Assembly (NCBI RefSeq): GCF_002831565.1
Contig: NZ_CP025096.1
Coordinates: 1,426,001-1,490,000, forward strand
DNA from: Spirosoma pollinicola
Lineage (GTDB): Bacteria; Bacteroidota; Bacteroidia; Cytophagales; Spirosomataceae
Direction of reading: 5' to 3'
Length of the DNA stretch: 64,000 bases
Below the pieces are notes generated by a model. That model was given only the letters and a program-made list of their open reading frames with translations. It made no database searches and was not told the origin of the DNA. The position numbers and the translations under genes were made by a program. Below are positions 1 to 64,000 of the stretch, piece by piece (the first letter of the stretch is position 1; each line of letters opens with the position of its first letter).

Positions 1-1
1 G

Positions 2-367
2 CTCAAAGACTTGAAACAGCGTGGTTTACTGGATGATACACTGGTGGTATGGGGTGGCGAATTTGGTCGGACTCCCATGCAGGAGAACCGCGATGGTCAG
101 ACGCTGCCGTTTATGGGCCGTGACCATCATCTGGATGCCTTTACGGTCTGGATGGCAGGAGGGGGTGTTAAGAAGGGATTCTCTTTCGGCGAAACGGACG
201 ACATTGGCTACTACGGTGTGAAAGACCAGGTCCACGTTCACGACCTTCAGGCCACCATCCTGCATCTGCTGGGCTTCGACCATGAAAAGCTGACCTACCA
301 GTTTCAGGGCCGCCCATTCCGATTAACCGACGTGGCCGGGAAAGTAATAAAACCTATTCTTGCTTAA
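2..367 (+). CDS. DUF1501 family protein, C-terminal part (5' end outside window)
   Basis: The reading frame is open from base 2 and ends at 367, so only the last ~121 residues are present. The sequence contains GGEFGRTP near the start, [14 protein letters not shown] in the middle and a C-terminal [14 protein letters not shown] segment. These are hallmarks of DUF1501 proteins, which belong to the alkaline-phosphatase/sulfatase-like fold. Family members usually carry a twin-arginine signal, are thought to be exported, and usually sit next to DUF1549/DUF1553 cytochrome-like genes; the neighbouring upstream DNA is not in the window. The substrate is unknown. Family assignment is firm; function is not. 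Confidence 0.82.
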
Positions 368-480
368 TAGGATGGTATGATATAGCTAGTAGTTCATGAA
401 GGTATTGGCTTAACTGCGTTGCCAACTATTACTCCCAGACCAAAGCAGTGTCAACTTTTTTTAGGACGGGACACGCTTGA

Positions 481-842
481 AAAGGCATTGGCTTCCGCAG
501 TCTGAATGATGCCATCGATACCACCACCGCGCAAGGCCGCTTAGTGTTTAACTTATTTGCGTCGCTGGCCGAGTTCGATGGCACAGCAGCGGCTGGCCGT
601 CGGCCACCCGGCGTGATATGATCCGGGAGCGTACCAAAGCGGTTCTAGCGGCAGCTCGTGCCAGGGGACGAATAGGTGGCCGACCAAAGGGACTCACTGT
701 TGAGGCCCAGGCAAAGGCACAGGCCGTCAAATCCATATATGCCCTCAAGACACATACAATGTTAGAGATTGGTCAGCTGTTTCACGTAAGCCGAGCAATG
801 GTGTATCTATATTTAGCTTGGAAGGAAGAAAATAAAGTTTGA
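481..842 (+). pseudogene. serine recombinase (resolvase/invertase) remnant
   Basis: Two frames together match the C-terminal half of a Tn3-resolvase/Pin-type serine recombinase. Bases 481-576 encode GIGFRSLNDAIDTTTAQGR followed by LVFNLFASLAEF. The frame that resumes at 612 encodes RDMIRERTKAVLAAARARGR, then a helix-turn-helix tail (IGQLFHVSRAMVYLYLAW). Between TTC (576) and CGT (612) there are 35 bases where a single codon is expected, about 32 extra bases that break the frame. The N-terminal catalytic serine domain is absent. This is a dead fragment, probably left by an old transposon or invertible element. Confidence 0.78.
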
Positions 843-992
843 GTAGTGAAGGACATTACTTTATAAAATGGGCCTTTAAAAAGACAATAAATGGGGGGCT
901 GCCGACATTGGTACGTTTTGGCCAGCCTACTGTGGAATAGCGTAGCCCGGAAAATGGCAGAACTCGGCCAACGAATGGAAAAGGCAAATCAG

Positions 993-3900
993 CTACTCCA
1001 TATCCCGAAAGCTGCTGGGGGGAACTCCTTTCTCTTCCGAAAAAACCCGGCTGAAGTACCGGGGATTCTCGAAGCCCACTGCATAAGCAACCTCGGCAAC
1101 GCTCAAGGATGAATTGAGGAGTAGCTCTTCCGCTTTTCGCAGGCGAAGAGCCCTCAGGTAAGGAATGACCGATATGCCGGTCAGCGCCATTACCTTGCGA
1201 TACAGCGCGTTACGGCTCATGCCCATCAATTCACAAATCATGGTCATGTCAAGAGCCGCGTTGTCCAGATGATTCTCCAGGGTGCTGCGCAGTTTGGTCA
1301 CAAACTGGTCTTCCATCGCGTCGGTCCCGTTGGCGGACACCGGGCCAGCCTGCGGGTTACCCAGCGCCTGCTGGCTGTAATAGCGCTGCAAAAGCCGCCG
1401 GGTTCGTAGCAGATTGCCCAGCACAAGGAGCAGTTCCTCCCGCTGGAACGGCTTAACCAAATAGGCATCCCCCCCCCGCCGTAAGCCTGTAAGCCGGTCG
1501 TCAACGGCGGCCCGGGCCGTGAGCAGGACAATCGGAATGTGGCTCGTGCGTTCGTCGGACTTCAGGGTATCGCATAAGTCAAATCCATCTTTGACGGGCA
1601 TCATCACATCGCTCAGAATTAAGTCTGGTACAATGGTTAAAGCCTGATCAATACCGATCTGCCCGTTTTCGGCTCGTATGATTTGATACTCCTCCCGCAG
1701 GCAAGTCTGGATATAGATGGCCACATCGTCATTGTCTTCCACCAGCAGCAGCAGAGGGTGATCAAGAGCTTCCCCCCGCCCGGATTCGACCTGGTCTGGA
1801 GAGACCGGGTCACCTAACTCGGCTGAGTTCATCCAGACTGGGTCAGGGGCAAACTGGATGGGCACCGGCAGTACATCGTCGGCCATGGGTGCCTGCCGGG
1901 TCAGAGGCAGACAAACGACGAATTCAGCACCCGGATTCAGACCGAGCCCCTCCAGATCAGGTCGAACCAGACCGGGTCGATTGCGAACGGCCAGACCACC
2001 CTGCATCAGGCTAACCAACTCCCTCACCAGCGAGAGACCAATGCCAGTACCCCCACTGGCCACGTCGATCACGTCAGACCCTGCCCGACGTGGCCCGGCC
2101 AGTCCAGGCGGGGCCAGTCCAGGCCGGGCCTGATAAAAGCGGTCAAAGATCCGGCTCAGATCGGCCGGGTAAATGCCAGGGCCGGTATCACTGACGATGA
2201 TCTGAATCCACGGGTCATTCAGCTGCCGGGTTGGCGTAAGAGCCTCGTAGTAGCCCGCCGTGGCAAACGATTGCCAGCGGGGCTGCATAACCACTTCGCA
2301 TCGTACTTCTCCTCCCGCTGGAGTAAACTTTAGGGCATTGCCCAGCAGATTAGCCACAATATCCTGTAGTTTGTCCGGATTAAAATCGGCCTCATGGACG
2401 TCTTCTTCAACGTATATGATCAACTGTATTCCCTTCGTCCGGGCTATCGAGTGAAACGATTCACCCACGTACCGAATAAAACGATTCAAGTCGCCCCGTA
2501 CGAGTTTGAGCGGCATCTGTCCGGCCTCCAGCCGGGAGAGGTCCAGAAGCTGGTTGACCAGTCGCAGCAGGTTGCGACCGCTGCGTTCGATCAGAACAGC
2601 CGACTGCCGTAGCCGAGGGTCTGCCAGCTGAGATAGGTTATCGGCCATGCCCAGAATCACCGTCAGGGGTGTGCGGAATTCATGGGAGATGTTGGCAAAA
2701 AAGCGGGATTTGGTCTCGTCGAGCCGTTGCAGATCCTGAGCCTGCCGGGTAATGACCCGAGTGGCCTCGTCGATTTGGGTCTGCAACCGGGCTTGTGCTT
2801 TTTGGTATTTCCAATCCCGCCACCGACCCCACACCCACGCACCACCCAGCAGCAGAAATATCAGCAAAAGGAGAAACCAACTGCGCAGATAAAACGGCCG
2901 GAGCACGTGTACTTCAACAGAAAGCGGAGCCGCTGACATGCGCCCGTCGGCGGCCTGTCCTTTAATCAGCAACTGGTAATCGCCGTAGGGCAGATTACCC
3001 AACCGCAGGTACGGCTCGGGCTGGTAGTGCCAGCCATCATCTATGCCCTTAAACTGGTAGGCGTACGTGTTCTTGCGGGCATCGGTGTAGTTGAGCAGCG
3101 CGAAGTTGAGGATACTGCTCCGGTCGTTGGGTTGCAGCGTGATCTGATTGGTCCCGAGCAGTTCGGCGGTCTTGTCGACCAGCGTGTTGCGACGGGCATC
3201 GAACTGGCGAAAGGAAACCACCCGCAGGGGTAGGGCGGGCATGGGAGGCTCGGCTTCAAAATCACGCGGATCGAAAGCCGTTACCCCGTTCAGGCCTCCG
3301 AAATAAAGCCGTCCCTGCGCATCCTGGTAATGGGCGATGCGGTTGAACTCGTTGTGGGTGATGCCATCGGGCACCGTATAGGTCCGGGTGGTGAGCCGTA
3401 GAGGATCAAACTGCATGATGCCTTCGTCGCTGCTGAGCCAGAGATGGCCCCGATGGTCGGCATACACCGCGTAAATATTATCGTTATTCAGCCCATCGGC
3501 CCGCCGAAACTGGCGGTAGCTATTCCGGGCGCGATCCCAGCGCACCAGCCCTGTATTAGCCGTTGCCAGCCAAAATACCCCTTGCGGGTCCTGGTAAAAA
3601 TGCTGGTAGCTGTCGGCCGGTAGCCGGTAGCCACCCCGGCCACCCCGCCAGTAGCGGCCCGTAACGCCCTTTTGGGGATCGACGGTATAAAGGCCCGTTG
3701 TCGCGCAGAGCCAGATCGTACCTTGCCGATCGGTGCCAATGTGCAGGATGTGCGCCTTGGCTAATTCGAAAAACTGGTTATAGCCCCCGAAGGGGAACAC
3801 CCGATTGGCGATCGGGTCGACTAGCAACAGACCAGGATCGCCACCGGCCAGCAGCCGATGGGGTTTCGTCGAATACGGATGAATGCTCCAGACCATCACT

Positions 3901-5189
3901 TCCGAACCAGGGGTCGGCATCAAGGCGGTTTTGGTGGTCTGGTAGTCGTAGGCCACCAGATTACTAATCTGGGCTAAATACAGCTTTCCGCCCAGCGGAC
4001 CGCTCATGCTGTTGAAAACCCCTTGGCCCGCCAGCAATTGGCGGGCCGACCCACCCGAAAACGTACTGCTGAACAAACCCACATTTTCCAGATTCGTGTA
4101 GAGCGTTTTTCCCACGGCGGTAATACCCCGTACGGCGGGTTTTTTTCCCTCGCCGGGTTCATAGAATAAGCGCTGAAAGTAGTTTCTGCCCACCCGGGTC
4201 TGGTAGAGCCCAAAGCTGGTTCCCAGCCACATACTCCCATGCCGATCGCGAAAAAAACTTCCGTCTTCAATGGGACCGCTGGGTAGCTGGCTGGTGATAT
4301 CGACGAGGACCCGGCCCGTGGAGTCGCGCAACTGGCAGCCATTCCAGACTAGACCATGCTGATTAAACGCGTAGGCGAGTGAATACTTAATTTTCGTCGA
4401 TTCGACCAAAGCCGGGGACAGGACCTGGCGATGACCCGACCCGTCAATTTTATATAGCTTTAGGATCGGGCCTGATGGACTGTTTCCCTTTGCGTGTCGA
4501 TAAAAGAGTTCTGCACTGGCATTCGATTGACCCCAGCAGGAGAAGATGGCTTGTGGGTGATCATACGTGCGCAACACGTGCCCATCCATCGTTAATTCGA
4601 CCAGCTTGGTACCATCAGCAGCGACCCAGACCGTATTCCGAGCCGTAACAGCCTCCAATGTCAGGCTCTTGTACTGGGGTAAGGACACCGTCCGTAATCC
4701 TGTTTTGAGGTGGTAACTATTCAACTTGGCCGGCCGGTGATCGACAAACACGATGGTTCCATCTTTGCTACTCAACAAAGACTGCTTCACCCCGAAAAAG
4801 TGCGTCGGTCGGGATCGGTGGAAGCGTTTTTCGAAGGAGGTAGCCACGCCCGTTATCGGATCAAATAGCGTGATGTTTGATTGCCCCGTCGGCCCCATGA
4901 GCCACAGCAGTCCATCAGCATCCTGAGCGATCGAACGAATGTCGTCAAAGTCGAGCCCGTTTTTATCCCGGGTGTAGTTCGTGAACGTAGCCCCGTCGAA
5001 GCGACTAAGGCCCAGCTTCGTCCCGAACCACATGAAGTCCCGGCGGTCCTGGAGAATAGCGTTCACTTCGCGGTGGGCCAGGCCGTCTTCGGGGCCATAC
5101 CTTTGTACGGTAGCCGCAAAATGCTGTGCCCCGGTGAGCGAGCTGCACCCGATTATCAGGACTAAAATCAGGCCAATTATTTGTTTCAA
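993..5189 (-). CDS. hybrid two-component system sensor/regulator (propeller-HisKA-HATPase-REC-AraC)
   Basis: This 1398-residue protein is a one-piece hybrid two-component system typical of Bacteroidota. After a signal segment (1-21) come two-component-regulator propeller repeats (for example FMWFGTKLGLSRFDG) and a Y_Y_Y domain, which form the periplasmic sensor. A membrane helix (FLLLLIFLLLGGAWVWG) lies at about 768-790. The HisKA H-box NISHEFRTPLTVI has its histidine near residue 835. The HATPase has NLLGNALKF, DTGPGIYP and GGTGIGLSL. The receiver has phospho-acceptor Asp near 1193 (ILSDVMMP) and Lys in LVKPF. A C-terminal AraC helix-turn-helix starts near 1293. Such regulators usually sense a glycan breakdown product and act on nearby genes, but no SusC/D pair is in view. 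It is divergent from the TPR and curli genes, so it might control them; that is inference only. Confidence 0.95.
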   Translation of the reverse strand: MKQIIGLILVLIIGCSSLTGAQHFAATVQRYGPEDGLAHREVNAILQDRRDFMWFGTKLGLSRFDGATFTNYTRDKNGLDFDDIRSIAQDADGLLWLMGPTGQSNITLFDPITGVATSFEKRFHRSRPTHFFGVKQSLLSSKDGTIVFVDHRPAKLNSYHLKTGLRTVSLPQYKSLTLEAVTARNTVWVAADGTKLVELTMDGHVLRTYDHPQAIFSCWGQSNASAELFYRHAKGNSPSGPILKLYKIDGSGHRQVLSPALVESTKIKYSLAYAFNQHGLVWNGCQLRDSTGRVLVDITSQLPSGPIEDGSFFRDRHGSMWLGTSFGLYQTRVGRNYFQRLFYEPGEGKKPAVRGITAVGKTLYTNLENVGLFSSTFSGGSARQLLAGQGVFNSMSGPLGGKLYLAQISNLVAYDYQTTKTALMPTPGSEVMVWSIHPYSTKPHRLLAGGDPGLLLVDPIANRVFPFGGYNQFFELAKAHILHIGTDRQGTIWLCATTGLYTVDPQKGVTGRYWRGGRGGYRLPADSYQHFYQDPQGVFWLATANTGLVRWDRARNSYRQFRRADGLNNDNIYAVYADHRGHLWLSSDEGIMQFDPLRLTTRTYTVPDGITHNEFNRIAHYQDAQGRLYFGGLNGVTAFDPRDFEAEPPMPALPLRVVSFRQFDARRNTLVDKTAELLGTNQITLQPNDRSSILNFALLNYTDARKNTYAYQFKGIDDGWHYQPEPYLRLGNLPYGDYQLLIKGQAADGRMSAAPLSVEVHVLRPFYLRSWFLLLLIFLLLGGAWVWGRWRDWKYQKAQARLQTQIDEATRVITRQAQDLQRLDETKSRFFANISHEFRTPLTVILGMADNLSQLADPRLRQSAVLIERSGRNLLRLVNQLLDLSRLEAGQMPLKLVRGDLNRFIRYVGESFHSIARTKGIQLIIYVEEDVHEADFNPDKLQDIVANLLGNALKFTPAGGEVRCEVVMQPRWQSFATAGYYEALTPTRQLNDPWIQIIVSDTGPGIYPADLSRIFDRFYQARPGLAPPGLAGPRRAGSDVIDVASGGTGIGLSLVRELVSLMQGGLAVRNRPGLVRPDLEGLGLNPGAEFVVCLPLTRQAPMADDVLPVPIQFAPDPVWMNSAELGDPVSPDQVESGRGEALDHPLLLLVEDNDDVAIYIQTCLREEYQIIRAENGQIGIDQALTIVPDLILSDVMMPVKDGFDLCDTLKSDERTSHIPIVLLTARAAVDDRLTGLRRGGDAYLVKPFQREELLLVLGNLLRTRRLLQRYYSQQALGNPQAGPVSANGTDAMEDQFVTKLRSTLENHLDNAALDMTMICELMGMSRNALYRKVMALTGISVIPYLRALRLRKAEELLLNSSLSVAEVAYAVGFENPRYFSRVFSEEKGVPPSSFRDME

Positions 5190-5227
5190 CGGATGCTCTT
5201 TTTAAGCCTGATCCTAGGAATGGGATA

Positions 5228-5235
5228 CAAATATA
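5228..5235 (-). promoter_or_regulatory. -7 box (TATATTTG) for the hybrid two-component gene
   Basis: On the minus strand the sequence TATATTTG matches the Bacteroidota -7 consensus TAnnTTTG exactly and sits 39 bases before the ATG at 5189. No clear TTG -33 element is visible at the usual distance, so this is a motif match only. Confidence 0.45.
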
Positions 5236-5412
5236 GGTATTATCATATTCTGATTCGTATACTAGGCGGGTAATAGTCGACTATATCTTTGGATTACGCT
5301 GGCTCACTAGCCTACCAAGTTCAGTCGCTTTTAACCATGACTTCAGCCGCCAGAAACTGCCGCTTCCGGGGCATTTTATCCTTCTTTTTTCTTCTTTTTG
5401 GATCTGCTGCAC

Positions 5413-5485
5413 CAAATCTGTACCTATCTGGCCGAAATATGCACATAAGGCGGAGGGCTATGTTCTAAACTTGCATAAGCATTGG
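5413..5485 (+). promoter_or_regulatory. paired 11-bp direct repeats plus promoter-like core (copy 1)
   Basis: CAAATCTGTAC at 5413-5423 and GAAATATGCAC at 5434-5444 match at 8 of 11 positions and start exactly 21 bp apart. A core, CTTGCATAAGCATTGG, begins at 5470, 36 bp after the start of the second repeat. The same layout, repeat spacing and 36-bp distance recur upstream of the curlin operon at 6461-6531. Two half-sites on one DNA face at two helical turns are what LytTR-type and some AraC-type regulators bind. Which regulator uses it is unknown. Confidence 0.55.
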
Positions 5486-5754
5486 AGATGCCCAGACGCC
5501 TTTTTTTATCTTCCAATTTATGGGGGTAATCCGGGGTCGACTGCTTGGTGGTTTTCCAGCAGGGATAGCTATCTACTAACTCAACGACGATGAAAAAACA
5601 TCTTCCAGCTGACGAACAAATCGTCCAGCTTTCCTTTAGCTTTTTTTACCCGCTCGAAGGCGGAATTCTTCCGTCTAGTGCTGCTGCTGGTTGCCAGCCT
5701 GCCAGCCCGGAACCAAATCATTCGCTACATGTGCACTGATGGCACCATCCGATA

Positions 5755-6057
5755 TTGAATACCTTACCCATGATGAATTTCCTGAAAAAGCTTTTTCAAA
5801 AAGAAGAACACCGGCCAACAGAACTGGCCCCCGCCATTGCGAAAGAAGTAGCTACGCGCTTAAAGCATGCTGCTGAATTACGTCTGAATAAACAGTATGA
5901 GTTCGCTATACTCGAATGCAATGAAATCCTGCAGTTCCACCCTGCCTGTCATCTGGCTTACCAGATTCGGGCTCTAGCCAAATATGATATGGATGATCAG
6001 GATGGCGCTATACGGGACTGGCATCGGTTCAAATCGTTGCAAAAGTGGCTAAAATAA
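5755..6057 (+). CDS. small TPR-like protein
   Basis: The ORF encodes up to 100 residues; in-frame ATGs at 5755, 5770 and 5773 are all possible starts, and MNFLKKLFQKEE (5773) looks like a natural N-terminus. The centre (AELRLNKQYEFAILECNEIL, then HLAYQIRALAKYDM and QDGAIRDWHRF) has the helix pairing and Ala/Gly/Tyr spacing of about one and a half tetratricopeptide repeats. There is no signal peptide, so it is probably cytoplasmic. It lies downstream of the paired-repeat promoter that is shared with the curlin operon, so it may be expressed with curli. Its partner is unknown. Confidence 0.6.
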   Translation: MNTLPMMNFLKKLFQKEEHRPTELAPAIAKEVATRLKHAAELRLNKQYEFAILECNEILQFHPACHLAYQIRALAKYDMDDQDGAIRDWHRFKSLQKWLK

Positions 6058-6733
6058 ATAGGTCTGTCAGTCGAAAAGCTGACGAGTAATCCGATGACTA
6101 TGCCGCCAACGATCAGCCCTACGTACCCAATAGCCGGGTCTACTATAAAACAAAGCACATGTGTCTATTTCAAAAACTGGGCGTTTGGTAAGGCAGTGAA
6201 TGAAGCCGATAGGAGAACCAGCCTGTCAGCTGACGAAGGCCACTACGGCCAGTTTACCTATTACTTTACCACGGGTACCGAAGCATTGGAACATTGGACC
6301 AGATTAGGTCTCCTGCTCCGATTTCCCACGAATGTACACCGCAAGCATTATTGACAGACCTCTCCACTTAAACCGCTTTTGAATCAACAATGAATATGAT
6401 AAATCAATTACGTAGTTGAATTATGCCTAGATATTGGTCATATCCTCATCCTAAATGGGCGAAATATGCACCTATTTGGGTGAAATATGCCCCTGCTTGT
6501 AACAGCTATTCTCTAATCTTGCACAAGCATTCGGCACCAAAAATAACGACTGCTTGAGAGGAAGAAGCAATCAAACAGCGGCTGCTTCCTAAGTAGGGCG
6601 TTAAGGGGGCAACAGCGGATACTGGCCGGACGCGAGTGCCGGTTGACAGGCCCTGATTAACGCCAACCTCAACTTGTTACCCGCTTCTTGTTACCTAGTT
6701 TATTGATCAACCAATCAGCAACAACCAGCCCCT
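6058..6733. other. intergenic region upstream of the curlin operon
   Basis: No convincing gene is present. A plus-strand frame at 6094-6354 (86 codons) has no recognisable domain and an irregular composition, so it is not called. The region contains the second paired-repeat promoter (6461-6531) and then about 200 bases of likely leader before the first curlin ATG at 6734. Confidence 0.5.
6461..6531 (+). promoter_or_regulatory. paired 11-bp direct repeats plus promoter-like core (copy 2, curlin operon)
   Basis: GAAATATGCAC (6461-6471) and GAAATATGCCC (6482-6492) match at 10 of 11 positions and start 21 bp apart. The core CTTGCACAAGCATT starts at 6518, again 36 bp after the second repeat. TAATCTTG at 6514-6521 is one mismatch from the TAnnTTTG -7 box. 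The arrangement is the same as at 5413-5485. It is the best candidate for the main promoter/operator of the curli genes. Confidence 0.6.
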
Positions 6734-7144
6734 ATGTATCAACTCTTGTTAACCTCGCTCACGATGCTGGTGGCTACCAACGCTTTTGCCCAGAACAGCG
6801 TCAGCATTACCCAAAACGGCGGAGGTAACAACTCGGCATCCGTCATCCAGTCGGGTGAGGGCAATAGCGTCAGCATCAGCCAGACAGGCGGTGCGACGAC
6901 GGATGGCAGTAAGCCCGGCAATCGGGTGAGCCTGCGGGTGCCTTTAGGCACCCAAACCACGATCAGCCAGCATAACCGTGGCGACGGACCGTTTGGCCCT
7001 AACTCGGTCGAGATTACGCAGCAGGGTCAGGCGACGGCGACGATCAGTCAGTCGTCGGAAACGCGTGAGAATGCCATTCACACGATTCCGGTCACACCCG
7101 ACCATCAACCTAAAACACGTCCATCGAAAAAACGGAATCGGTAA
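6734..7144 (+). CDS. short curlin-repeat protein (minor curlin-like)
   Basis: This 136-residue secreted protein has a signal peptide (residues 1-19, ending NAFAQ). It then carries about four curlin-type repeats of the form S-V-x-I-x-Q-x-G-x-x-N (NSVSITQNGGGNNSASVIQ, EGNSVSISQTGG, NSVEITQQGQATATISQ). The C-terminus is basic (TRPSKKRNR), unlike a typical curlin. Curlins are secreted through CsgG and polymerise outside the cell into amyloid fibres; the short length and charged tail suggest a nucleator or minor subunit rather than the bulk subunit. It is first in a seven-gene plus-strand run and lies 34 bases from the next gene. Family is clear; role within the fibre is inferred. Confidence 0.8.
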   Translation: MYQLLLTSLTMLVATNAFAQNSVSITQNGGGNNSASVIQSGEGNSVSISQTGGATTDGSKPGNRVSLRVPLGTQTTISQHNRGDGPFGPNSVEITQQGQATATISQSSETRENAIHTIPVTPDHQPKTRPSKKRNR

Positions 7145-7178
7145 TAACAACAAACCCATAGTGTAAGTAACAAACCCA

Positions 7179-8705
7179 ATGAAAAAAGTACTCCTTACCG
7201 GCACCGCCCTGCTGGCTTTTGCTGCCACAGGCCTTGCCCAGACCAACACGGTCATCACCAATCAGAATGGCAACAACCAGACGGCTGCCCAGACCCAGAA
7301 TGGCAACAACCTGAAGTCGACTGTTACCCAGACCCAGGGTACCGCCACCAACATTGGCAACTACGGCGCTACCCAACAAACCAGTACGGGGGCCGGGGGC
7401 AACCAGGCCACCATCAGCCAGACCAATGGAGCCAACTCGAACCGGGCGGGCGTAACGCAGTCGGGCGGCACGGGCAACACCGGCACCATCACCCAGGACA
7501 AGTCCAGCGGCACGGGAACCTTGCAGGTAACGGCAAGCACCACTTCGGCTGACGTTATCAAGGCGGGCGGTAACTGGGCTGGCATCACCCAGCAGGGCAG
7601 CGGCAACGCCAATACCTTCATCAACCAGGGCAACACCGCCAGCAGCAACGTCGGCAACATTACCCAGTTCGGCTCCAACAACCGCCAGACCTCCATCGAC
7701 CAGTCCAGCACAGCGTCGGGCAACACAGCCACCATCACGCAGGGAGCGGATGGCAAGCCGGTGGATCTGAACAGCGCCATCATCACCCAGCAGAATACGG
7801 TCTCCGGCAACACGGCATTGATCAACCAGGCCGGCGCCAGCAACACGGCCCTCCTCAATCAGAGCGACAAAACAAAGGGTAGCCAGGCAACGATCAACCA
7901 ACTTTCGGCCAACGAAACCGCAAACGTCTCTCAGTACTATTTTACTACCAACAGCCGAGTGGACGTCACCCAGGCGGGTAGTGGCGACATGGTCAACGTT
8001 AGCCAGAATAATGTGGAAGATGCCTCCGTGGTGGTCAAGCAGGGGACCAATGGCCCCACGAGTGGTGGTAGCGTCACTGTCTATCAGCAGGGCGGAGCCG
8101 TTCGAGCCAAAGCCACGGTGACCCAGGATGGGTTGAACAACGTAGCCTCCATCAGACAGACCACGGCTAGTTTTTATGGCATAGCGACGATCACCCAAAA
8201 CGGTAATCGCCTGAATGCCACCATTAGTCAAGAACCCTTCATCAATTCTGGCCAGGCCACGATTGCCCAGAAAGGAAACGACAACAAAGCCACCATCACG
8301 CAGGGCTTCGGGAATGAGTTTACGTCCACCATCAATCAGAATCAGATCGGCGCCAATGGGGGCAACAACGTAGCCGAGACCCAACAGACGAGACTTGACG
8401 TCGGTGACGTGGGCAACGTCGCCACCATCAACCAGGAATCCAGCTACAACACGGCCAGGTTGCGGCAAGCTGGCAACACGAACACGGCGAGCCTGAGCCA
8501 GATGAGTGGGGGTAACAACGTGATCAAGGGACTCGGTGACAGCCCCCTTGCGCTCCAGCAGGGCAGTGGCAATACGCTGACTGTGACGCAAAGCTCGGGG
8601 ATGCCGGGCATGGCTGGCGGCTATGTGGCCAACAGTGCCAGCGTAAGCCAGATCGGTAACGGTAACATGGCCACTATCAGCCAGGCCGGGGGCGTTAATC
8701 CCTAA
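7179..8705 (+). CDS. large curlin-repeat protein (CsgA-like major subunit)
   Basis: This 508-residue protein has a signal peptide (1-20, ending TGLAQ) followed almost entirely by curlin-type repeats built around I/V-T-Q-x-G-x-x-N (for example NQATISQTNGANSNRAGVTQ, AGITQQGSGNANTFINQG, NKATITQGFGNEF). E. coli CsgA is about 150 residues with five repeats; this one is more than three times longer and has roughly twenty repeats, many irregular. The composition (Asn, Gln, Thr, Gly, Ala; few charges) fits an amyloid beta-solenoid. It should be the bulk fibre protein, exported by the CsgG pore encoded downstream. A strong hairpin follows the stop codon, which would allow more transcript for this subunit than for the genes after it. 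Confidence 0.88.
   Translation: MKKVLLTGTALLAFAATGLAQTNTVITNQNGNNQTAAQTQNGNNLKSTVTQTQGTATNIGNYGATQQTSTGAGGNQATISQTNGANSNRAGVTQSGGTGNTGTITQDKSSGTGTLQVTASTTSADVIKAGGNWAGITQQGSGNANTFINQGNTASSNVGNITQFGSNNRQTSIDQSSTASGNTATITQGADGKPVDLNSAIITQQNTVSGNTALINQAGASNTALLNQSDKTKGSQATINQLSANETANVSQYYFTTNSRVDVTQAGSGDMVNVSQNNVEDASVVVKQGTNGPTSGGSVTVYQQGGAVRAKATVTQDGLNNVASIRQTTASFYGIATITQNGNRLNATISQEPFINSGQATIAQKGNDNKATITQGFGNEFTSTINQNQIGANGGNNVAETQQTRLDVGDVGNVATINQESSYNTARLRQAGNTNTASLSQMSGGNNVIKGLGDSPLALQQGSGNTLTVTQSSGMPGMAGGYVANSASVSQIGNGNMATISQAGGVNP
7240..8695 (+). repeat. curlin-type repeat array within the large curlin gene
   Basis: Degenerate repeats of about 20-25 codons, each with a core such as ATITQ, AGITQ or VNVSQ followed by GxxN, tile the gene. 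Nucleotide identity between units is low, so this is an old protein-level array, not a recent DNA duplication. Confidence 0.75.
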
Positions 8706-8723
8706 GTCTGCCTGCGTGCATTC

Positions 8724-8756
8724 GGTACGATCGGCAGGCCTCCTGCCGATCGTACC
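8724..8756 (+). terminator. strong hairpin between curlin genes
   Basis: A perfect 15-bp inverted repeat (arms 8724-8738 and 8742-8756) with a 3-base loop (CCT) starts 18 bases after the large curlin stop codon. It is followed by TTTACTATATATAA, a weak T-tract. It could act as a partial terminator or an mRNA-stabilising 3' end, separating the abundant subunit from the downstream genes. TATA-rich DNA after it could hold a further promoter. Confidence 0.65.
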
Positions 8757-8774
8757 TTTACTATATATAACTCT

Positions 8775-9326
8775 ATGAATTTGCGACTGCTTACGTTGCT
8801 GTTGAGCGTAACGGCTGGCAGCGTTTGGGCCCAGCCCGCAGCTACCCCGTCGCCGGAGGTGTTCTGGCAACTGACGGCCGGCACGGCTACCGCGCCGGCA
8901 TCGCCCGCCAATGACGTATTGTTGCAGCAGGCCGGGACCGGCCATCAGGCTATGATCGCCGTGCTGGGTCAGCAGAATCAGATTAGCCTGTCGCAGACGG
9001 CCAACGCCAATGCGGCCACAGTGCAGCTCACGGGGCGGGGTAACCAGCTTCAGCTCAATCAGGCAGGCGATGGCAACCGGCTCGCTGTCGGGCTCGACGG
9101 CACCAACAACCAGCTCCGGGTGAGTCAGAGCGGGGGCGATGTGGTGAGTCTGCTGGGTCTTTCGGGCAGTAACGCCCGCATCGACCTGATTCAGCGCAAC
9201 GGCAACAACACCATTATCGCCGACGGGCTGACCGTCCCGACGACGTCGGCCGGTATGGGCGTGGCGAATCTAAAAATTGAGCAGTCCGGCGGGGCTACCA
9301 TCCGCATTCAAAACGGCAGGCCGTGA
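8775..9326 (+). CDS. curlin-repeat protein (CsgB-like)
   Basis: The product has 183 residues with a signal peptide (1-19, ending GSVWAQ). A non-repeat N-terminal stretch (PAATPSPEVFWQLTAGTA) precedes five to six curlin-type repeats (LLQQAGTGHQAMIAVLGQQN, NQISLSQTANANAATVQ, NQLQLNQAGDGN, NQLRVSQSGGD, ARIDLIQRNGNN). The end (NLKIEQSGGATIRIQNGRP) carries an extra strand and a basic tail. Length and layout resemble CsgB, the cell-bound nucleator. It is only 13 bases before csgE, so the two are co-transcribed. CsgA-like versus CsgB-like roles cannot be proved from sequence. Confidence 0.8.
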   Translation: MNLRLLTLLLSVTAGSVWAQPAATPSPEVFWQLTAGTATAPASPANDVLLQQAGTGHQAMIAVLGQQNQISLSQTANANAATVQLTGRGNQLQLNQAGDGNRLAVGLDGTNNQLRVSQSGGDVVSLLGLSGSNARIDLIQRNGNNTIIADGLTVPTTSAGMGVANLKIEQSGGATIRIQNGRP

Positions 9327-9339
9327 CCCGGACCCCATT

Positions 9340-9855
9340 ATGAGACAGTTAGTACTCACTACCTTGTTCTTGCTGCTGGGTGTCGGCGCGCAGGCGCAGG
9401 ACCCCGATCTGGAGGGGACACTCGACCGAGAAACGATGAACGAAGCGGTTGTCGCCGAAGAGGGTACGCAAACGCTGCTGCTCGACAACACCCGCTCCAA
9501 AATAGGCCGGGATTTTTACGAAGCCTTTTTTCGCTATTACGCGGATCTACCCAAAGGACTGGGTTTGCCTATTCCCACGGATTCGACCCGTAAGGTTGAA
9601 CCCAATCTGGAACTTGACCTAAACGCATTCCTGGTCACGGTCGATGAGCTGCCTACGTTCGGCAGTGGCACCAGCATCATTTCCATCACGCTCAACGATC
9701 AGATCATCTGGCAAAATTATGTGCAGATTCGGCAGGATGTCTTGGAAGCCTACGCGCTCGATGCCGCTCAACTCATAAATCAATACGTCATTAACTACCA
9801 GGCTGTGCAGCAGTCACTGGAAAACGAGGACCAGCGCGGTTCGGGCGTTTTCTAG
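9340..9855 (+). CDS. csgE: curli assembly factor CsgE
   Basis: The start is set at the ATG at 9340, which gives a clean signal peptide (MRQLVLTTLFLLLGVGAQAQ); an upstream in-frame codon lies inside the previous gene and is rejected. The 171-residue product contains ETMNEAVVAEEGTQTLLLDNT, SKIGRDFYEAFF, LGLPIP and LNDQIIWQNYVQIRQDVLEA, matching CsgE. CsgE is a periplasmic protein that caps the CsgG pore from below and directs curlin subunits into it. It is somewhat longer than E. coli CsgE (129 residues). It sits between the curlin genes and csgF, 34 bases before csgF. Confidence 0.9.
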   Translation: MRQLVLTTLFLLLGVGAQAQDPDLEGTLDRETMNEAVVAEEGTQTLLLDNTRSKIGRDFYEAFFRYYADLPKGLGLPIPTDSTRKVEPNLELDLNAFLVTVDELPTFGSGTSIISITLNDQIIWQNYVQIRQDVLEAYALDAAQLINQYVINYQAVQQSLENEDQRGSGVF

Positions 9856-9889
9856 GCCACACAAAACCAGTTCGGATCTCATCTTCCTC

Positions 9890-10309
9890 ATGAAACCGTT
9901 TACCTTATTGGCCATAGCGTTCCTGCTGATGGGCCTGACGGCCCGCAGTCAGGGCTTTGTGTATCACCCCAACAACCCCAACTTCGGCGGCAACACCTTC
10001 AACTATTCGTGGATGCTCAGTTCGGCTACCGCGCAGGACCGCACGACCGATCCGGCGGCTAAGCGAAACGCGACGACCAGCACCCAGACCAGCACGCTCG
10101 ACAGCTACGCCCAGAGCCTGCAAAATCAACTGCTGAGTCGCATCACCAGCAACCTCATCAGCCAGCAATTCGGTGAGTCGACCCTGAAGCCCGGCACCTA
10201 CACGTTTGGCGATTTTCAGGTCGAGATTTCCAACGGAACCGATGGTGTTGTGGTGCGCATCGTTGATGGGAAAGGGGGCGAAACCTCGATTACCGTACCC
10301 TACTATTAA
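9890..10309 (+). CDS. csgF: curli assembly factor CsgF
   Basis: This 139-residue protein has a signal peptide (1-20, ending RSQG). The mature N-terminus FVYHPNNPNFGGNTFNYSWM is the signature of CsgF: in the family this segment inserts into the CsgG channel to form a second constriction. A variable middle (residues ~50-75) leads to a C-terminal beta domain (YTFGDFQVEISNGTDGVVV). It is expected at the outer membrane, linking nucleator protein to the pore. The gene is 28 bases upstream of csgG, so translation is likely coupled. Confidence 0.93.
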   Translation: MKPFTLLAIAFLLMGLTARSQGFVYHPNNPNFGGNTFNYSWMLSSATAQDRTTDPAAKRNATTSTQTSTLDSYAQSLQNQLLSRITSNLISQQFGESTLKPGTYTFGDFQVEISNGTDGVVVRIVDGKGGETSITVPYY

Positions 10310-10337
10310 CCTGCTTTACTTCATCAACTGGAATCAA

Positions 10338-11747
10338 ATGACCCGTTATTACTTGACCCGCCCATTGGCGCTACTCGTGTTTGTGAGCCTGGTGAGCGGT
10401 TGCACTACGTTTTTTTACCAGCCCACGGGTCCCCGACGGGCGCGGGCGGGTGAAGAAACCCCTACCACAACCTCGCTGCGGCTGTTACCCCCTGCCAAGG
10501 AAAAGATCGTGGCCGCCGTCTATAAATTCCGCGACCTGACGGGACAGTACAAACAAATTGAAACGGGCTCGACCTTCTCAACGGCCGTCACTCAGGGCAC
10601 CACCAATATTCTGCTGAAGGCCCTCGAAGAAAGCAACTGGTTTGTACCCATTGAACGCGAGAATGTCAGCAACTTGCTCAACGAACGAAAGATCGTGCGC
10701 TCCAGCGTGGCCCAGTTCAAGGAGGGCGAAAACCTGCCCCCACTCCTGTTCGCCGGTATCATTCTGGAAGGGGGCGTGGTGTCCTACGATGCCAACATCA
10801 TTACGGGGGGCGGTGGCCTGCAGTACTTCAGTGCGGGCGGCTCGACCCAGTACCGCCAGGACAGGGTCACGGTCTACCTGCGGGCTGTAGCGACCAAAAC
10901 CGGCAAAATTCTTAAGACCATTTATACCTCCAAAACCATTCTGTCGCAGACGGTCAATGCCAGTTTGTTTCGGTACGTAACCTTCAAACGGCTGCTGGAA
11001 ACCGAAACGGGCCTGACCACCACCGAACCGGGGCAAATGGCCGTCACTGAAGCCATCGAAAAAGCCGTTGAGGGCCTAATTATCGAAGGGGTACGCGATG
11101 GATTATGGGCGGCTGAAGACAAGCAGGCCGGACCGATGAAAAAAGTACTCGACGCTTACCAGACGGAGATGACCCGCATGAGCGAGACCGACGTGTACGG
11201 CATCCGTCCCGAAATCGACGCGCCGTTAGTCACGATACAACCCTACGTCGGGGTGATGCGCTACTACGGCGACTACGCCCGCCACACCATGACAGGAGCC
11301 TATGGCGCATCACTGGACGTGTATTTAACGGCCAAGTTTGGTCTACAGGCCAATGCTGCGACGGGGACGCTCGCCAGCGAGGGTGCTTTCTCGACCCGTA
11401 TTTCGTCGCTGGAAGGCAACCTGATTTTCCGGCCCACCCCGTTCCAGCACTGGAGCTCGCTGCTTTTCATCGGCGCGGGTATGGTGTCGCGGGCGGGCAG
11501 TGGACCGCTGCACCTACAGGGCGACCGCTACCTGCAGGCGCAGGGGGGCGTCGGCATTCAATACTCGTCCAGCAGGTTGATCGGGTTTCGCTCGACAATT
11601 TCTTACAACCAGCCGTTCACCGACGCCCTCGACGGCATCACGGCCGGTACGCGCAACGACTATTATCTGCGCGGTACGCTGGGGCTGACGCTGAACATTG
11701 GGAGTCTCTACCGGCTAAAGCGCACGACCGTTAACACCAGTAACTAA
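10338..11747 (+). CDS. csgG: curli secretion pore CsgG with C-terminal barrel-like extension
   Basis: The ATG at 10338 gives a lipoprotein signal with lipobox LVSGC (Cys22). Residues ~45-265 match CsgG: KEKIVAAVYKFRDLTGQYK, NLLNERKIVRSS, QYRQDRVTVYLRAVATKTG, TSKTILSQTVNASLFRYV and DGLW. The constriction loop keeps the Phe (TFSTAV) corresponding to E. coli Phe56, but the Tyr51 and Asn55 positions differ. E. coli CsgG ends shortly after this point (277 residues), while this protein runs to 469. Residues ~296-469 (TIQPYVGVMRYYGDY to LRGTLGLTLNIGSLY) look like alternating beta strands of a small outer-membrane barrel. The core forms the nonameric export channel; the job of the extension is unknown. 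Confidence 0.93.
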   Translation: MTRYYLTRPLALLVFVSLVSGCTTFFYQPTGPRRARAGEETPTTTSLRLLPPAKEKIVAAVYKFRDLTGQYKQIETGSTFSTAVTQGTTNILLKALEESNWFVPIERENVSNLLNERKIVRSSVAQFKEGENLPPLLFAGIILEGGVVSYDANIITGGGGLQYFSAGGSTQYRQDRVTVYLRAVATKTGKILKTIYTSKTILSQTVNASLFRYVTFKRLLETETGLTTTEPGQMAVTEAIEKAVEGLIIEGVRDGLWAAEDKQAGPMKKVLDAYQTEMTRMSETDVYGIRPEIDAPLVTIQPYVGVMRYYGDYARHTMTGAYGASLDVYLTAKFGLQANAATGTLASEGAFSTRISSLEGNLIFRPTPFQHWSSLLFIGAGMVSRAGSGPLHLQGDRYLQAQGGVGIQYSSSRLIGFRSTISYNQPFTDALDGITAGTRNDYYLRGTLGLTLNIGSLYRLKRTTVNTSN

Positions 11748-11768
11748 TCCTACTTCATCGCCAATACC

Positions 11769-13304
11769 GTGATTTCCCGTTTTCTTTTCCCCAAATCTGT
11801 CTATCTCGTTCTTATGCTCCTAGCTGGCCTTGTCGGGCTGGCAGGCTGCAATGAAGATACCTACATCGATCCGGTGCAACTGACAACGATACGTGGTCGG
11901 GTGGTGTACAGCCTCGATCAGCAACCGGTGCGCAATGCGATAGTTAAACTAACGCCCGGCAGCCGGCTTGTCTCGACCGACTCGGCGGGTGCCTTTCGCG
12001 TCGACAGTGTTGTCGTTGGTAACTATACCGTACAGGCGTCGAAATCGGGGTATGGCACGCAGGTAGCAACGGTATCGGCAACGGTGGGTACGACGCCGGT
12101 TTTGACAATCCAGCTCACCGATGATAAAAGCCAGAACCGTCCGCCGACTACGCCCGCGCCTGTCGCTCCCGCCCTGAACAGCACCGCCCAGTCGACTACG
12201 CTGACGTTGAAATGGACCTCGACCGACCCCAATCGCGACACGCTGACCTACAACGTGCAGCTCTATCGGGCCGGTGCCGCCACGCCCACCCGTTCGTACA
12301 CCGGCCTAACGGCCGACTCGGTGGTTGTTTCGGGGCTGGAGTACAACACGACGTATCTCTGGCAGGTAATTGTCAGCGACAAGGTAAACACGGTGAACGG
12401 ACCGATCTGGTCGTTTCAGACGGGAGCCTACCCTGACTACAATTACGTCTTTGCCCGGCGTATGAATGGGCAGTTCCAGCTTTTTGGGGCCACGGCAGCC
12501 GGGACCGTGAGTCAGCTTACCCGCGAGGGTAGCAACTGGCGACCTATCGTCAGCCCCAACCGACAGAAAATCGCGTTCATTTCCAATACCGATACCGAAC
12601 TGCAGCTCTACCTGATAAACCTGGACGGCAGCAACCGACAGCAGGTCACAACGGTGCCTATTGCGGGGCTGTCGGCGGCTGATTTATCATTCTGCTGGTC
12701 GCCGGATGGCACGCAGTTGCTGTACCCCAGCAATGATCGGCTCTACGCGGTGCGCACCGATGGGACGGGTTTACGCGTGGTAGCCCAGGCTGGCAGTGGC
12801 CGCATCTGGGCGGGTTGCGACTGGACTCCGCAAGGAAACCGCATTGCCGCTCGCACCACTGGAACGGGTCTCTACGACAATGAACTAAGCGTATTCAACA
12901 GCGACGGTAGTATCGCCCGAACGGTCTACACCCGGCGCGCAGCCCGCGTGGGCAACCCGGTATTTTCTGTCAACGGTCAGCAGCTACTGTTCTCAGCCGA
13001 CTCGACCGATTTCCAGAACGAGCAGGGCCGCCAACTGGATGCCCGGCTGTACCGGCTCAACCTAACGACCGGCGCGATTGCTGACCTATCGCAGAATCAG
13101 ACGATCAATAATCAGACGGGGCAGACCAACAAACTTGCCGGGACCAATGACCTCGACCCGCGCTATTCGCCCACCGGGGCCGGCGTGATCTTTACCAACA
13201 CTGACAATACAGGTATTGGTCAACGCAACGTATACACTGCCGACGCCAATGGACAGAACCGCAGACTACTACTCTCGCAGGCTGAGATGCCCTACTGGCG
13301 GTAA
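11769..13304 (+). CDS. lipoprotein with carboxypeptidase-regulatory, Fn3 and TolB-like propeller domains
   Basis: A GTG start at 11769 gives a lipoprotein signal (LVGLAGC, Cys27). Residues ~35-115 form a carboxypeptidase-regulatory-like domain (IRGRVVYSLDQQPVRNAIVKL, then GAFRVDSVVVGNYTVQ). Residues ~125-215 are fibronectin-III-like (TTLTLKWTSTDPN, YNTTYLWQVIVSDK). The rest is a TolB/PD40-type propeller with repeated blades (SPNRQKIAFISN, CWSPDGTQLLYPS, YSPTGAGVIFTNTDN). It is the last gene in the curli run, 21 bases after csgG, so it is likely co-expressed and outer-membrane attached. Its role in curli is not established; it may anchor or bind fibres or cell-wall material. Confidence 0.85.
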   Translation: MISRFLFPKSVYLVLMLLAGLVGLAGCNEDTYIDPVQLTTIRGRVVYSLDQQPVRNAIVKLTPGSRLVSTDSAGAFRVDSVVVGNYTVQASKSGYGTQVATVSATVGTTPVLTIQLTDDKSQNRPPTTPAPVAPALNSTAQSTTLTLKWTSTDPNRDTLTYNVQLYRAGAATPTRSYTGLTADSVVVSGLEYNTTYLWQVIVSDKVNTVNGPIWSFQTGAYPDYNYVFARRMNGQFQLFGATAAGTVSQLTREGSNWRPIVSPNRQKIAFISNTDTELQLYLINLDGSNRQQVTTVPIAGLSAADLSFCWSPDGTQLLYPSNDRLYAVRTDGTGLRVVAQAGSGRIWAGCDWTPQGNRIAARTTGTGLYDNELSVFNSDGSIARTVYTRRAARVGNPVFSVNGQQLLFSADSTDFQNEQGRQLDARLYRLNLTTGAIADLSQNQTINNQTGQTNKLAGTNDLDPRYSPTGAGVIFTNTDNTGIGQRNVYTADANGQNRRLLLSQAEMPYWR

Positions 13305-13623
13305 TAGACCTCACTTATTAAGATCACATCAGGTAAAAAAGTCACTTTGATTGGTAGGCGCTCCTATTTACGCTTAGGTACTGTACGCCAGGAGAACGGT
13401 TGGATTAGTAGCGTGTCGTGTTGACCTACTCCCAATTAGTAAGCGGTTTGGAAATTGGAATCTCACAAATCGCTCTTGCTTGAGACGAAGGAGCATTCAT
13501 GTATCTCTGTTTCTTAGATAGGGCGTTTTTTTAGGCAATTATTCAATTCTATTAGTTATGTGTTATTACTTTATCATCTCCTTTATTAATAGCCTGCATG
13601 AATCGCATTACTGAATCGTACCG
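13305..13623. other. intergenic region, no gene seen
   Basis: No coding frame or strong hairpin is apparent. The DNA becomes AT-rich toward 13560-13620, consistent with a promoter for the next gene, but no clear TAnnTTTG box was found. Confidence 0.4.
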
Positions 13624-14514
13624 ATGAAGAATACACTTAAGTTAATTAGTCTGATCCTTACACTTGTACAACTCTCAGGAGCCACTCGTGCTAATGCCCA
13701 AATCATCGATACCTTAGTAGACGTTAGTGACTACAAGTTGCATTTCCACATCATCAAGGGGCGAGGTATCCCTATTCTGTTTGAGGCCGGTGGCGGTGAA
13801 ACAGCGGCTGTGTGGAAAAACATTCTACCCGATATTGCCCGAATCACCGGTACGACACTAATTTCCTATGACCGGACAGGATTTGGTAGTAGCACATTCA
13901 ACAGCCAACGACATGGTATTCTTAACGGGATAATTGGACTGGAGACGGCGCTACATAAATTAGGGTATGATCAAACTATGCTACTAGTTGCCCACTCACA
14001 AGGGGGCATCTATGCCCAACTATATGCGTATCGTCACCCGCAACAAATAAAAGGGGCTGTCCTTATCGATATTAGTTCCAGTTGCTGGTTTGCCGGTAAA
14101 CGGCTTGTTGCCTTGCAACATGAGAGTGATCTTGAAAAGCAAAAGCACAAAGTAACAAAGCCCGGCTTATACTACCTGTTTGATGGCTTGACAGCCAACT
14201 TCGATTATATACGAAATAAACCCTTCCCGACGAGCTTTCCGATCATTGACTTCGTCGCAGAACGGCCCTTTACCGATAGCATGGATGTTTTGGATTGGCA
14301 TACCTGTCATGCCGCCTTTGTGAAGCAGTCACCGAACCGTATGGCCATCATGGCTCGTGGCTGTGGGCACTATATCTATAAAGACAATCCGCCACTGGTA
14401 GTCAGTGCGATTGCAAAAATGTATGCTCAAACGCTGACACCTCAACTCCGAGTCTTGGTTATGGACAAAGCGCATTCTTACATGATGAACGCATTGAATA
14501 AACCGATCAAGTAA
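13624..14514 (+). CDS. secreted alpha/beta-fold hydrolase
   Basis: The 296-residue product has a signal peptide (1-25, ending RANAQ). Alpha/beta-hydrolase features are present: the oxyanion segment FEAGGGETAAVW, SYDRTGFGSS, and the nucleophile elbow VAHSQGG with Ser125. RGCGHYIYKDNP near residue 245 supplies the likely catalytic His. The cap region (residues ~155-210) is Lys-rich. This family includes esterases and lipases; the substrate cannot be told. It stands alone, with about 300 bp of non-coding DNA on both sides. Its A+T-richer codon use differs from the curli genes, suggesting a separate history. Confidence 0.82.
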   Translation: MKNTLKLISLILTLVQLSGATRANAQIIDTLVDVSDYKLHFHIIKGRGIPILFEAGGGETAAVWKNILPDIARITGTTLISYDRTGFGSSTFNSQRHGILNGIIGLETALHKLGYDQTMLLVAHSQGGIYAQLYAYRHPQQIKGAVLIDISSSCWFAGKRLVALQHESDLEKQKHKVTKPGLYYLFDGLTANFDYIRNKPFPTSFPIIDFVAERPFTDSMDVLDWHTCHAAFVKQSPNRMAIMARGCGHYIYKDNPPLVVSAIAKMYAQTLTPQLRVLVMDKAHSYMMNALNKPIK

Positions 14515-14898
14515 TAGGCCAATCATCAATGAAAACAAGCGGTGTGTAGGCGACTGATAAGTTTGACAAAAATTAAAAAATTTGTCCTCTCGCAAAAACG
14601 CTCCCATCGGAGACGAAGAAGATTTACGTGCCCTTAAATGGGTCGTTTTATAAGGTTTCCTAGGAAGTGTCATGGCCGGGATGGTCCACCAAAAATAACC
14701 GAGCCACCGCCAGCAAAAGCCATACGAGGGCGTAGGCACCATTCAATTGACCACCAAACGCATGGGTAACCCTATTCGTTTAACGGCTCTCTGCCAACGA
14801 ACACCCGGTTCGAGTGACAACTCGGTTCCGCCGACTCATCGCTCTGCCAACCAATCCTCTATAGCCCATCCAAATGAATCTTCTGCGTATCTTTGCCC
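14515..14898. other. intergenic region between hydrolase and Crp-like regulator
   Basis: No confident gene. A minus-strand frame crosses the region (with a stretch PYKTTHLRARKSS) but runs back over the hydrolase gene and has no clear match, so it is treated as non-coding or as a remnant. The -7 box for the Crp-like gene lies at the right end. Confidence 0.35.
14888..14895 (+). promoter_or_regulatory. -7 box (TATCTTTG) immediately before the Crp-like gene
   Basis: TATCTTTG fits TAnnTTTG exactly and ends three bases before the ATG at 14899. Transcription starting a few bases downstream would begin at or very near the start codon, giving a leaderless or nearly leaderless mRNA. No obvious TTG -33 element is seen. 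Confidence 0.45.
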
Positions 14899-15432
14899 AT
14901 GCTTAACGCCACCCCATTTATTGAACGCATTAAAGGGTCCTGGAGTCGGGAAGAATTTCCCGCTAAAAGCTTGCTGGTCAAGGAAGGGGCTTTAGTCAGG
15001 AAGCTTTTTTACCTCGAAGCCGGTGCTTGCCGAGCCTGGTTCACCACCAGCGATGGCAAACAGGTGACCATGAATTTTGGCTTTGAAGGCAATTTTGTCT
15101 CGTCCATGGAAACCATCATTGCCGACGAGCCCAGTTGGTACACGGTCGAAACCCTGGAGCCAACGGTGGCCTATAGTCTGCCAATAGAGGAGTTTAAAGC
15201 ACAGCGGCTCACCCAGCCCCAGGTCCAGGCCGCCTACTGCGAGCACCTTGAAAAGCGGCTCCTGCACTACCAGCAGCTTTTCGTTTCCCGCATCAAAGAC
15301 AGCCCCCAAAAGCGGTATCAGGACTTATTGACCCAACACCCTGAGATCATTCACCGCGTCCCCCAGCATTATATCGCTTCCTTTCTGGGCATTACGTCCG
15401 TTTCGCTCAGCCGGATTCGTAACCGGCGGTAA
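14899..15432 (+). CDS. Crp/Fnr-family transcription regulator
   Basis: The start is placed at the ATG at 14899 (MLNATPFIERIKGSW), two codons after an in-frame TTG. Residues ~15-115 form a cyclic-nucleotide-binding-like beta-roll (SLLVKEGALVRKLFYLEAG, then FEGNFVSSMETI). The C-terminus has a Crp-type helix-turn-helix (VPQHYIASFLGITSVSLSRI). These small Bacteroidota regulators usually lack the full cAMP-binding residues and often control the adjacent gene. Here the next gene, 68 bases downstream, is an FAD monooxygenase, so regulation of it in response to a toxic or aromatic compound is plausible. Length (177 residues) is a little short for the family. Confidence 0.85.
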   Translation: MLNATPFIERIKGSWSREEFPAKSLLVKEGALVRKLFYLEAGACRAWFTTSDGKQVTMNFGFEGNFVSSMETIIADEPSWYTVETLEPTVAYSLPIEEFKAQRLTQPQVQAAYCEHLEKRLLHYQQLFVSRIKDSPQKRYQDLLTQHPEIIHRVPQHYIASFLGITSVSLSRIRNRR

Positions 15433-15468
15433 TTAACAATTGTTATCGTCGGCCGACGGATGAAGGGC

Positions 15469-15476
15469 TACTTTTG
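15469..15476 (+). promoter_or_regulatory. -7 box (TACTTTTG) for the FAD monooxygenase
   Basis: TACTTTTG fits TAnnTTTG and lies 24 bases before the ATG at 15501. A TTG at 15440 is 26 bases upstream, wider than the usual spacing, so the -33 element is uncertain. The gene probably has its own promoter, separate from the Crp-like gene. Confidence 0.5.
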
Positions 15477-15500
15477 CCCCCAAAAAACCGGACGACGACG

Positions 15501-16961
15501 ATGAATCACACGACCGTATTAATTATTGGAGCGGGGCCCGTTGGCCTCACCCTGGCTTGTGAACTGGCCCGGCGCAGGATTCCGTTTCGGATCGTCGAGC
15601 GCTTAGCCGAACCCTCACGGGGCTCCCGGGCCAAAGCCTTGCAGCCCCGCAGCCTGGAAATATTAAACGATCTGGGCATCGCCGAAGCCCTGATGCCCCT
15701 GGGCTATACCGACCTGCCCTATCGCAAGTTCAACGGCAACGAGTTGATCGGGGAAACCCCTCGTCGGAGTTTTCCCCGTCCTGATACGCGGTATCCCAAC
15801 CTGCTGCTATTGCCCCAGTACCAAGTCGAACAAGCGTTGCGGGCTAAACTGGGTGAATTAGGCGGCCAGCTGGAGTGGGCCACCGAACTGGTCGACCTGA
15901 CGCAAACCGAGCAGGGCATCAGCTGCCGCCTGGACCATCCAAACTGGACAGAAGCGCTCACCTGCACTTACCTGGTTGCCTGCGACGGGGGTAAAAGCCC
16001 CACCCGTAAAAAGCTGGGCATTCATTTCGTGGGCGAAACGCATCAAACCGAGCAGCTGTGGGTGGGCGACGTAGAAGTGGAAGGGCTCAAACCCGATGCC
16101 TGGTATAATTGGCTGAGCCCCCAACTGGGTCTTGCGTTTGCTTTATTTCCCTTTAAAGAGTCCAGAAACTGGCAGTTGCAGGCTGTTATGCTCCCCGATG
16201 CGGAAGGCAACATCCCGGTGCCCACCCTGGAGGGCTTCAACCAGCTCTTTGTCGAGCGGACGCACATGCCAGGCGTAACCTTTACCAGCAGTAGCTGGCA
16301 GTCCATCTACCGGGTCAACATTCGCCGAGCCGAGCGTTACCGGGTTGGCAACGCCTTTTTGGCCGGTGACGCGTGCCATGTTCATGCCATCGCGGGCGGC
16401 CTGGGCATGAATACCGGCATACAGGATGCCTATAATCTGGGCTGGAAGCTGGCCGCCGTCATTAATGGGCAAGCCTCTGACACGTTACTGGATACCTACG
16501 GCGAAGAGCGCATACCGATTGCGGACGAACTGCTGAAAACCACGGCCGAGCGTCAGCGAGGGATGATGAAGGCGGCCACGGCCGGTAAAGGGGCTTTTGA
16601 CACCCTGGCCGCTCAGGATGGCACGCAACTGGATCTGAATTACCGCAACAGCTCATTGACCCGACAAGGAGAGACAATAAGTCGCACGGTACAGCCGGGT
16701 GACCGGTCCCCCGACGTTCAGTTAGCCGATGGAAGTTGGCTATCCCAACAGCTAAGCGGTACCCGCTGGAAAGTCGTGCAACTGGGCCAGGCCCAACCCG
16801 AAGTACCTGCCCAGTTGACGGTTATCAACACGACCGATCAAGCCTTGCTCAGGGCGTATGGGTTGACGGAGGGGCTAGTCCTGATTCGCCCCGACGGCTA
16901 TATCGCCCTGATCACAGCAGACGTGCGGGCGGTCAAGCAGTATTTTGATCGGTTTGGATGA
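15501..16961 (+). CDS. FAD-dependent aromatic-type monooxygenase
   Basis: The ATG at 15501 gives MNHTTVLIIGAGPVGLTLA, so the dinucleotide-binding GxGxxG motif is at residues 10-15. A mid-protein DG motif (YLVACDGGKSPTRKKLG) and the second FAD motif FLAGDACHVHAIAGGLGMN (Asp290) complete the class A flavin monooxygenase pattern (PheA/TfdB/MhpA type). The last ~100 residues are a thioredoxin-like domain typical of this group. At 486 residues it is slightly shorter than usual. It probably uses NAD(P)H and O2 to hydroxylate an aromatic or polyketide-like substrate; many Bacteroidota relatives are linked to antibiotic inactivation, but the substrate cannot be read from sequence. Confidence 0.9.
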   Translation: MNHTTVLIIGAGPVGLTLACELARRRIPFRIVERLAEPSRGSRAKALQPRSLEILNDLGIAEALMPLGYTDLPYRKFNGNELIGETPRRSFPRPDTRYPNLLLLPQYQVEQALRAKLGELGGQLEWATELVDLTQTEQGISCRLDHPNWTEALTCTYLVACDGGKSPTRKKLGIHFVGETHQTEQLWVGDVEVEGLKPDAWYNWLSPQLGLAFALFPFKESRNWQLQAVMLPDAEGNIPVPTLEGFNQLFVERTHMPGVTFTSSSWQSIYRVNIRRAERYRVGNAFLAGDACHVHAIAGGLGMNTGIQDAYNLGWKLAAVINGQASDTLLDTYGEERIPIADELLKTTAERQRGMMKAATAGKGAFDTLAAQDGTQLDLNYRNSSLTRQGETISRTVQPGDRSPDVQLADGSWLSQQLSGTRWKVVQLGQAQPEVPAQLTVINTTDQALLRAYGLTEGLVLIRPDGYIALITADVRAVKQYFDRFG

Positions 16962-16982
16962 GCGGATCCGTACCGCTTTTTT
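16961..16982 (+). terminator. intrinsic terminator after the monooxygenase
   Basis: A short GC-rich stem (AGCGG / CCGCT, loop ATCCGTA) starts at the last base of the stop codon and runs directly into six T residues, the classic factor-independent layout. Confidence 0.7.
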
Positions 16983-17107
16983 CGTTCCAAAACCTACTGT
17001 CGCTTCGGTAGCCAACCCGCCTTCGTTAAGCAGTGCCCTGACACGTTAGTTCTTCTTCGGCGGGTGCTGATTTAGGGGTTGACTACCCTACTCATTACTT
17101 TATTTCC

Positions 17108-17597
17108 ATGAAGACCGTACTCATAACCGGTGCCAATAAAGGGGTTGGCCTAGAAACCGCCAGGCAAAGTAGCCGAGCTCGCCTACTTTGTCTACATCGG
17201 AAGCCGGGACCAACAAAATGGGCTTAAGGCCGCCAAAACGCTGAATGCCCTGGGCTTGGCCAACGTCGAATCAGTCCAGCTTGATGTGACCAACCTTACA
17301 TCCGTTCAAGGGGCCCGTAAAGAGCTGGAAGCCAAGTTGGCTGCGTTGGATGGGTTAATCAATAACGCTGGCATCGCTGGCTATCAGCCGCAAACATTTA
17401 GGTCGGGCGACCTGACTAATCTGCGCCAGTTATTGGAGACCAATTTATTCGGGGCGGTGCAAACGACGCAGCAATTTATGCCCTTGTTAGCCAAAGGGGC
17501 TCATTCGGTGATTGTGAACGTGTCGAGTGAAGTGGGCTCGTTAACCAGGCATTCGAGTGCCGATAAACGAAATCGATCCAATCTACAAGCAGTATGA
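17108..17597 (+). pseudogene. short-chain dehydrogenase/reductase (SDR), frameshifted and truncated
   Basis: The ATG at 17108 starts MKTVLITGANKGVGLETAR, an SDR nucleotide-binding motif (TGxxxGxG). Around 17165 the frame shifts; the other frame continues VAELAYFVYIGSRDQQNG, the DVTN segment, the NNAG motif (DGLINNAGIAG) and VIVNVSSEVGS. The protein is then lost just before the catalytic YxxxK would appear, and unrelated sequence follows to a stop at 17597. Both the 5' frameshift and the missing catalytic residues indicate a dead gene. Intact members are about 240 residues. Confidence 0.82.
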
Positions 17598-17680
17598 AAG
17601 GGCTTATTCGGCGCGAAGACGACGAAGCTATCCGTTGCAATGGCGCAGCTGACACCGCTAATCTAATCGTAATTAAGAGG

Positions 17681-18520
17681 ATGATAAATTCCTTCCTGAT
17701 GATCGGCCAGTCAAACATGGCTGGTCGCGGCTACCTAAGTGATGTCAAACCGATCTACAACGAACAGATCAAAATGCTGATCAACGGCCGCTGGCAGACC
17801 ATGACCGAACCGATTAATTTTGACCGGCCTACTGCCGGCATCAGCTTGGCGGCCTTGTTTGCAGCGGCCTGGCAAGCTGATAATGAACAGGAGCAAATCG
17901 GCCTGATCCCCTGTGCGGAAGGCGGTTCCAGTTTGGATGATTGGTCAGCCGACGGGGCTTTGTTTGAGCACGCTACATTCCTCACAAAAATGGCCCAGCG
18001 CACCAGCACCTTACGGGGTATACTGTGGCACCAGGGGGAAAATGACAGTTTTGCGGGCCGTTCCAACGAGTATCTGGATAAATTGGCCTTACTGGTTGAT
18101 CAGTTACGACGTCTATTGGCTAGCCCGGCTATTCCCTTCATTGCCGGCGGATTGGGCACTTATTTAAGCAGCGGCCGGTACAGCCACTATTTCGCGGAGT
18201 ATGAAAACGTCAACCAGGCTTTGCTAACCTTCGCTCAGGAAACGCCCAATTGTTATTTCGTTAGTGCCAACGGGCTGACGGCCAATGCGGACGGACTTCA
18301 TTTTGACGCAAGGTCGCAGCGACTATTTGGCATTCGTTACTACGACGCATTCCAAACGAAGCGGCATGTGTTAGCGCCCCTGCGGGATGAAAAAGAACGG
18401 GTAAAACGGCTCGAGGAGCGGCCGTTGACCAAAGCCGAAAGCACGGCCTTACTGGAGATCAGCTTTGCCCGGGGAGAGATTTCATTACCTGAACTGGAAG
18501 AGCGGTTAGCCCGAATTTGA
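17681..18520 (+). CDS. SGNH-type sialate O-acetylesterase/acetyl-xylan esterase family protein
   Basis: The chosen ATG at 17681 (MINSFLMIGQSNMAGRG) starts directly at the family's N-terminal motif; an upstream in-frame ATG at 17594 would add residues from the decayed SDR region. Block I GQSN gives nucleophile Ser11, GILWHQGEND is the middle block, and DGLHFD holds Asp204/His207. The family (SASA, formerly DUF303) removes acetyl groups from sugars. There is no signal peptide, so it may act in the cytoplasm. The C-terminal ~60 residues form a charged helical tail (REDEKERVKRLEER-like) not usual for the family. Total length is 279 residues. Confidence 0.88.
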   Translation: MINSFLMIGQSNMAGRGYLSDVKPIYNEQIKMLINGRWQTMTEPINFDRPTAGISLAALFAAAWQADNEQEQIGLIPCAEGGSSLDDWSADGALFEHATFLTKMAQRTSTLRGILWHQGENDSFAGRSNEYLDKLALLVDQLRRLLASPAIPFIAGGLGTYLSSGRYSHYFAEYENVNQALLTFAQETPNCYFVSANGLTANADGLHFDARSQRLFGIRYYDAFQTKRHVLAPLRDEKERVKRLEERPLTKAESTALLEISFARGEISLPELEERLARI

Positions 18521-18787
18521 CCCGTACTAAAGGACAGGGCCTGAAACGAAAAAGCTATCCTGTTACTACACCTAAATGGAGCGTTTGTTTTAATAACTGG
18601 CCAATTCAATCAGTAACATACGGGTTAGCCTTACTGCCGATGGGCTTACCGTTTGGCTACAGATTCTCTTCAGATTTGACTATTAATCTTGCTTCCTTAA
18701 ACCATTCCCCCATTCTCTACTCTAACCAAGCAATGGGCAATACAGCCCGCCTACTTATCAGCACAGGTAATCGGTTTACAAGTAATT

Positions 18788-19240
18788 ATGGAGGTTGACA
18801 AGCGAGGCCACCGAAAGCATCCGTTTCCGCTTTTGGTGGTTGAAAATAATAAAGATCATCAGTTAATTATTGGCTACTGCCTACGCGCCAACATCCCACA
18901 AGCAGAACCCATCTTTGCCACTACGGCAAAAGAGGCAAAGGCCTTTCTACAGCTTTCGTTTGCTCAGCGAAAAACCTTTCCTCAATTAATGCTTCTGGAT
19001 CCCTTCTTACCAAATTTAACGAAAGGCTTTGGTTTATTAACCGAGCTACGAACGGCCTATCCCCTGCTGCCCATTGTCATCTTAAGCCACCAGCAGGACC
19101 AACAGCTCGTTAATGAATCCTATCAGCGAGGGGCGCATTCGGTGATCATAAAGTCCACTGGGCTGGCTAGTTGGGAACAGCAGTTTCAACGCTTAAAAGA
19201 CTATTGGCTGGACGTGGTATCGTTGCCTAAGAAGTTTTAA
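18788..19240 (+). CDS. stand-alone response-regulator receiver protein
   Basis: The product has 150 residues and only a receiver domain. The phospho-acceptor is Asp71 (LMLLDPFLP), the switch residue is Ser100 (VILSHQ), and Lys122 (IIKST) is the conserved lysine. The acidic pocket is degenerate (VVENNKD, residues 18-24: one Glu and two Asn where Asp/Glu pairs are usual), so Mg binding may be weak. There is no output domain, so it would signal by protein contact, as CheY-like proteins do. No histidine kinase gene is adjacent. Confidence 0.8.
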   Translation: MEVDKRGHRKHPFPLLVVENNKDHQLIIGYCLRANIPQAEPIFATTAKEAKAFLQLSFAQRKTFPQLMLLDPFLPNLTKGFGLLTELRTAYPLLPIVILSHQQDQQLVNESYQRGAHSVIIKSTGLASWEQQFQRLKDYWLDVVSLPKKF

Positions 19241-19357
19241 GAGATTTAACCCATAAGACAGCCCTGTGATTGCACCGGCAACTGGTAGACTATTGATGAC
19301 TGGGCAAAATGGACCTTTAGTAACCTTATTAAACTTTACATCCATCTATATTTCGTT

Positions 19358-20539
19358 ATGAAACACATTAACCGTTTATTCCCATTTATTGCACTTACCT
19401 TCTTTGTGGTTGCTAGTTGTAGAGAAGAACCGCGGTTGACACCCAACCAGGCAGCCAGCAGAACCGGGCAGTCAGCTCGCCTGTCGGCGCAGACTCTGGA
19501 CCAACTTCAAACCCTGCGAAAAGGATTACCGGCTGGGTATGAAAAACGATTGGAAGCCAATGCCGCCCGGTTAGCTAAATCACACCCGGAGTATCAGACC
19601 GCTATCAACCGGGTACTGAAGGTTATAGAACCAACGGCCTGTGAGCCAACCGCTTTCAACACGTGGGTTAATCAGCAACTGGCAGATTGGAACGATGAGA
19701 TTCTGTTTTATGCTATCGTGACAGGCATGCTTGATTTTCCGACTTACGATGCCTTGTACTTCGAGAATAGCTCCGCTGAACAGTATTTTGGCGTTACTGG
19801 CCAGTACTCACAGCGAACCACTAAAACGTTCAAGGATTTACAGCGTTTCTGGGATATCCGGTCGAATGACATTGTGCTGGTGGCCATGCATGGCAGCATG
19901 TTGCGGGACCGGGCAAAGATCATTCGCATTGATAAGCTCCTGCATGGGGATAGTCAGGCAGCCGCAGAATATTGGGCTGATCTGATCGCCACCTTATTAA
20001 ATGTGGTTCCCCAGTATCGACAGGGTAACCACCCCATCTTTACCCTCAATGCGTTTGCCCAGCCAGCCTTTCAACTACTGGGGTACGGGGTTATCCCCAA
20101 TAAAATAGTGATGGGCGATGGCATTATTGAGGCCTACAACAGCCTGGGTTACGGGGATGTGGTTTCGCAAGCCGTGCTGGCGCATGAGTTTGGGCATCAT
20201 GTTCAATTTCAACGGGGCCTGTTTACTGATGCGTATAGCCCGGAATCGACGCGTCGAACGGAATTAATGGCGGATGCGTATTCGGCTTACTACCTGTCCC
20301 ACGCCCGGGGTGCTTCCATGCAATGGAAGCGGGTGCAACAATTTCTTAATGTGTTTTATAACCTGGGCGATTGTGGATTTACCAACTATGGCCACCATGG
20401 AACCCCAAGACAACGAATGGCCGCTGCTGATTGGGGCTACTCCCTGGCCAATGACGCCCAGAAGCAGGGGCACATCCTCTCCAGCCAGGCAGTGGCAACC
20501 CTGTTTGAGGCCAAATTACCCGAACTGATTGCGCCTTAA
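19358..20539 (+). CDS. lipoprotein zinc metalloprotease-like protein (HEFGH)
   Basis: This 393-residue protein has a lipoprotein signal (FVVASC, Cys21). HEFGHH at residues 276-281 is a zinc-metalloprotease HExxH motif, and Glu302 in RRTELMADAYSAYY is a suitable third ligand, giving a gluzincin-like arrangement. The N-terminal half contains a helical region (residues ~40-110) and FWDIRSNDIVLVAMHGSML. It resembles the neutral-zinc-metallopeptidase/DUF4157-like lipoproteins of Bacteroidota. It is likely anchored in the outer membrane facing the periplasm or surface. Substrate is unknown. It is monocistronic. Confidence 0.75.
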   Translation: MKHINRLFPFIALTFFVVASCREEPRLTPNQAASRTGQSARLSAQTLDQLQTLRKGLPAGYEKRLEANAARLAKSHPEYQTAINRVLKVIEPTACEPTAFNTWVNQQLADWNDEILFYAIVTGMLDFPTYDALYFENSSAEQYFGVTGQYSQRTTKTFKDLQRFWDIRSNDIVLVAMHGSMLRDRAKIIRIDKLLHGDSQAAAEYWADLIATLLNVVPQYRQGNHPIFTLNAFAQPAFQLLGYGVIPNKIVMGDGIIEAYNSLGYGDVVSQAVLAHEFGHHVQFQRGLFTDAYSPESTRRTELMADAYSAYYLSHARGASMQWKRVQQFLNVFYNLGDCGFTNYGHHGTPRQRMAAADWGYSLANDAQKQGHILSSQAVATLFEAKLPELIAP

Positions 20540-20576
20540 CAGGCTAAAAAACTCCTCTCCACCAGAGAGACAATTT

Positions 20577-20816
20577 TTATTGTTTCCTTTCTGAGGGAGA
20601 GGAGCTGCTTCGTGGAGAGCGATACAGACCCTTGAATACCAGCCTGTCAGCCGCGTATAAACGGTGAATTTGTTGGTGCATATCACGCAAACCCCACGAT
20701 TCGAGATTCGGTAACTCACCAACAAGCTCAAGGATAGCCCACGCTTTGGAGCGGGCTTCAGCGCTTATTTTGATCACATCCCGGAGCATTTGCTGATCTA
20801 CGTCTAGACTAGCCAT
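20577..20816 (-). CDS. small hypothetical protein
   Basis: The frame encodes 79 residues (MASLDVDQQMLRDVIKISAE to SPRSSSSPSERKQ), predicted mostly helical with a Ser-rich basic tail. No domain is recognised. Balanced composition and an intergenic position opposite its neighbours support a real gene, but the C-terminus overlaps an imperfect hairpin (CTCCTCTCC near 20551, GGAGAGGAG near 20596), so it could be chance. Confidence 0.4.
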   Translation of the reverse strand: MASLDVDQQMLRDVIKISAEARSKAWAILELVGELPNLESWGLRDMHQQIHRLYAADRLVFKGLYRSPRSSSSPSERKQ

Positions 20817-20868
20817 TAGCTGTCTGAAATTAATTATCTAACCCTGCTACTTTACGTTACGACCTACT

Positions 20869-21261
20869 ATGAGCCAATCAACAACTACGGCCCTATCAAC
20901 GAGTAAGCCTACCGATAATATCGGTAAAGCCAGCCTGTGGCGTTCACCCGAAGCGGAATTAATGTTTTTACAGGCAACGGGCAATTATAGCTGGCTGTAC
21001 TGGAAGAACGGGAAAAAGGTGCTTCTGGCCCGTACCTTGACTTATTATCAGGCTCAACTATCTAATGCCTGGTTTATCCGGCTGCATCGCAATTGTATTG
21101 TTAACCTACTGTTCGTCGAGCGGCTCGAAACGTTAGAGGCCACTAAAGGTGGGCTGGTTTACCTGCGCTCGGGCGACGTTTTGCCGGTCTCCCGGCGACG
21201 TTTGAGTCAAGTCAAGCGGGTGGTATCACGCTATCAGACTTTGGGTAACGGTAGGGCATAA
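20869..21261 (+). CDS. stand-alone LytTR-type DNA-binding protein
   Basis: This 130-residue protein is a LytTR domain with a short N-terminal tail. Diagnostic stretches are LMFLQATGNYSWLYWKNGKK, TLTYYQAQLSNAWFIRLHRN and NCIVNLLFVERLE, ending VLPVSRRRLSQVKRVV. LytTR domains bind direct repeats about 21 bp apart in promoters. There is no receiver domain, so control must come from partner proteins or expression level. It is the gene directly upstream of the giant NRPS-PKS gene in the same orientation, so it is a candidate regulator of that gene; the 519-bp gap argues for separate promoters. Confidence 0.87.
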   Translation: MSQSTTTALSTSKPTDNIGKASLWRSPEAELMFLQATGNYSWLYWKNGKKVLLARTLTYYQAQLSNAWFIRLHRNCIVNLLFVERLETLEATKGGLVYLRSGDVLPVSRRRLSQVKRVVSRYQTLGNGRA

Positions 21262-21780
21262 GTACCCTTAGGTTAGGGTTTTGGCTAAGTAGCCTCAGGG
21301 AGTCAACCCGTCCAAACTTCCTGAGGAAAGAGGTAAAAGCGTCTTCTACCGGGCCTTATAGTTAAGCACGATCCAATTAAGGGTAGCAAGTCCTTAGCAT
21401 ATATATCCACTTAATAGATTGATTAACTCATCAATAGAGAAAGTTCGTGTTTAGAGTTCAAGACTTACTTCGAAAATTTATTAAATGGCAATAAAGTGCT
21501 AGTAATGAAACATTTAAGTATTTATTGATTTATTAAACGTTTGGGATTTACACCCTTCCTAATCTGTTGGTTAACTGTAGGCTTTGAAAAGCGGTATAAG
21601 TAAATTAATTTCACACATAGCTCTCTATTATCATTATTTAGTTAAAATAGTAATTCTCATCAAAGAATATAAAGTCACAGTGGTGTGCCTCATTCCGATG
21701 CCATCATGCATAGGATATAGTTCAATTGATAACGGGCAACATTTGTAGAATATAATTTTAAAATAAGCGCTAAACACTCG
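21262..21780. other. long AT-rich leader region upstream of the NRPS-PKS gene
   Basis: No gene is seen. The DNA from ~21400 is markedly AT-rich compared with the genes on the left. Near the start codon, TATAATTTTA (about 21750-21760) resembles a -7 box and a TTG lies upstream, but the match to TAnnTTTG is imperfect. Length and composition suggest a regulated promoter or horizontally acquired DNA. Confidence 0.4.
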
Positions 21781-24700
21781 ATGGTTACAACTTTCCACAC
21801 AGAGAATAAAACAGTAGTCGATCTAATCGCTGAGCAAGTTCGTAACACGCCGGACAATGTTGCTGTAGTTTTTGAAGACCAGCAGCTTACTTATCGAGAG
21901 TTAGATGCCAAATCAAATCAGTTAGCCAATTATTTAAAGAAACATGGCGTAGAAGCGGAGGTACTTGTCCCCATTTGTATCAATCGCTCACTGAAGATGA
22001 TCATTGGAATAGTAGGAATATTAAAAGCAGGTGGGGCTTACGTACCTATTGACCCGGAGTATCCTAAAGATCGGATAGAATACTTATTGTCAGATATTGG
22101 AGCCAATATTTTACTTACGGATAGTTACTCTGCTAAATTATTAACCGAGCGTCGAGAAGATTTCGAGCTTATTGATATAGATAAAAATTGGGCAATTATA
22201 TCGCAGGAATCGGAAGTATTTCCTAAGATTTCTTTAATGCCCAGTAACTTAGCCTACGTAATCTATACCTCTGGTTCTACAGGATTACCGAAAGGGGTCA
22301 TGATTGAACATCAATCAGTAGTCAATGAAATCAGCAGCTATTCAAAAATATTTGGGTTCAACAGCACAGACAAGCAACTGGTATTAGCTAACTACACGTT
22401 TGACGCTTCGGTTGAACAAATCTTTGTTCCGCTTATAAGTGGGGCGTGCGTCGTATTAATTTCCAAGGATGATCAACTGGACCCTGACAAGCTAGATAGA
22501 ATAATCGAAGAAGTAGGAATTACCCACTTCCAGACTACTCCATCCTTTTTGAGAGGAATAAAACCTCGCTTATATGCTACCTTAAAGCGAGTTTGTTCAG
22601 GAGGGGAGACGTGTTCAACTGATCTAGCTGAGCAGTGGAGCTCATATGTTAACTTTTTTAACAAATACGGTCCAACCGAAGCCACGGTAAACGTGAGCTA
22701 CCATCTATACGATCGGCGTAAACAATATGAGGGACAACTGCCCATCGGCAAACCTTTACCAAATACCCAGTTATACATTCTGGATGCATCTGACAATCCA
22801 GTTGCAGTAGGCTTACCGGGCGAACTGCACATTGGTGGTATACAAGTAGCCAGAGGGTATTTAAATAAATCCGAATTAACGTCAGCAAAATTCATAGTAA
22901 ATCCATTTGGTGAAAGAGGCTCACGTCTGTACAAGACAGGTGACCTAGCGAGGTGGTTGCCAGACGGAAATATAGAGTACCTGGGCAGAACAGACAATCA
23001 GGTAAAAATTAGAGGATATCGCGTTGAATTAGGTGAAATTGAAACCATACTTAGTCAGCATCTATCGGTTCGTCAGTCTGTGGTAGTAGCCAAGGACGAT
23101 GGAATTGGCGGTAAGCGATTGGTTGCTTACGTGGTGCCTGAAGCGGAGTTTACTACGGTAGCCATTACTCAATATTTGAAGAGTAAGTTGCCCGATCACA
23201 TGATTCCGTCTTCTATAGTACAGTTACTCGCTCTGCCGTTAACACTCCACGGCAAAATAGACCGGGAATCTCTGCTGAATGCATCGTCGGAACGACCCGA
23301 GTTAGCTGTACCTTACAAAGCGCCTAAAACAACAACGGAGAAGCAAATTTGCATGCTTTGGACTTCCTTACTGCAACTTGATAGAGTGGGGATAAATGAT
23401 AATTTTTTTGAATTAGGCGGGAATTCTTTACTGGCTATAAAAACTGTATCGTCCCTGAAAGAGGTGCATAACTACCGATTGCCAATTGCTAGTTTATATC
23501 AGTCTCCCACCGTCGAAGGTATTGCTCGGTTCTTGGAAGGTAGAAACGAAAACAATCTTCCGTTAGCTACCCAGAAGCACAAAACTAGTGCTTCTGTTCA
23601 TGAAATCGCGGTGATTGGTATGGCCGGACGCTTTCCGGGTGCTAACACGATTGATGAGCTTTGGGATGTGTTAAAAGACGGCAAAGAAACAATTCGGTTC
23701 TTTTCTGATCAGGAACTGGATTCAAGTATATCTCAGCCTGTAAAAGATGATGCAAATTATGTAAAAGCTCGTGGTGTAATCGATAAAGCCGATGAGTTCG
23801 ATGCTTTTTTCTTTGGTATCAACCCGAAAATGGCTGAGTTAATGGACCCACAGCAACGTATATTCTTAGAGGTCGCCTGGGAAGCCTTGGAAGATGCGGG
23901 TTACACGTCCGAAAAATACAACGGATCAGTTGGTGTTTTCGCCGGCTGCCGCTTTAATTCCTATTACCAGAATAACGTAGCATCCCATCCGGAGTTGATC
24001 GAAAAAGTCGGCCTCTTACCGGTAATGACCTACAATGATAAAGATTACATTTCCTCCCGCACAGCGTATACGTTGAATTTAAAAGGCCCGGCGGTAACTG
24101 TGCAGTCGGCCTGTTCTACGTCTCTTCTGGCCATTGCTCAGGCCGTGGAAAGCATTCGGGCAGGCCAGTGTACGATGGCGCTCGCCGGGGGAGCTATTAT
24201 CACAGCACCCGTCAATAGTGGCCATCTGTATCAGGAAGGGGCTATGCTGAATAATGATGGCCATTGCCGGGCGTTTGATGCGGATGCAAAGGGAACCGTA
24301 TTCAGCGATGGAGCCGGGGCAGTGTTACTTAAGAGTAGAAAGCAGGCGGAAGAGGACGGCGATTTTATCTACGCAATCATCAAGGGAGTAGGTGTCAGCA
24401 ATGACGGTGGAAATAAAGCAAGTTTTACGGCCCCCAGTTCGGAAGGACAGGCTGAGGCTATAAAAATGGCGATAGCAGATGCTGATGTATCACCTTCTTC
24501 TATTTCTTACGTGGAAGCCCATGGTACTGCCACCCCATTAGGAGACCCGATCGAAATAGAAGGATTGAAAAAAGCCTTTGGATTTCAGGAGAAAAAACAG
24601 TTTTGTGCGGTAGGTTCCATTAAAAGTAATATGGGCCACTTAGTCACCGCTGCGGGGGTGGCCGGGTTCATAAAAACTGTCATGAGCTTACGTCATAAAC

Positions 24701-27700
24701 AAATTCCGCCCTCCTTATTTTACAAAAATCCAAATCCGAACATCGACTTTGCGAATAGTCCTTTTTACGTTAACACAGCCCTGACTACTTGGGATTCAGC
24801 CACCATTCGACGAGCAGGGGTAAGTTCGTTCGGCGTTGGGGGTACGAATGTTCACGTTGTGCTAGAGGAATGCCAGCAGGAAAGTGAAGTGGTAACGACC
24901 GATCAACCAGTGACCGGTCGCCCGGTACAGCTTGTCACCTGGTCGGCTAAGTCGATACCAAGCCGTGACGCCTATGCCACCCGGTTAGCCAACCACCTCC
25001 AGCAAAACAGTTATCTGGACGTAGCCGATGTGGCCTTCACCTTGCAAACAACCCGGGCTCACTTCAATCAGCGTCAATTTGTACTGGCGGCCACGGGGGA
25101 TGAGCTATCCGAAAAATTACTGGTCAGTAAAGTTTCTCTTACGCAGTTAAAAACAGTTACGGAACTACCCAGTGAAGTTGTCTTTCTATTTCCCGGCCAG
25201 GGTTCGCAGTATCTGAACATGGGCCGTGAACTATACGATAACGAGCCAGTCTACCGGCAAGCCATCGACGAGTGTGCGGACTTACTCCACCCGTATTTAG
25301 ACGTAGACATCCGGCAAATTATCTATCCTGAAGACGCGAACTGGGGGGCTGATGAACGCTTAAAAAATACGCGCTTCACGCAACCAGCCTTATTCGTTAC
25401 CGAATATGCGTTGGCCAGATTATGGATGAACTGGGGGATTGAACCATCTGCGTTTTGCGGGCACAGCATCGGTGAGTTTGTAGCCGCTCATTTAGCCGGC
25501 GTGTTCACGCTGGCTGATGCGTTAAAGCTGATCGCGATTCGTGGTCAGTTGGTGAGTGAACTTCCCCGTGGTAGTATGCTTTCAGTACGATTGGAAGCTG
25601 ATAAAATCGGCGCGCTCATGCCCGAGCCGTTGTCGATTGCCGCCATAAATAGTCATAAATTATGCGTAGTGGCCGGTCATGACGAAGACATTGCTGCCTT
25701 CGCAACTGTCTTGGATGAACAGGAAATTCCCAATCGAGTCTTGTTGACGAGTCATGCCTTTCATTCGGCCATGATGAACCCAATCGTTAGTGATTTTGAG
25801 CAGGTCGTCCGGAAGGTCCGCTTAAACCGTCCCCAGAAACCAATCGTATCATCCGTCAGCGGCATCTGGCTGACGGATGAACAGGCTATCGATCCGACTT
25901 ATTGGGCCAAGCACCTGCGGCTAACCGTCAATTTTGCCGACGCGCTTGACTTTATTTTCGCCCTGAACAAACCCCTTTTACTGGAAGTGGGACCGGGCAA
26001 TGCCGCGACAACCTTTGCCCATCAGCAGGCAGGCTCCCAACAGGCAATCATACTAACCAGCTTAGACAAAAAGGGTGGGCAAACTGATCACGAATCAATA
26101 TTAAATGCGTTAGGCCAAACGTGGCTAAACGGGTTAGAACCAAATTGGAAGGCTTTCTACGCCGATCAGCGTCGAGTAAAGGTAAGTTTGCCAACCTACG
26201 CCTTTGATAGATCGCGCTATTGGGTCGATCCGGCCCCGGTGGCTAAGCTGGAAGCACCCAGTGGGTACGTACACGTACCAGCGCATCAGTTCAGGCTGGA
26301 TACGGCCGTTACGGAAGACAGTCCACACAACGATAACATGCGAAAAATTAACATTCTCAATCGGTTAAAAGACATATTAGAAGACGCATCTGGTGTTGAT
26401 CTGGAAGGGGTAAGGCCCGAAGCCAGCTTCCTCGAGATCGGACTTGATTCGCTTTCAATGACTCAAGTTGCTTTAACGCTCAAAAAAGAACTTGGCATTG
26501 CCATCACATTCCGGCAGTTAAATGAAGAATACGCTACTCTGAATGCGCTCGTTGATTATCTCGATCAGACCTTGCCCGCCGAGCCTCACCAGCCTAAACC
26601 AATCGCTCAGCTAACGGCTCAGCCGATCGCTATGCCGACTACTCCCGTACCGGTATACGTCAGCAACGGAGCCGCACCGATTCAGAGTCAGACCATGCTG
26701 GACCTGATGGGCCATCAACTGCAAAGCCTGTCACAGCAGGTCGTCGTAATGCAAAACCAGATCGTCCTAATGCAAAACGGTGGTCTCACGTCTGCGATCG
26801 TAACGGCACCTCTGACGCCACCGCCCGTTTTAAATGTTAATAAACCCATATCCTCAGGGCAGGCCGCATTAAACACCGAAGAAGAGGCTGAGATCAAGAA
26901 ACCGTTTGGTGCGGGAGCCCGCATTGAGCGGCAAGCGACCGAACTTACCCCGAAACAGCAAGAATTTTTAGCGCAGCTTACCCAACGTTACACCTCCAAA
27001 ACCGCGGGTAGCAAAGCTTATACGCAGGAGCACCGACCCTACATGGCTGATCCACGAGCCGTTACGGGCTTCCGGCCGCTGACCAAAGAGATTGTTTATC
27101 CGATCGTTGTTGACCGGTCGAAAGGGAGTCGATTGTGGGACATTGATGGCAACGAATACATTGATATTCTGAGCGGGTTCGGCTCTAATATGCTTGGGTA
27201 TCAGCCCCAAATCATCATTGATGCCCTGGTGCAACAGGCGACTAACGGGTATGAAATTGGGCCGCAGCACGTTCTGGCTGGGGAAGTTTGTAAACTCCTC
27301 TGCGAGTTTACGGGTTTCGACCGGGCTGCCCTTTGCAGCACGGGTTCGGAAGCAGTATTGGGCGCGATGCGGATTGCACGGACCGTGACTAACCGGTCCC
27401 TAATTGTGGCCTTCACGGGGTCGTACCACGGTATCGTTGACGAGGTCATTGTCCGGGGCAGCAAAAAATTAAAATCGTTTCCGGCCGCACCAGGAATTAT
27501 GCCCGAAGCGGTGCAGAACATGTTGATTCTGGACTATGGCACCGACGAAAGCCTGCGCATCATTCGCGAACGGGCGGGCGAACTGGCGGCCGTATTGGTA
27601 GAGCCAGTCCAGAGCCGTCGGCCCGAATTCCGGCCAGTTGAATTTATGAAGCAACTCCGGACCATTACGGCGGAATCAGGTACAACTCTGATTTTTGACG

Positions 27701-30700
27701 AAATGATTACGGGCTTTCGAATACATCCCGGTGGGGCGCAAGCTATGTTCGGCATCAAGGCGGATTTGGCTACCTACGGCAAGGTGATTGCGGCCGGCAT
27801 TCCTATTGGCGTCATCGCCGGCGACAAAAAATTCATGGATGCGCTCGACGGTGGTTCCTGGCAGTACGGCGACGATTCGATTCCAGAAGCGGGCGTCACA
27901 TATTTCGCGGGCACTTTCGTCCGACATCCGCTGGCGCTGGCCACGGCTAAGGCGTCGCTGACGTATATGAAGGAAAAAGGGCCAGCACTGCAGCAGGGAC
28001 TCAACGCCAAGGGAGAGCGGGTAGCGAATGCCCTGAATGCCGAATTTGAACGGCTTGGGTTGCCAATGTACGTGGCGCAATTCGGTTCGGTCTGGAAAAT
28101 CAAGTACAAAGAAGAAATCCCATACAGCGAACTACTCTTTACGCTGATGCGTGAGAAGGGCGTCCACGTTTGGGACGGCTTCGCCTGTTACATCACCGAA
28201 GCGCACACCGACGCCGAACTGGACCGCGTGATCAGCCTGTTTATTGAAAGTACCCACCAGATGATGGCAGCTGGTTTCTTTAAACCCTCTTCAGCCCTCA
28301 ACCCTGGTACTGGGCCATCGGCAGATGCGGCCCGTGACGAACTGGTCATCGACTCACCGCCCATGTCCGGCGCGAAGCTGGGCCGGGACCCGGATGGGAA
28401 TCCAGGGTGGTTTATGCCCACCCCAGACTTGTCGGGACGGTTCCAGCGGGTGGATAACGGCGACGCTATTCGGAGTGAAACGTACTTAACCGTCGTCGAT
28501 TACAACCCGTTTGCCGGTCTCGAAATCAGTCACCTGGCCCCCATAACTGAACCGCAGTTAGAAATATGGATGGCCTGCCAATTAGGGGGCAATGACGCAA
28601 ACCTATCTTACAACGAATCCAATTCAATCCATTTCCGGGGACCGCTTAGTCGCTCGGCAATGGAGCGGGCGGTGCATTCCCTGTCCCAGCGGCACGAAGC
28701 GCTGCGGTCAGTTTTCAGTGCAAATGGGGAGCATATCTATTTCTTAGCCCAGCCGATTGGCGGCCTGCTTTATCAGGACTTCTCCGACGAAACCAATCCT
28801 GAACAGTTGGTCCAGGGTTACGTCGATCGGGAAATGCAGCATGTATTCGATTTAGAAAACGGCCCCCTGTTCCGGGCCAGCCTGCTCAGGCTGTCGGAAG
28901 ATGATCATTACCTTGTGCTGATGGGTCATCATATTATCACCGACGGTTGGTCGACACACGTCATTTTGCAGGATTTGGGTAAATTCTACTCTGCCTATTA
29001 CCAAGGCAGTTCGGCTGAACTGACCCCGGCCCCGTCGTACGCTCAACACGCGATCGAACAAGCTCAGTTCGTGCAGAGCGAAGCCTACGAGCCAGTTGAA
29101 AAGTTCTGGATCAGCCAGTACGCTGGTAACGTACCTATCCTTAACCTGCCGGTGGACAGGCCCCGCCCGGCAACGCGAACCTACCAGGGGCATCGAATCG
29201 ACTACGCAGTCGACCCGGAACTGGTGGCGGCCATCAAGCAGATGGGTGTTGGGGCCGGCACCAGTTTCGTAACGACGCTGATGGCGGCTTTTGAAGTATT
29301 TCTGCATCGGCTGACTGGCCAGCAGGATTTAGTGCTGGGCTTACCGGCCGCCGGGCAGTCGTTTACGGGAAAAACCCGCATGGTGGGTCACTTCGTTAAC
29401 ATGCTGCCTCTGCGGAGCCACGTAAAACCCGATGAGCGTTTTGTGGATTACCTGAAGCAACGTAAAACGGCGATGTTCGATGCATACGAACATCAGCAGA
29501 TCACCTTCGGTAGTTTGCTGAAGAAACTGAACATAACCCGTGACCCGTCGAGAGTGCCCTTAGTACCGGTGATCTTCAATATCGACATGGGTAAGGCAGT
29601 TGGCGTAAACTACGCTGGACTTACCTACCAAATCACCAGTAATCCGCGCAAGTACGAAAACTTCGAGCTGTTCCTGAACGTTACTGATGCCGAATCGGTA
29701 CTGACATTGGAGTGGTCTTATAACACGCAGCTATTCAAGGCGTCTACCATTGACCGCCTGATGCGTGAATTTGAGCAACTGCTCAGGGCATTAGTTGTCG
29801 ATCCGTCTGTCCGCATCGGCGCGGTGCGGGTCTTATACGATCCCCAACGACTGGCGGAACTGGCGCAGTGGAACCAGACCGCTGCCGATTATCCCCGCGA
29901 GGTGGCGTTGCCCCAACTGATTGCTCAAACCGCAACGCTGTATCCGGCTAAAACGGCTGTCACGTGTAATGGGCAACAACTGAGCTACCAGGCTTTGGAT
30001 GAAGGGGCGAATCAGCTTGCCCACTACCTCGTGCAGCGAGGCATCCGGGTTGGCGACTTAATTGGTGTCGCCTTGGATAGGTCGCCCGACATGCTAATGA
30101 CGTTGCTGGCTATTATGAAAGCCGGTGCGGCTTACATTCCCCTTGACCCCGCGTATCCTCAGGACCGTATCCAGTTCATGCTGGCCGATTCGGAGGCTAA
30201 ATTGCTTATCACGTCCGAAAAGCACAGCAGCCGGTTAGCCAGCGCAACGGCGCAGGTATTGCTTGAGAATGGGCTGGCCGAGTCGGCTCAGTGTCCGAAA
30301 ACAAAACCCGACGTTTCGGTTTCGGGTGATGATCTGGCTTACGTACTTTACACGTCCGGTTCGACCGGTAAACCCAAGGGTGTATTGATTACGCACCGCA
30401 ACATTGTCAATCTGTTATGGAGCATGTGTGCCGAGCCCGGCATTGGCCCGGACGACGTACTGCTGGCTGTCACCACGATTTCATTTGATATTGCGGGCTT
30501 AGAACTATTTCTGCCCCTAATTGCGGGGGCTACCGTGGCGTTGGCCGATGCTGAAACGGCCAAGGATGGGCGGGCTTTGGTCGAAATCATCCGGGAGCAG
30601 CCCATTACGTTGATGCAGGCAACGCCGGCCACCTATAAAATGATGCTGGACGCGGACTGGCAGCCGCCGGCCACCCCCGGTGGGTCGGCGTTAAACATTC

Positions 30701-33669
30701 TGTGCTGCGGAGAACCGATGTCGAAGGATTTGGCCCAAAAGCTGATTCCTCGCTGTCGCACCCTCTGGAACATGTACGGCCCAACGGAAACGACCATCTA
30801 CTCAACGGGTAAACAGATTTTAGCCAGTGATCCAATTATCACCATTGGCCGTCCAATCCACAATACTCAGGTTTACGTGCTGGACCCCTCGCTCAGGCCG
30901 GTTGCCGAAGGTATCGAAGGCGAAATTTACCTCGCCGGTGACGGCGTTGCTCAAGGCTACCTTAACCGGCCGGAGTTGACCGTCCAGCGGTTTATCAAAA
31001 ACCCGTTCGGCGAGTCAGGAACGGGAAAAATGTATCGCACAGGCGATCTGGGTAAGTTCTTGGCAAATGGCGAGATCCTGTGCTTAGGCCGGATTGACAA
31101 CCAGGTTAAGCTGCGGGGCTACCGGATTGAACTCGGCGAAATCGAGAATACACTGAATACATTCAATGGCGTGAAGGAAGCGGTGGTCGTGGCGCGGGAA
31201 GACCATCCGGGCGACCAGCAATTAGTAGCGTACGTTGTGCCAGAGTCGATCGTGCATAGCGACGAAGTGCCTAGTTGGCACGACCAGTGGGATCGAATTT
31301 ATCGCACGGGTGAAGGGATAACAGCGCAGGTTAGCGGCCGGGACACCTTCAACGTTGAAGTTAAGGAATGGGAAGGGCAGGCGCTGAAACGCATTCGGGC
31401 ACTGAATCCAAAACGTATTATGGAAGTAGGTTGCGGAGTTGGGCCACTGCTTTTTGCACTGGCTCCCGACGTCGACCAGTACATTGGTACCGACTATGCT
31501 GAGTCGGCCATTAATACCGTCCGGCAGAAAATGGCCGTTCAGCCAGAACGCTGGCAGCATGTGACCGTTGCTACAGCTCCGGCGAGTGATTTTTCCTTGG
31601 TGAAGGAACCGTTAGACATGGTTCTGATGCACAGTGTGGCCCAGTACTTTCCGGATGTGGATTACCTGTTGCGGGTCATTGAGGAAGCCACTACTGTAGT
31701 GGCCAAAGGCGGCTGTATTTTCATCGGCGACATGCAGACGAAAAGCACCCTGAAAATGCTTCACATAGCGGATCAGATTACGCGATCAGCACCGGACACG
31801 ACCCTTCGAAAATTCAAGCAGGTGATCGACCGGCGGATTTTCCTCGAGGACGAGATGATGGCCGATACGGCCTTCTTTTACCGGCTTCCTGAACTGATAC
31901 CAGCGATTAAAGGTGTCGACGTTCAACTCCGTGAAGGGAAATATAGTAACGAAGCGACCAAATACCACTACGATGTTTGGCTTTACATTGGCGAATCGCC
32001 CCAGATTGTCAATGTGGACCGGCCCATTCTGTGGACCCAGGATTATGAAATAAGTGTTCTAGAGCGGGAACTACGGGCAAATCTTCACCAAGTGACGGAA
32101 TTGAAAGGAGTGGCTAACCAGCGTACTGCGTTGGACTACGCCCAGTTTCAGGCGGTAGAGACTCTAAATGAGAACTTGTCGCTGACCGATATGAAGCAAC
32201 AAATCCAGGTCGTTGCCGAAGGCATTGATCCGGACGTTTTCCGAAAAGTGGGCGAAACGCTCGGCTTCAAAACGTACGTGCGGTGGGCTAACGACGGAGC
32301 CGACCAGCTCTTCGACGTCGTTTTTATTCCCAGCCATCTTAAAAACGTTATTCCCGCCCCGCCCTCATTCTCCAAACTAGACTGTGGATCCGCAACGGAT
32401 TACGTCAGGAATCCATTCAAAGCTGATCAGGTTACTTCTCCAGAGCAAATTAAAGAGTGGAAACGACAAGCAAAGACATTTTTGCCAGACTACATGGTGC
32501 CCGCTCAGTTCGTTGTCCTGGCGAAACTGCCCCTAACGCCGAATGGTAAAATCGATCGGAAGGCACTGCCCGCTCCTGATTTAGGAAAATCGGTACGAGA
32601 AGACGAGTACGTTGGCCCCCGTAACGACTCGGAAAAGCTGGTAATGGCGGTTTGGACCGACCTTTTAAAATTAGAGAAAATAAGCGTATTCGATAACTTC
32701 TTTGAATTGGGTGGGCACTCGCTGATTGCCCTTCATATCATGGTCCGTTTAGAGAAGGAAACTGGTAAACGATTACCATTAGCGGCTTTGCTTGAACACC
32801 CGACCATAGAGAAGTTAGCTTTGCTACTTCAAGTGAATGCGGATTCTGTGAATTGGGACTCACTCGTTCCAATACGGCCTAAAGGCAATAAAATTCCTCT
32901 TTATATAGTACATGGGGCGGGTTTGAATGTATTATTATTCAATGCATTAACGGTTCATCTAGATCCTGAACAGCCTATTTTTGGTTTGCAAGCAAAAGGG
33001 TTAAACGGTTTGGATGAACCATTAACCAGCATTGATGATATTGCCGCCCATTACATAGACGCTATTACAAGACAAAATCCCAATGGACCTTATGCCCTGG
33101 CAGGTTACTCATCTGGCGGAATAATAGCGTATGAGATGAGTAGACAACTGCTCGAAAGGGGCAAAGAAGTAAAGTTGCTGGCTCTATTTGATACACATGT
33201 CGATCAGTCTAATTATTTTGATCCCTGGCTGTTTAAGCAATGGAATAATTTGGTGTATGGAATAAAAAAATATTTATACACTTTTGTTTTGTTGAAGAAA
33301 GATTTCCGAGGAACAATTAGTTACAAAAAAGAGTCAGTAAAGCGAAGAGTAACTAGTTTTCAAAATAAGCTAAAGCACAGAGAGGACTATTTTAAAGTGC
33401 TTTACGGCAATAATTATAGAGTTTATCAAGCTAATCATGTAGCCGCCCGTATGTACCGTTTCTCTCCCCAAGAGATAACTATTGACTTATTCCGAGCCAA
33501 ACAGCGGATGTATTACTGGAAAGACTTCGAGTTTCTTGGTTGGAAACCCTTAGCCTTGAAAGGAATTAACATTCATGAAGTACCGGGCGACCATGCTAAT
33601 TTATTTAGTCCGCCGAACGACAAGGAAATTGCACGTGTTCTCCAGAAAGTTTTGAATGAACGCCTGTGA
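21781..33669 (+). CDS. hybrid NRPS-PKS megasynthase (A-T-KS-AT-ACP-AMT-C-A/MT-T-TE)
   Basis: A single 3962-residue assembly line. Loading: A1 (~10-500; YTSGSTGLPKG near 165) and T1 (Ser549 in FELGGNSLL), with no C domain before it. PKS module: KS (~606-1035; Cys778 in QSACSTS, EAHGTAT, NMGHL), AT (~1134-1440; Ser1229 in GHSIGE; HAFH at 1325-1328 points to malonyl-CoA), ACP (Ser1557 in GLDSLS), no KR/DH/ER. A PLP class-III aminotransferase (~1740-2165; DEMITGFR, Lys2001) would convert the beta-keto group to a beta-amine, as in mycosubtilin and microcystin synthases. Then C (~2245-2690; HHIITDG at 2383-2389), A2 (~2710-3600) holding a SAM methyltransferase insert (~3160-3540; EVGCGVGP), T2 (Ser3647) and TE (Ser3777 in GYSSGG; PGDHANLF). 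A2 pocket residues read D-I-L-Q-L-C-M-I-Y, nearest the Gly code; A1 reads D-A-E-Q-C-G-K-V-N, not assigned. The product is unknown. Confidence 0.95.
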   Translation: MVTTFHTENKTVVDLIAEQVRNTPDNVAVVFEDQQLTYRELDAKSNQLANYLKKHGVEAEVLVPICINRSLKMIIGIVGILKAGGAYVPIDPEYPKDRIEYLLSDIGANILLTDSYSAKLLTERREDFELIDIDKNWAIISQESEVFPKISLMPSNLAYVIYTSGSTGLPKGVMIEHQSVVNEISSYSKIFGFNSTDKQLVLANYTFDASVEQIFVPLISGACVVLISKDDQLDPDKLDRIIEEVGITHFQTTPSFLRGIKPRLYATLKRVCSGGETCSTDLAEQWSSYVNFFNKYGPTEATVNVSYHLYDRRKQYEGQLPIGKPLPNTQLYILDASDNPVAVGLPGELHIGGIQVARGYLNKSELTSAKFIVNPFGERGSRLYKTGDLARWLPDGNIEYLGRTDNQVKIRGYRVELGEIETILSQHLSVRQSVVVAKDDGIGGKRLVAYVVPEAEFTTVAITQYLKSKLPDHMIPSSIVQLLALPLTLHGKIDRESLLNASSERPELAVPYKAPKTTTEKQICMLWTSLLQLDRVGINDNFFELGGNSLLAIKTVSSLKEVHNYRLPIASLYQSPTVEGIARFLEGRNENNLPLATQKHKTSASVHEIAVIGMAGRFPGANTIDELWDVLKDGKETIRFFSDQELDSSISQPVKDDANYVKARGVIDKADEFDAFFFGINPKMAELMDPQQRIFLEVAWEALEDAGYTSEKYNGSVGVFAGCRFNSYYQNNVASHPELIEKVGLLPVMTYNDKDYISSRTAYTLNLKGPAVTVQSACSTSLLAIAQAVESIRAGQCTMALAGGAIITAPVNSGHLYQEGAMLNNDGHCRAFDADAKGTVFSDGAGAVLLKSRKQAEEDGDFIYAIIKGVGVSNDGGNKASFTAPSSEGQAEAIKMAIADADVSPSSISYVEAHGTATPLGDPIEIEGLKKAFGFQEKKQFCAVGSIKSNMGHLVTAAGVAGFIKTVMSLRHKQIPPSLFYKNPNPNIDFANSPFYVNTALTTWDSATIRRAGVSSFGVGGTNVHVVLEECQQESEVVTTDQPVTGRPVQLVTWSAKSIPSRDAYATRLANHLQQNSYLDVADVAFTLQTTRAHFNQRQFVLAATGDELSEKLLVSKVSLTQLKTVTELPSEVVFLFPGQGSQYLNMGRELYDNEPVYRQAIDECADLLHPYLDVDIRQIIYPEDANWGADERLKNTRFTQPALFVTEYALARLWMNWGIEPSAFCGHSIGEFVAAHLAGVFTLADALKLIAIRGQLVSELPRGSMLSVRLEADKIGALMPEPLSIAAINSHKLCVVAGHDEDIAAFATVLDEQEIPNRVLLTSHAFHSAMMNPIVSDFEQVVRKVRLNRPQKPIVSSVSGIWLTDEQAIDPTYWAKHLRLTVNFADALDFIFALNKPLLLEVGPGNAATTFAHQQAGSQQAIILTSLDKKGGQTDHESILNALGQTWLNGLEPNWKAFYADQRRVKVSLPTYAFDRSRYWVDPAPVAKLEAPSGYVHVPAHQFRLDTAVTEDSPHNDNMRKINILNRLKDILEDASGVDLEGVRPEASFLEIGLDSLSMTQVALTLKKELGIAITFRQLNEEYATLNALVDYLDQTLPAEPHQPKPIAQLTAQPIAMPTTPVPVYVSNGAAPIQSQTMLDLMGHQLQSLSQQVVVMQNQIVLMQNGGLTSAIVTAPLTPPPVLNVNKPISSGQAALNTEEEAEIKKPFGAGARIERQATELTPKQQEFLAQLTQRYTSKTAGSKAYTQEHRPYMADPRAVTGFRPLTKEIVYPIVVDRSKGSRLWDIDGNEYIDILSGFGSNMLGYQPQIIIDALVQQATNGYEIGPQHVLAGEVCKLLCEFTGFDRAALCSTGSEAVLGAMRIARTVTNRSLIVAFTGSYHGIVDEVIVRGSKKLKSFPAAPGIMPEAVQNMLILDYGTDESLRIIRERAGELAAVLVEPVQSRRPEFRPVEFMKQLRTITAESGTTLIFDEMITGFRIHPGGAQAMFGIKADLATYGKVIAAGIPIGVIAGDKKFMDALDGGSWQYGDDSIPEAGVTYFAGTFVRHPLALATAKASLTYMKEKGPALQQGLNAKGERVANALNAEFERLGLPMYVAQFGSVWKIKYKEEIPYSELLFTLMREKGVHVWDGFACYITEAHTDAELDRVISLFIESTHQMMAAGFFKPSSALNPGTGPSADAARDELVIDSPPMSGAKLGRDPDGNPGWFMPTPDLSGRFQRVDNGDAIRSETYLTVVDYNPFAGLEISHLAPITEPQLEIWMACQLGGNDANLSYNESNSIHFRGPLSRSAMERAVHSLSQRHEALRSVFSANGEHIYFLAQPIGGLLYQDFSDETNPEQLVQGYVDREMQHVFDLENGPLFRASLLRLSEDDHYLVLMGHHIITDGWSTHVILQDLGKFYSAYYQGSSAELTPAPSYAQHAIEQAQFVQSEAYEPVEKFWISQYAGNVPILNLPVDRPRPATRTYQGHRIDYAVDPELVAAIKQMGVGAGTSFVTTLMAAFEVFLHRLTGQQDLVLGLPAAGQSFTGKTRMVGHFVNMLPLRSHVKPDERFVDYLKQRKTAMFDAYEHQQITFGSLLKKLNITRDPSRVPLVPVIFNIDMGKAVGVNYAGLTYQITSNPRKYENFELFLNVTDAESVLTLEWSYNTQLFKASTIDRLMREFEQLLRALVVDPSVRIGAVRVLYDPQRLAELAQWNQTAADYPREVALPQLIAQTATLYPAKTAVTCNGQQLSYQALDEGANQLAHYLVQRGIRVGDLIGVALDRSPDMLMTLLAIMKAGAAYIPLDPAYPQDRIQFMLADSEAKLLITSEKHSSRLASATAQVLLENGLAESAQCPKTKPDVSVSGDDLAYVLYTSGSTGKPKGVLITHRNIVNLLWSMCAEPGIGPDDVLLAVTTISFDIAGLELFLPLIAGATVALADAETAKDGRALVEIIREQPITLMQATPATYKMMLDADWQPPATPGGSALNILCCGEPMSKDLAQKLIPRCRTLWNMYGPTETTIYSTGKQILASDPIITIGRPIHNTQVYVLDPSLRPVAEGIEGEIYLAGDGVAQGYLNRPELTVQRFIKNPFGESGTGKMYRTGDLGKFLANGEILCLGRIDNQVKLRGYRIELGEIENTLNTFNGVKEAVVVAREDHPGDQQLVAYVVPESIVHSDEVPSWHDQWDRIYRTGEGITAQVSGRDTFNVEVKEWEGQALKRIRALNPKRIMEVGCGVGPLLFALAPDVDQYIGTDYAESAINTVRQKMAVQPERWQHVTVATAPASDFSLVKEPLDMVLMHSVAQYFPDVDYLLRVIEEATTVVAKGGCIFIGDMQTKSTLKMLHIADQITRSAPDTTLRKFKQVIDRRIFLEDEMMADTAFFYRLPELIPAIKGVDVQLREGKYSNEATKYHYDVWLYIGESPQIVNVDRPILWTQDYEISVLERELRANLHQVTELKGVANQRTALDYAQFQAVETLNENLSLTDMKQQIQVVAEGIDPDVFRKVGETLGFKTYVRWANDGADQLFDVVFIPSHLKNVIPAPPSFSKLDCGSATDYVRNPFKADQVTSPEQIKEWKRQAKTFLPDYMVPAQFVVLAKLPLTPNGKIDRKALPAPDLGKSVREDEYVGPRNDSEKLVMAVWTDLLKLEKISVFDNFFELGGHSLIALHIMVRLEKETGKRLPLAALLEHPTIEKLALLLQVNADSVNWDSLVPIRPKGNKIPLYIVHGAGLNVLLFNALTVHLDPEQPIFGLQAKGLNGLDEPLTSIDDIAAHYIDAITRQNPNGPYALAGYSSGGIIAYEMSRQLLERGKEVKLLALFDTHVDQSNYFDPWLFKQWNNLVYGIKKYLYTFVLLKKDFRGTISYKKESVKRRVTSFQNKLKHREDYFKVLYGNNYRVYQANHVAARMYRFSPQEITIDLFRAKQRMYYWKDFEFLGWKPLALKGINIHEVPGDHANLFSPPNDKEIARVLQKVLNERL

Positions 33670-34068
33670 GTATTGTAGGACCAGGCTCAAGATCAATTGC
33701 TGATTTAGATGGCAAGCCTAAATTTGACCTTATGAACAACAAAGATAAATGCATATCAACTGCTTAAGGTCTTCCAGAATCTGGAAAATCCTCAAAAAGA
33801 AAAACATCGGCTATCATTACCAAATAACAAGGATTGTATGCTGATCAGGTTAATAATTGTAAGCAGCAGTTCGCTCCTAGAAGCCCAATACCTCTGAACC
33901 AAAATCTGAGGTAATAAAATAGGCTACAATTTATTATGTATAACATGCTAGGAAATTATGTTTGGCATTAATTGTCAATCTGTTGTAGCCTGACTTGAAC
34001 GTTGGCCAAATATGGCCAACTTACCGAAGATGATATGGTGTATTAATAATCCTTGACAACACGCCGGT
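33670..34068. other. intergenic region after the NRPS-PKS gene
   Basis: No gene is seen. The DNA is AT-rich. A 20-bp perfect palindrome (GTTGGCCA / TGGCCAAC around AATA) lies at 34001-34020, just before the transposase fragments. No clear intrinsic terminator was found directly after the stop codon. Confidence 0.4.
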
Positions 34069-34078
34069 AGAAATTCGT

Positions 34079-34276
34079 CTACGCAATAGTCCTTTCTACT
34101 ACCCACTGTTTGTCTACAGGGACAACACCCCGAGCTGTTTCGGGACGTGAAGCCCGCTCAAAATCGATGCTCCACTCGGCTAGGGTCTGGGCAAAAAAAC
34201 TATTGTAAGCTTGATCGCCATACACTTTATCTAATTTTAAAACGGAATAGCTATTGAGTGAACTGAGCGTCTGCAT
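34079..34276 (-). pseudogene. IS5-family transposase fragment
   Basis: Sixty-five residues match the C-terminal catalytic part of an IS5-type transposase: KVYGDQAYNSFF, SIDFERASRP and VPVDKQWVVERTIA, which in intact proteins continues as a WLNR-type segment. The frame stops just after VVERTIA and the N-terminal two-thirds are missing, so it is a dead fragment. Confidence 0.72.
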
Positions 34277-34285
34277 GTTTAATGT

Positions 34286-34507
34286 ACGTCGTCAACCAAA
34301 AGTGAACAGATGCGGACCGTCAAACGCAGCGGTGATCTGCTCTCTGATCAGGGGGTCCCGGGCCTTGTGGGTATAAGTTTGACTGCGGCCGGGGCGCCGG
34401 GGCGATTCGGCCGTAGTCAAAGCATTGGTAGCGTTGGGTACCAGCACGGGTAGTGCCATACCGTTTGACGTGTTGAGTTTGCCCACAATGTTTGCAAGAA
34501 ACCGCTT
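34286..34507 (-). pseudogene. IS1-family transposase N-terminal remnant (frameshifted)
   Basis: One frame gives CKHCGQTQHVKRYGTTRAG and then TQRYQC, the zinc-finger start of an IS1-type InsA protein. Another frame then gives QTYTHKARDPLIREQITAA, the following segment. The two are joined by at least one frameshift, and the catalytic domain is absent. It lies directly beside the IS5-like fragment. Confidence 0.65.
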
Positions 34508-34517
34508 CGAAGACTAT

Positions 34518-34721
34518 TCACAAAGCTGCGTCATTCAACGCAGTTAGGCCACTACCCAGATTTGGAATGTCACAACTCTTTAAACGTTCACTCAATTCTT
34601 GATAAGTAAAAAGTGCATTTTCCGTGTTGCGACTTAATCGAGCAATCTTAGCTATCACTAATTTGGCCTGTTCTTTCCTATGCATCAATATGCTCGTGCC
34701 GTTCAGCGGTCGTCTCACCAC
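34518..34721 (-). pseudogene. serine recombinase N-terminal fragment
   Basis: The 67-residue frame contains KLVIAKIARLSRNTE, the AK(L)DRLSRN stretch of resolvase-type catalytic domains. The catalytic serine region and the DNA-binding part are missing. It is probably a remnant of a mobile element, but it is short and the match rests on one motif. Confidence 0.55.
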
Positions 34722-34976
34722 TGCGGATGTCTTTTAATTCCGTCAGATCCGGTTTGTCTCTATAAAAGTTGTTAATTTAGGCACGCTGAGCCTCTAAGCC
34801 TAACCCTGATTCGCTCTGCTTTTTTGCTAAAACTTGAAAATAAAGTATATAATATTTTTGATTTGGTGTTTTACTGGCGAAGATTGCTAAAGTTGATTTG
34901 TTAGTCATAGCTAACATGCTTGATAGAAAATTACTCGCTTACCGTCCCTATTAATGACGTTATCTCGATGATCATA

Positions 34977-35339
34977 TCAATCGATAAGAGTTAATACAAA
35001 CCGGTTCGCCCGAATCATGTATAAATCTAATGAATCATCACTAGCGCCATTGATTGCAATATGCACTCGAAGCCATCTGGCCCGGTCACCAATGGCTTCT
35101 GCCTGCGTCTCAAATTTTAGTTCTGATTTAACCCATCTTGAAGAATATGCCAATGCTTTAGCCTGGTTAATGATAGCCCTGAAAATAAGACTCGTCCGAT
35201 TCAGATCATCGGTCTCAAGATCAAGGCCAGTAATGGCTTCAAGGTAATCAGCATAGTTTAATCCACCGGAGGGTAATTCAACTTTTGCCCATTCATAAGC
35301 CAATCCTCGAATAAAGGCTTCGGTCTCTTCCGAGTCCAT
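34977..35339 (-). CDS. hypothetical protein, 120 residues
   Basis: The frame starts at an ATG (MDSEETEAFIRGLAYEWAKV) and has a normal composition with mixed helices and strands (DRARWLRVHIAING, ANRFVLTLID). No domain is recognised and there is no signal peptide, so it is presumably cytoplasmic. It stands alone between the transposase remnants and a non-coding stretch; such orphan small genes are common in recently rearranged regions. Confidence 0.55.
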   Translation of the reverse strand: MDSEETEAFIRGLAYEWAKVELPSGGLNYADYLEAITGLDLETDDLNRTSLIFRAIINQAKALAYSSRWVKSELKFETQAEAIGDRARWLRVHIAINGASDDSLDLYMIRANRFVLTLID

Positions 35340-35890
35340 ACAGCTAGGTTTATTTTACAATCGAAATATAAGCAGTAAGATAAAAGTAATAAAGCCATAA
35401 TGAGCGCTTCATGGATTTATTATGCATTTTCTATCATATATAAACCCGCTGACAGGTTGGCAGAAACACTGGATTCTTCACCCGGTGTACCCAATCAGCA
35501 GCCAAGTATTGAAAGTTGAGGTACTGGTATCCTTCGGACCGGACAAAAAGGCTGGCCCGCTTTGGTAGTTGCAACCTAATGTGCCGACCTTGGGCGTTCC
35601 GTCGGCGGTTGTACCCGATTCGGTTAACTACCTGCTTCACCCAATGCAGGCTTCATTTGGGCATTTATTCTTCACGCCACTTATCCACAGGTGGCTCAGT
35701 TTACGCCGGTATACCTGGCTCAATATCATCGGCCTACATAGTATCGTATCCGACCAATTGAAGGCCGAACAAGTATAGATATCTAATCAAATGGCCACTA
35801 CCTCAAAAATACGGCCTTGGTTTTGTGGGAATGATTACGTTTGAACACGGCTTTGCCACGGGTAGATCTCAACTAGAAACGTTTATTGCC
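35340..35890. other. intergenic region, no confident gene
   Basis: Short frames exist on both strands (minus 35434-35640, plus 35569-35778) that overlap each other. Neither shows a domain. The region is treated as non-coding or degraded. Confidence 0.35.
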
Positions 35891-36288
35891 ATGCCTACTT
35901 GCGCACTAATTAGCGGTCTTACTCTTTCGGCTCAAGCCCAACAAACTACCCTAGATTCGAACTCAGTCCCTGTTCGTAAAATCTTTACTGTCGTTCAGAG
36001 CCAACTCAATTTCCGGGTGGTATGAACCCGTTTGGAACGTATTTACGGCAGAACATGAAGTATCCCCAGGCTGCTCGCCAAGCCCAGAAAGAAGGGAAAG
36101 TGTTTGTTAACTTTATTGTCAATGAGCGGGGCGGCATTGAAGAGGCTCGTGTCTTGAAAAGCTTAGATTCAGAATTAGATGCGGAAGCCGTTCGACTTGT
36201 TCAACGTATGCCTGCTTGGACACCGGGTAAAGTGAATGGCTCAGTCGTTGCCTGTCGATACAATCTGCCGATTCCGTTTGACTTGTAA
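35891..36288 (+). pseudogene. TonB-family C-terminal-domain protein, frameshifted
   Basis: An ATG at 35891 gives a signal-peptide-like start (MPTCALISGLTLSAQAQQ) and VPVRKIFTVVQSQ. At about 35998-36010 the frame shifts; the next frame reads EPTQFPGGMNPFGTYLRQNM and continues through the TonB C-terminal domain (VFVNFIVNERGGIEEARVL, MPAWTPGKVNGSVVACRYN). Intact relatives read straight through a VVE-QxPxFPGG junction. The downstream part also starts with an ATG at 36022 and could still be made as an 88-residue piece without signal. TonB-domain proteins normally contact outer-membrane receptors. Confidence 0.7.
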
Positions 36289-36579
36289 TCAGACTGAGTA
36301 ATCCTGACGTAGTGTCTACTAAAAGGTAGTAAGTCCAGTTAGCAGATGCCAGAGCGAAGTCGTGGCGAATTGTCAGGGCGGCCTGTGCCGTACGATTCGG
36401 AAGATCTTCCGTATATAATTGGATTCCGATCCAAATCAGTTTACATACTTAAAGTTTAATTATATTTACATATGAATAATAATTACTTGTATCTTAGGTT
36501 ATAAAAAGTAGTCTATATTTATAGGTCGACTGCCAAGCGCATGAGAAGTAATAAAGCAATTGCGCTTAAGTAGCCTTAG

Positions 36580-37863
36580 CTAATGAGCTTCCAAGATGTC
36601 TTCCCAACGGGTCGTATACCGGGGTGAGAGATACGAGGGTTTCATTGGCCATTCGGGGTTGTACATCTGGGAGGCCAGGCGAAGTTTATCCTGACCATAC
36701 CGCTTGTTTACCTTATCAATGACGGCCGAGAGTCTGATCAGCCGCTCATCCGGACCCTGGGTAAATACGCCCATCTGCCGGTAATCAGCAGGTACCAGAT
36801 CCGTCAGCATAATGCCCACCCGTTGGTAATTATAGCCAAACTTAAAGATTGCTTTCAAGCCCGATGCGGCATACTTAATGATCTCCAGGGTGGAACTGGT
36901 AGGGTGAGGAAGCCGAACGGTAACACTGTTGCTGTACTGCTTGGCAGGCAGAAAGTTGCCGGGCGTTCTCCGGTGCGGGTTGGTTCGAAGCCATACCGTG
37001 ACCGTTCCACAAAGTGATTCCTGTTTACGAAGCTTCTCGCAGATTCTTGACAGGTGGACCGTCAGGGCATCCGTGATAGTATCCAGATCGGGAATGACTT
37101 TACCAAAACCCGGCTCGGTACAGATCGCCTTGCGGGGTGGCGGATTTACGTCTAGTAATTTACAAGGCATCCCGCGCAGTTCATGAACCAGACGTAGTCC
37201 GTTGACGGTCATCACGCGTTGAATCCAGTCGTCGTTCACCTCTCTGAGTTGATAGGCCGTCCGGATACCCTGTTTTTTTAGCTTACTGACTGATTTGCCG
37301 CCAACGCCCCAGACATCCTCAATCGGAAAGCCCCACAGGGCCTCGTCTATTGCTTCCTGACTATCCAGCACACAAACCCCGTTTAATTCTGGCTTTATTT
37401 TGGCCAGGCGGTTGGCTACTTTGGCCAGCGTCTTGGTTGGACCAATACCCACTCCTACCGGAAGCCTGAGCCATTGCTTCATGGATTCCCGAATAGACAG
37501 GCCCAAGCCCTGATAGGAAGGGTAAATGCCGGTATACTCTTCGAGTTGCAGAAACGCTTCATCAATTGAATAGACCTCGACGTCAGGGGCAAATTGGGTA
37601 AGCAGGCTCATCAATCTTGAGGAAATGTCACCGTAAAGCTCATAATTTGATGAAAAAACGACTACGTCATGCTGGTCAACGAGTTCTCTGGTCTCGAAGA
37701 ACGGTTGCCCCATTTTTATGCCTAATGCCTTTGCCTGGGCACTTCTAGCAACCACATTTCCATCTCTATTGCTGAGCACAATAATAGGCTTCCCTTCCAG
37801 CTCAGGTCTGAAGATTTGGTGGCAACTGGCGTAAAACGAATTGGCATCAACGAGGGCGAGCAT
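36580..37863 (-). CDS. umuC: translesion DNA polymerase V subunit UmuC
   Basis: This 427-residue protein has the expected length. The Y-family polymerase motifs are present: metal-binding Asp6 in MLALVDANSFYASC, SNYELYGDISSR, and the catalytic YSIDEAF with Asp101/Glu102. VGVGIGPTKTLAKVAN and the helix-hairpin-helix WGVGGKSVSKLKKQGI follow, and the C-terminal UmuC domain is complete. It copies damaged DNA with low fidelity and needs cleaved UmuD for activity. It overlaps the upstream umuD gene by 17 bases, so the two are translationally coupled. In many bacteria this pair is SOS-induced; no clear LexA box was found here. Confidence 0.96.
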   Translation of the reverse strand: MLALVDANSFYASCHQIFRPELEGKPIIVLSNRDGNVVARSAQAKALGIKMGQPFFETRELVDQHDVVVFSSNYELYGDISSRLMSLLTQFAPDVEVYSIDEAFLQLEEYTGIYPSYQGLGLSIRESMKQWLRLPVGVGIGPTKTLAKVANRLAKIKPELNGVCVLDSQEAIDEALWGFPIEDVWGVGGKSVSKLKKQGIRTAYQLREVNDDWIQRVMTVNGLRLVHELRGMPCKLLDVNPPPRKAICTEPGFGKVIPDLDTITDALTVHLSRICEKLRKQESLCGTVTVWLRTNPHRRTPGNFLPAKQYSNSVTVRLPHPTSSTLEIIKYAASGLKAIFKFGYNYQRVGIMLTDLVPADYRQMGVFTQGPDERLIRLSAVIDKVNKRYGQDKLRLASQMYNPEWPMKPSYLSPRYTTRWEDILEAH

Positions 37864-38317
37864 ACCGGGGAGGTTTTGAGATGATATACGTCACTTCGCC
37901 CAGCACCGCCACCTGGTCACGATCCGGATGCAGATACATGGGAGCATACTTCTCGTTACTGGATTCCAGCATGATCATGGGGCTTTTGTCGATGTAACGC
38001 TTGACACACCAGCCCTCATTGACCCAGATAACAATCACCATGCCCGTTTCGATTGGCCGGGTGGAGTCGACCACCAGCATGGAGCCGGGGAAAATATAAT
38101 CACCTATCATACTCTCTCCGGATGCCTTTACGAAGTAGGTATTATCCGGATGTAGTACGCACAGATCCTGTAAATTTAAACGCTGGCGAATGAAATTATC
38201 CGCCGGGTTTGGAAAGCCTGCCTGCACAGCGATATCAAAAAAAGGTAAATCTTTGCGCCGGGTAGGGTCAGTTAAGAAGATGTTTTCGGGAGGTAAATAG
38301 TCAATGGTGTCAAGCAT
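37847..38317 (-). CDS. umuD: UmuD, self-cleaving polymerase V accessory protein (S24 peptidase)
   Basis: The 156-residue product is an S24 LexA/UmuD-type protein. The cleavage site is probably Ala33-Gly34 (AVQAGFPNP). The catalytic dyad is Ser69 (ASGESMIG) and Lys106 (GWCVKRY). The N-terminal arm lacks a LexA helix-turn-helix, which fits UmuD rather than a repressor. On RecA-driven self-cleavage it activates UmuC. It is the first gene of the umuDC operon. Upstream DNA (38318-38374) is AT-rich with TATATATA stretches, a possible promoter, but no motif is decisive. Confidence 0.94.
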   Translation of the reverse strand: MLDTIDYLPPENIFLTDPTRRKDLPFFDIAVQAGFPNPADNFIRQRLNLQDLCVLHPDNTYFVKASGESMIGDYIFPGSMLVVDSTRPIETGMVIVIWVNEGWCVKRYIDKSPMIMLESSNEKYAPMYLHPDRDQVAVLGEVTYIISKPPRYARPR

Positions 38318-38374
38318 GGGCGCGATTTTCTAATATTGAACCGCTATATAATACTTTTGTTATATATATTGCAA

Positions 38375-38695
38375 CTATAGCATAGCGTTTTGTATCGTTA
38401 ACTCTTTTTTTACCTGAACCTCGTTTCGACGGGATACTTTAATGACGGTTCGAGAGCCCATCAGATTAAGGGTAATGAATAAGCATTTAGTTATTTGCTC
38501 CCAATTCGCTACAAAATCATAGTTTATGGCCGCATGCTTACTCACACGTACCAGGTGGGGATACCTTATTATAACTTTCCCCAGCGTGATGGCTAGCAGA
38601 TTTTGTTTTTCGGTTGAATAGTGAAGGCGAGTGTAGTTGCCATCACCAGTAATAAACGCAACTAACAAGCTGGAATCAATTCGTGACAACGTCAA
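38375..38695 (-). CDS. small stand-alone LytTR DNA-binding protein
   Basis: This 106-residue protein is essentially a bare LytTR domain: LLVAFITGDGNYTRLHYSTE, LGKVIIRYPHLVRVSKHAAI, NYDFVANWE and TVIKVSRRNEVQVKKEL. The layout is like the LytTR protein upstream of the NRPS-PKS gene, though sequence identity is low. It has no receiver or membrane domain. It is 58 bases upstream of umuD on the same strand, so it could share that transcript or control it. Its target is unknown. Confidence 0.78.
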   Translation of the reverse strand: MTLSRIDSSLLVAFITGDGNYTRLHYSTEKQNLLAITLGKVIIRYPHLVRVSKHAAINYDFVANWEQITKCLFITLNLMGSRTVIKVSRRNEVQVKKELTIQNAML

Positions 38696-38817
38696 GGTAA
38701 GTATATATTTTAGCTTAAAACTTAGCCATATATGCTTAAAATCGCATCAGGATTTTTAGCTATACCTTAATTTTCGCAGCAATCAGCTATTCATTTCGAC
38801 CAAAGGTTTTACAGACC

Positions 38818-39056
38818 ATGAAAACAGTCATTTCTACCGGTGACCGGCTGCGGGTAACTCGTCTTGTAAATGGGTATGAGCAGGGTTATTATGCGGGTGC
38901 GGTTGTAACGCTTACTCCTAGTCAAGTCAGGAGGACTCTCAGCAAACTCTTATGCAGTTCATTGAGCTTACTGACGTGAACGAAAATGAGATGGAGATGT
39001 TGTCGAGTTCAAATCACACGCCATGCTTGACTTGCTGGCCGGAAAGCCCATACTAA
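38818..39056 (+). pseudogene. small hypothetical gene, probably frameshifted
   Basis: The ATG at 38818 opens a 53-codon frame (MKTVISTGDRLRVTRLVNGY, then EQGYYAGAVVTLTPSQ) that ends at 38979 in a low-quality tail. From about 38934 another frame reads DSQQTLMQFIELTDVNENEM to a stop at 39056, with protein-like composition. Joining the two gives a plausible ~75-residue protein. No family is recognised; the frameshift reading is tentative. Confidence 0.35.
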
Positions 39057-39121
39057 CAAGAGTCCCGAGCAGTTTCAGATTGACCAGCAGAACGAACGGC
39101 GCGCTACTACCCAGGAAAACG

Positions 39122-39400
39122 TTAAGGGCGTAGATGAATATTAGAACTGGATTCAGGGGAAATAAACGATTTGGCCACATTGCCCTCGTAACCCGTAGCA
39201 ATAAGTCCTAACCAATCAACGTCCATATTCTCTTTCTGAGGGGTTGGCCGGCTTGGAATCGTTGTTTTAATCAGGTAGTAGGCCAGTCTCAACAGGGAGA
39301 CCAGGAGCCAGTCGTAGATACGTGTGAACATATACATGAGACAAAAAAACCAGTGAATCGCCACATAATGGCCGGTAGCTTCGAGAGACAACGAGCGCAT
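39122..39400 (-). CDS. small hypothetical protein, possible membrane segment
   Basis: The frame encodes 92 residues with a hydrophobic central part (AIHWFFCLMYMFTRIYDWLL and SLLRLAYYLI) and a polar C-terminus (NMDVDWLGLIATGYEGN). It might be a one- or two-helix membrane protein. No domain is recognised, and the status as a real gene is uncertain. Confidence 0.35.
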   Translation of the reverse strand: MRSLSLEATGHYVAIHWFFCLMYMFTRIYDWLLVSLLRLAYYLIKTTIPSRPTPQKENMDVDWLGLIATGYEGNVAKSFISPESSSNIHLRP

Positions 39401-39710
39401 AAGAGAGACTTAGTGAGCTATGAAAGAGAGACGCTCCCCACCCTGGGCCCACAGGCCCGCCCCAACGCCCCCGACCTAGCCATAACACCGCCTTTAGATT
39501 AATATGATCTAATCAATATATAATCAACTGTTTTTTAGTTCATTACACTTCATGTAACAGATATACCGCAGCATTTCTACCAAAAAAAGGGTAAAACGGT
39601 CAGTTCATCGAATCAAGTTCTCAATGTGTGGGTAATAGAAACAAATTTGTATCAATAAATGACAAGCAGAAACTTGTTGATATACCTGAATTTTATTCAC
39701 GACTCAGACG
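39401..39710. other. intergenic region upstream of the ECF sigma gene
   Basis: A C-rich stretch (39430-39475) is followed by AT-rich DNA up to the sigma-factor ATG. No gene or clear promoter motif is seen; an autoregulated ECF promoter would be expected here but cannot be recognised by eye. Confidence 0.35.
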
Positions 39711-40262
39711 ATGAAAACTAAACTCAACGACGAAGACCTGATCCGCCAGCATTTTACCACCAATCCCAATGCCTGCTTCGAAGAGCTTTATAACCGCTAT
39801 GTTGGAAAAGTCTATAATCGCTGTTTATCCATGACTAAAGACTCGGAAAAAGCCCAAGATTACACCCACGATATATTTATTCGGACCTTTGATCGACTAG
39901 ATCGTTTTCAGGAGAAATCCACTTTCTCTACCTGGCTCTACTCGATTTCCTTCAACTACTGCCTGGACCAGATCAAAGTCGCCAGGCGATTGCCGATGTC
40001 AAACCTGGACGGTCAACAGGGGTATCAGTTCGCCGATATTCAGGAGAAGGAATCTTTAGAAGAGCGTTTGCAACTGCTTAACCAGGCGCTCCAGCAACTC
40101 TCTCCCATGGAGGCTAGTCTGCTTCGTCTGAAGTATCAGCAGGGCCTGCCCATACAGCAGATTGCCCAACAGCTCGGTCTTCAGGAGAGTGCCGTTAAGA
40201 TGCGGTTGAAACGATCCAGACAGAAAGCTCATCAGCTTTATTTGACGGCGGCAAAGCGCTAG
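39711..40262 (+). CDS. ECF-type RNA polymerase sigma factor
   Basis: This 183-residue protein has sigma region 2 (CFEELYNRYVGKVYNRCLSM, DYTHDIFIRTFDRLDRF, STFSTWLYSISFNYCLDQI) and region 4 (LSPMEASLLRLKYQQGLPIQ, QIAQQLGLQESAVKMRLKRS). Both are typical of extracytoplasmic-function sigma factors. The gene usually has an anti-sigma factor next to it. The following gene, 131 bases downstream, has no membrane segment or zinc-binding anti-sigma motif, so the control partner is not evident. Targets are unknown. Confidence 0.92.
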   Translation: MKTKLNDEDLIRQHFTTNPNACFEELYNRYVGKVYNRCLSMTKDSEKAQDYTHDIFIRTFDRLDRFQEKSTFSTWLYSISFNYCLDQIKVARRLPMSNLDGQQGYQFADIQEKESLEERLQLLNQALQQLSPMEASLLRLKYQQGLPIQQIAQQLGLQESAVKMRLKRSRQKAHQLYLTAAKR

Positions 40263-40393
40263 CGTCTGTTGGCGGAAATCTGCTCAACCAACTACTTGGT
40301 CGAAAAACGGTGGACTCTGGGTCCAACTGGGCCTCAATTGTTAGTTCCCTTTTCTTAGCCCTGTGTTCAACACAGATAGACGACGTCAATCAG

Positions 40394-40843
40394 ATGACCG
40401 TACTGATCAGCCCCAAAGAGCTACTGGCCATTGACCATTACCTTGGTCAGGCTAAAAACAACCAATTGCAGGGTCAGCTTCAATATGCTGTTTACTCCCA
40501 GGAGGAACTGGTGTTTATCTTCCCCGCCATTCGAAAGCTATTGTCTTACGGCGTGCAGGAAAATGAAAAGCTTGCGAAGCACGCCATACGGTATAATTAT
40601 GCTTACATGCGTAGGGGTAGCAAGAACAACCCCCGACATATCTTTATGCTGGTACTGACTTACACCCAGGTGCTGGCCGATCTGCTGTCAATGTATAAGC
40701 TGGCTGTAGCCAGGGAGCAGACAAACGAAACGAAGGCCGCTTTCTTTGCGCGAAAAGAGCTCAAAGACTGGCTGTTTTCATTGACCATCGACGAAATGAG
40801 TCCAGGAGAATATGCTCAATTCAGGAGTCTTATTGGACGATAA
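40394..40843 (+). CDS. hypothetical protein downstream of the sigma factor
   Basis: The ATG at 40394 (MTVLISPKELLAIDHYLGQA) is preferred over an upstream in-frame GTG at 40310, whose added 28 residues look like leader sequence. The 149-residue product is soluble and mostly helical (LQGQLQYAVYSQEELVFIFP, HIFMLVLTYTQVLADLLSMY). No domain is recognised. It follows the ECF sigma gene in the same direction and could be an unusual cytoplasmic partner or simply a neighbour. Confidence 0.6.
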   Translation: MTVLISPKELLAIDHYLGQAKNNQLQGQLQYAVYSQEELVFIFPAIRKLLSYGVQENEKLAKHAIRYNYAYMRRGSKNNPRHIFMLVLTYTQVLADLLSMYKLAVAREQTNETKAAFFARKELKDWLFSLTIDEMSPGEYAQFRSLIGR

Positions 40844-41154
40844 AAATGCCAATCACACTCCGTTAACGTGATGATCATCGAGGTTCGTCTTACAGCGCAC
40901 GAGTGGTGGTGGCCTACCTAACAGCTACCTAAGTGGGTGCGTTAAAAAATACCTTTACGGCACAGTAGCGGTTGTCTCCGGCGAACTAATTAAGAAAACA
41001 GCCGATGGACTGGTCTCCTAACTAGCCAATAACGACGGGGCTTTTACTTTATCACTACCTCACTGAAAAAGGCTAGCCTTGTTAAGTTGTTCGATTGAGT
41101 GTGCCGAACCTAATAGTTGTCTGGTTTTATCCTTGCGGTTATTCAATCCAGGAT
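40844..41154. other. intergenic region with a possible carboxypeptidase-regulatory-like remnant
   Basis: On the plus strand, 40950-41074 reads TVAVVSGELIKKTADGLVS, a stop, then LANNDGAFTLSLPH and another stop. The last part resembles the end of a carboxypeptidase-regulatory-like repeat found at the front of TonB-dependent receptors. With in-frame stops and no flanking domains, this is at most a short dead fragment. Confidence 0.3.
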
Positions 41155-41196
41155 CCTACTAACGCCCGAACCAGTTAAGGCCCGGGCGTTAGTAGG
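41155..41196 (-). terminator. hairpin downstream of the CBM3 surface-protein gene
   Basis: A perfect 14-bp inverted repeat (arms 41155-41168 and 41183-41196, 14-base loop) begins 23 bases after the stop codon of the minus-strand gene. There is no U-tract, so it may protect or end the mRNA rather than be a classic intrinsic terminator. Confidence 0.55.
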
Positions 41197-41219
41197 TATT
41201 ACATCAAGTTTACTACTGG

Positions 41220-44200
41220 CTAAGGGCGAATTACTTTCAGCACTTGCTGTTGAGTAGCTCCACTGATTCTGAGCAGCAGCGCTCCCCGACTCTGGCCCAA
41301 GGGCATGCTCACCTGCTCAACATCACCGGCCTGGTCAACTCGCAGTTCATGCACCGGGCGACCTTGTAGATCCACTAATTTCAGCGTTAGTGATTGACCG
41401 CCTGCTCCGCGAATCTCGACCATTGCCTGATCGCCCACCACCGGGTTACCCAATAAATGGGCCTGCAAGACCGAAGTAGGCTCTTGAGCTATCATCCGAG
41501 CCGACGCTCCCGAAGAGGGTGTACCGAACACCAGATTATTGTTAAGATAGGCCGTAATGTGATTGTTCAATCCCACATTGCCGTAGTTGGCTGCGTAGGA
41601 ATAGTCGTTGGCTTGGTTAAACAGGCCGTAGTCCGAGCGCACTAGGCGGAAATCAACAAAACCCAAACTGCTCAGTGGATTGAGCTGTCCCGTATTACCA
41701 GAGAAGCTCAGTTCAACGTAACTATCCGCTCCATTAACCGGTGAAGCTAACTGCATCACCCGGGCCTGAACGTTAGCAGTCCCCATATCGGCATAGTCCA
41801 CGTACACGTTGGCTAGCTGACCATTGTCCGAAGTGAAATAGTAGCGCAGCTTGAGGCTCGATACGGGAAGGGGCACGTTACCCGTATTGCGCAGTTCCAC
41901 CCGGGTCTTAATCTGGGAAGCCGTCGGGTTATCCATGGCTGCGGAGTAGACCTGCACAGCGGTCTGAGAAGTTACCACCGTTGGCTCCTGCCCCCAGACA
42001 ATGACCCCGTTGCGGTAGGCCGTAATGTGGCTATTGGGTGTATAATTCGCATAATTTCCCTGATACGAGTAGTCGTTGCTCTCGTTGAAGGGAGAGCCGT
42101 CGGTTTTCTGGATGCCGTTCTCGATGGGCCCCGAGTTACCGTTCATGGGCAGACTACCCCCGCCAGGGAAACTATACTCGACATAACCAAAGGCCCCTTG
42201 CCGGGGTTGGGCAAGCATTACATACCGCATGTTCACCGCGCCCAGGGGAGCGTAGTAAACGGCAAAGTTGGTCGCAGGGGCGTTGCCTTCGGAAGTCAAC
42301 CAGTAACGCACAGTCACCTCGCTGTAGGGAATAGCCTGGCTACCCGCGTTGGCCAATTCCAGAAAGGGCTTGATAATGTTGTTTTGTGTGTTGCCGTAAT
42401 CCTGGTCACGGTGGAGTACACTCAGGCTGGTGGGTACGACCGTGAGCAGGAAGCTGGCTACCGGACCGATACAACCGTTCTGGGTACAGGTGGCCGTATA
42501 GGTTTGGATGCCTAACGTACTGGTGGAAACGGCCAGGGTAGTGCTGTTACCCCCGTTCCAAGTAATAGTGCCGCCACTGCATCCGCCAACCGTGAGAATA
42601 ACCGACCCCGTATTCTGGCTAGCCGTCAGGTTACTGACGCCAACAGGAAAAGGCTGACCGCTGGCCGTTACCAGGCTAGGCGCAGTGGGTGTGGCCTTGA
42701 TGGTGATGGTCTGACTGGTTGAGTTTACGCAGCCGTTGGTGTTGGTATAGCTGTATACTGTGGTATGCTGGCCTAAGGGCAGACTGGCTGTATTGAAGTT
42801 GGTAGCCGGGGTACCATCCAGGGTAAAGTGCCCATCGGCGGGAGAGCCGTTGAGTGTAACGATTCCGGCATCCTGACAGTAAGCCGAAGCTAAACCGTTA
42901 ATGGAGACGGTAGGCAGCGCATTGACCGTTATGGTAATGGCAGCCCGTGGCCCTTCGCAACCGAAACCGTTGGTCTGGCTGACATAGTAAGTGGTCGTGG
43001 TCGGTATGCTGGTCGAAGGCGTGGGCGCACCGGCCAGACGCGAACCGTCCGCGCTGTACCACGTTAAGCTGTTGCCGACACTGGCCGTAGCCGTTAACGG
43101 ATCGGCTGTGGTGAATTGACAGTAGGCCACATTCTTGACACTGGGCTCGTTTACGGTGAAGACCGTCAGTTGAGCTGTGCTTGAATTAACATTTCCACTA
43201 ACATTAGACGCTACAGCTCGAAAGTAATCGCCATTTAACGAAGAGGAAGCCAAAACAGTTAGAGTGCTAGACGTACCGGTCGTGATGATGGTGCTACCTG
43301 GAGCAACCGTTGTCGGATTGGCAAAGTCTGCGCTTGCTGACTGTTGCCACTGGAAGCTCGTGGCAGCACTCGCCGTCACGGTAAACGCAGCTGTATTACC
43401 CGTACAAGCGCTGGTCGTCACCGGTTGCCGGATAAAGGCTGGTGCGGGTGGCAGGGTAACGAAAGTCTGTTGGCTTCCATAACTGGTGCCCACTGAATTA
43501 GTGGCATAGGCACGCACGTAGTAGGTTGTTGATGAGGTGAGCCCGGTAATAGATTGACTAAAGGTGCCGGTACCGCTGCCTATGACCACTTTGGTGTCGC
43601 TGGTGGTGGGCGTAGCATTGGTCGTGCTGTAAACGACCCCGCGTTGGGTGACGCTTGCTCCGCCGTCGGCCGTCACGTTGCCCCCCAATGTGGCAATGGT
43701 TGTACCGATACCACTGGCCGCGCTGGTTAGCACCGTTGGCGCAACGCTCGTTACCGCGCCTGTTGGGCCAACCACTAAATCGTCCAGGGTTAGCGTATTT
43801 AGTCCGTGAAAGGCTAATACGACCTGCGTCACGCCGACGCCATTTGGTTTAGCAACCGTAACCGTTTGGTCGGCATCATACTTCTCATCCGCCAGCGCAC
43901 TACCTGTTGTCGAATACTGAATAGTTAAAAATGGATAAGTATAATAAACAGGGTCCTTATAATTCGTATACTGAAGTTTGACCCCATAAAAATTAAATGG
44001 CTGACCATCTTTACGCTTAATACGCGGATTAGCGTCTCCTGCCGTGGAATAGACGATGGCTGACCCATTCCAGGTATAACTTCCATTGATCGCATCGGTA
44101 ATGAGATACTCTACGCCCCCTAAGTTGATGGTAACCGTTGAGTTCCAGGGCCAGTCATCGGCAAAGCCATATTTATCAATCGTAGGCTGGGTCGAAAAAT

Positions 44201-44381
44201 CAGCCGTATACTTTGTTTGAGCGCTTACACTGGTTAAGGTCAACAAAACAGTTAGCAGACTCAATAAAAGGGCTGGTATTGCCCCAAGGTTTAGTGGTGC
44301 GTTTATCCATGAACCAATCCACCTTAGAAATCGAGATAATGGATTCCCAAGTCGTGTTTGAGGTAGAGTAGAAATTGACAT
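41220..44381 (-). CDS. T9SS-secreted surface protein with Ig/Fn3-like repeats and two CBM3-like domains
   Basis: The ATG at 44381 (MSISTLPQTRLGNPL) is preferred; an in-frame upstream start at 44438 would only lengthen the N-terminus. A signal helix ends near residue 55 (LTSVSAQ). An N-terminal beta domain follows, then an Fn3-like repeat (ATLGGNVTADGG, STTYYVRAYATNSVGTSYG) and several Ig-like segments (FTVTASAATSFQWQQS, TITVNALPTVSING). Two tandem CBM3-like domains follow: ~653-799 (KPFLELANAGSQAIPYSEV, TVRYWLTSEG) and ~807-953 (KTRVELRNTGNVPLPVSSL, KLRYYFTSDNG). The last ~85 residues are a type IX sorting domain. CBM3 domains bind cellulose-like glycans, and no catalytic domain is present, so it is probably an adhesin or scaffold. 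Mature surface export is inferred from the sorting domain. Confidence 0.88.
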   Translation of the reverse strand: MSISTLPQTRLGNPLSRFLRWIGSWINAPLNLGAIPALLLSLLTVLLTLTSVSAQTKYTADFSTQPTIDKYGFADDWPWNSTVTINLGGVEYLITDAINGSYTWNGSAIVYSTAGDANPRIKRKDGQPFNFYGVKLQYTNYKDPVYYTYPFLTIQYSTTGSALADEKYDADQTVTVAKPNGVGVTQVVLAFHGLNTLTLDDLVVGPTGAVTSVAPTVLTSAASGIGTTIATLGGNVTADGGASVTQRGVVYSTTNATPTTSDTKVVIGSGTGTFSQSITGLTSSTTYYVRAYATNSVGTSYGSQQTFVTLPPAPAFIRQPVTTSACTGNTAAFTVTASAATSFQWQQSASADFANPTTVAPGSTIITTGTSSTLTVLASSSLNGDYFRAVASNVSGNVNSSTAQLTVFTVNEPSVKNVAYCQFTTADPLTATASVGNSLTWYSADGSRLAGAPTPSTSIPTTTTYYVSQTNGFGCEGPRAAITITVNALPTVSINGLASAYCQDAGIVTLNGSPADGHFTLDGTPATNFNTASLPLGQHTTVYSYTNTNGCVNSTSQTITIKATPTAPSLVTASGQPFPVGVSNLTASQNTGSVILTVGGCSGGTITWNGGNSTTLAVSTSTLGIQTYTATCTQNGCIGPVASFLLTVVPTSLSVLHRDQDYGNTQNNIIKPFLELANAGSQAIPYSEVTVRYWLTSEGNAPATNFAVYYAPLGAVNMRYVMLAQPRQGAFGYVEYSFPGGGSLPMNGNSGPIENGIQKTDGSPFNESNDYSYQGNYANYTPNSHITAYRNGVIVWGQEPTVVTSQTAVQVYSAAMDNPTASQIKTRVELRNTGNVPLPVSSLKLRYYFTSDNGQLANVYVDYADMGTANVQARVMQLASPVNGADSYVELSFSGNTGQLNPLSSLGFVDFRLVRSDYGLFNQANDYSYAANYGNVGLNNHITAYLNNNLVFGTPSSGASARMIAQEPTSVLQAHLLGNPVVGDQAMVEIRGAGGQSLTLKLVDLQGRPVHELRVDQAGDVEQVSMPLGQSRGALLLRISGATQQQVLKVIRP

Positions 44382-44656
44382 AGTTGATTTAGTTTTAAAA
44401 TGAACGAAAGGGTAATTGGTCTTTTGTTTGACAATCACCTGGTCAGTTTATGCCCAGGATTTAATTTGTACTTGGTAAGGGCCGAATTATGGCTCATCAT
44501 TCACGCAAGAGTTATAGATAAGGCAGTTCGTTGCGCGTAGTAAACTCATCCGGATGCTGATGATTTCGGGTATCCTTGCCCAATTACCACTCATCAATCG
44601 GGTAAGAAGCCCTTGGGGACACGTGTTTAAGTATGATAACAATAGGCTTCATAAAC

Positions 44657-44721
44657 AGTAGTATTTGTCCTTTATGAATAATGAAAATATTTTCCATTAT
44701 TCATAAAGGACAAATACTACT
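44657..44721. repeat. 65-bp palindrome with 27-bp perfect arms
   Basis: Arms 44657-44683 and 44695-44721 are perfect inverted repeats around an 11-base AT-only-plus-one-C loop. It lies about 275 bp upstream of the surface-protein ATG and 260 bp from the IS3-type element. It is too long for an ordinary terminator and may be a miniature mobile element or an end-to-end inverted insertion remnant. The rest of 44382-44983 holds no gene. Confidence 0.7.
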
Positions 44722-44745
44722 TTAGTTACTTGGAATTAATTAAAT

Positions 44746-44772
44746 CATCTCTTCTTGAACAAAGAAGAGATG
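44746..44772. terminator. short hairpin (CATCTCTTCTT / AAGAAGAGATG)
   Basis: Perfect 11-bp arms (44746-44756, 44762-44772) with a 5-base loop lie 25 bases from the longer palindrome. There is no T-tract. The role is unclear; it may be a transcript-end hairpin for the region left of the IS element. Confidence 0.4.
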
Positions 44773-45018
44773 AAATGCAGGAAGATGTTATGTGAAATAC
44801 TAATTCTGGGGTGTTTGAGAAGGATCTTTCGTGAAGGAGTTTCATGGCTTGCACACGCCAAAACGTTCCTAGCTTACGGTAGCATTAAAAAATACAAGCG
44901 CTGTCACAATGGGACTTTTCGAGAGTAGTGCTTTAGCTTTAAACTAGCCAAAGTCAGTCCACCTTATAGAGTAATTAATTAACCGTATGCTACTGATTAG
45001 ATTGGACAGATATTAAAA

Positions 45019-45915
45019 TCACCGTAACAGGCCCTCGTATTGCACATTTCCGTACCTCACCTTTTTATAAGGGTACCATCGTAACTTGACTTTACGCTTT
45101 CGCTGGTGCATCTGGTGCGGAGTTAAATAATTCAGCGAAGCGTGCGGACGAACCGTGTTATAAGCCGTAATCGCTCGTTCAACACCCTCGGCGGCTGCGG
45201 TAAAAGAGGTAAACGTACGGCTAAGTTTGCAGTCGTCTTTCAGAGACTGAAGCACCCGCTCCGCCAGGGAGTTCTCATTCGGATCACCCGACTCGGTCAT
45301 ACTGATCGTGGCATTCACCTGGCGCAATCGTTGGACATAAGCCCAGGAGCAGTATTGTACGCCCCGATCCGAATGATGGATTAAGGACTGACTGATATCT
45401 TTTCGAGCTAACAAAGCCATATTCAACGACCTTAATGCCCCTTTTGCATGCATGGTCTTCTCAAACGACCAGCCGACGATCTTACGCGAAAAAGCATCCA
45501 TAATGATGTAGAGATACGCATAAGTTGGACCAACCGAGACATAGGTTAGGTCACTCACCCACAGCTCATTAGCCCGTCCGGGTATGAGATTTTTGACCTT
45601 GTTTGGGTATTTAAAATGAGTATGGTTCGATTGAGTCGTGGTAACCTTATTCGCTTTTCGTTTGGCTAACATGCCGTTCTCTTTCAAGAGCGCATGCAGG
45701 CGATCCCGGCCCAGCTTGATGCGGTGTCGGGTTAAAAATACCCGCATTTCATGATGCAGTTTGTGGGTACCCATACCCGGAATGTCACGACGTATTCGCC
45801 TGACCTCCTGCAAGATAGCATCCGTCTGGAAACCCACTTTTTCTTTTTGCCGGGTAGCCGCATACCAGGCTTGTCTTACTCGGCCAAACAGCTTACAAAT
45901 TACCTCCATCCCCAC
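45019..45915 (-). CDS. IS3-family transposase OrfB (DDE catalytic)
   Basis: The 298-residue open frame has an N-terminal HTH_21-type part (YAATRQKEKVGFQTDAIL, IPGMGTHKLHHEM) and an rve integrase core. The catalytic triad is Asp122 (WVSDLTYVS), Asp183 (HHSDRGVQY) and Glu219 (NSLAERVLQ); the D-to-E spacing is 35 residues, exactly as in the IS3 family. The frame is open well upstream of its own ATG, running back through the frameshift site at 45960, so the active enzyme is expected to be an OrfAB fusion. It cuts and joins DNA during transposition. Confidence 0.94.
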   Translation of the reverse strand: MGMEVICKLFGRVRQAWYAATRQKEKVGFQTDAILQEVRRIRRDIPGMGTHKLHHEMRVFLTRHRIKLGRDRLHALLKENGMLAKRKANKVTTTQSNHTHFKYPNKVKNLIPGRANELWVSDLTYVSVGPTYAYLYIIMDAFSRKIVGWSFEKTMHAKGALRSLNMALLARKDISQSLIHHSDRGVQYCSWAYVQRLRQVNATISMTESGDPNENSLAERVLQSLKDDCKLSRTFTSFTAAAEGVERAITAYNTVRPHASLNYLTPHQMHQRKRKVKLRWYPYKKVRYGNVQYEGLLR

Positions 45916-45932
45916 TAAGGGGTAGCGACGAG

Positions 45933-46328
45933 TTAATTTTTCGGCCGCCTGGCGCCAGGCTTTTTTACGATTGGAATGTTAAACTGCTCTTCGGCAATTT
46001 GAATCACCGTTTGATAGGCTTCCGCCTGTAAGCGGAGAAACTGGTTCTCCTTTTCCATGTCCGCTAGTTTGCGTTCCAGCGTTTTGACATAATCCGCGTC
46101 TCGTTTCATGGTTTTTCGGCGGTTTTTGGGTTGTAAAAGGGGAAGTAAGCGTAATCTGAAGTAATTGCGGTTAAGACGGCGCAGCTCCCTCATCGGGATA
46201 CCCAAGGTTTCTTCCAGTTCGGAAGCCTGGACTCGTTCGGCGCGATAAGCTTCAACGACCTTCCAGCGGAATAGGTGTCGAGTTTTCTTTTTCTTATAGC
46301 CTAACAAATCATTAAGGTACGTATTCAT
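45933..46328 (-). CDS. IS3-family transposase OrfA
   Basis: The 131-residue basic protein supplies DNA binding and oligomerisation. A helix-turn-helix (RWKVVEAYRAERVQASELEE, LGIPMRELRRLNRNYF) is followed by a coiled coil (TLERKLADMEKENQFLRLQA) with a leucine-zipper-like pattern. It ends KKPGARRPKN just past the slippery site. It is longer and more basic at the N-terminus than the common OrfA, but the position, coiled coil and frameshift context leave little doubt. Confidence 0.88.
   Translation of the reverse strand: MNTYLNDLLGYKKKKTRHLFRWKVVEAYRAERVQASELEETLGIPMRELRRLNRNYFRLRLLPLLQPKNRRKTMKRDADYVKTLERKLADMEKENQFLRLQAEAYQTVIQIAEEQFNIPIVKKPGARRPKN
45960..45966 (-). other. programmed -1 frameshift site (A AAA AAG)
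   Basis: On the minus strand the orfA codons GTA AAA AAG contain the heptamer A AAA AAG in the phase required for -1 slippage (the bases at 45966-45960). After slippage the frame continues GCC TGG CGC and runs without a stop into orfB, giving the OrfAB transposase. The sequence and phase are read directly; the frameshift itself is inferred from the IS3 family. Confidence 0.85.
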
Positions 46329-46362
46329 ACTGGATTTTGTCTAGATTTTCCAGTAGCATACG

Positions 46363-46885
46363 TATAGACAAATACACTATTCATTCGACAACCATGCCGT
46401 AGTAGAAACGTCTCCCACTCTCCCAACATCGTGTAGCTGATAGCCGTAGCCAGTCGGTCTTCTTTCCAGGACCGGAGTATGGCTGAATCAAGGTCATCAA
46501 AGGCCCGGGCATAACTAATTCGATTAGCAGCCCGGAGCTGTTTGATCAGCAAGTGGATGGTTTCACTGACCTATGGAATCGCTAATTTAACCTTTGCAAT
46601 CGGAGGATTTTTAATCTGTTCCAGAATCTGGATAGGATGAAGGTTATCGTTACTTAGCCGAACTACCCGATTATACAATTCAGCCAGATCCTCGTAGATA
46701 GCGGTATAATTGGGACATTTCTTTATGACCCGTTCTCTAGTCTAATCCCAATTAGCAATACTGACTCGGTGTTTGGTCGATAAATACTGATGTTTTCGAC
46801 TCTGGGTAACTCTCAGGTGAACCGAATATAGGTTATCCTTACCAGGCTTGTCCTTTCTTAGGAGGAATCGGATTGATAGGTTCAT
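46363..46885 (-). pseudogene. tyrosine integrase (Bacteroidota type), N-terminal half with in-frame stops
   Basis: Reading from an ATG at 46885, MNLSIRFLLRKDKPGKDNLY matches the Arm-DNA-binding domain of Bacteroidota tyrosine recombinases (then VTQSRKHQYLSTKHRVSI). The same frame continues past a TAG after IANWD, through RVIKKCPNYTAIYEDLAELY, past a second TAG after KLAIP, and into a SAM-like core-binding domain (RISYARAFDDLDSAILRSWK, TMLGEWETFLLRHGC). It is then cut at 46362 by the IS3-type element. The catalytic domain is not found on the other side. It is a dead integrase of an old integrative element. Confidence 0.8.
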
Positions 46886-46975
46886 ATAGGTAACACATAG
46901 GTAAAACATTTGTCTATGACTACCCTCCAAAAACCACCTCAAATCCTTCTAAAAGTCCATGCAACGGTCGATTCC

Positions 46976-47037
46976 GCCTGATTTGTAATCAGGATGCGCA
47001 AGCGCGTCGGGCTTCGAATCCCTCCACTTTCTCACCA
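46976..47037 (+). other. partial tRNA-Thr(TGT)-like sequence, probable attachment-site remnant
   Basis: The stretch CCTGA-TTTGTAA-TCAGG forms an anticodon arm with a 7-base loop whose central triplet is TGT (threonine). It is followed by TTCGAATC (T-loop) and an end resembling an acceptor strand with CACCA at 47033-47037. The 5' half (D-arm with GGT and the pairing acceptor strand) is not present, so it is not a complete tRNA. The insert GCGCAAGCGC lies in the variable region. Integrative elements commonly target the 3' half of tRNA genes, and a dead integrase lies about 90 bp away, so this is read as an att remnant. Confidence 0.5.
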
Positions 47038-47055
47038 ACTACCCGCTAGTTACCA

Positions 47056-47089
47056 CAAAAACCGTCTTCAGCAATGTTGGCGGTTTTTG
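47056..47089. terminator. bidirectional-type hairpin CAAAAACCG / CGGTTTTTG
   Basis: Nine-base perfect arms (47056-47064 and 47081-47089) enclose a 16-base loop, with the T-run inside the 3' arm. It lies just after the tRNA-like sequence (plus strand) and seven bases beyond the stop of the minus-strand lipoprotein gene, so it may terminate either one. Confidence 0.6.
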
Positions 47090-47095
47090 TATGGG

Positions 47096-47686
47096 CTAGT
47101 AAATCGCTGCGTTGTCCAGGCCACCCTGATCGGGGCCAGCTCTGAACTCTCCCCGTATACGCAAATTGGTTAAATTTTGTAAAACTGTCTGAATGTCTGC
47201 CTGACTGACTATCTTCCTGTTCTTTTTCCAGCCGCTCGACTCATCCAGTTTTACTGCGTATCTCATCCAAGTCGTTTTTGGGTTATAGGCGGTGTTGAAC
47301 CTCAACGTATCCAGTCCACTGGCCAGAATAACATCATCTTTACTTGCCTGATTGTCTACCACTGACTGCTCCAGATCAAAACGGAGTGTTTGACCGTATC
47401 TTTTTTTGACTTCGTTGATAAACGTTTGTGAAGCAATAAAATACCAAACACCATTTGCCGCATCAATCGCAGATAAATAACCGTCTGGATTACCGCCTGT
47501 TGGCCTATAGATACCTAGTCCCCCTGAACTTACACGCCCACCCTGATCATCGGTATCAAAGCTATTGACGTTGGCTTGAAATACTTTATTGATACTAGAC
47601 TCTGAACAGCCTACCGAAAGAAGGGAGAATAAACCAATGATAAAAATTAGTTTGTAAAGGACAAGTATTTCTCTTTTAGAGCACAT
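47096..47686 (-). CDS. lipoprotein with laminin-B-type domain
   Basis: The 196-residue product has a lipoprotein signal (FSLLSVGC, Cys27). The remainder resembles a laminin B (domain IV) fold: DGYLSAIDAANGVWYFIASQ, YGQTLRFDLEQSVVDNQ, DVILASGLDTLRFNTAYNPK, SQADIQTVLQNLTNLRIRG and the ending GLDNAAI. Such single-domain lipoproteins in Bacteroidota are surface-attached and probably bind a carbohydrate. It is transcribed alone toward the terminator hairpin. Confidence 0.72.
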   Translation of the reverse strand: MCSKREILVLYKLIFIIGLFSLLSVGCSESSINKVFQANVNSFDTDDQGGRVSSGGLGIYRPTGGNPDGYLSAIDAANGVWYFIASQTFINEVKKRYGQTLRFDLEQSVVDNQASKDDVILASGLDTLRFNTAYNPKTTWMRYAVKLDESSGWKKNRKIVSQADIQTVLQNLTNLRIRGEFRAGPDQGGLDNAAIY

Positions 47687-48129
47687 TGTCCGTAAACGTA
47701 ATTGATTAAGAGATATAAGATGCGTAGCTACACCTTCTTAAAAAGCCAATAATACCTGTTTTTCCGGAAAAGGTACCGACGAGTAAAATATAAAATGTAA
47801 AGCGAATTTGTGACAGCATACCGTTTGAATAATCGACTGTGTTCCATAACAAGCCGGTTAAACCATTCCAGACCTGCCCGTTGCATCCAACGTCCTACAA
47901 ATTAGAAATTATATCTAATTACTTAATAACCGATTTTTTTGCAGGCTATATCGTATTTTGGTTTACCTACAAGCAGTGTGGCTATTTGCAATTTGCCTGA
48001 CAGAGGCCGATAGTTGATAACTCAAGTGTATCAAGGGCGTTAAAATCAAATTGCCAGATAGGTTGAAAAGGATCTTGGAGCAAACCTTTATCCAATTACC
48101 CGTATCTTGCGATACTACTAAAACAGTTC
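47687..48129. other. intergenic divergent region, no gene seen
   Basis: About 440 bp between divergent genes. It contains a -7-like box for the exporter (48103-48110). No other coding or structural signal was recognised. Confidence 0.4.
48103..48110 (+). promoter_or_regulatory. -7-like box (TATCTTGC) upstream of the exporter
   Basis: TATCTTGC is close to TAnnTTTG (one mismatch) and lies 19 bases before the ATG at 48130. The nearest TTG is 25 bases upstream, slightly too far, so this is a weak call. Confidence 0.35.
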
Positions 48130-49353
48130 ATGACTCGACGTCGACATCTTTCGCTCATTCTCATTCTTGGCGCTATGACGGCGCTGGGGCCTTTTTCCAT
48201 TGACATGTATCTGCCGGGTTTTCCCGCTATTGCCAATGATCTGCATACCACAGTTCCTCAGGTAGCGTTGTCTCTTTCCAGTTTCTTCATTGGCATTTCG
48301 GCAGGGCAGTTGCTGTATGGCCCGCTGCTGGATCGGTTTGGTCGTAAAAAGCCGCTTTATGTTGGATTGAGCCTGTTTATCCTGACCTCTATAGGGTGCA
48401 TGACGGTTACGAGCATTGACTGGCTCATTGCTCTCCGGTTTTTACAGGCCATTGGCAGTTGTTCCGCCGGTGTAGCGGCTGTGGCTATGGTTCGGGACTT
48501 GTTTCCGGTTGAAGAAAATGCAAAAGTGTTTGCCCTGTTAATGCTGGTGTTGGGTCTGTCGCCTTTGCTGGCCCCTACGCTGGGTGGCTATGTGACGGCT
48601 ACCTTCGGCTGGCAGTCGGTCTTTGTCATTCTGGGGGTATTGGGTGTAGTATTGCTATTTGCCACTCGTTTCGGCTTGCCGAATGGTTATCTGCCCGATA
48701 CAACTATGTCGCTGAAACCGTTGCCTATCTTAACCAATTTTCTGGCTGTATTGCGGGTTCGGCAATTTTCTACGTATGCGTTGACAGGGGGGATGTCCTT
48801 CGCGGGTTTGTTTGCCTATGTAGCCGATTCACCCCTGGTGTTCATGGATATTTTCCAGGTGAGCGGCCAGGTGTACGGCTGGATATTTGCCGGTTTGTCG
48901 GTTGGATTGATTGGTGCCAGTCAGGTAAACAGCTTCTTGCTGCGTCGTTACCGGAGTGAGCAGCTCATTTTTGCGGCTCTGAGTTGTCAGGTAGCCATTA
49001 CGCTGGTTTTTCTGTTACTAACCGTTCTTGGCTGGCTTGGGCTGGTGGGTACGCTGGTGTTATTATTTGCCTTTTTATGCTGTCTGGGAATTATCAGCCC
49101 TAACACGGGTGCGCTGTCGCTGGCTCCATTTACAAAAAACGCGGGAAGCGCATCGGCGCTGATGGGTGCCACCCAGATGGGTCTGGGGGCATTGGCATCG
49201 GTGAGTGTCAGCTTACTCAATAATCATACGGCCATACCGATGGTGGGAATCATGGCGGCAACTTCGCTACTGGCGCTCCTGATTCTGCTTTGGGGTAGAA
49301 AAAGCATCAGGTATCAGGGGGTGGGAGAGGAACTGCTCGGCGCGGAAGTTTAG
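48130..49353 (+). CDS. Bcr/CflA-type multidrug MFS transporter
   Basis: The 407-residue protein has twelve predicted membrane helices. The N-terminal ALGPFSIDMYLPGFPAIAND is the Bcr/CflA signature, and GPLLDRFGRKKPLY is the MFS loop 2-3 motif. SCSAGVAAVAMVRDLF and LLAPTLGGYV also fit. The family exports drugs such as bicyclomycin, chloramphenicol-like compounds and sulfonamides, or small peptides, in exchange for protons across the inner membrane. The true substrate is unknown. Its TAG stop codon is the first triplet of a very long palindrome, and the next gene converges from the other side. Confidence 0.93.
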   Translation: MTRRRHLSLILILGAMTALGPFSIDMYLPGFPAIANDLHTTVPQVALSLSSFFIGISAGQLLYGPLLDRFGRKKPLYVGLSLFILTSIGCMTVTSIDWLIALRFLQAIGSCSAGVAAVAMVRDLFPVEENAKVFALLMLVLGLSPLLAPTLGGYVTATFGWQSVFVILGVLGVVLLFATRFGLPNGYLPDTTMSLKPLPILTNFLAVLRVRQFSTYALTGGMSFAGLFAYVADSPLVFMDIFQVSGQVYGWIFAGLSVGLIGASQVNSFLLRRYRSEQLIFAALSCQVAITLVFLLLTVLGWLGLVGTLVLLFAFLCCLGIISPNTGALSLAPFTKNAGSASALMGATQMGLGALASVSVSLLNNHTAIPMVGIMAATSLLALLILLWGRKSIRYQGVGEELLGAEV

Positions 49354-49492
49354 CGAATTTTTACCAACCGAAGCACCACCCCCAACCCCCTCCTAAAACA
49401 GGAGGGGGCTCCGTAACGGGCTACCCTTTTTTAGCCCCCTCCTGTTTTAGGAGGGGGTTGGGGGTGGTGCTTCGGTTGGTAAAAATTCGCTA
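49351..49492. repeat. 142-bp palindrome spanning both convergent stop codons (60-bp perfect arms)
   Basis: Arms 49351-49410 and 49433-49492 are perfect inverted repeats with a 22-base loop. Each arm begins with TAG, which is the stop codon of the plus-strand exporter on the left and of the minus-strand amidohydrolase on the right. Inside each arm lies a smaller hairpin (CCCCCTCCT / AGGAGGGGG around AAAAC). It would form a very stable hairpin in both transcripts and so end or stabilise them. Similar CCCCCTCC-rich intergenic repeats occur in many Cytophagales genomes, so this may be a dispersed repeat family. Confidence 0.88.
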
Positions 49493-51175
49493 CTTTCCTT
49501 TAGTCTCCGGTTTCTTTTCCAGATCGGCGCGTTGATCGTCGCGCAGGGTTGGGTATTTGATACCGAGCTGTTCCAGGTAGGTTTTGTATTTGGTTGGGTC
49601 GTAGTAGAACTTCTCCAGTTTTGGTTTGAACTCGGCCATGATCTTCTTGTTCAGGTAGATTGCCGGGATCTCCTTCGACGAAATCAGGGGGGTGTATTTT
49701 GTATCTTTGGTTTGCTCGTCGGTATAGTAGGCTTTTGCCTCCTGAAGCACCTCCGGTTTCATGAGCATATCCAGCAACGTCATGGCCTCTACTTTTGCCC
49801 CGGCTACAATACCTTTGTGGGCAATGGGCGTGGCCATCGAAATGGCATCGGACCAGTGGTGACCGGGTAAGCCGGGAATATTCGACGGGTACAGCAGCAC
49901 AACCGTCGGCACCGCCCATGAGATATCAGAAATATCGTCGGACCCGCCCGTAAGCGGCACCATCGACTGACCTCCCATCATAACTGTTGGGGCAGTGGGC
50001 ACCGGCGTTCCGATAGTGTCGAGCTTACTGGCCAGACCTTCCCGCTTTGGCGACTGCAATTCTTTCTGGGTAGCTTTTGCCAGCATTTGATCGTCGGCAG
50101 ACCAGGTGGGTAGACCAATCCGTTTGATATTATCGTACATAGCCGCTGCAATGGGTTTATTGAAGTGACCCGGCCAGGCCGATCCCAGAATTTCGTAGGT
50201 GAATTTGGTGTCGGTCATCAGGGCGGCTCCTTCAGCTACTTTGATGCCTGTTTCGAAAAGCTTAACGATTTTTGGGTATGAGCGTTCGCGGAAGTAATAC
50301 CAGACCGAGGCCTTAGACGGAACAACATTTGGCTGGTCGCCACCGTCGGAGATGACGTAATGCGAGCGTTGGGTTAGCTCCAGGTGTTCGCGACGGAAAT
50401 TCCAGCCAATGTTCATCAACTCCACGGCATCCAGCGCACTTCGTCCGCGCCAGGGGGCCGCAGCCGCGTGAGCCGCCTGCCCTTCAAACGAAAACTTAAC
50501 CGAGATCATACCATTATAGCCCGCATCGCCGTAGTTGACGCTGAGGTTGTCGGCAACGTGGGTGAAAATACAGGCGTCGACGTTTTTGAAATACCCGTCG
50601 CGCACGTAAAATGCTTTTGCCCCCAACAACTCTTCGGCTACACCCGGCCAGAGCATCAGCGTGCCGGATAGTTTGTTTTTTTCCATCAGCGCCTTCACGC
50701 TCAGCGCAGCCACGATGTTCAGCGCCTGGCCGGAATTGTGACCTTCGCCATGACCGGGGGCTCCTTCAACAATAGGGTCTTTATAGGCTACGCCCGGTTT
50801 TTGACTGGCTTTTGGAATACAGTCCACATCGGAACCAATGGCAATAACGGGTTTGCCGGAGCCCCAGGTCGCAATCCAGGCAGTGGGCATCCCGGCAATA
50901 CCTTTCTGAATGGTGAAGCCTTCTTTTTCGAGTAGTGTAGTCAGGTAGTTGAACGATTCCACTTCCTGAAAACCCAGCTCAGAAAAGCTGAACAGCATAT
51001 CGTTGATTTGCTGTGCCTGATCTTTTCGCTGGTCAATGGCGGCAATTGCTTCCTGCTTTAGCTTTTCGACCTTATCGGCTGTTTGTGTATTCGCTGTTTT
51101 AGGCTTTTTCCCCTGTGCCAGCATCATCGTTGGAAGTAGGGAAAGCAAGAGTATAAGTCTTATCGCATAGTTCAT
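49490..51175 (-). CDS. M20-family amidohydrolase (AbgB-like)
   Basis: A 561-residue protein with a signal peptide (1-21, ending MMLAQG). M20 metallopeptidase features include the metal-ligand GEGHNSGQ, WPGVAEELLGAKA with the catalytic EE, FEGQAAHAAAAPW in the dimerisation domain, and SDDISDISW. It resembles the p-aminobenzoyl-glutamate hydrolase AbgB group, which removes an acyl or amino-acid group from an amide. It is longer than usual because of an ~80-residue C-terminal charged tail (KKIMAEFKPKLEKFYYDPTK). It is probably periplasmic or secreted. It ends inside the long palindrome and is the last gene in the minus-strand carbohydrate run, but functional linkage to that run is unclear. Confidence 0.88.
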   Translation of the reverse strand: MNYAIRLILLLSLLPTMMLAQGKKPKTANTQTADKVEKLKQEAIAAIDQRKDQAQQINDMLFSFSELGFQEVESFNYLTTLLEKEGFTIQKGIAGMPTAWIATWGSGKPVIAIGSDVDCIPKASQKPGVAYKDPIVEGAPGHGEGHNSGQALNIVAALSVKALMEKNKLSGTLMLWPGVAEELLGAKAFYVRDGYFKNVDACIFTHVADNLSVNYGDAGYNGMISVKFSFEGQAAHAAAAPWRGRSALDAVELMNIGWNFRREHLELTQRSHYVISDGGDQPNVVPSKASVWYYFRERSYPKIVKLFETGIKVAEGAALMTDTKFTYEILGSAWPGHFNKPIAAAMYDNIKRIGLPTWSADDQMLAKATQKELQSPKREGLASKLDTIGTPVPTAPTVMMGGQSMVPLTGGSDDISDISWAVPTVVLLYPSNIPGLPGHHWSDAISMATPIAHKGIVAGAKVEAMTLLDMLMKPEVLQEAKAYYTDEQTKDTKYTPLISSKEIPAIYLNKKIMAEFKPKLEKFYYDPTKYKTYLEQLGIKYPTLRDDQRADLEKKPETKGK

Positions 51176-51277
51176 GGGAATAGTAGAATTTTATTTCATG
51201 TAATGAAGTATTATGTGATAAATATACTTATAAATTAAGAAAAGGCGAAATAAAATTAAAGCTGTTGATATGTTGTA

Positions 51278-51371
51278 TAGCACGCGGATTGTACAGATTT
51301 AACGGATAAAGACGGATTGAAACCATGCTCAATCCGTCTTTATCCGTTAAATCTGTATAATCCGCGTGCTA
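51278..51371. repeat. 94-bp palindrome with 43-bp arms, one mismatch
   Basis: Arms 51278-51320 and 51329-51371 pair along 43 positions with a single mismatch (G at 51291 against an A-complement, which would be a G-U pair in one transcript) and an 8-base loop. It lies six bases beyond the stop codon of the minus-strand beta-helix gene and about 100 bp upstream of the amidohydrolase, so it probably ends the beta-helix mRNA. Like the 49.4-kb palindrome it has the look of a dispersed intergenic repeat. Confidence 0.8.
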
Positions 51372-51376
51372 ATAGT

Positions 51377-54300
51377 CTATTCTGATAAAATGACTTTTCT
51401 GGTGAAACGCTGAGTGCCCTGAACCATATTCAATATATAGAAGCCACGACTCAGCTCAGCGACGGGTAGTCGTAAGAGGTTCTCGCCCGCAATAACTTGA
51501 TGAAGTGACTGAATAACTGGCAACGCCCCTGTCGTTACGAGCTGGAGGCTTACTTCGCCCGCTGTTTCGGCTATGTAACGAATACTGATTTCGTTGTGTG
51601 CCGGAATAGGATATACGTGTAGGGCCAATTCAGGTGTGAACTCTATAGCTGGTTGGTCGGCCAGTCGGCCACCGCTAGAGGTCGTCACGCGGGCACCTGC
51701 CCAATCGGCATGGTCGCAGTTTGTGTTATCGCCCCCATTCGTGACAACCAGTTTCAGGGTTTGTTTACCCGTTATATTCAGGTCGATTGACTTGGTTGCT
51801 GTTGTTGGATTCATAACCCCGCTGCTATAAGCCAATACATTGTCCAGATAAACCTCGAAGGTAACGGTTCCACAACCGGCAGTGGCGATTTCGTCATCCA
51901 TACCCATGTCGGTTATAAAGTGAGTATACTGACCATTCAAAGCATACGTAATCTGAGAAGGCGCGTGTACACCCAAACCTTTGGGGTAGGTTACGCCATT
52001 CAAAATTATTGCCCTGCCGTCGCCACCGTTTATCTCGCCGTTACTGCGGTCTTTCTCAACGGGTCCATACCCATTTGTGGCGGACGTCCAGTTCAGGTCC
52101 GACAGGTAAGTACTGGTGCCTGCCGTTGGTGTGGTCGGCGAGGCCGGATATAGGAAACCTTGCGGAATTGCCTGCTGAGGCTGTCCCGGATATGCCCACA
52201 TAAGCTTTGCCACAGCGCCAAGGGAACTCTCGAAATATTCCATTTTAATGGTGTAACGCTGGCCAGCCGTGAGGGCAATTGAATTGCTGTTATCAGTAGC
52301 GGGAGCATGCGTAGTCCAGTTATTAATGACCTGATTGCCATTGACCCAAAGCCGTACACCATCGTCAGATATAGTACTGAAGGTGTAGTTGCCTGTAACG
52401 GGAGCCTCGACCTGGCCTGTCCAGCGAACAGAAAAATTATCGGTGCCAACGGTGCCCGGAATAGGGGAGTTGTTCCCCCAATCAAAGTTTACGGTGGCAT
52501 CGGTGCGCGATGATACAATAGGCGTACTGAGGTTTATATTGTTAAAATACTCGCCTAGTAGACCGCTTCCATTTCCGGTCGTAACCGGTGCCGAGACCCG
52601 AAAATAAGCTGATGCCGGGATAGTTTGTTTATTAACTCCCGGACCTGAATAACTGGTGGTCATTTCCTGTCCACCGTCCCCCTGAAAAAAGAGAATCGTA
52701 ATGGCGTGTTTACCGGCTTTTAAGCCAATGGTGCCGGATTTTTCAATTGTCCCATGAACGCCATCATTATTAACCACTTCTGTTGTGCCGATCAGGAGTT
52801 TGCTACCATCGTCGGAAGAGGTATAAAACGTGTAGGTGCCATCGGTTGGAGCATTGATATAGCCTTTGAAACGAAGTCCGTAGTTCTCTGTACGGTTGCG
52901 AACCGTTATATCAGTCGTGGCAACGGTTCCCGTTTTGCCGGGTGTCAGTCCATTGAAATCGGGCATCGACGTCCAGCTACCTTCATAATACTGATAATTG
53001 AGCCCGCTAACGGTGTTTGCCGGGTTTTCGGGGTCCCGTAGCGTAACGGGCGGGGGTGGGGTTGTCGTGGTTTCTTTCATTAACACGGCCGACGAATAGG
53101 CAGGCAGTGTTATCTGATTGGAATAGAGGGTGTTTTTGGCATCCCGGTAGTTGCCGTTCAGTGATGTTGTTGCGTTCTGGCCTGTGGCATTATACACCAG
53201 CTTGATGTAATCGTCGGGGTTAAGTGTAGAGAGCGTGGCTTCCTTCAAACGAATGTTATCGACCCAGGCCGTTTGTCCGTCGCCCGTTACCTGAAACACC
53301 AGAATCGCATTCGCTTCATCGGCTGTGGCGGTGAATACGGCTTCATATTGCTGCCGTGTCGTGCCTAGTAATAGCGTTGACCGCGCCGAGAGGTCGCTGT
53401 AATTACCCGATAGTTGGCGCGGAAAAGCATCGATTCGCTTGTTGGCACCAGAGGCTATACCATCAAATAAAAGCTGATACGATTTGCCTTTGGTAACAGC
53501 GCCGATTGGTACTGTTGCCAACAGATATGAATTGGCCTGCGAATTTGTAAAGGATATGCGGAGTGACCCACCGTCAAGTTTATTTGTATTATCCCAGTCG
53601 GTTCGGCCATTGCCATTAGGCGACCATACACTCCAGCCTTCGGTATTGCTGCCAAAGGAATTTGAGAGCAGACTAGCTCCCGTTTGACTAACAACCTGGC
53701 TTTTGTAGGTGATCGGGCTGTTAGACGAGTTCGCATCTTTGCCATACAGTGCCTGCCAACCGGTGAGTGTATAGTCGGCACCTGTAATGCCTGAGCCGGG
53801 ATTATAAACCGCCCGAATTTTAAACAGATCATCGAAGGGGCGCACATAATAGTTGTAATTGAACTGACCATAGTTGGTCAAATCATTGGCGTTCGACTCA
53901 TAGGATGCCACGACCTGATTCGGCAATCGGCTGAAAAAAATGTTATTCTGAACGTCGTTGTTCCGTACAGCACAGGCTCCATTGTAGGCTAACTTGATTT
54001 GTTCCTCCGAGTTATTGAACGTGGTATTCCCTTTGACACTGATGCTGGATACGCCCCGCAGGAAAATTCCCATTCCCTTCGACCCAAACGAGGTGTTGTT
54101 GGCAACTTCTACATTTTGCGAACAGTCGTCCAGAAAAATGCCGTTGGCACCCGAGTAAGCGCCACCCCGCGTGCCTTCCGGTGCGCCAATACCGCTAAAA
54201 ACAATGTTCGAGATAATGTGCAGATCGCCTACATTGGCCCGACTGCCGTTCCAGGTGTAAATGCCGCCACCGTCGCTTTTGGTCAGGCAAAAATTAGATA

Positions 54301-55549
54301 CCTGATTGTAGCGGACCGTCGCGCTGGTTACGACCGAAATGCCATTATAGCCAACGTTATCTACCAGGTTGTTTTCGATCAGTGTATTGCCTGTGCATAG
54401 CGACTGAACGGCAGAGTAAGTGCCATCGCCACTTTTTCCCCGGCCTGGCAATATCCCAATTCGCCGGAGGGTATTTCCCCGAAAGGTAAAGTTTTGATAG
54501 GGCCCAATGTAAAATCCACTGCTGTTCGCGTCTTCAATAAGGTTGTTTTCGGCCAGGATCGTATTATTGGACCCAATAATGGCCACCGCGTCCTCGCCCG
54601 AATTGGTAATATCATCGCCCGACAATGTAATGTTGGAGCCGCCATTCACCGAAACGCCAGTGCCAAGTGTTTCGGTAATCTTAATGTTATGGACGGTTAT
54701 GTAAGAGGAATTATTCAGACTGATGCCGTCGCTATTGGTGGCCGTGATGGTCTGGTTGTTTGGGTTGTTCTGGTTGTCGAACAGGCGAATCGTTTTCGTC
54801 GACGGGTTGTAATACCACTCACCAACCTGATCCAGCGTGGCCGGGTGATTCTGGATAAAATACCCCCAGCCGTCGGCCAGATCGTAACTGCTATTATTGG
54901 AAAGGGTAAGGGTATTGCCATTTTGCTGGGTAATGGCCGCCCGATCCAGAATCCACTGCGTTGGCCGAACCACCGCTTCGCCCCCCGTCCAGTTTTGCGA
55001 CAGCGCCTGCTGGCTGGTCAGCGATGTTTTCCCGCCATGCGATTGAATCGTGAGATAACCTTTATTCGAATCGCTGAGGTTTGGATAGCGCCCCAGCGGA
55101 AGGGTCGATGCATTTCGGTAAACACCCGTTACCCGACTCCCACAGGACGGGCAAGCAGCCTCCCAGACGTTATTGCCGATGTTATTCCAGTTGGAAACCT
55201 GAACTGAGCCTGCCAGTATGGGTTTGTTGCCGGAGCCGAAAGCATCAATAATGATCGGTCTGCCGGACGCACCCGACTGGCGTATCTGTAAGTTTCCTCT
55301 GAACGTGTCTCCCCGCCGGAACAAAACGACATCGCCAGCCTGAAGGGATAAACTGTTGATTTTTGCCAGCGTCTGAAAAGGCGAACCTTCAGACCGCCCA
55401 TTGTTGGCATCGTTTCCCGAATTGGCGACATAATAGGTCGTTTGTGCGGTGACAAATTGCCAGCTTGAACACAGGAAAAGCATGAGTGTGTTGCAAACCA
55501 GAAACAGTCGTCCTGCCCGGCCGTGTTTCCAGATAAATAATATAGACAT
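51377..55549 (-). CDS. T9SS-secreted beta-helix protein with two PA14 domains and NPCBM
   Basis: A 1390-residue secreted protein. After a signal (1-36) comes a right-handed parallel beta-helix (~40-600; YYVANSGNDANNGRSEGSPF, then repeats such as NNTILAENNLIEDANSSGFY). This fold is typical of pectate-lyase- and polysaccharide-lyase-like enzymes. A carbohydrate-binding-like region (~640-790; GWSVWSPNGNGRTDW) follows. PA14 domain 1 (~850-983; YTFYTSSDDGSKLLIG), PA14 domain 2 (~998-1133; YTFSTISDDGVRLWVNG) and an NPCBM domain (~1146-1286; YPKGLGVHAPSQITY) come next. The last ~85 residues form a type IX sorting domain (ELALHVYPIPAHNEISI). The catalytic residues of the helix are not identifiable, so it is a probable polysaccharide-active surface enzyme rather than a proven one. 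Confidence 0.9.
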   Translation of the reverse strand: MSILFIWKHGRAGRLFLVCNTLMLFLCSSWQFVTAQTTYYVANSGNDANNGRSEGSPFQTLAKINSLSLQAGDVVLFRRGDTFRGNLQIRQSGASGRPIIIDAFGSGNKPILAGSVQVSNWNNIGNNVWEAACPSCGSRVTGVYRNASTLPLGRYPNLSDSNKGYLTIQSHGGKTSLTSQQALSQNWTGGEAVVRPTQWILDRAAITQQNGNTLTLSNNSSYDLADGWGYFIQNHPATLDQVGEWYYNPSTKTIRLFDNQNNPNNQTITATNSDGISLNNSSYITVHNIKITETLGTGVSVNGGSNITLSGDDITNSGEDAVAIIGSNNTILAENNLIEDANSSGFYIGPYQNFTFRGNTLRRIGILPGRGKSGDGTYSAVQSLCTGNTLIENNLVDNVGYNGISVVTSATVRYNQVSNFCLTKSDGGGIYTWNGSRANVGDLHIISNIVFSGIGAPEGTRGGAYSGANGIFLDDCSQNVEVANNTSFGSKGMGIFLRGVSSISVKGNTTFNNSEEQIKLAYNGACAVRNNDVQNNIFFSRLPNQVVASYESNANDLTNYGQFNYNYYVRPFDDLFKIRAVYNPGSGITGADYTLTGWQALYGKDANSSNSPITYKSQVVSQTGASLLSNSFGSNTEGWSVWSPNGNGRTDWDNTNKLDGGSLRISFTNSQANSYLLATVPIGAVTKGKSYQLLFDGIASGANKRIDAFPRQLSGNYSDLSARSTLLLGTTRQQYEAVFTATADEANAILVFQVTGDGQTAWVDNIRLKEATLSTLNPDDYIKLVYNATGQNATTSLNGNYRDAKNTLYSNQITLPAYSSAVLMKETTTTPPPPVTLRDPENPANTVSGLNYQYYEGSWTSMPDFNGLTPGKTGTVATTDITVRNRTENYGLRFKGYINAPTDGTYTFYTSSDDGSKLLIGTTEVVNNDGVHGTIEKSGTIGLKAGKHAITILFFQGDGGQEMTTSYSGPGVNKQTIPASAYFRVSAPVTTGNGSGLLGEYFNNINLSTPIVSSRTDATVNFDWGNNSPIPGTVGTDNFSVRWTGQVEAPVTGNYTFSTISDDGVRLWVNGNQVINNWTTHAPATDNSNSIALTAGQRYTIKMEYFESSLGAVAKLMWAYPGQPQQAIPQGFLYPASPTTPTAGTSTYLSDLNWTSATNGYGPVEKDRSNGEINGGDGRAIILNGVTYPKGLGVHAPSQITYALNGQYTHFITDMGMDDEIATAGCGTVTFEVYLDNVLAYSSGVMNPTTATKSIDLNITGKQTLKLVVTNGGDNTNCDHADWAGARVTTSSGGRLADQPAIEFTPELALHVYPIPAHNEISIRYIAETAGEVSLQLVTTGALPVIQSLHQVIAGENLLRLPVAELSRGFYILNMVQGTQRFTRKVILSE

Positions 55550-55872
55550 GTAGGAATAGGTAAGAGGTATATTGAGTGTTGGCTAAACAGGCAGAGCTTA
55601 TTTGTTGCTTGCTTTATTACAAGCAAGTTAGTCGCAAAAAATTATTTATTAAACGGTATGTATATAAAAACAGTAGAGAGTGCAAATAATTCTAGGATAA
55701 ATGGGGTACTACTACGCGATTTTTACTGTAGGCTGATCTACAAGGGGATACGTTCACGTTTTCTGACCTTCAGAGGCTACTTACATGGAATTGATTCCAG
55801 TGAATCAATTCCATGTTTTTGGTAGGCAAAAAGTCAGAAATTTTATCGGTTGATTCCGCGATGGAGGAGTAT
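55550..55872. other. intergenic region with a 15-bp hairpin
   Basis: No gene is seen. A perfect 15-bp inverted repeat (55783-55797 and 55802-55816, loop CAGT) lies 57 bases after the stop of the minus-strand GH9 gene. On the plus strand it is followed by five T residues, but on the minus strand there is no U-tract, so it is a transcript-end hairpin of uncertain type. Confidence 0.5.
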
Positions 55873-57681
55873 TTATTTGCTTACACTGGTATTCTGATTC
55901 TTTTGTAAGGCTTCCAGGGCTGCGGTCAGGTAAACAAGGGGGGCGTTCCAGTTGATGGCAATTTCGTTGGACGCATAGGAGCAGTCAGCATCGAGATACA
56001 CCTCGTCGGCGATGGTCGAAGTATAACCAGGGCATTTATCCTGTCGGGCAGCATTGGCATTGGTGCCACCCGATAGCAGGCCCGGCACAGGCGAGTCTAT
56101 ACCATCGGCAACGGATGGCCGGTGGTGGGGGTGCATGGGTGTTTTGTCGCCAAAGCCCGTTACAAATGAGTAGCCAACAGCATTGCGTCCCAGCAAATAA
56201 TCGAGGTTCACAAGGGCATACTGGAGGTACTGGCTACGATTAGGTGAGTTCGTAAATTGATACGCCTGAATAAGCGCAATGCCCTGATTGGCGGCTTCGG
56301 CACTACTTCCCCAAATGAAATCCTTCGCCGATTTTCCCATCACAGTTTGATAGGCCTGTTGATTGGCACCGCTGATAAGCGAGTCGGCTAGTGTTATCAG
56401 GTGTTGTTCTACGGCAGGCAGGTCTTTTTTGCCAAGGGCAGTCAGGCTGTTCGCTGTCCGGGCCAGTGTATAAATGGCAAGTGTACGAACCTGTGGCCAG
56501 GCGGGCAACGGCAACGGCCGACCGGGGGTTTTGCTGTCCGGAAACAGGGTAACGGCGGTGTAATACGTATCGTCCTTTGTGGTCGCATACAGCTCAACGG
56601 CGGCCCACATCCACTCATCGTCAGCCGTGCGGTCTTCATACCCACCCGTCACAACATCGGGATCGAAGGCCGAATTCATTGCCTGTTGGTTATAAACGGC
56701 ATTCGGGTTGGCTTTTGCCCATTTCCAGGCTTTCACCGCTGCCGACAGACAAGAATCGGCCAGACCGGGAAGTTCGTTTTTGTAAGGTTTTATTACCCGA
56801 CTGGCCTGCGCCATAACAGCTGCAAAATCGAGTGTGGCCGTAATGCTTTTGGCAACCACATACCGCTCATTTGTTGCTTTATCAGGCATAATCATGCCAT
56901 CGAAGCGGGCGTTGGTCAACTTATGGTACACACCACCGTCGGAAGGGTCCTGCATGGTGAGCATCCAGCGGAGATTCCAGAGGGCTTCGTCCAGCACGTC
57001 GGGCAGCTTATTCGTACTTTCGGGAATATTGGTCTGCAGCTTTTTAACATAGTCCGGGAAATCCTCGCAGAGCGAGAGCAAGGTGCCCATTGTAATGCCG
57101 GAGTTGACAATATACTTGTTATAATCACCGGCATCGTACCAGCCTTTAGGGGAAGAGATAACTGTTCCGGTCGGACGATCGGCCGAAGCCGCTGATGGGT
57201 GAATCAGCACTCGGGTGTCGGGATGTCCCGCCGGACGTGCCCATTTGCCGGCAAATTTTTCGGGCAGGTCGATGGCTGTTCGCTGGTAGTAAAATCCTTT
57301 GATAGCACCAATAGCCAATTCCCGATAAACATCTGAACGGATTTCGAACGGGTAGGAGTGACCCATGCCGGGAATGACGACTACGTATGTGCCGGGTTTG
57401 GTAAACGACGAAAAATCGGCTGAGCGGGTTGTTTTACCAGACAGGGCGTTTTGTCGGGAAGTACCCAGCATACCAGTAAAAACCACTTTTTTTAGATCCG
57501 GTGTGGTGATCTGAAAAGGCCCCTGCGCATCCTCAGCCACCACGGCAATTTTGGCCGCGTTAGGATAAAAGCCAATCTGGTTGAGCCGGATAGCTTCGGA
57601 AAGCGACTGAGCGTCTGATTTATTGGCTGCCAGCAACAGGGCCAAAGCAAGAGCAGCCAGCCCTTTATAGGTAAAGTTCAT
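55873..57681 (-). CDS. GH9 family endoglucanase-like glycoside hydrolase
   Basis: The 602-residue product has a signal peptide (1-24) and an N-terminal Ig-like CelD_N domain (IRLNQIGFYPNAAKIAVVAE). The (alpha/alpha)6 catalytic domain follows. The conserved GWYDAGDYNKY carries Asp183 and Asp186 (nucleophilic-water base), HPHHRPS is the substrate-binding His cluster, and NEIAINWNAPL carries Glu573, the general acid. Family GH9 inverting enzymes hydrolyse beta-1,4-glucans such as cellulose or xyloglucan, and some are exo-glucosaminidases. There is no CBM or sorting domain, so it is probably periplasmic. A 15-bp hairpin stands 12 bases before its start codon, after the preceding gene's stop. Confidence 0.94.
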   Translation of the reverse strand: MNFTYKGLAALALALLLAANKSDAQSLSEAIRLNQIGFYPNAAKIAVVAEDAQGPFQITTPDLKKVVFTGMLGTSRQNALSGKTTRSADFSSFTKPGTYVVVIPGMGHSYPFEIRSDVYRELAIGAIKGFYYQRTAIDLPEKFAGKWARPAGHPDTRVLIHPSAASADRPTGTVISSPKGWYDAGDYNKYIVNSGITMGTLLSLCEDFPDYVKKLQTNIPESTNKLPDVLDEALWNLRWMLTMQDPSDGGVYHKLTNARFDGMIMPDKATNERYVVAKSITATLDFAAVMAQASRVIKPYKNELPGLADSCLSAAVKAWKWAKANPNAVYNQQAMNSAFDPDVVTGGYEDRTADDEWMWAAVELYATTKDDTYYTAVTLFPDSKTPGRPLPLPAWPQVRTLAIYTLARTANSLTALGKKDLPAVEQHLITLADSLISGANQQAYQTVMGKSAKDFIWGSSAEAANQGIALIQAYQFTNSPNRSQYLQYALVNLDYLLGRNAVGYSFVTGFGDKTPMHPHHRPSVADGIDSPVPGLLSGGTNANAARQDKCPGYTSTIADEVYLDADCSYASNEIAINWNAPLVYLTAALEALQKNQNTSVSK

Positions 57682-57693
57682 AACGTTTTTTTT

Positions 57694-57725
57694 AACCTCT
57701 AAGGTCTTAAAAGACCTTAGAGGTT
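57694..57725 (-). promoter_or_regulatory. hairpin 12 bases before the GH9 start codon
   Basis: Perfect 15-bp arms (57694-57708 and 57711-57725) with a 2-base AA loop fill the space between the stop of the azurin-fused dehydrogenase gene and the GH9 ATG. On the minus strand the hairpin is followed by eight A residues, CGTT and the ATG. It cannot be a classic terminator on that strand because there is no U-tract. It may affect read-through or translation start of GH9. Confidence 0.55.
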
Positions 57726-57732
57726 TGGCTTG

Positions 57733-59901
57733 TTACTTCACTACTTTCATCGTACCCTGCATGACGTAGAAGTGGCCGGGAACCGAGCACTCATACATGT
57801 AATCGCCGGGTTTTTCGGGGGCGATAAAGTAAATCGACTCGTTGGTGTTGGGTTGAAGCAGGTTTGTATGGTGCAATACCTTCTCCGTTTGTGGAATGTA
57901 ATTCTTTTCCTGCCCTTCCAGCCCAAGCTTCATGGCCAACTCGCCTACCTGAAGCGCCGAACCGGGAGCTACAACCACAAAATTGTGGAGCATGTCGTCT
58001 TCATTGTTGAATACGACCCGAACCTTGCTGCCGGCTTTCACCTGAAACTGATCGGGCACAAACTTAAGTCCCGGTTTGGTACCCATATTGATCGTGTAAT
58101 CGGGCTCGCCCCAGGAAGCGGGCATTTCGGTTATACGCTTTGCCATCGAACTGCCCGCTGCTTTTGTTGCCGGAGTTGATTTAGCTGCGGCACCTTTCTT
58201 CCCAATCGGTCTGCTATTGACCGGCGGTGTCGTCGCCGTTGAGGCCGTCATCATGGAGGCATGGTCATGAGCAGGTGCCGTATGGGCAATGGTCAGTTTT
58301 TCGCCATCAGGGATATTATTCAACGTGTAATAGCCCACGTTATGCAGTAAAATCCGGCCCTTTGCCGACCGCACACCAGCCGTCGTAATTTCGTGAATGT
58401 ACCCCAGCCGAAGACTATCGACCACCAACCGGGCTTTTAACCCATCTTTCGACACCACGATGCCGCGAATTGGACAGCCGCCCCGGTTAATGACCGGACT
58501 ACCATAAGTAGCATGATACTTATAGTTGAAGCCCGTTACTTTATAGGATGCCGGATCGGCGGCTAGTTCCGCATCGACCGGCTCGGTAAATTCGATTTCG
58601 AAGCCATCCGGCATGGCGTGAATCGTTTTCATCTCGAAAGGCATTCTACCCGTCCAGACCACGCGCTGCAAACTGAACTGTTCCTTACCCGTCGACGACC
58701 AGCCCCGGCTCGTCATACCCACAAACATGGAGGCATCGTGTCCCCAAACCATGCGCAGTACCCCAGACGAGAAACCCTCCCGGAATGGAAAGACAACCCC
58801 CTGATATACACCTTTCACTTTCTCCAGATCAACCCGAGACAGGATACTTTGTCCCTGGTCGCCAATAAATAGCTGGTTTTCAAATGGACCGAATTTGCCT
58901 TTTGTGTTGTCCATCAGGAAGCCCGAGGTAGAGATGCCTAAAATACCGTGGGGGAGCCAAACGGCGGGCGCTTTCAGGGCCGTGAATTTTTTAGATACGT
59001 CGTAGAGCGGTTCGCCCGTATTGGGTACGTCCTGAGGTTTAATTTTCAGCGGTGAGCCGGGCATGTCTGTCCAGCGCAGGCTTTCGGCATTGCCCAGAAA
59101 ATCACCTTTCTCGACCTGCGAAATACGGCCCGAGCCTACCCAGTCACCCTGATTTTCGGTATAGAAATAATCACCGGCGGCATTCATGCCGTAGCCAGCG
59201 GGTGAGCGCATCCCGGCGGCAAACGGCATCATTTTCCCATCGGGCGTAATTTCCAGTGTCCAGCCGCGCCAGGGCACTAAACTAACGCCATGCCCTAAAC
59301 TGTTGCTCCAGCCTACATTCAGCGTGACGAGCATATTGCCGTTTGGCAGGAAGGTTGGCCCGTAAGAATATTCGTGGTAATTGCCCGACAACGGCCAGGA
59401 GTAAACTTTGTCGTAGGAGTCGGCGCGGCCATCGCCATCGGCGTCGTGCAGTCGGGTAACTTCACTCCGCTGGGTCACGTAAATGTCGCCGTCTTTATAG
59501 GTCAGGCCCAGGGGCTCGTGCAGGCCATAGGCAAACCGTTTATACGTTGGTCGGGCCGAGCCGCTGATGTACGGGTTCGACACGATCCAGACTTCGCCCC
59601 GGCGCGTACAAACAGCCAGGTTTCCGTCGGGCAGGGTAACCAGACCACCGACTTCCAGAATGATCTCTTCGGGCACAGGCAGCGAAATGAGTTTGTAAAA
59701 GTCGTCTTCCTTTTCGGGATCAACGTCTAATTTGGTTAATCCTTTAGGCCCCGGCGCCGGTTGTTTGCTGCTGGAACTTACGGGTAAACCCGTTTTGGAC
59801 TGAATTTGTGCCTGAACGGCCAGATGGCTAACGCAGGCAAGGCCAGACGCCAGCAGGGCCGTTCTCGCTACATGTTGTAAGGTATGATGATTGATCTTCA
59901 T
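57733..59901 (-). CDS. sugar-dehydrogenase-like propeller fused to azurin-type copper domain
   Basis: The 722-residue protein has a signal peptide (~1-31). A large beta-propeller (~75-420; LTYKDGDIYVTQRSEVTRLH, GRISQVEKGDFLGNAESL, QLFIGDQGQSILSRVDLEKV) is of the soluble glucose/sorbosone dehydrogenase or membrane-bound-dehydrogenase type. The C-terminal ~125 residues (~597-722) are a cupredoxin. Its copper ligands His639, Cys705, His710 and Met714 (DMLHNFVV, YECSVPGHFYVM) have the same spacing as azurin His46, Cys112, His117 and Met121. A propeller that oxidises a sugar and passes electrons to a built-in copper site is the simplest reading. The gene is 27 bases from the downstream-on-strand DUF1080 gene, suggesting a shared transcript. 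Substrate and cofactor are unknown. Confidence 0.88.
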   Translation of the reverse strand: MKINHHTLQHVARTALLASGLACVSHLAVQAQIQSKTGLPVSSSSKQPAPGPKGLTKLDVDPEKEDDFYKLISLPVPEEIILEVGGLVTLPDGNLAVCTRRGEVWIVSNPYISGSARPTYKRFAYGLHEPLGLTYKDGDIYVTQRSEVTRLHDADGDGRADSYDKVYSWPLSGNYHEYSYGPTFLPNGNMLVTLNVGWSNSLGHGVSLVPWRGWTLEITPDGKMMPFAAGMRSPAGYGMNAAGDYFYTENQGDWVGSGRISQVEKGDFLGNAESLRWTDMPGSPLKIKPQDVPNTGEPLYDVSKKFTALKAPAVWLPHGILGISTSGFLMDNTKGKFGPFENQLFIGDQGQSILSRVDLEKVKGVYQGVVFPFREGFSSGVLRMVWGHDASMFVGMTSRGWSSTGKEQFSLQRVVWTGRMPFEMKTIHAMPDGFEIEFTEPVDAELAADPASYKVTGFNYKYHATYGSPVINRGGCPIRGIVVSKDGLKARLVVDSLRLGYIHEITTAGVRSAKGRILLHNVGYYTLNNIPDGEKLTIAHTAPAHDHASMMTASTATTPPVNSRPIGKKGAAAKSTPATKAAGSSMAKRITEMPASWGEPDYTINMGTKPGLKFVPDQFQVKAGSKVRVVFNNEDDMLHNFVVVAPGSALQVGELAMKLGLEGQEKNYIPQTEKVLHHTNLLQPNTNESIYFIAPEKPGDYMYECSVPGHFYVMQGTMKVVK

Positions 59902-59928
59902 GAGAATGCGGTCAGAAAAGTTGAGCGT

Positions 59929-61824
59929 TTACCAGATAAGTGAATAGGTCACCGTGCCAACGGCGTTGGCTGGCTTCACAGGCAGCAGCATCTCTTTGGT
60001 ATGCTGCGGTGTGGTGCGAATAACCGGTTTCTCTTTGCCCGGCAACTCAATGAAATACTGTTTGTCGTTGATGGCATACAGGCCATTGGGCAATTGGGTA
60101 ATCTCGCTTCCTTCGGCAACCCGGCACCAGATTTCGCCGGTCGATTGGGCATTGCCTGTAGAGGTCACCGTGAACGAGTGAATAAGCTTATGCCCATCGC
60201 CTTCGCCCGCAAACGACTCCCGAACCTGCGCCGAACCCAACGTATATTTGAATACCGGCCGACCATTGGTATCGACGTCGTAGCCCATATTGTTGTAGGT
60301 AGCATTGGAGTCGGGCCAGGCCGCGTTTTGATCGGCGAGATACGTTAGCGATGGCTTTCCCGACAGTTCGATCACACTACCCAGTGGCGCAGATAATTGG
60401 GTTTCGCCCCGCCCGTACCACATGGGTGTTGTTTCCAGAAAGTCGCCCCGCCAGATTTGCAGAAACTCTCCTTTGCGCAAATCGACGGTGTAATTTAGCT
60501 GACCCGGTTCCCCAACAGACATGGTGTGGGTATGCTTAATGCCGTGGTGGTTCATAAAGCCGCGTTGCATAACGGGTTCGTTCTTTGCCAGCAACGAAAT
60601 TTCTCCAACGGGGTCTTCGGCACGAATAACCTGATTGAGCGTCGTGTATTGAACACCGGGGCCTTCGACCGCCAGCGTAATGTCGTTGCTTCGGGCATAC
60701 CACAGCCCAAAGTTTTTAAAGTAGGCTAACTCAACAGGATGGTCACCGGCTTCGAGTGTCACTTTGGTGGATGCGTGCCCGCCATCTTCCGGTTCAATTG
60801 AAACGATTTTTTTACCCGCAATTTTTAACTCACCGGCTCCATTGCGAACCGTTTTGTTGACCTCAGCCGGAATCCAGGGTAAGGTTAGCGACAAATAGTA
60901 TTCGCCCGTGCGGGGAATGTGCAGGGTGCCGGTAATCTTGCCGCCAAATTTATCGCGGCTGCCGGGAGCCAGGTGAGCCAGCACATCAATGTCCATTTCC
61001 CGGTTGGGTTTCAGGGTGTTGAAATCGTTGACGGAAGCAAACTTGCCTTCATACGAGCTTAATTTCATGTTGGTAAGCGTTACTGGCTCAATGCCATACG
61101 ACTTGTAGCGGATGTTCCGAATGGCTACCGCGCCATGATCTCCCTGAACCATAAGCGGGCCTGTGGGCTTTTCGTCCTGGAAAGCCGCCGACCGCGTTGG
61201 GCCGGTTACCTCAATATTTTCCTGAACTGTAACGCCATTCAATATCACTTTCAGGAAGCGGGCATTGGCTGTTTTTTCACCTGTCCCGTTGAAACGTGGT
61301 GCCCTGAATACAATGCTAAGATGTTGCCACAGGCCCGGTGCTCTACTCACATTCTGAGCGGGCGGGTGGCCTTCATAGCCCTTTCGGCCTTCGGGACGGC
61401 TGTCGTCCCAACGTTCGTAAATGGCTCCGCAATCGCTCGGTTTGGGGACTTTTACCCCCCAGCTATCAAAGAGTTGCACTTCATATCGCCCTTCAAGGTA
61501 AATACCTGAATTAGAGCCACGTTCCATCATAAAGTCAAGGTCAAGCTCCAGATCGCCATGTTCCATTTTGGTGAACAGATGGTCTTTGCTTTTGCCAGAC
61601 AAGTCATTGACAAGAACACCGGTGCCGGACTTTGTGCTGGCTTTACCGTCTTTATTAAGGTCGTAAAAGGCATCGCCAACAATTTTCCAATTGCTGCCGG
61701 ATGGCTTGAAATCAGCCAGACTCTGAAGGTTAATCGGAACTGAGGGAATAACATTCGGTTGTGCTGATACGCCCAGGGTGCAGAGCAGCAGGTAAAAAAT
61801 AGAACAGCAAACGTTGCGTTGCAT
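59929..61824 (-). CDS. DUF1080 (3-keto-disaccharide hydrolase family) secreted protein
   Basis: The ATG at 61824 (MQRNVCCSIFYLLLCTLGVS) gives a clean signal peptide; an in-frame start at 61863 would add 13 residues of weak leader. Residues ~30-250 contain the DUF1080 fold: FTKMEHGDLELDLDFMMERG, SNSGIYLEGRYEVQLFDSWG, CGAIYERWDDSR and APGLWQHLSIVFRAPRF. A second half (residues ~260-630) is all-beta with PA14-like motifs (YYLSLTLPWIPAE, ELAYFKNFGLWYARS). Proteins of this family act on 3-keto sugars, which fits its place just upstream of a sugar-dehydrogenase-like gene. It is probably periplasmic. The activity is inferred from the family name only. Confidence 0.85.
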   Translation of the reverse strand: MQRNVCCSIFYLLLCTLGVSAQPNVIPSVPINLQSLADFKPSGSNWKIVGDAFYDLNKDGKASTKSGTGVLVNDLSGKSKDHLFTKMEHGDLELDLDFMMERGSNSGIYLEGRYEVQLFDSWGVKVPKPSDCGAIYERWDDSRPEGRKGYEGHPPAQNVSRAPGLWQHLSIVFRAPRFNGTGEKTANARFLKVILNGVTVQENIEVTGPTRSAAFQDEKPTGPLMVQGDHGAVAIRNIRYKSYGIEPVTLTNMKLSSYEGKFASVNDFNTLKPNREMDIDVLAHLAPGSRDKFGGKITGTLHIPRTGEYYLSLTLPWIPAEVNKTVRNGAGELKIAGKKIVSIEPEDGGHASTKVTLEAGDHPVELAYFKNFGLWYARSNDITLAVEGPGVQYTTLNQVIRAEDPVGEISLLAKNEPVMQRGFMNHHGIKHTHTMSVGEPGQLNYTVDLRKGEFLQIWRGDFLETTPMWYGRGETQLSAPLGSVIELSGKPSLTYLADQNAAWPDSNATYNNMGYDVDTNGRPVFKYTLGSAQVRESFAGEGDGHKLIHSFTVTSTGNAQSTGEIWCRVAEGSEITQLPNGLYAINDKQYFIELPGKEKPVIRTTPQHTKEMLLPVKPANAVGTVTYSLIW

Positions 61825-62066
61825 AGTCGGGTATAAACAGATGATAATAAGGTATAAAGGCAATGAACACGTTGTGTACTCCCGTAAGATACAGGAGCAT
61901 TTTGCGTGCTTATCAGCTTAAAAACAGGTATTGGTTTGCAATGAGTTAACGAAGGGAATGCCCGGATCAGGCAATTCATGTTTCGGCACATCAAAAATAG
62001 TTGAATCTATTCACTATTTTGAGTAACAATTACAGGAGTTTTGCGGGCTTATCAAGAAAGTAACTA

Positions 62067-63653
62067 TTAATATGTGCCAACCAGCGTAACGACGGATTTT
62101 GGTTCCAGCTGAAGGGTATTGGCCGCAACTATAGATTTGGCCAGCGTTTTGGTTTCAGTCGTTGTATAGCTGGCAAAACGGCCATTTTTAATTTTTAATC
62201 CGTTAAGGGGCAAGGTTGTTGCGCTGGGTGTCATGTTGATGCAAACTAGTACAATCTGTTTACGACTCGCATCTTTATAGGCCGATACCATACAGTGGCT
62301 GGCTTCGGCTACCGGATTATCTGACGTGCCAATGTGAACGGCTACCCGCTTCATGCCGGGACGAACAAAACGGGCATAATTTCCGAACGCCCACAGTTGT
62401 TTGGAATCCAGCACCTGACCATTCAGGCGGGCATTATTATGCTGTTTATAACAGCCGTCCGGCCCATTTATATAGACCAACCCATCGCTGTAGTCGTAAG
62501 GATTAATGGCCAGCCACCACTGCCAGGATGTGACATTGGCAACGGTCAGATCATTATGAATGACTTTGGCCACATACAAGCCATAGTCCATGTCGGTATG
62601 GCGGGGATTGCCATTATACTGACCGCAGATATCGCCCAGAACCCCGAACTCACTCTGCCAAAGCATGGGATTGCCAACGGCTTTCGCTTCTTTAGCCGCT
62701 TTCTGGCGCATAGCCACCAGAACAGAATCGGTACAGGTAGTAAAATAGCTATGGTAAGCCCAGATGGGTTCAACGTTGGGGAGTTTGGTTAGAGAGGTAG
62801 ATTTATCAGAGCCGAAAAAGTAGCCAAGCTGGCTTCCCCGACCACTTTCCGCTTTTTCGTAAAGGTAATTGAGCTGCCCTGCTTCGCCCGTTACGACTGT
62901 CGTTTTGGCTTTGCTGGCGGCTAGTTTAGTTGATAACGTTTTTGTTAGGGCGGCTATATCCGCGTTTTCGGCGGGTGAGCCTTCCTGATTGGCTTTACCC
63001 GTTTTCCCGGCAGCCCAATCCCACTGCGGCTCATTGATTGGGCTCAGGTAGTCAAGCTTGAAGTGATTGGCAACCGTGGACAGAAAATCTGCAAACGGCG
63101 AAATCGCATCTGCTTTAAGGTTAATCGTTTTGCCCCCCGGCGAAAACGCTTTGCCGTTACGGGTCAGCTGAACCGGAGGGGAGTTGGTAAAACCCAATGA
63201 ATAACGAACGCCCCGTTTGCGAGCTGCTCGCAGAAACCACTGGCTTCCAGCCTGTTTATTCCAATCGTACTGGCCGTCAGGCTTAAGAAAGCACTCTTCG
63301 CGACGCCATTCATCTGTAATGAGACTACTGTCTTTTTGTTCATAACTTCCTGCGCCAATATTCATACGCCACAGCGAAAGACCAATGCCCTTTGGCTGGC
63401 CAGTGGACAGCGTATCTAAACTGAATAATAAGTCTGCTATTTGATTCTTTTTTGCTTCATCAGGCCAGTTGCCGATAAACTTGGCCGACCAGCAATCGGA
63501 TGCACCAAAACTATGAATGGTCTGAAATTCTTCCTGAAGGTTGACCGTAAGTGGTTGATCAGGTGGTAAGATAGAGTCTGGATATACGATTTTATTGCCT
63601 GAGTTGGTAAGAATCAGAAGGCCGAACGAGATTACTTTCAGTAAAAATTTCAT
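62067..63653 (-). CDS. GH30 family glycoside hydrolase
   Basis: The ATG at 63653 (MKFLLKVISFGLLILTNSGN) is preferred to an upstream TTG at 63662. The 528-residue product has a signal peptide and a (beta/alpha)8 barrel with a C-terminal beta-sandwich. Glu208 in LSPINEPQWDW is the likely acid/base, and Glu335 in LWQSEFGVLGD is the likely nucleophile. The layout WRMNIGAGSYEQ and SPPVQLTRNGKA is shared with GH30 enzymes such as endo-beta-1,6-galactanases and xylanases. It is a retaining hydrolase; which glycan it cuts cannot be determined. It is the first gene of the minus-strand carbohydrate run in view, 242 bp upstream of the DUF1080 gene. Confidence 0.92.
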   Translation of the reverse strand: MKFLLKVISFGLLILTNSGNKIVYPDSILPPDQPLTVNLQEEFQTIHSFGASDCWSAKFIGNWPDEAKKNQIADLLFSLDTLSTGQPKGIGLSLWRMNIGAGSYEQKDSSLITDEWRREECFLKPDGQYDWNKQAGSQWFLRAARKRGVRYSLGFTNSPPVQLTRNGKAFSPGGKTINLKADAISPFADFLSTVANHFKLDYLSPINEPQWDWAAGKTGKANQEGSPAENADIAALTKTLSTKLAASKAKTTVVTGEAGQLNYLYEKAESGRGSQLGYFFGSDKSTSLTKLPNVEPIWAYHSYFTTCTDSVLVAMRQKAAKEAKAVGNPMLWQSEFGVLGDICGQYNGNPRHTDMDYGLYVAKVIHNDLTVANVTSWQWWLAINPYDYSDGLVYINGPDGCYKQHNNARLNGQVLDSKQLWAFGNYARFVRPGMKRVAVHIGTSDNPVAEASHCMVSAYKDASRKQIVLVCINMTPSATTLPLNGLKIKNGRFASYTTTETKTLAKSIVAANTLQLEPKSVVTLVGTY

Positions 63654-63810
63654 GTTTAACAAAGGGTTGAACGCCGATAGGTGCCGGGCCTTTGCCTGTA
63701 GTTCGTCCTTAATCTTACAGTCAGATCAATGAATTGTCGTTGATGGATACAGAATCAAAAGACAAGTCGTTGACATAGTTTGTTATAACAAGTCAAAAAA
63801 ACGAGCGATA

Positions 63811-63987
63811 CTAGGCACTCGTAAATGTAGCTAATAGTAGCCTTGTTTGCGCCTGTTGGTTCAACCGATTCAAAATGATCGTGTGGGAAGCCAGCTTCTT
63901 GTAATTTTTTTTATGCGAAGCCGGATTTGACGATTCTACCTTGTCCATGTCCAGAAGAAGATTTTCCAATTCCTCATGCATATTCAT
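63811..63987 (-). CDS. small hypothetical protein, possibly extending beyond the window
   Basis: A minus-strand frame encodes MNMHEELENLLLDMDKVESS through LLLATFTSA, 58 residues. It is helical, with charged and amphipathic stretches (HKKNYKKLASHTIILNRLNQ). The frame stays open to the end of the window, so the start could be further upstream. No family is recognised. Composition is normal for protein but it may also be chance. Confidence 0.4.
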   Translation of the reverse strand: MNMHEELENLLLDMDKVESSNPASHKKNYKKLASHTIILNRLNQQAQTRLLLATFTSA

Positions 63988-64000
63988 CAGTAACCCAACC

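Follow-up and report, generated by a model that had tools for sequence, protein, structure and literature searches.

A single gene of Spirosoma pollinicola, lying within the 64,000-nucleotide stretch of DNA analysed here (the window), encodes a hybrid NRPS-PKS megasynthase with the domain order A-T-KS-AT-T-AMT-C-A(MT)-T-TE on one chain. Judged from sequence and homology, it is on balance probable that this assembly line builds a beta,gamma-diamino acyl-N-methylglycine released by its own thioesterase, that the gene goes back to one fusion within Spirosoma, that it has moved as a one-gene cassette and that it is served by a phosphopantetheinyl transferase (PPTase) encoded elsewhere in the genome.

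Domain order and predicted product

The gene and its domains are placed as follows.

21781..33669, + strand: NRPS-PKS-AMT hybrid megasynthase gene, a single open reading frame of 3,962 aa with an ATG start
21820..23280, + strand: A1, starter adenylation domain, from TIGR01733, AMP-binding and the nearest solved chains (edges approximate)
23323..23550, + strand: T1, carrier with GGNSL at residue 546, from PP-binding and motif (edges approximate)
23602..25083, + strand: KS, ketosynthase, from PF00109, PF02801, PF16197 and motifs
25180..26046, + strand: AT, acyltransferase with GHSIG and HAFH, from PF00698 and motifs
26362..26562, + strand: T2, carrier with GLDSL at residue 1554, from PF00550
26905..28281, + strand: AMT, mycosubtilin-type PLP aminotransferase, from PF00202 and 412 bits to the MycA AMT chain 6kfu
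28534..29838, + strand: C, condensation domain with HHIITDG, from PF00668
29926..31251, + strand: A2, main part of the second adenylation domain, code DILQLCMIY, from Pfam, the nearest solved chains and the pocket code (edges approximate)
31354..32037, + strand: MT inserted in A2, 106.6 bits to NRPS chain 5wmm
32458..32580, + strand: C-terminal end of A2, LPDYMVP ... GKIDR, from sequence and motif (edges approximate)
32638..32835, + strand: T3, carrier with GGHSL at residue 3644, from motif (edges approximate)
32896..33639, + strand: TE, thioesterase with GYSSGG and GDHAN, from PF00975 and motifs

This order, obtained from Pfam matches and motif positions, is the one that the first-pass annotation had proposed for a single-gene hybrid (A-T-KS-AT-ACP-AMT-C-A(MT)-T-TE). 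Above the curated Pfam cut-offs the protein contains two stretches of AMP-binding and three of PP-binding, the N- and C-terminal parts of a ketoacyl synthase, an acyltransferase, a class-III aminotransferase, a condensation domain, a methyltransferase and a thioesterase. The ketosynthase motifs lie at residues 777 (ACSTS), 912 (EAHGT) and 950 (NMGH), those of the acyltransferase at 1227 (GHSIG) and 1325 (HAFH) and those of the aminotransferase at 1971 (IFDEM, with the Asp) and 1998 (TYGK, with the PLP Lys), followed by HHIITDG of the condensation domain at 2383, EVGCGVG of the methyltransferase at 3215 and GYSSGG and GDHAN of the thioesterase at 3775 and 3936; the A10 motif GKID occurs twice, at 491 and 3589. 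Every catalytic motif checked, domain by domain, is present, and the inactive residues in several domains that had been named beforehand as an argument against such an assembly line were not found. An assembly artefact or a chance reading frame was considered and rejected on account of four other fused relatives and a dN/dS of 0.24. An erroneous fusion is unlikely because the four further proteins (3,889-3,968 aa) carry the same domain families and because the copy of S. utsteinense was read from its own DNA (locus L124).

Which building blocks would the domains select? A1 is an amino-acid-type adenylation domain by its match to TIGR01733 (residues 37-435) and by its nearest solved chains. It therefore bears out the earlier claim that the PKS module is primed by an amino-acid-activating domain and not by a fatty acid, as the N-terminus holds this domain in place of a fatty-acyl starter ligase. 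Its pocket code, read like the other codes from a motif alignment with the PheA numbering and code meanings as we know them, is DAEQCGKVN, for which we know of no matching specificity code; the Asp presumably contacts the amino group as in other amino-acid A domains. The same code is common to the five fused proteins (with I for V in P0005) and to five split relatives among the listed proteins. In A1 codes of the DVQF type the last position appears as a gap, which is an effect of the alignment. The acyltransferase with GHSIG and HAFH would be of the malonyl type by the specificity rule that we take to apply. The class-III aminotransferase stands directly after the PKS carrier and before the condensation domain in the Pfam order. 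Its nearest solved relatives are the AMT chains of mycosubtilin synthase at 412 and 411 bits, the next best solved family being glutamate-semialdehyde aminomutase at 169 bits, and its designation as a mycosubtilin-type AMT is therefore well founded. For MycA itself the pertinent passage of PMC3870968 names glutamine as amine donor.

The A2 code DILQLCMIY differs at two positions from the commonest code of the family, DILQLGMIW. A split relative (locus L115 in genome G017) combines the A1 code DAEQCGKVN with the A2 code DILQLGLIW, which we take to be a glycine code, and also has an MT. A start with DILQ is found in 55 of 93 non-starter A codes, a set that includes some duplicates and later modules and in which the fused proteins account for five of the 55. 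By its glycine-like code, A2 would probably load glycine. The methyltransferase (residues 3192-3419) sits inside A2, after RGYR at 3112 and before GKID at 3589, and hence between A8 and A9/A10, as in an interrupted A domain with an N-methyltransferase. Among solved structures it is matched best by NRPS chain 5wmm (106.6 bits), presumably TioS, a backbone N-methylating A domain interrupted by a methyltransferase, and the module thus resembles the A(MT) module that had been proposed. Among the 25 of 212 NCBIfam matches listed, no whole-pathway model exceeds its cut-off, and those that do are adenylation or ligase models only (TIGR01733, NF003417, TIGR01734 and TIGR01923).

In the proposed scheme A1 would load an amino acid as starter, which KS-AT-T2 would extend by malonate to a beta-keto, gamma-amino chain. 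Since KR, DH and ER have no Pfam match in the PKS module, the beta-keto chain would reach the AMT, which would exchange the beta-keto group for an amine and so yield a beta,gamma-diamino acyl group. The C domain would join this group by an amide bond to the glycine loaded by A2, the MT would methylate the nitrogen of this glycine to give N-methylglycine (sarcosine), and the TE would release the diamino acyl-N-methylglycine. Domains and homologies together lead to a predicted product composed of an amino acid and one malonate, beta-aminated and amide-linked to N-methylglycine, and as a prediction the chemistry of the first-pass annotation is sound. The beta-keto, gamma-amino intermediate could also cyclise before the AMT acts, which would count against the scheme. 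To our knowledge vicinal (beta,gamma) diamino acids are rare building blocks, and the megasynthase would offer access to them that is genetically simple, all on a single polypeptide.

Relatives, fusion and likely transfer of the gene

The family was searched with the AMT region (residues 1600-2260) as query, and among the 7,994 scored candidates, those sharing most words with it, at least 7,172 proteins have E <= 0.001. The best 120 relatives, from Larkinella, Hymenobacter, Spirosoma and others, comprise the four fused proteins of 3,889-3,968 aa, 115 unfused proteins of 2,180-2,310 aa in which Pfam finds the families of A-T-KS-AT-T-AMT (one minor family being missing from some records) and one protein of 2,688 aa that additionally has a C domain. 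Among the best 80 of 593 loci, with domain labels of the clusters taken from representatives, the core cluster is present in 79, the eightieth being the fused S. utsteinense gene, a C-A-(MT)-T-TE partner cluster in 68 and a PPTase-cluster neighbour in 52; both samples are biased to close relatives. The window gene shares domain order and full-length homology with this Bacteroidota system and has one open reading frame in place of two adjacent ones for core and partner. In the KS-to-AMT tree the five fused rows form one clade (100/100), which fits one fusion event and is nested in a clade of 11 rows that have the A1 code in common; the long branches L067 and L030 fall outside the latter. The megasynthase is probably a single Spirosoma fusion of the Bacteroidota pair of a core protein of about 2,200 aa (A-T-KS-AT-T-AMT) and its C-A-(MT)-T-TE partner, in that, as we infer from the tree and the homologies, the two genes of such a system would have been joined once within this genus.

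Within Spirosoma the family is found in 30 of 36 genomes at E <= 1e-60. A fused frame of about 3,970 codons without stop exists in two of the 36 (G000 and G034), and in many of the others an approximately 3,600-codon frame is interrupted by one stop, which corresponds to separate core and partner ORFs where inspected (e.g. L125 and L126). A draw across the taxonomic order recovered the family in 5 of 118. In the genome of the window itself the fused copy is accompanied by two split ones, at 8.02 and 4.78 Mb, which makes three in all. The MT match is absent from two further fused forms, one of 3,437 aa in Chitinophagaceae (L067) and one of 3,429 aa in Aliiroseovarius.

How did the fused gene come to its present location? 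Alignment of the window to a 20-kb stretch of S. utsteinense (L124) delimits the first of two further features.

21394..33766, no strand: segment shared with S. utsteinense at 96.7% nucleotide identity, flanks unrelated
34332..34556, no strand: repeated element, found at 8 places in the window genome, itself included

The shared segment comprises 12,373 aligned bp and reaches 387 bp upstream of the start codon and 97 bp beyond the stop. Apart from it, the two stretches match only in the repeated element (226 bp, 76%), whose S. utsteinense copy is inverted and lies on the opposite side of the gene, and the S. utsteinense genome has no match longer than 141 bp to the upstream flank of the window gene. 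Between the two copies dS is 0.070, as against a dS of at least 1.27 in all nine comparable ORFs among the 10 of the background, saturated in two of them, this background being one 12-kb syntenic stretch. Nucleotide identity is 69-82% in this stretch and 67-80% in other compared stretches, where it refers to matches above 200 bp with patchy coverage. Because of the 96.7% identity, the low dS relative to the background and the unrelated flanks, a recent horizontal transfer of a lone functional gene between Spirosoma species is likely and is the simplest explanation, and the fused gene would then be a cassette of its own that has passed from one species to another. This likely transfer points to assembly lines being mobile as lone genes, here one of 12 kb. 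Pfam found no transposase in the short downstream pieces, multi-copy matches give no more than a hint of IS debris at 33.8-35 kb, and Rfam gave no match in window positions 16000-40000.

The megasynthase is under purifying selection. Its dN/dS of 0.24 overall falls to 0.11 in KS, 0.13 in AT, 0.12 in AMT and 0.16 in MT and is higher in T1 (0.58), T2 (0.46) and the linker before the AMT (1.72).

Polysaccharide loci and the possible fate of the product

The Pfam scan of the window covered 20 neighbour ORFs; 16 of the 37 ORFs of at least 150 aa lie outside it, several of them overlapping larger ORFs. Among the scanned ORFs there is neither a glycosyltransferase, flippase or polysaccharide-export gene nor a PPTase, and the shared segment holds no transporter, resistance or tailoring gene. 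It is uncommon for a self-contained metabolite locus to have no transporter, resistance or tailoring gene and no PPTase. Elsewhere in this genome, at 4.77 Mb (L086), a PPTase is encoded close to a split copy, and the megasynthase would be served by such an enzyme from elsewhere in the genome. In S. utsteinense a Poly_export gene is located about 1.4 kb upstream of the fused copy.

Relatives in two phyla are often located in surface-polysaccharide loci. The 99 flanking proteins scanned (of 100) from 17 Spirosoma family loci, a set from which one core-gene piece was dropped and in which L123 10176-11375, overlapping the AMT match, was kept, include 10 GT2 glycosyltransferases, 8 Wzx-type flippases, 8 OEP, 6 GNVR and 4 GT1. 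The control, drawn from Spirosoma only, consisted of 20 fixed 12-kb stretches of nine genomes (L137 being without a usable ORF), from which 130 of 154 proteins (150-900 aa) were scanned. GT2, Wzx, OEP and GNVR are not among the 25 families listed for these proteins, the last of which has two members, so that each has at most two. With the control set at this upper bound of two, Fisher P is 0.005 for GT2, 0.019 for Wzx, 0.07 for GNVR and 0.22 for GT1, values that are optimistic because the loci of one genus are syntenic and the counts therefore not independent. Glyco_trans_4_4 occurs in 4 of 99 proteins beside the family versus 3 of 130 in the control. From other loci 140 of 488 proteins were sampled, and these include 18 GT2 (Fisher P 0.0002, control again set at 2) and 12 PPTases. 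Of the 66 loci of at least 20 kb, 41 contain one or more of seven glycan clusters and 25 contain none. A tblastn search of plasmids returned 52 records with a family match, from which 12 regions were chosen, 10 of them annotated, with Agrobacterium, Bacillus, Paenibacillus and Xenorhabdus left out. Polysaccharide genes lie at most 9 kb away in seven of the ten annotated regions, all from Alpha- and Betaproteobacteria, namely Aliiroseovarius, two Rhizobium with near-identical layouts, Loktanella, Jannaschia, Rhodobacter (a single glycosyltransferase at the edge of the region) and Variovorax paradoxus. The regions of Variovorax RA8 and S. linguale have none, and neither does that of Nostoc, where an AMP-binding protein and a P450 are found. 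Such neighbours are common, not universal, in the family, and the window copy has none among the 20 ORFs scanned.

The first-pass annotation had proposed an undescribed small molecule. The terminal TE with its motifs speaks for this; the frequent occurrence of relatives in polysaccharide loci opens a second possibility, and the proposal is widened here to a free product or a glycan substituent, the latter meaning that the product may be attached to glycans instead of diffusing away. A free molecule, TE-released or TE-cyclised and acting as signal, chelator or antibiotic, is well conceivable, if somewhat short of an even chance. It agrees with the motif-bearing TE and with the window copy as a lone transferable gene that has no glycan gene among its scanned neighbours; the glycan loci of so many relatives argue against it, as does the 12.4-kb shared segment, which contains the megasynthase and little else, so that no export or resistance gene travels along. 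Possible, yet more doubtful, is that the family including the window copy makes acyl (R-group) substituents for surface polysaccharides, in concert with Wzx/Wzy-type loci at other genomic sites. The empty scan of the window ORFs, the non-independence of the counts, the non-significant values of GNVR and GT1, the Glyco_trans_4_4 figures, the three plasmid regions and 25 larger loci without glycan genes or clusters and the need for a TE-released chain to reach a sugar all weigh on this reading, which draws its strength from the enrichment of GT2 and Wzx beside the Spirosoma loci, with GT2 also at other loci, from the majority of the plasmid regions and from Poly_export upstream of the S. utsteinense copy. 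There is also a precedent, since for the O-polysaccharide of Flavobacterium psychrophilum the part of PMC6519341 dealing with its dihydroxyhexanoyl R-group proposes a fatty-acid-like pathway on a dedicated ACP, with genes of the O-antigen locus.

Finally, the AMT could be bypassed and the gamma-amine close on the thioester to give a product of the tetramic-acid type. From general knowledge this is chemically plausible for a beta-keto, gamma-amino thioester, but the AMT is under strong purifying selection with its motifs in place, and the C, A and TE families are retained in the four other fused proteins, which makes such a bypass very improbable. Broader than the release of a diamino acyl-N-methylglycine by the TE, which we prefer, is the proposal of a cross-phylum class of megasynthases, split across Bacteroidota and fused in Spirosoma and Aliiroseovarius, that would build beta,gamma-diamino acyl-glycine or -sarcosine decorations of surface polysaccharides and whose fused form would be a serotype-changing cassette of one gene, portable between species; as a whole we regard this as rather unlikely. 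In two phyla members of the family recur beside glycosyltransferases, flippases and tyrosine autokinases, which leads to the testable proposal that assembly lines tailor the glycans of the bacterial surface; for NRPS-PKS systems such a role has been little explored.

Comparison with known systems

The MycA-type synthases of mycosubtilin, iturin and bacillomycin have in common with the window gene a PKS module, a carrier and a class-III AMT followed by NRPS domains on one chain. The MycA-type AMT is characterised, with structures 6kfm, 6kfr and 6kfu, and is the nearest solved relative of the window AMT; BamA of bacillomycin D was also matched by tblastn. The MycA-type starter is presumably a fatty acid introduced by an acyl-ligase, whereas the window gene starts with an NRPS A domain and adds MT and TE. 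In 5wmm the inserted MT is similar in sequence and likewise inserted after A8, but substrate and pathway differ.

The split core and partner loci (L115 in G017, L006/L007 in Larkinella) are homologous to the window gene over the full length, at 63-66% for the core and 56-57% for the partner with the MT, but consist of two ORFs instead of one; L115 has glycosyltransferase genes upstream. The plasmid-borne protein WP_260519409.1 of Aliiroseovarius sp. M344 (3,429 aa) is likewise the product of a single gene with the Pfam order A-T-KS-AT-T-AMT-C-A-T-TE, but it has no MT match, belongs to a different phylum and is encoded between glycosyltransferase/CpsD genes and a PPTase. Table 2 of PMC3870968 lists C6XWU5 of Pedobacter heparinus as A-CP-KS-AT-CP-PLP1 with the predicted product Nrp-Mal-Gly-Pk, an antiSMASH call of 2013; it has the same core order as the window gene, while the chain as tabulated is without C, MT and TE and its product is predicted only. 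The same source gives two longer proteobacterial proteins with this run (G2E5C9 and F7QBN5). A unique architecture is ruled out by the fused and unfused relatives, the core layout of 2013 and the single Aliiroseovarius gene.

Among surveys, the main text of the Bacteroidetes cluster survey PMC9248904 contains neither 'aminotransferase' nor 'Spirosoma', the antiSMASH passages on Spirosoma report T1PKS, NRPS and other clusters only (PMC10482864, PMC7272551), and PMC9100364 contributes cluster tallies. The first-pass annotation recognised no characterised pathway with exactly this order, which holds insofar as we found no assigned product for the core or fused family in the open-access literature, where absence is weak proof; the order is not a one-off, as 115 of the best 120 relatives carry its core. 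The fused gene appears to be a new version within a large family, one that is uncharacterised as far as the searches show. The core layout was already tabulated in 2013 without a characterised product, and what is new here is the likely recent transfer and the frequent siting of relatives in polysaccharide loci.

Surroundings of the fused gene

On its upstream side the fused NRPS-PKS-AMT gene is preceded by two ORFs with Pfam domains, and the 393-aa ORF that also lies upstream, within window 18788-21261, had no Pfam match. On the downstream side lies a UmuC/UmuD-like pair.

Features flanking the fused gene (window positions)
18788-19240, upstream: response-regulator receiver ORF
20869-21261, upstream: LytTR DNA-binding ORF
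36580-38317, downstream: ImpB/MucB/SamB-family polymerase and S24-peptidase pair (UmuC/UmuD-like)

The row of genes in window 10206-16961 encodes a CsgG-like protein, a carboxypeptidase-regulatory-domain protein, an alpha/beta hydrolase, a cyclic-nucleotide-binding protein and an FAD monooxygenase. Window 41220-57681 is a cellulose-related region, which contains a CBM3 protein, an integrase-core ORF, a Laminin_B ORF, an MFS transporter, an M20 peptidase, a large PA14/NPCBM secreted protein and a GH9 cellulase.

Apparently interrupted copies and a longer AMT protein type in the genus

The split copy at about 4.78 Mb of the window genome has its core in two ORFs that overlap by 4 bases, the junction falling within the KS region. 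The adjoining Wzc/GNVR-like gene is likewise in two ORFs (568 and 153 aa), and for both genes this state reflects either decay or an assembly error.

Features at the 4.78 Mb split copy (stretches L087 and L086)
L087 4322-11058 (G000:C1): split core copy, two ORFs of 699 and 1,546 aa
L086 11540-13221: PPTase and adjoining hexapeptide-repeat transferase, near the copy

The hexapeptide-repeat fold is common among sugar acyltransferases.

The family locus L123 (G021:C13) looks broken, with ORFs of 839, 1,020 and 399 aa and an AMT match confined to a 427-codon frame. Two same-genus genomes, G034 and G017, carry a second, longer AMT protein type with 43-44% identity across the AMT.

AMT matches of the longer protein type
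G034:C20:9847-11544: in a frame of 4,234 codons
G017:C1:585021-586646: in a frame of 4,247 codons

Recurrent neighbours of the relatives

Pectate-lyase-like secreted proteins are repeatedly encoded near split copies, as called by Pfam at L116 (1890-7560) and by similarity at L085 (15677-18259). Among the proteobacterial plasmid regions, TIGR04325-family methyltransferase genes repeatedly adjoin the AMT-NRPS-PKS genes (L163, L167, L168 and L171).
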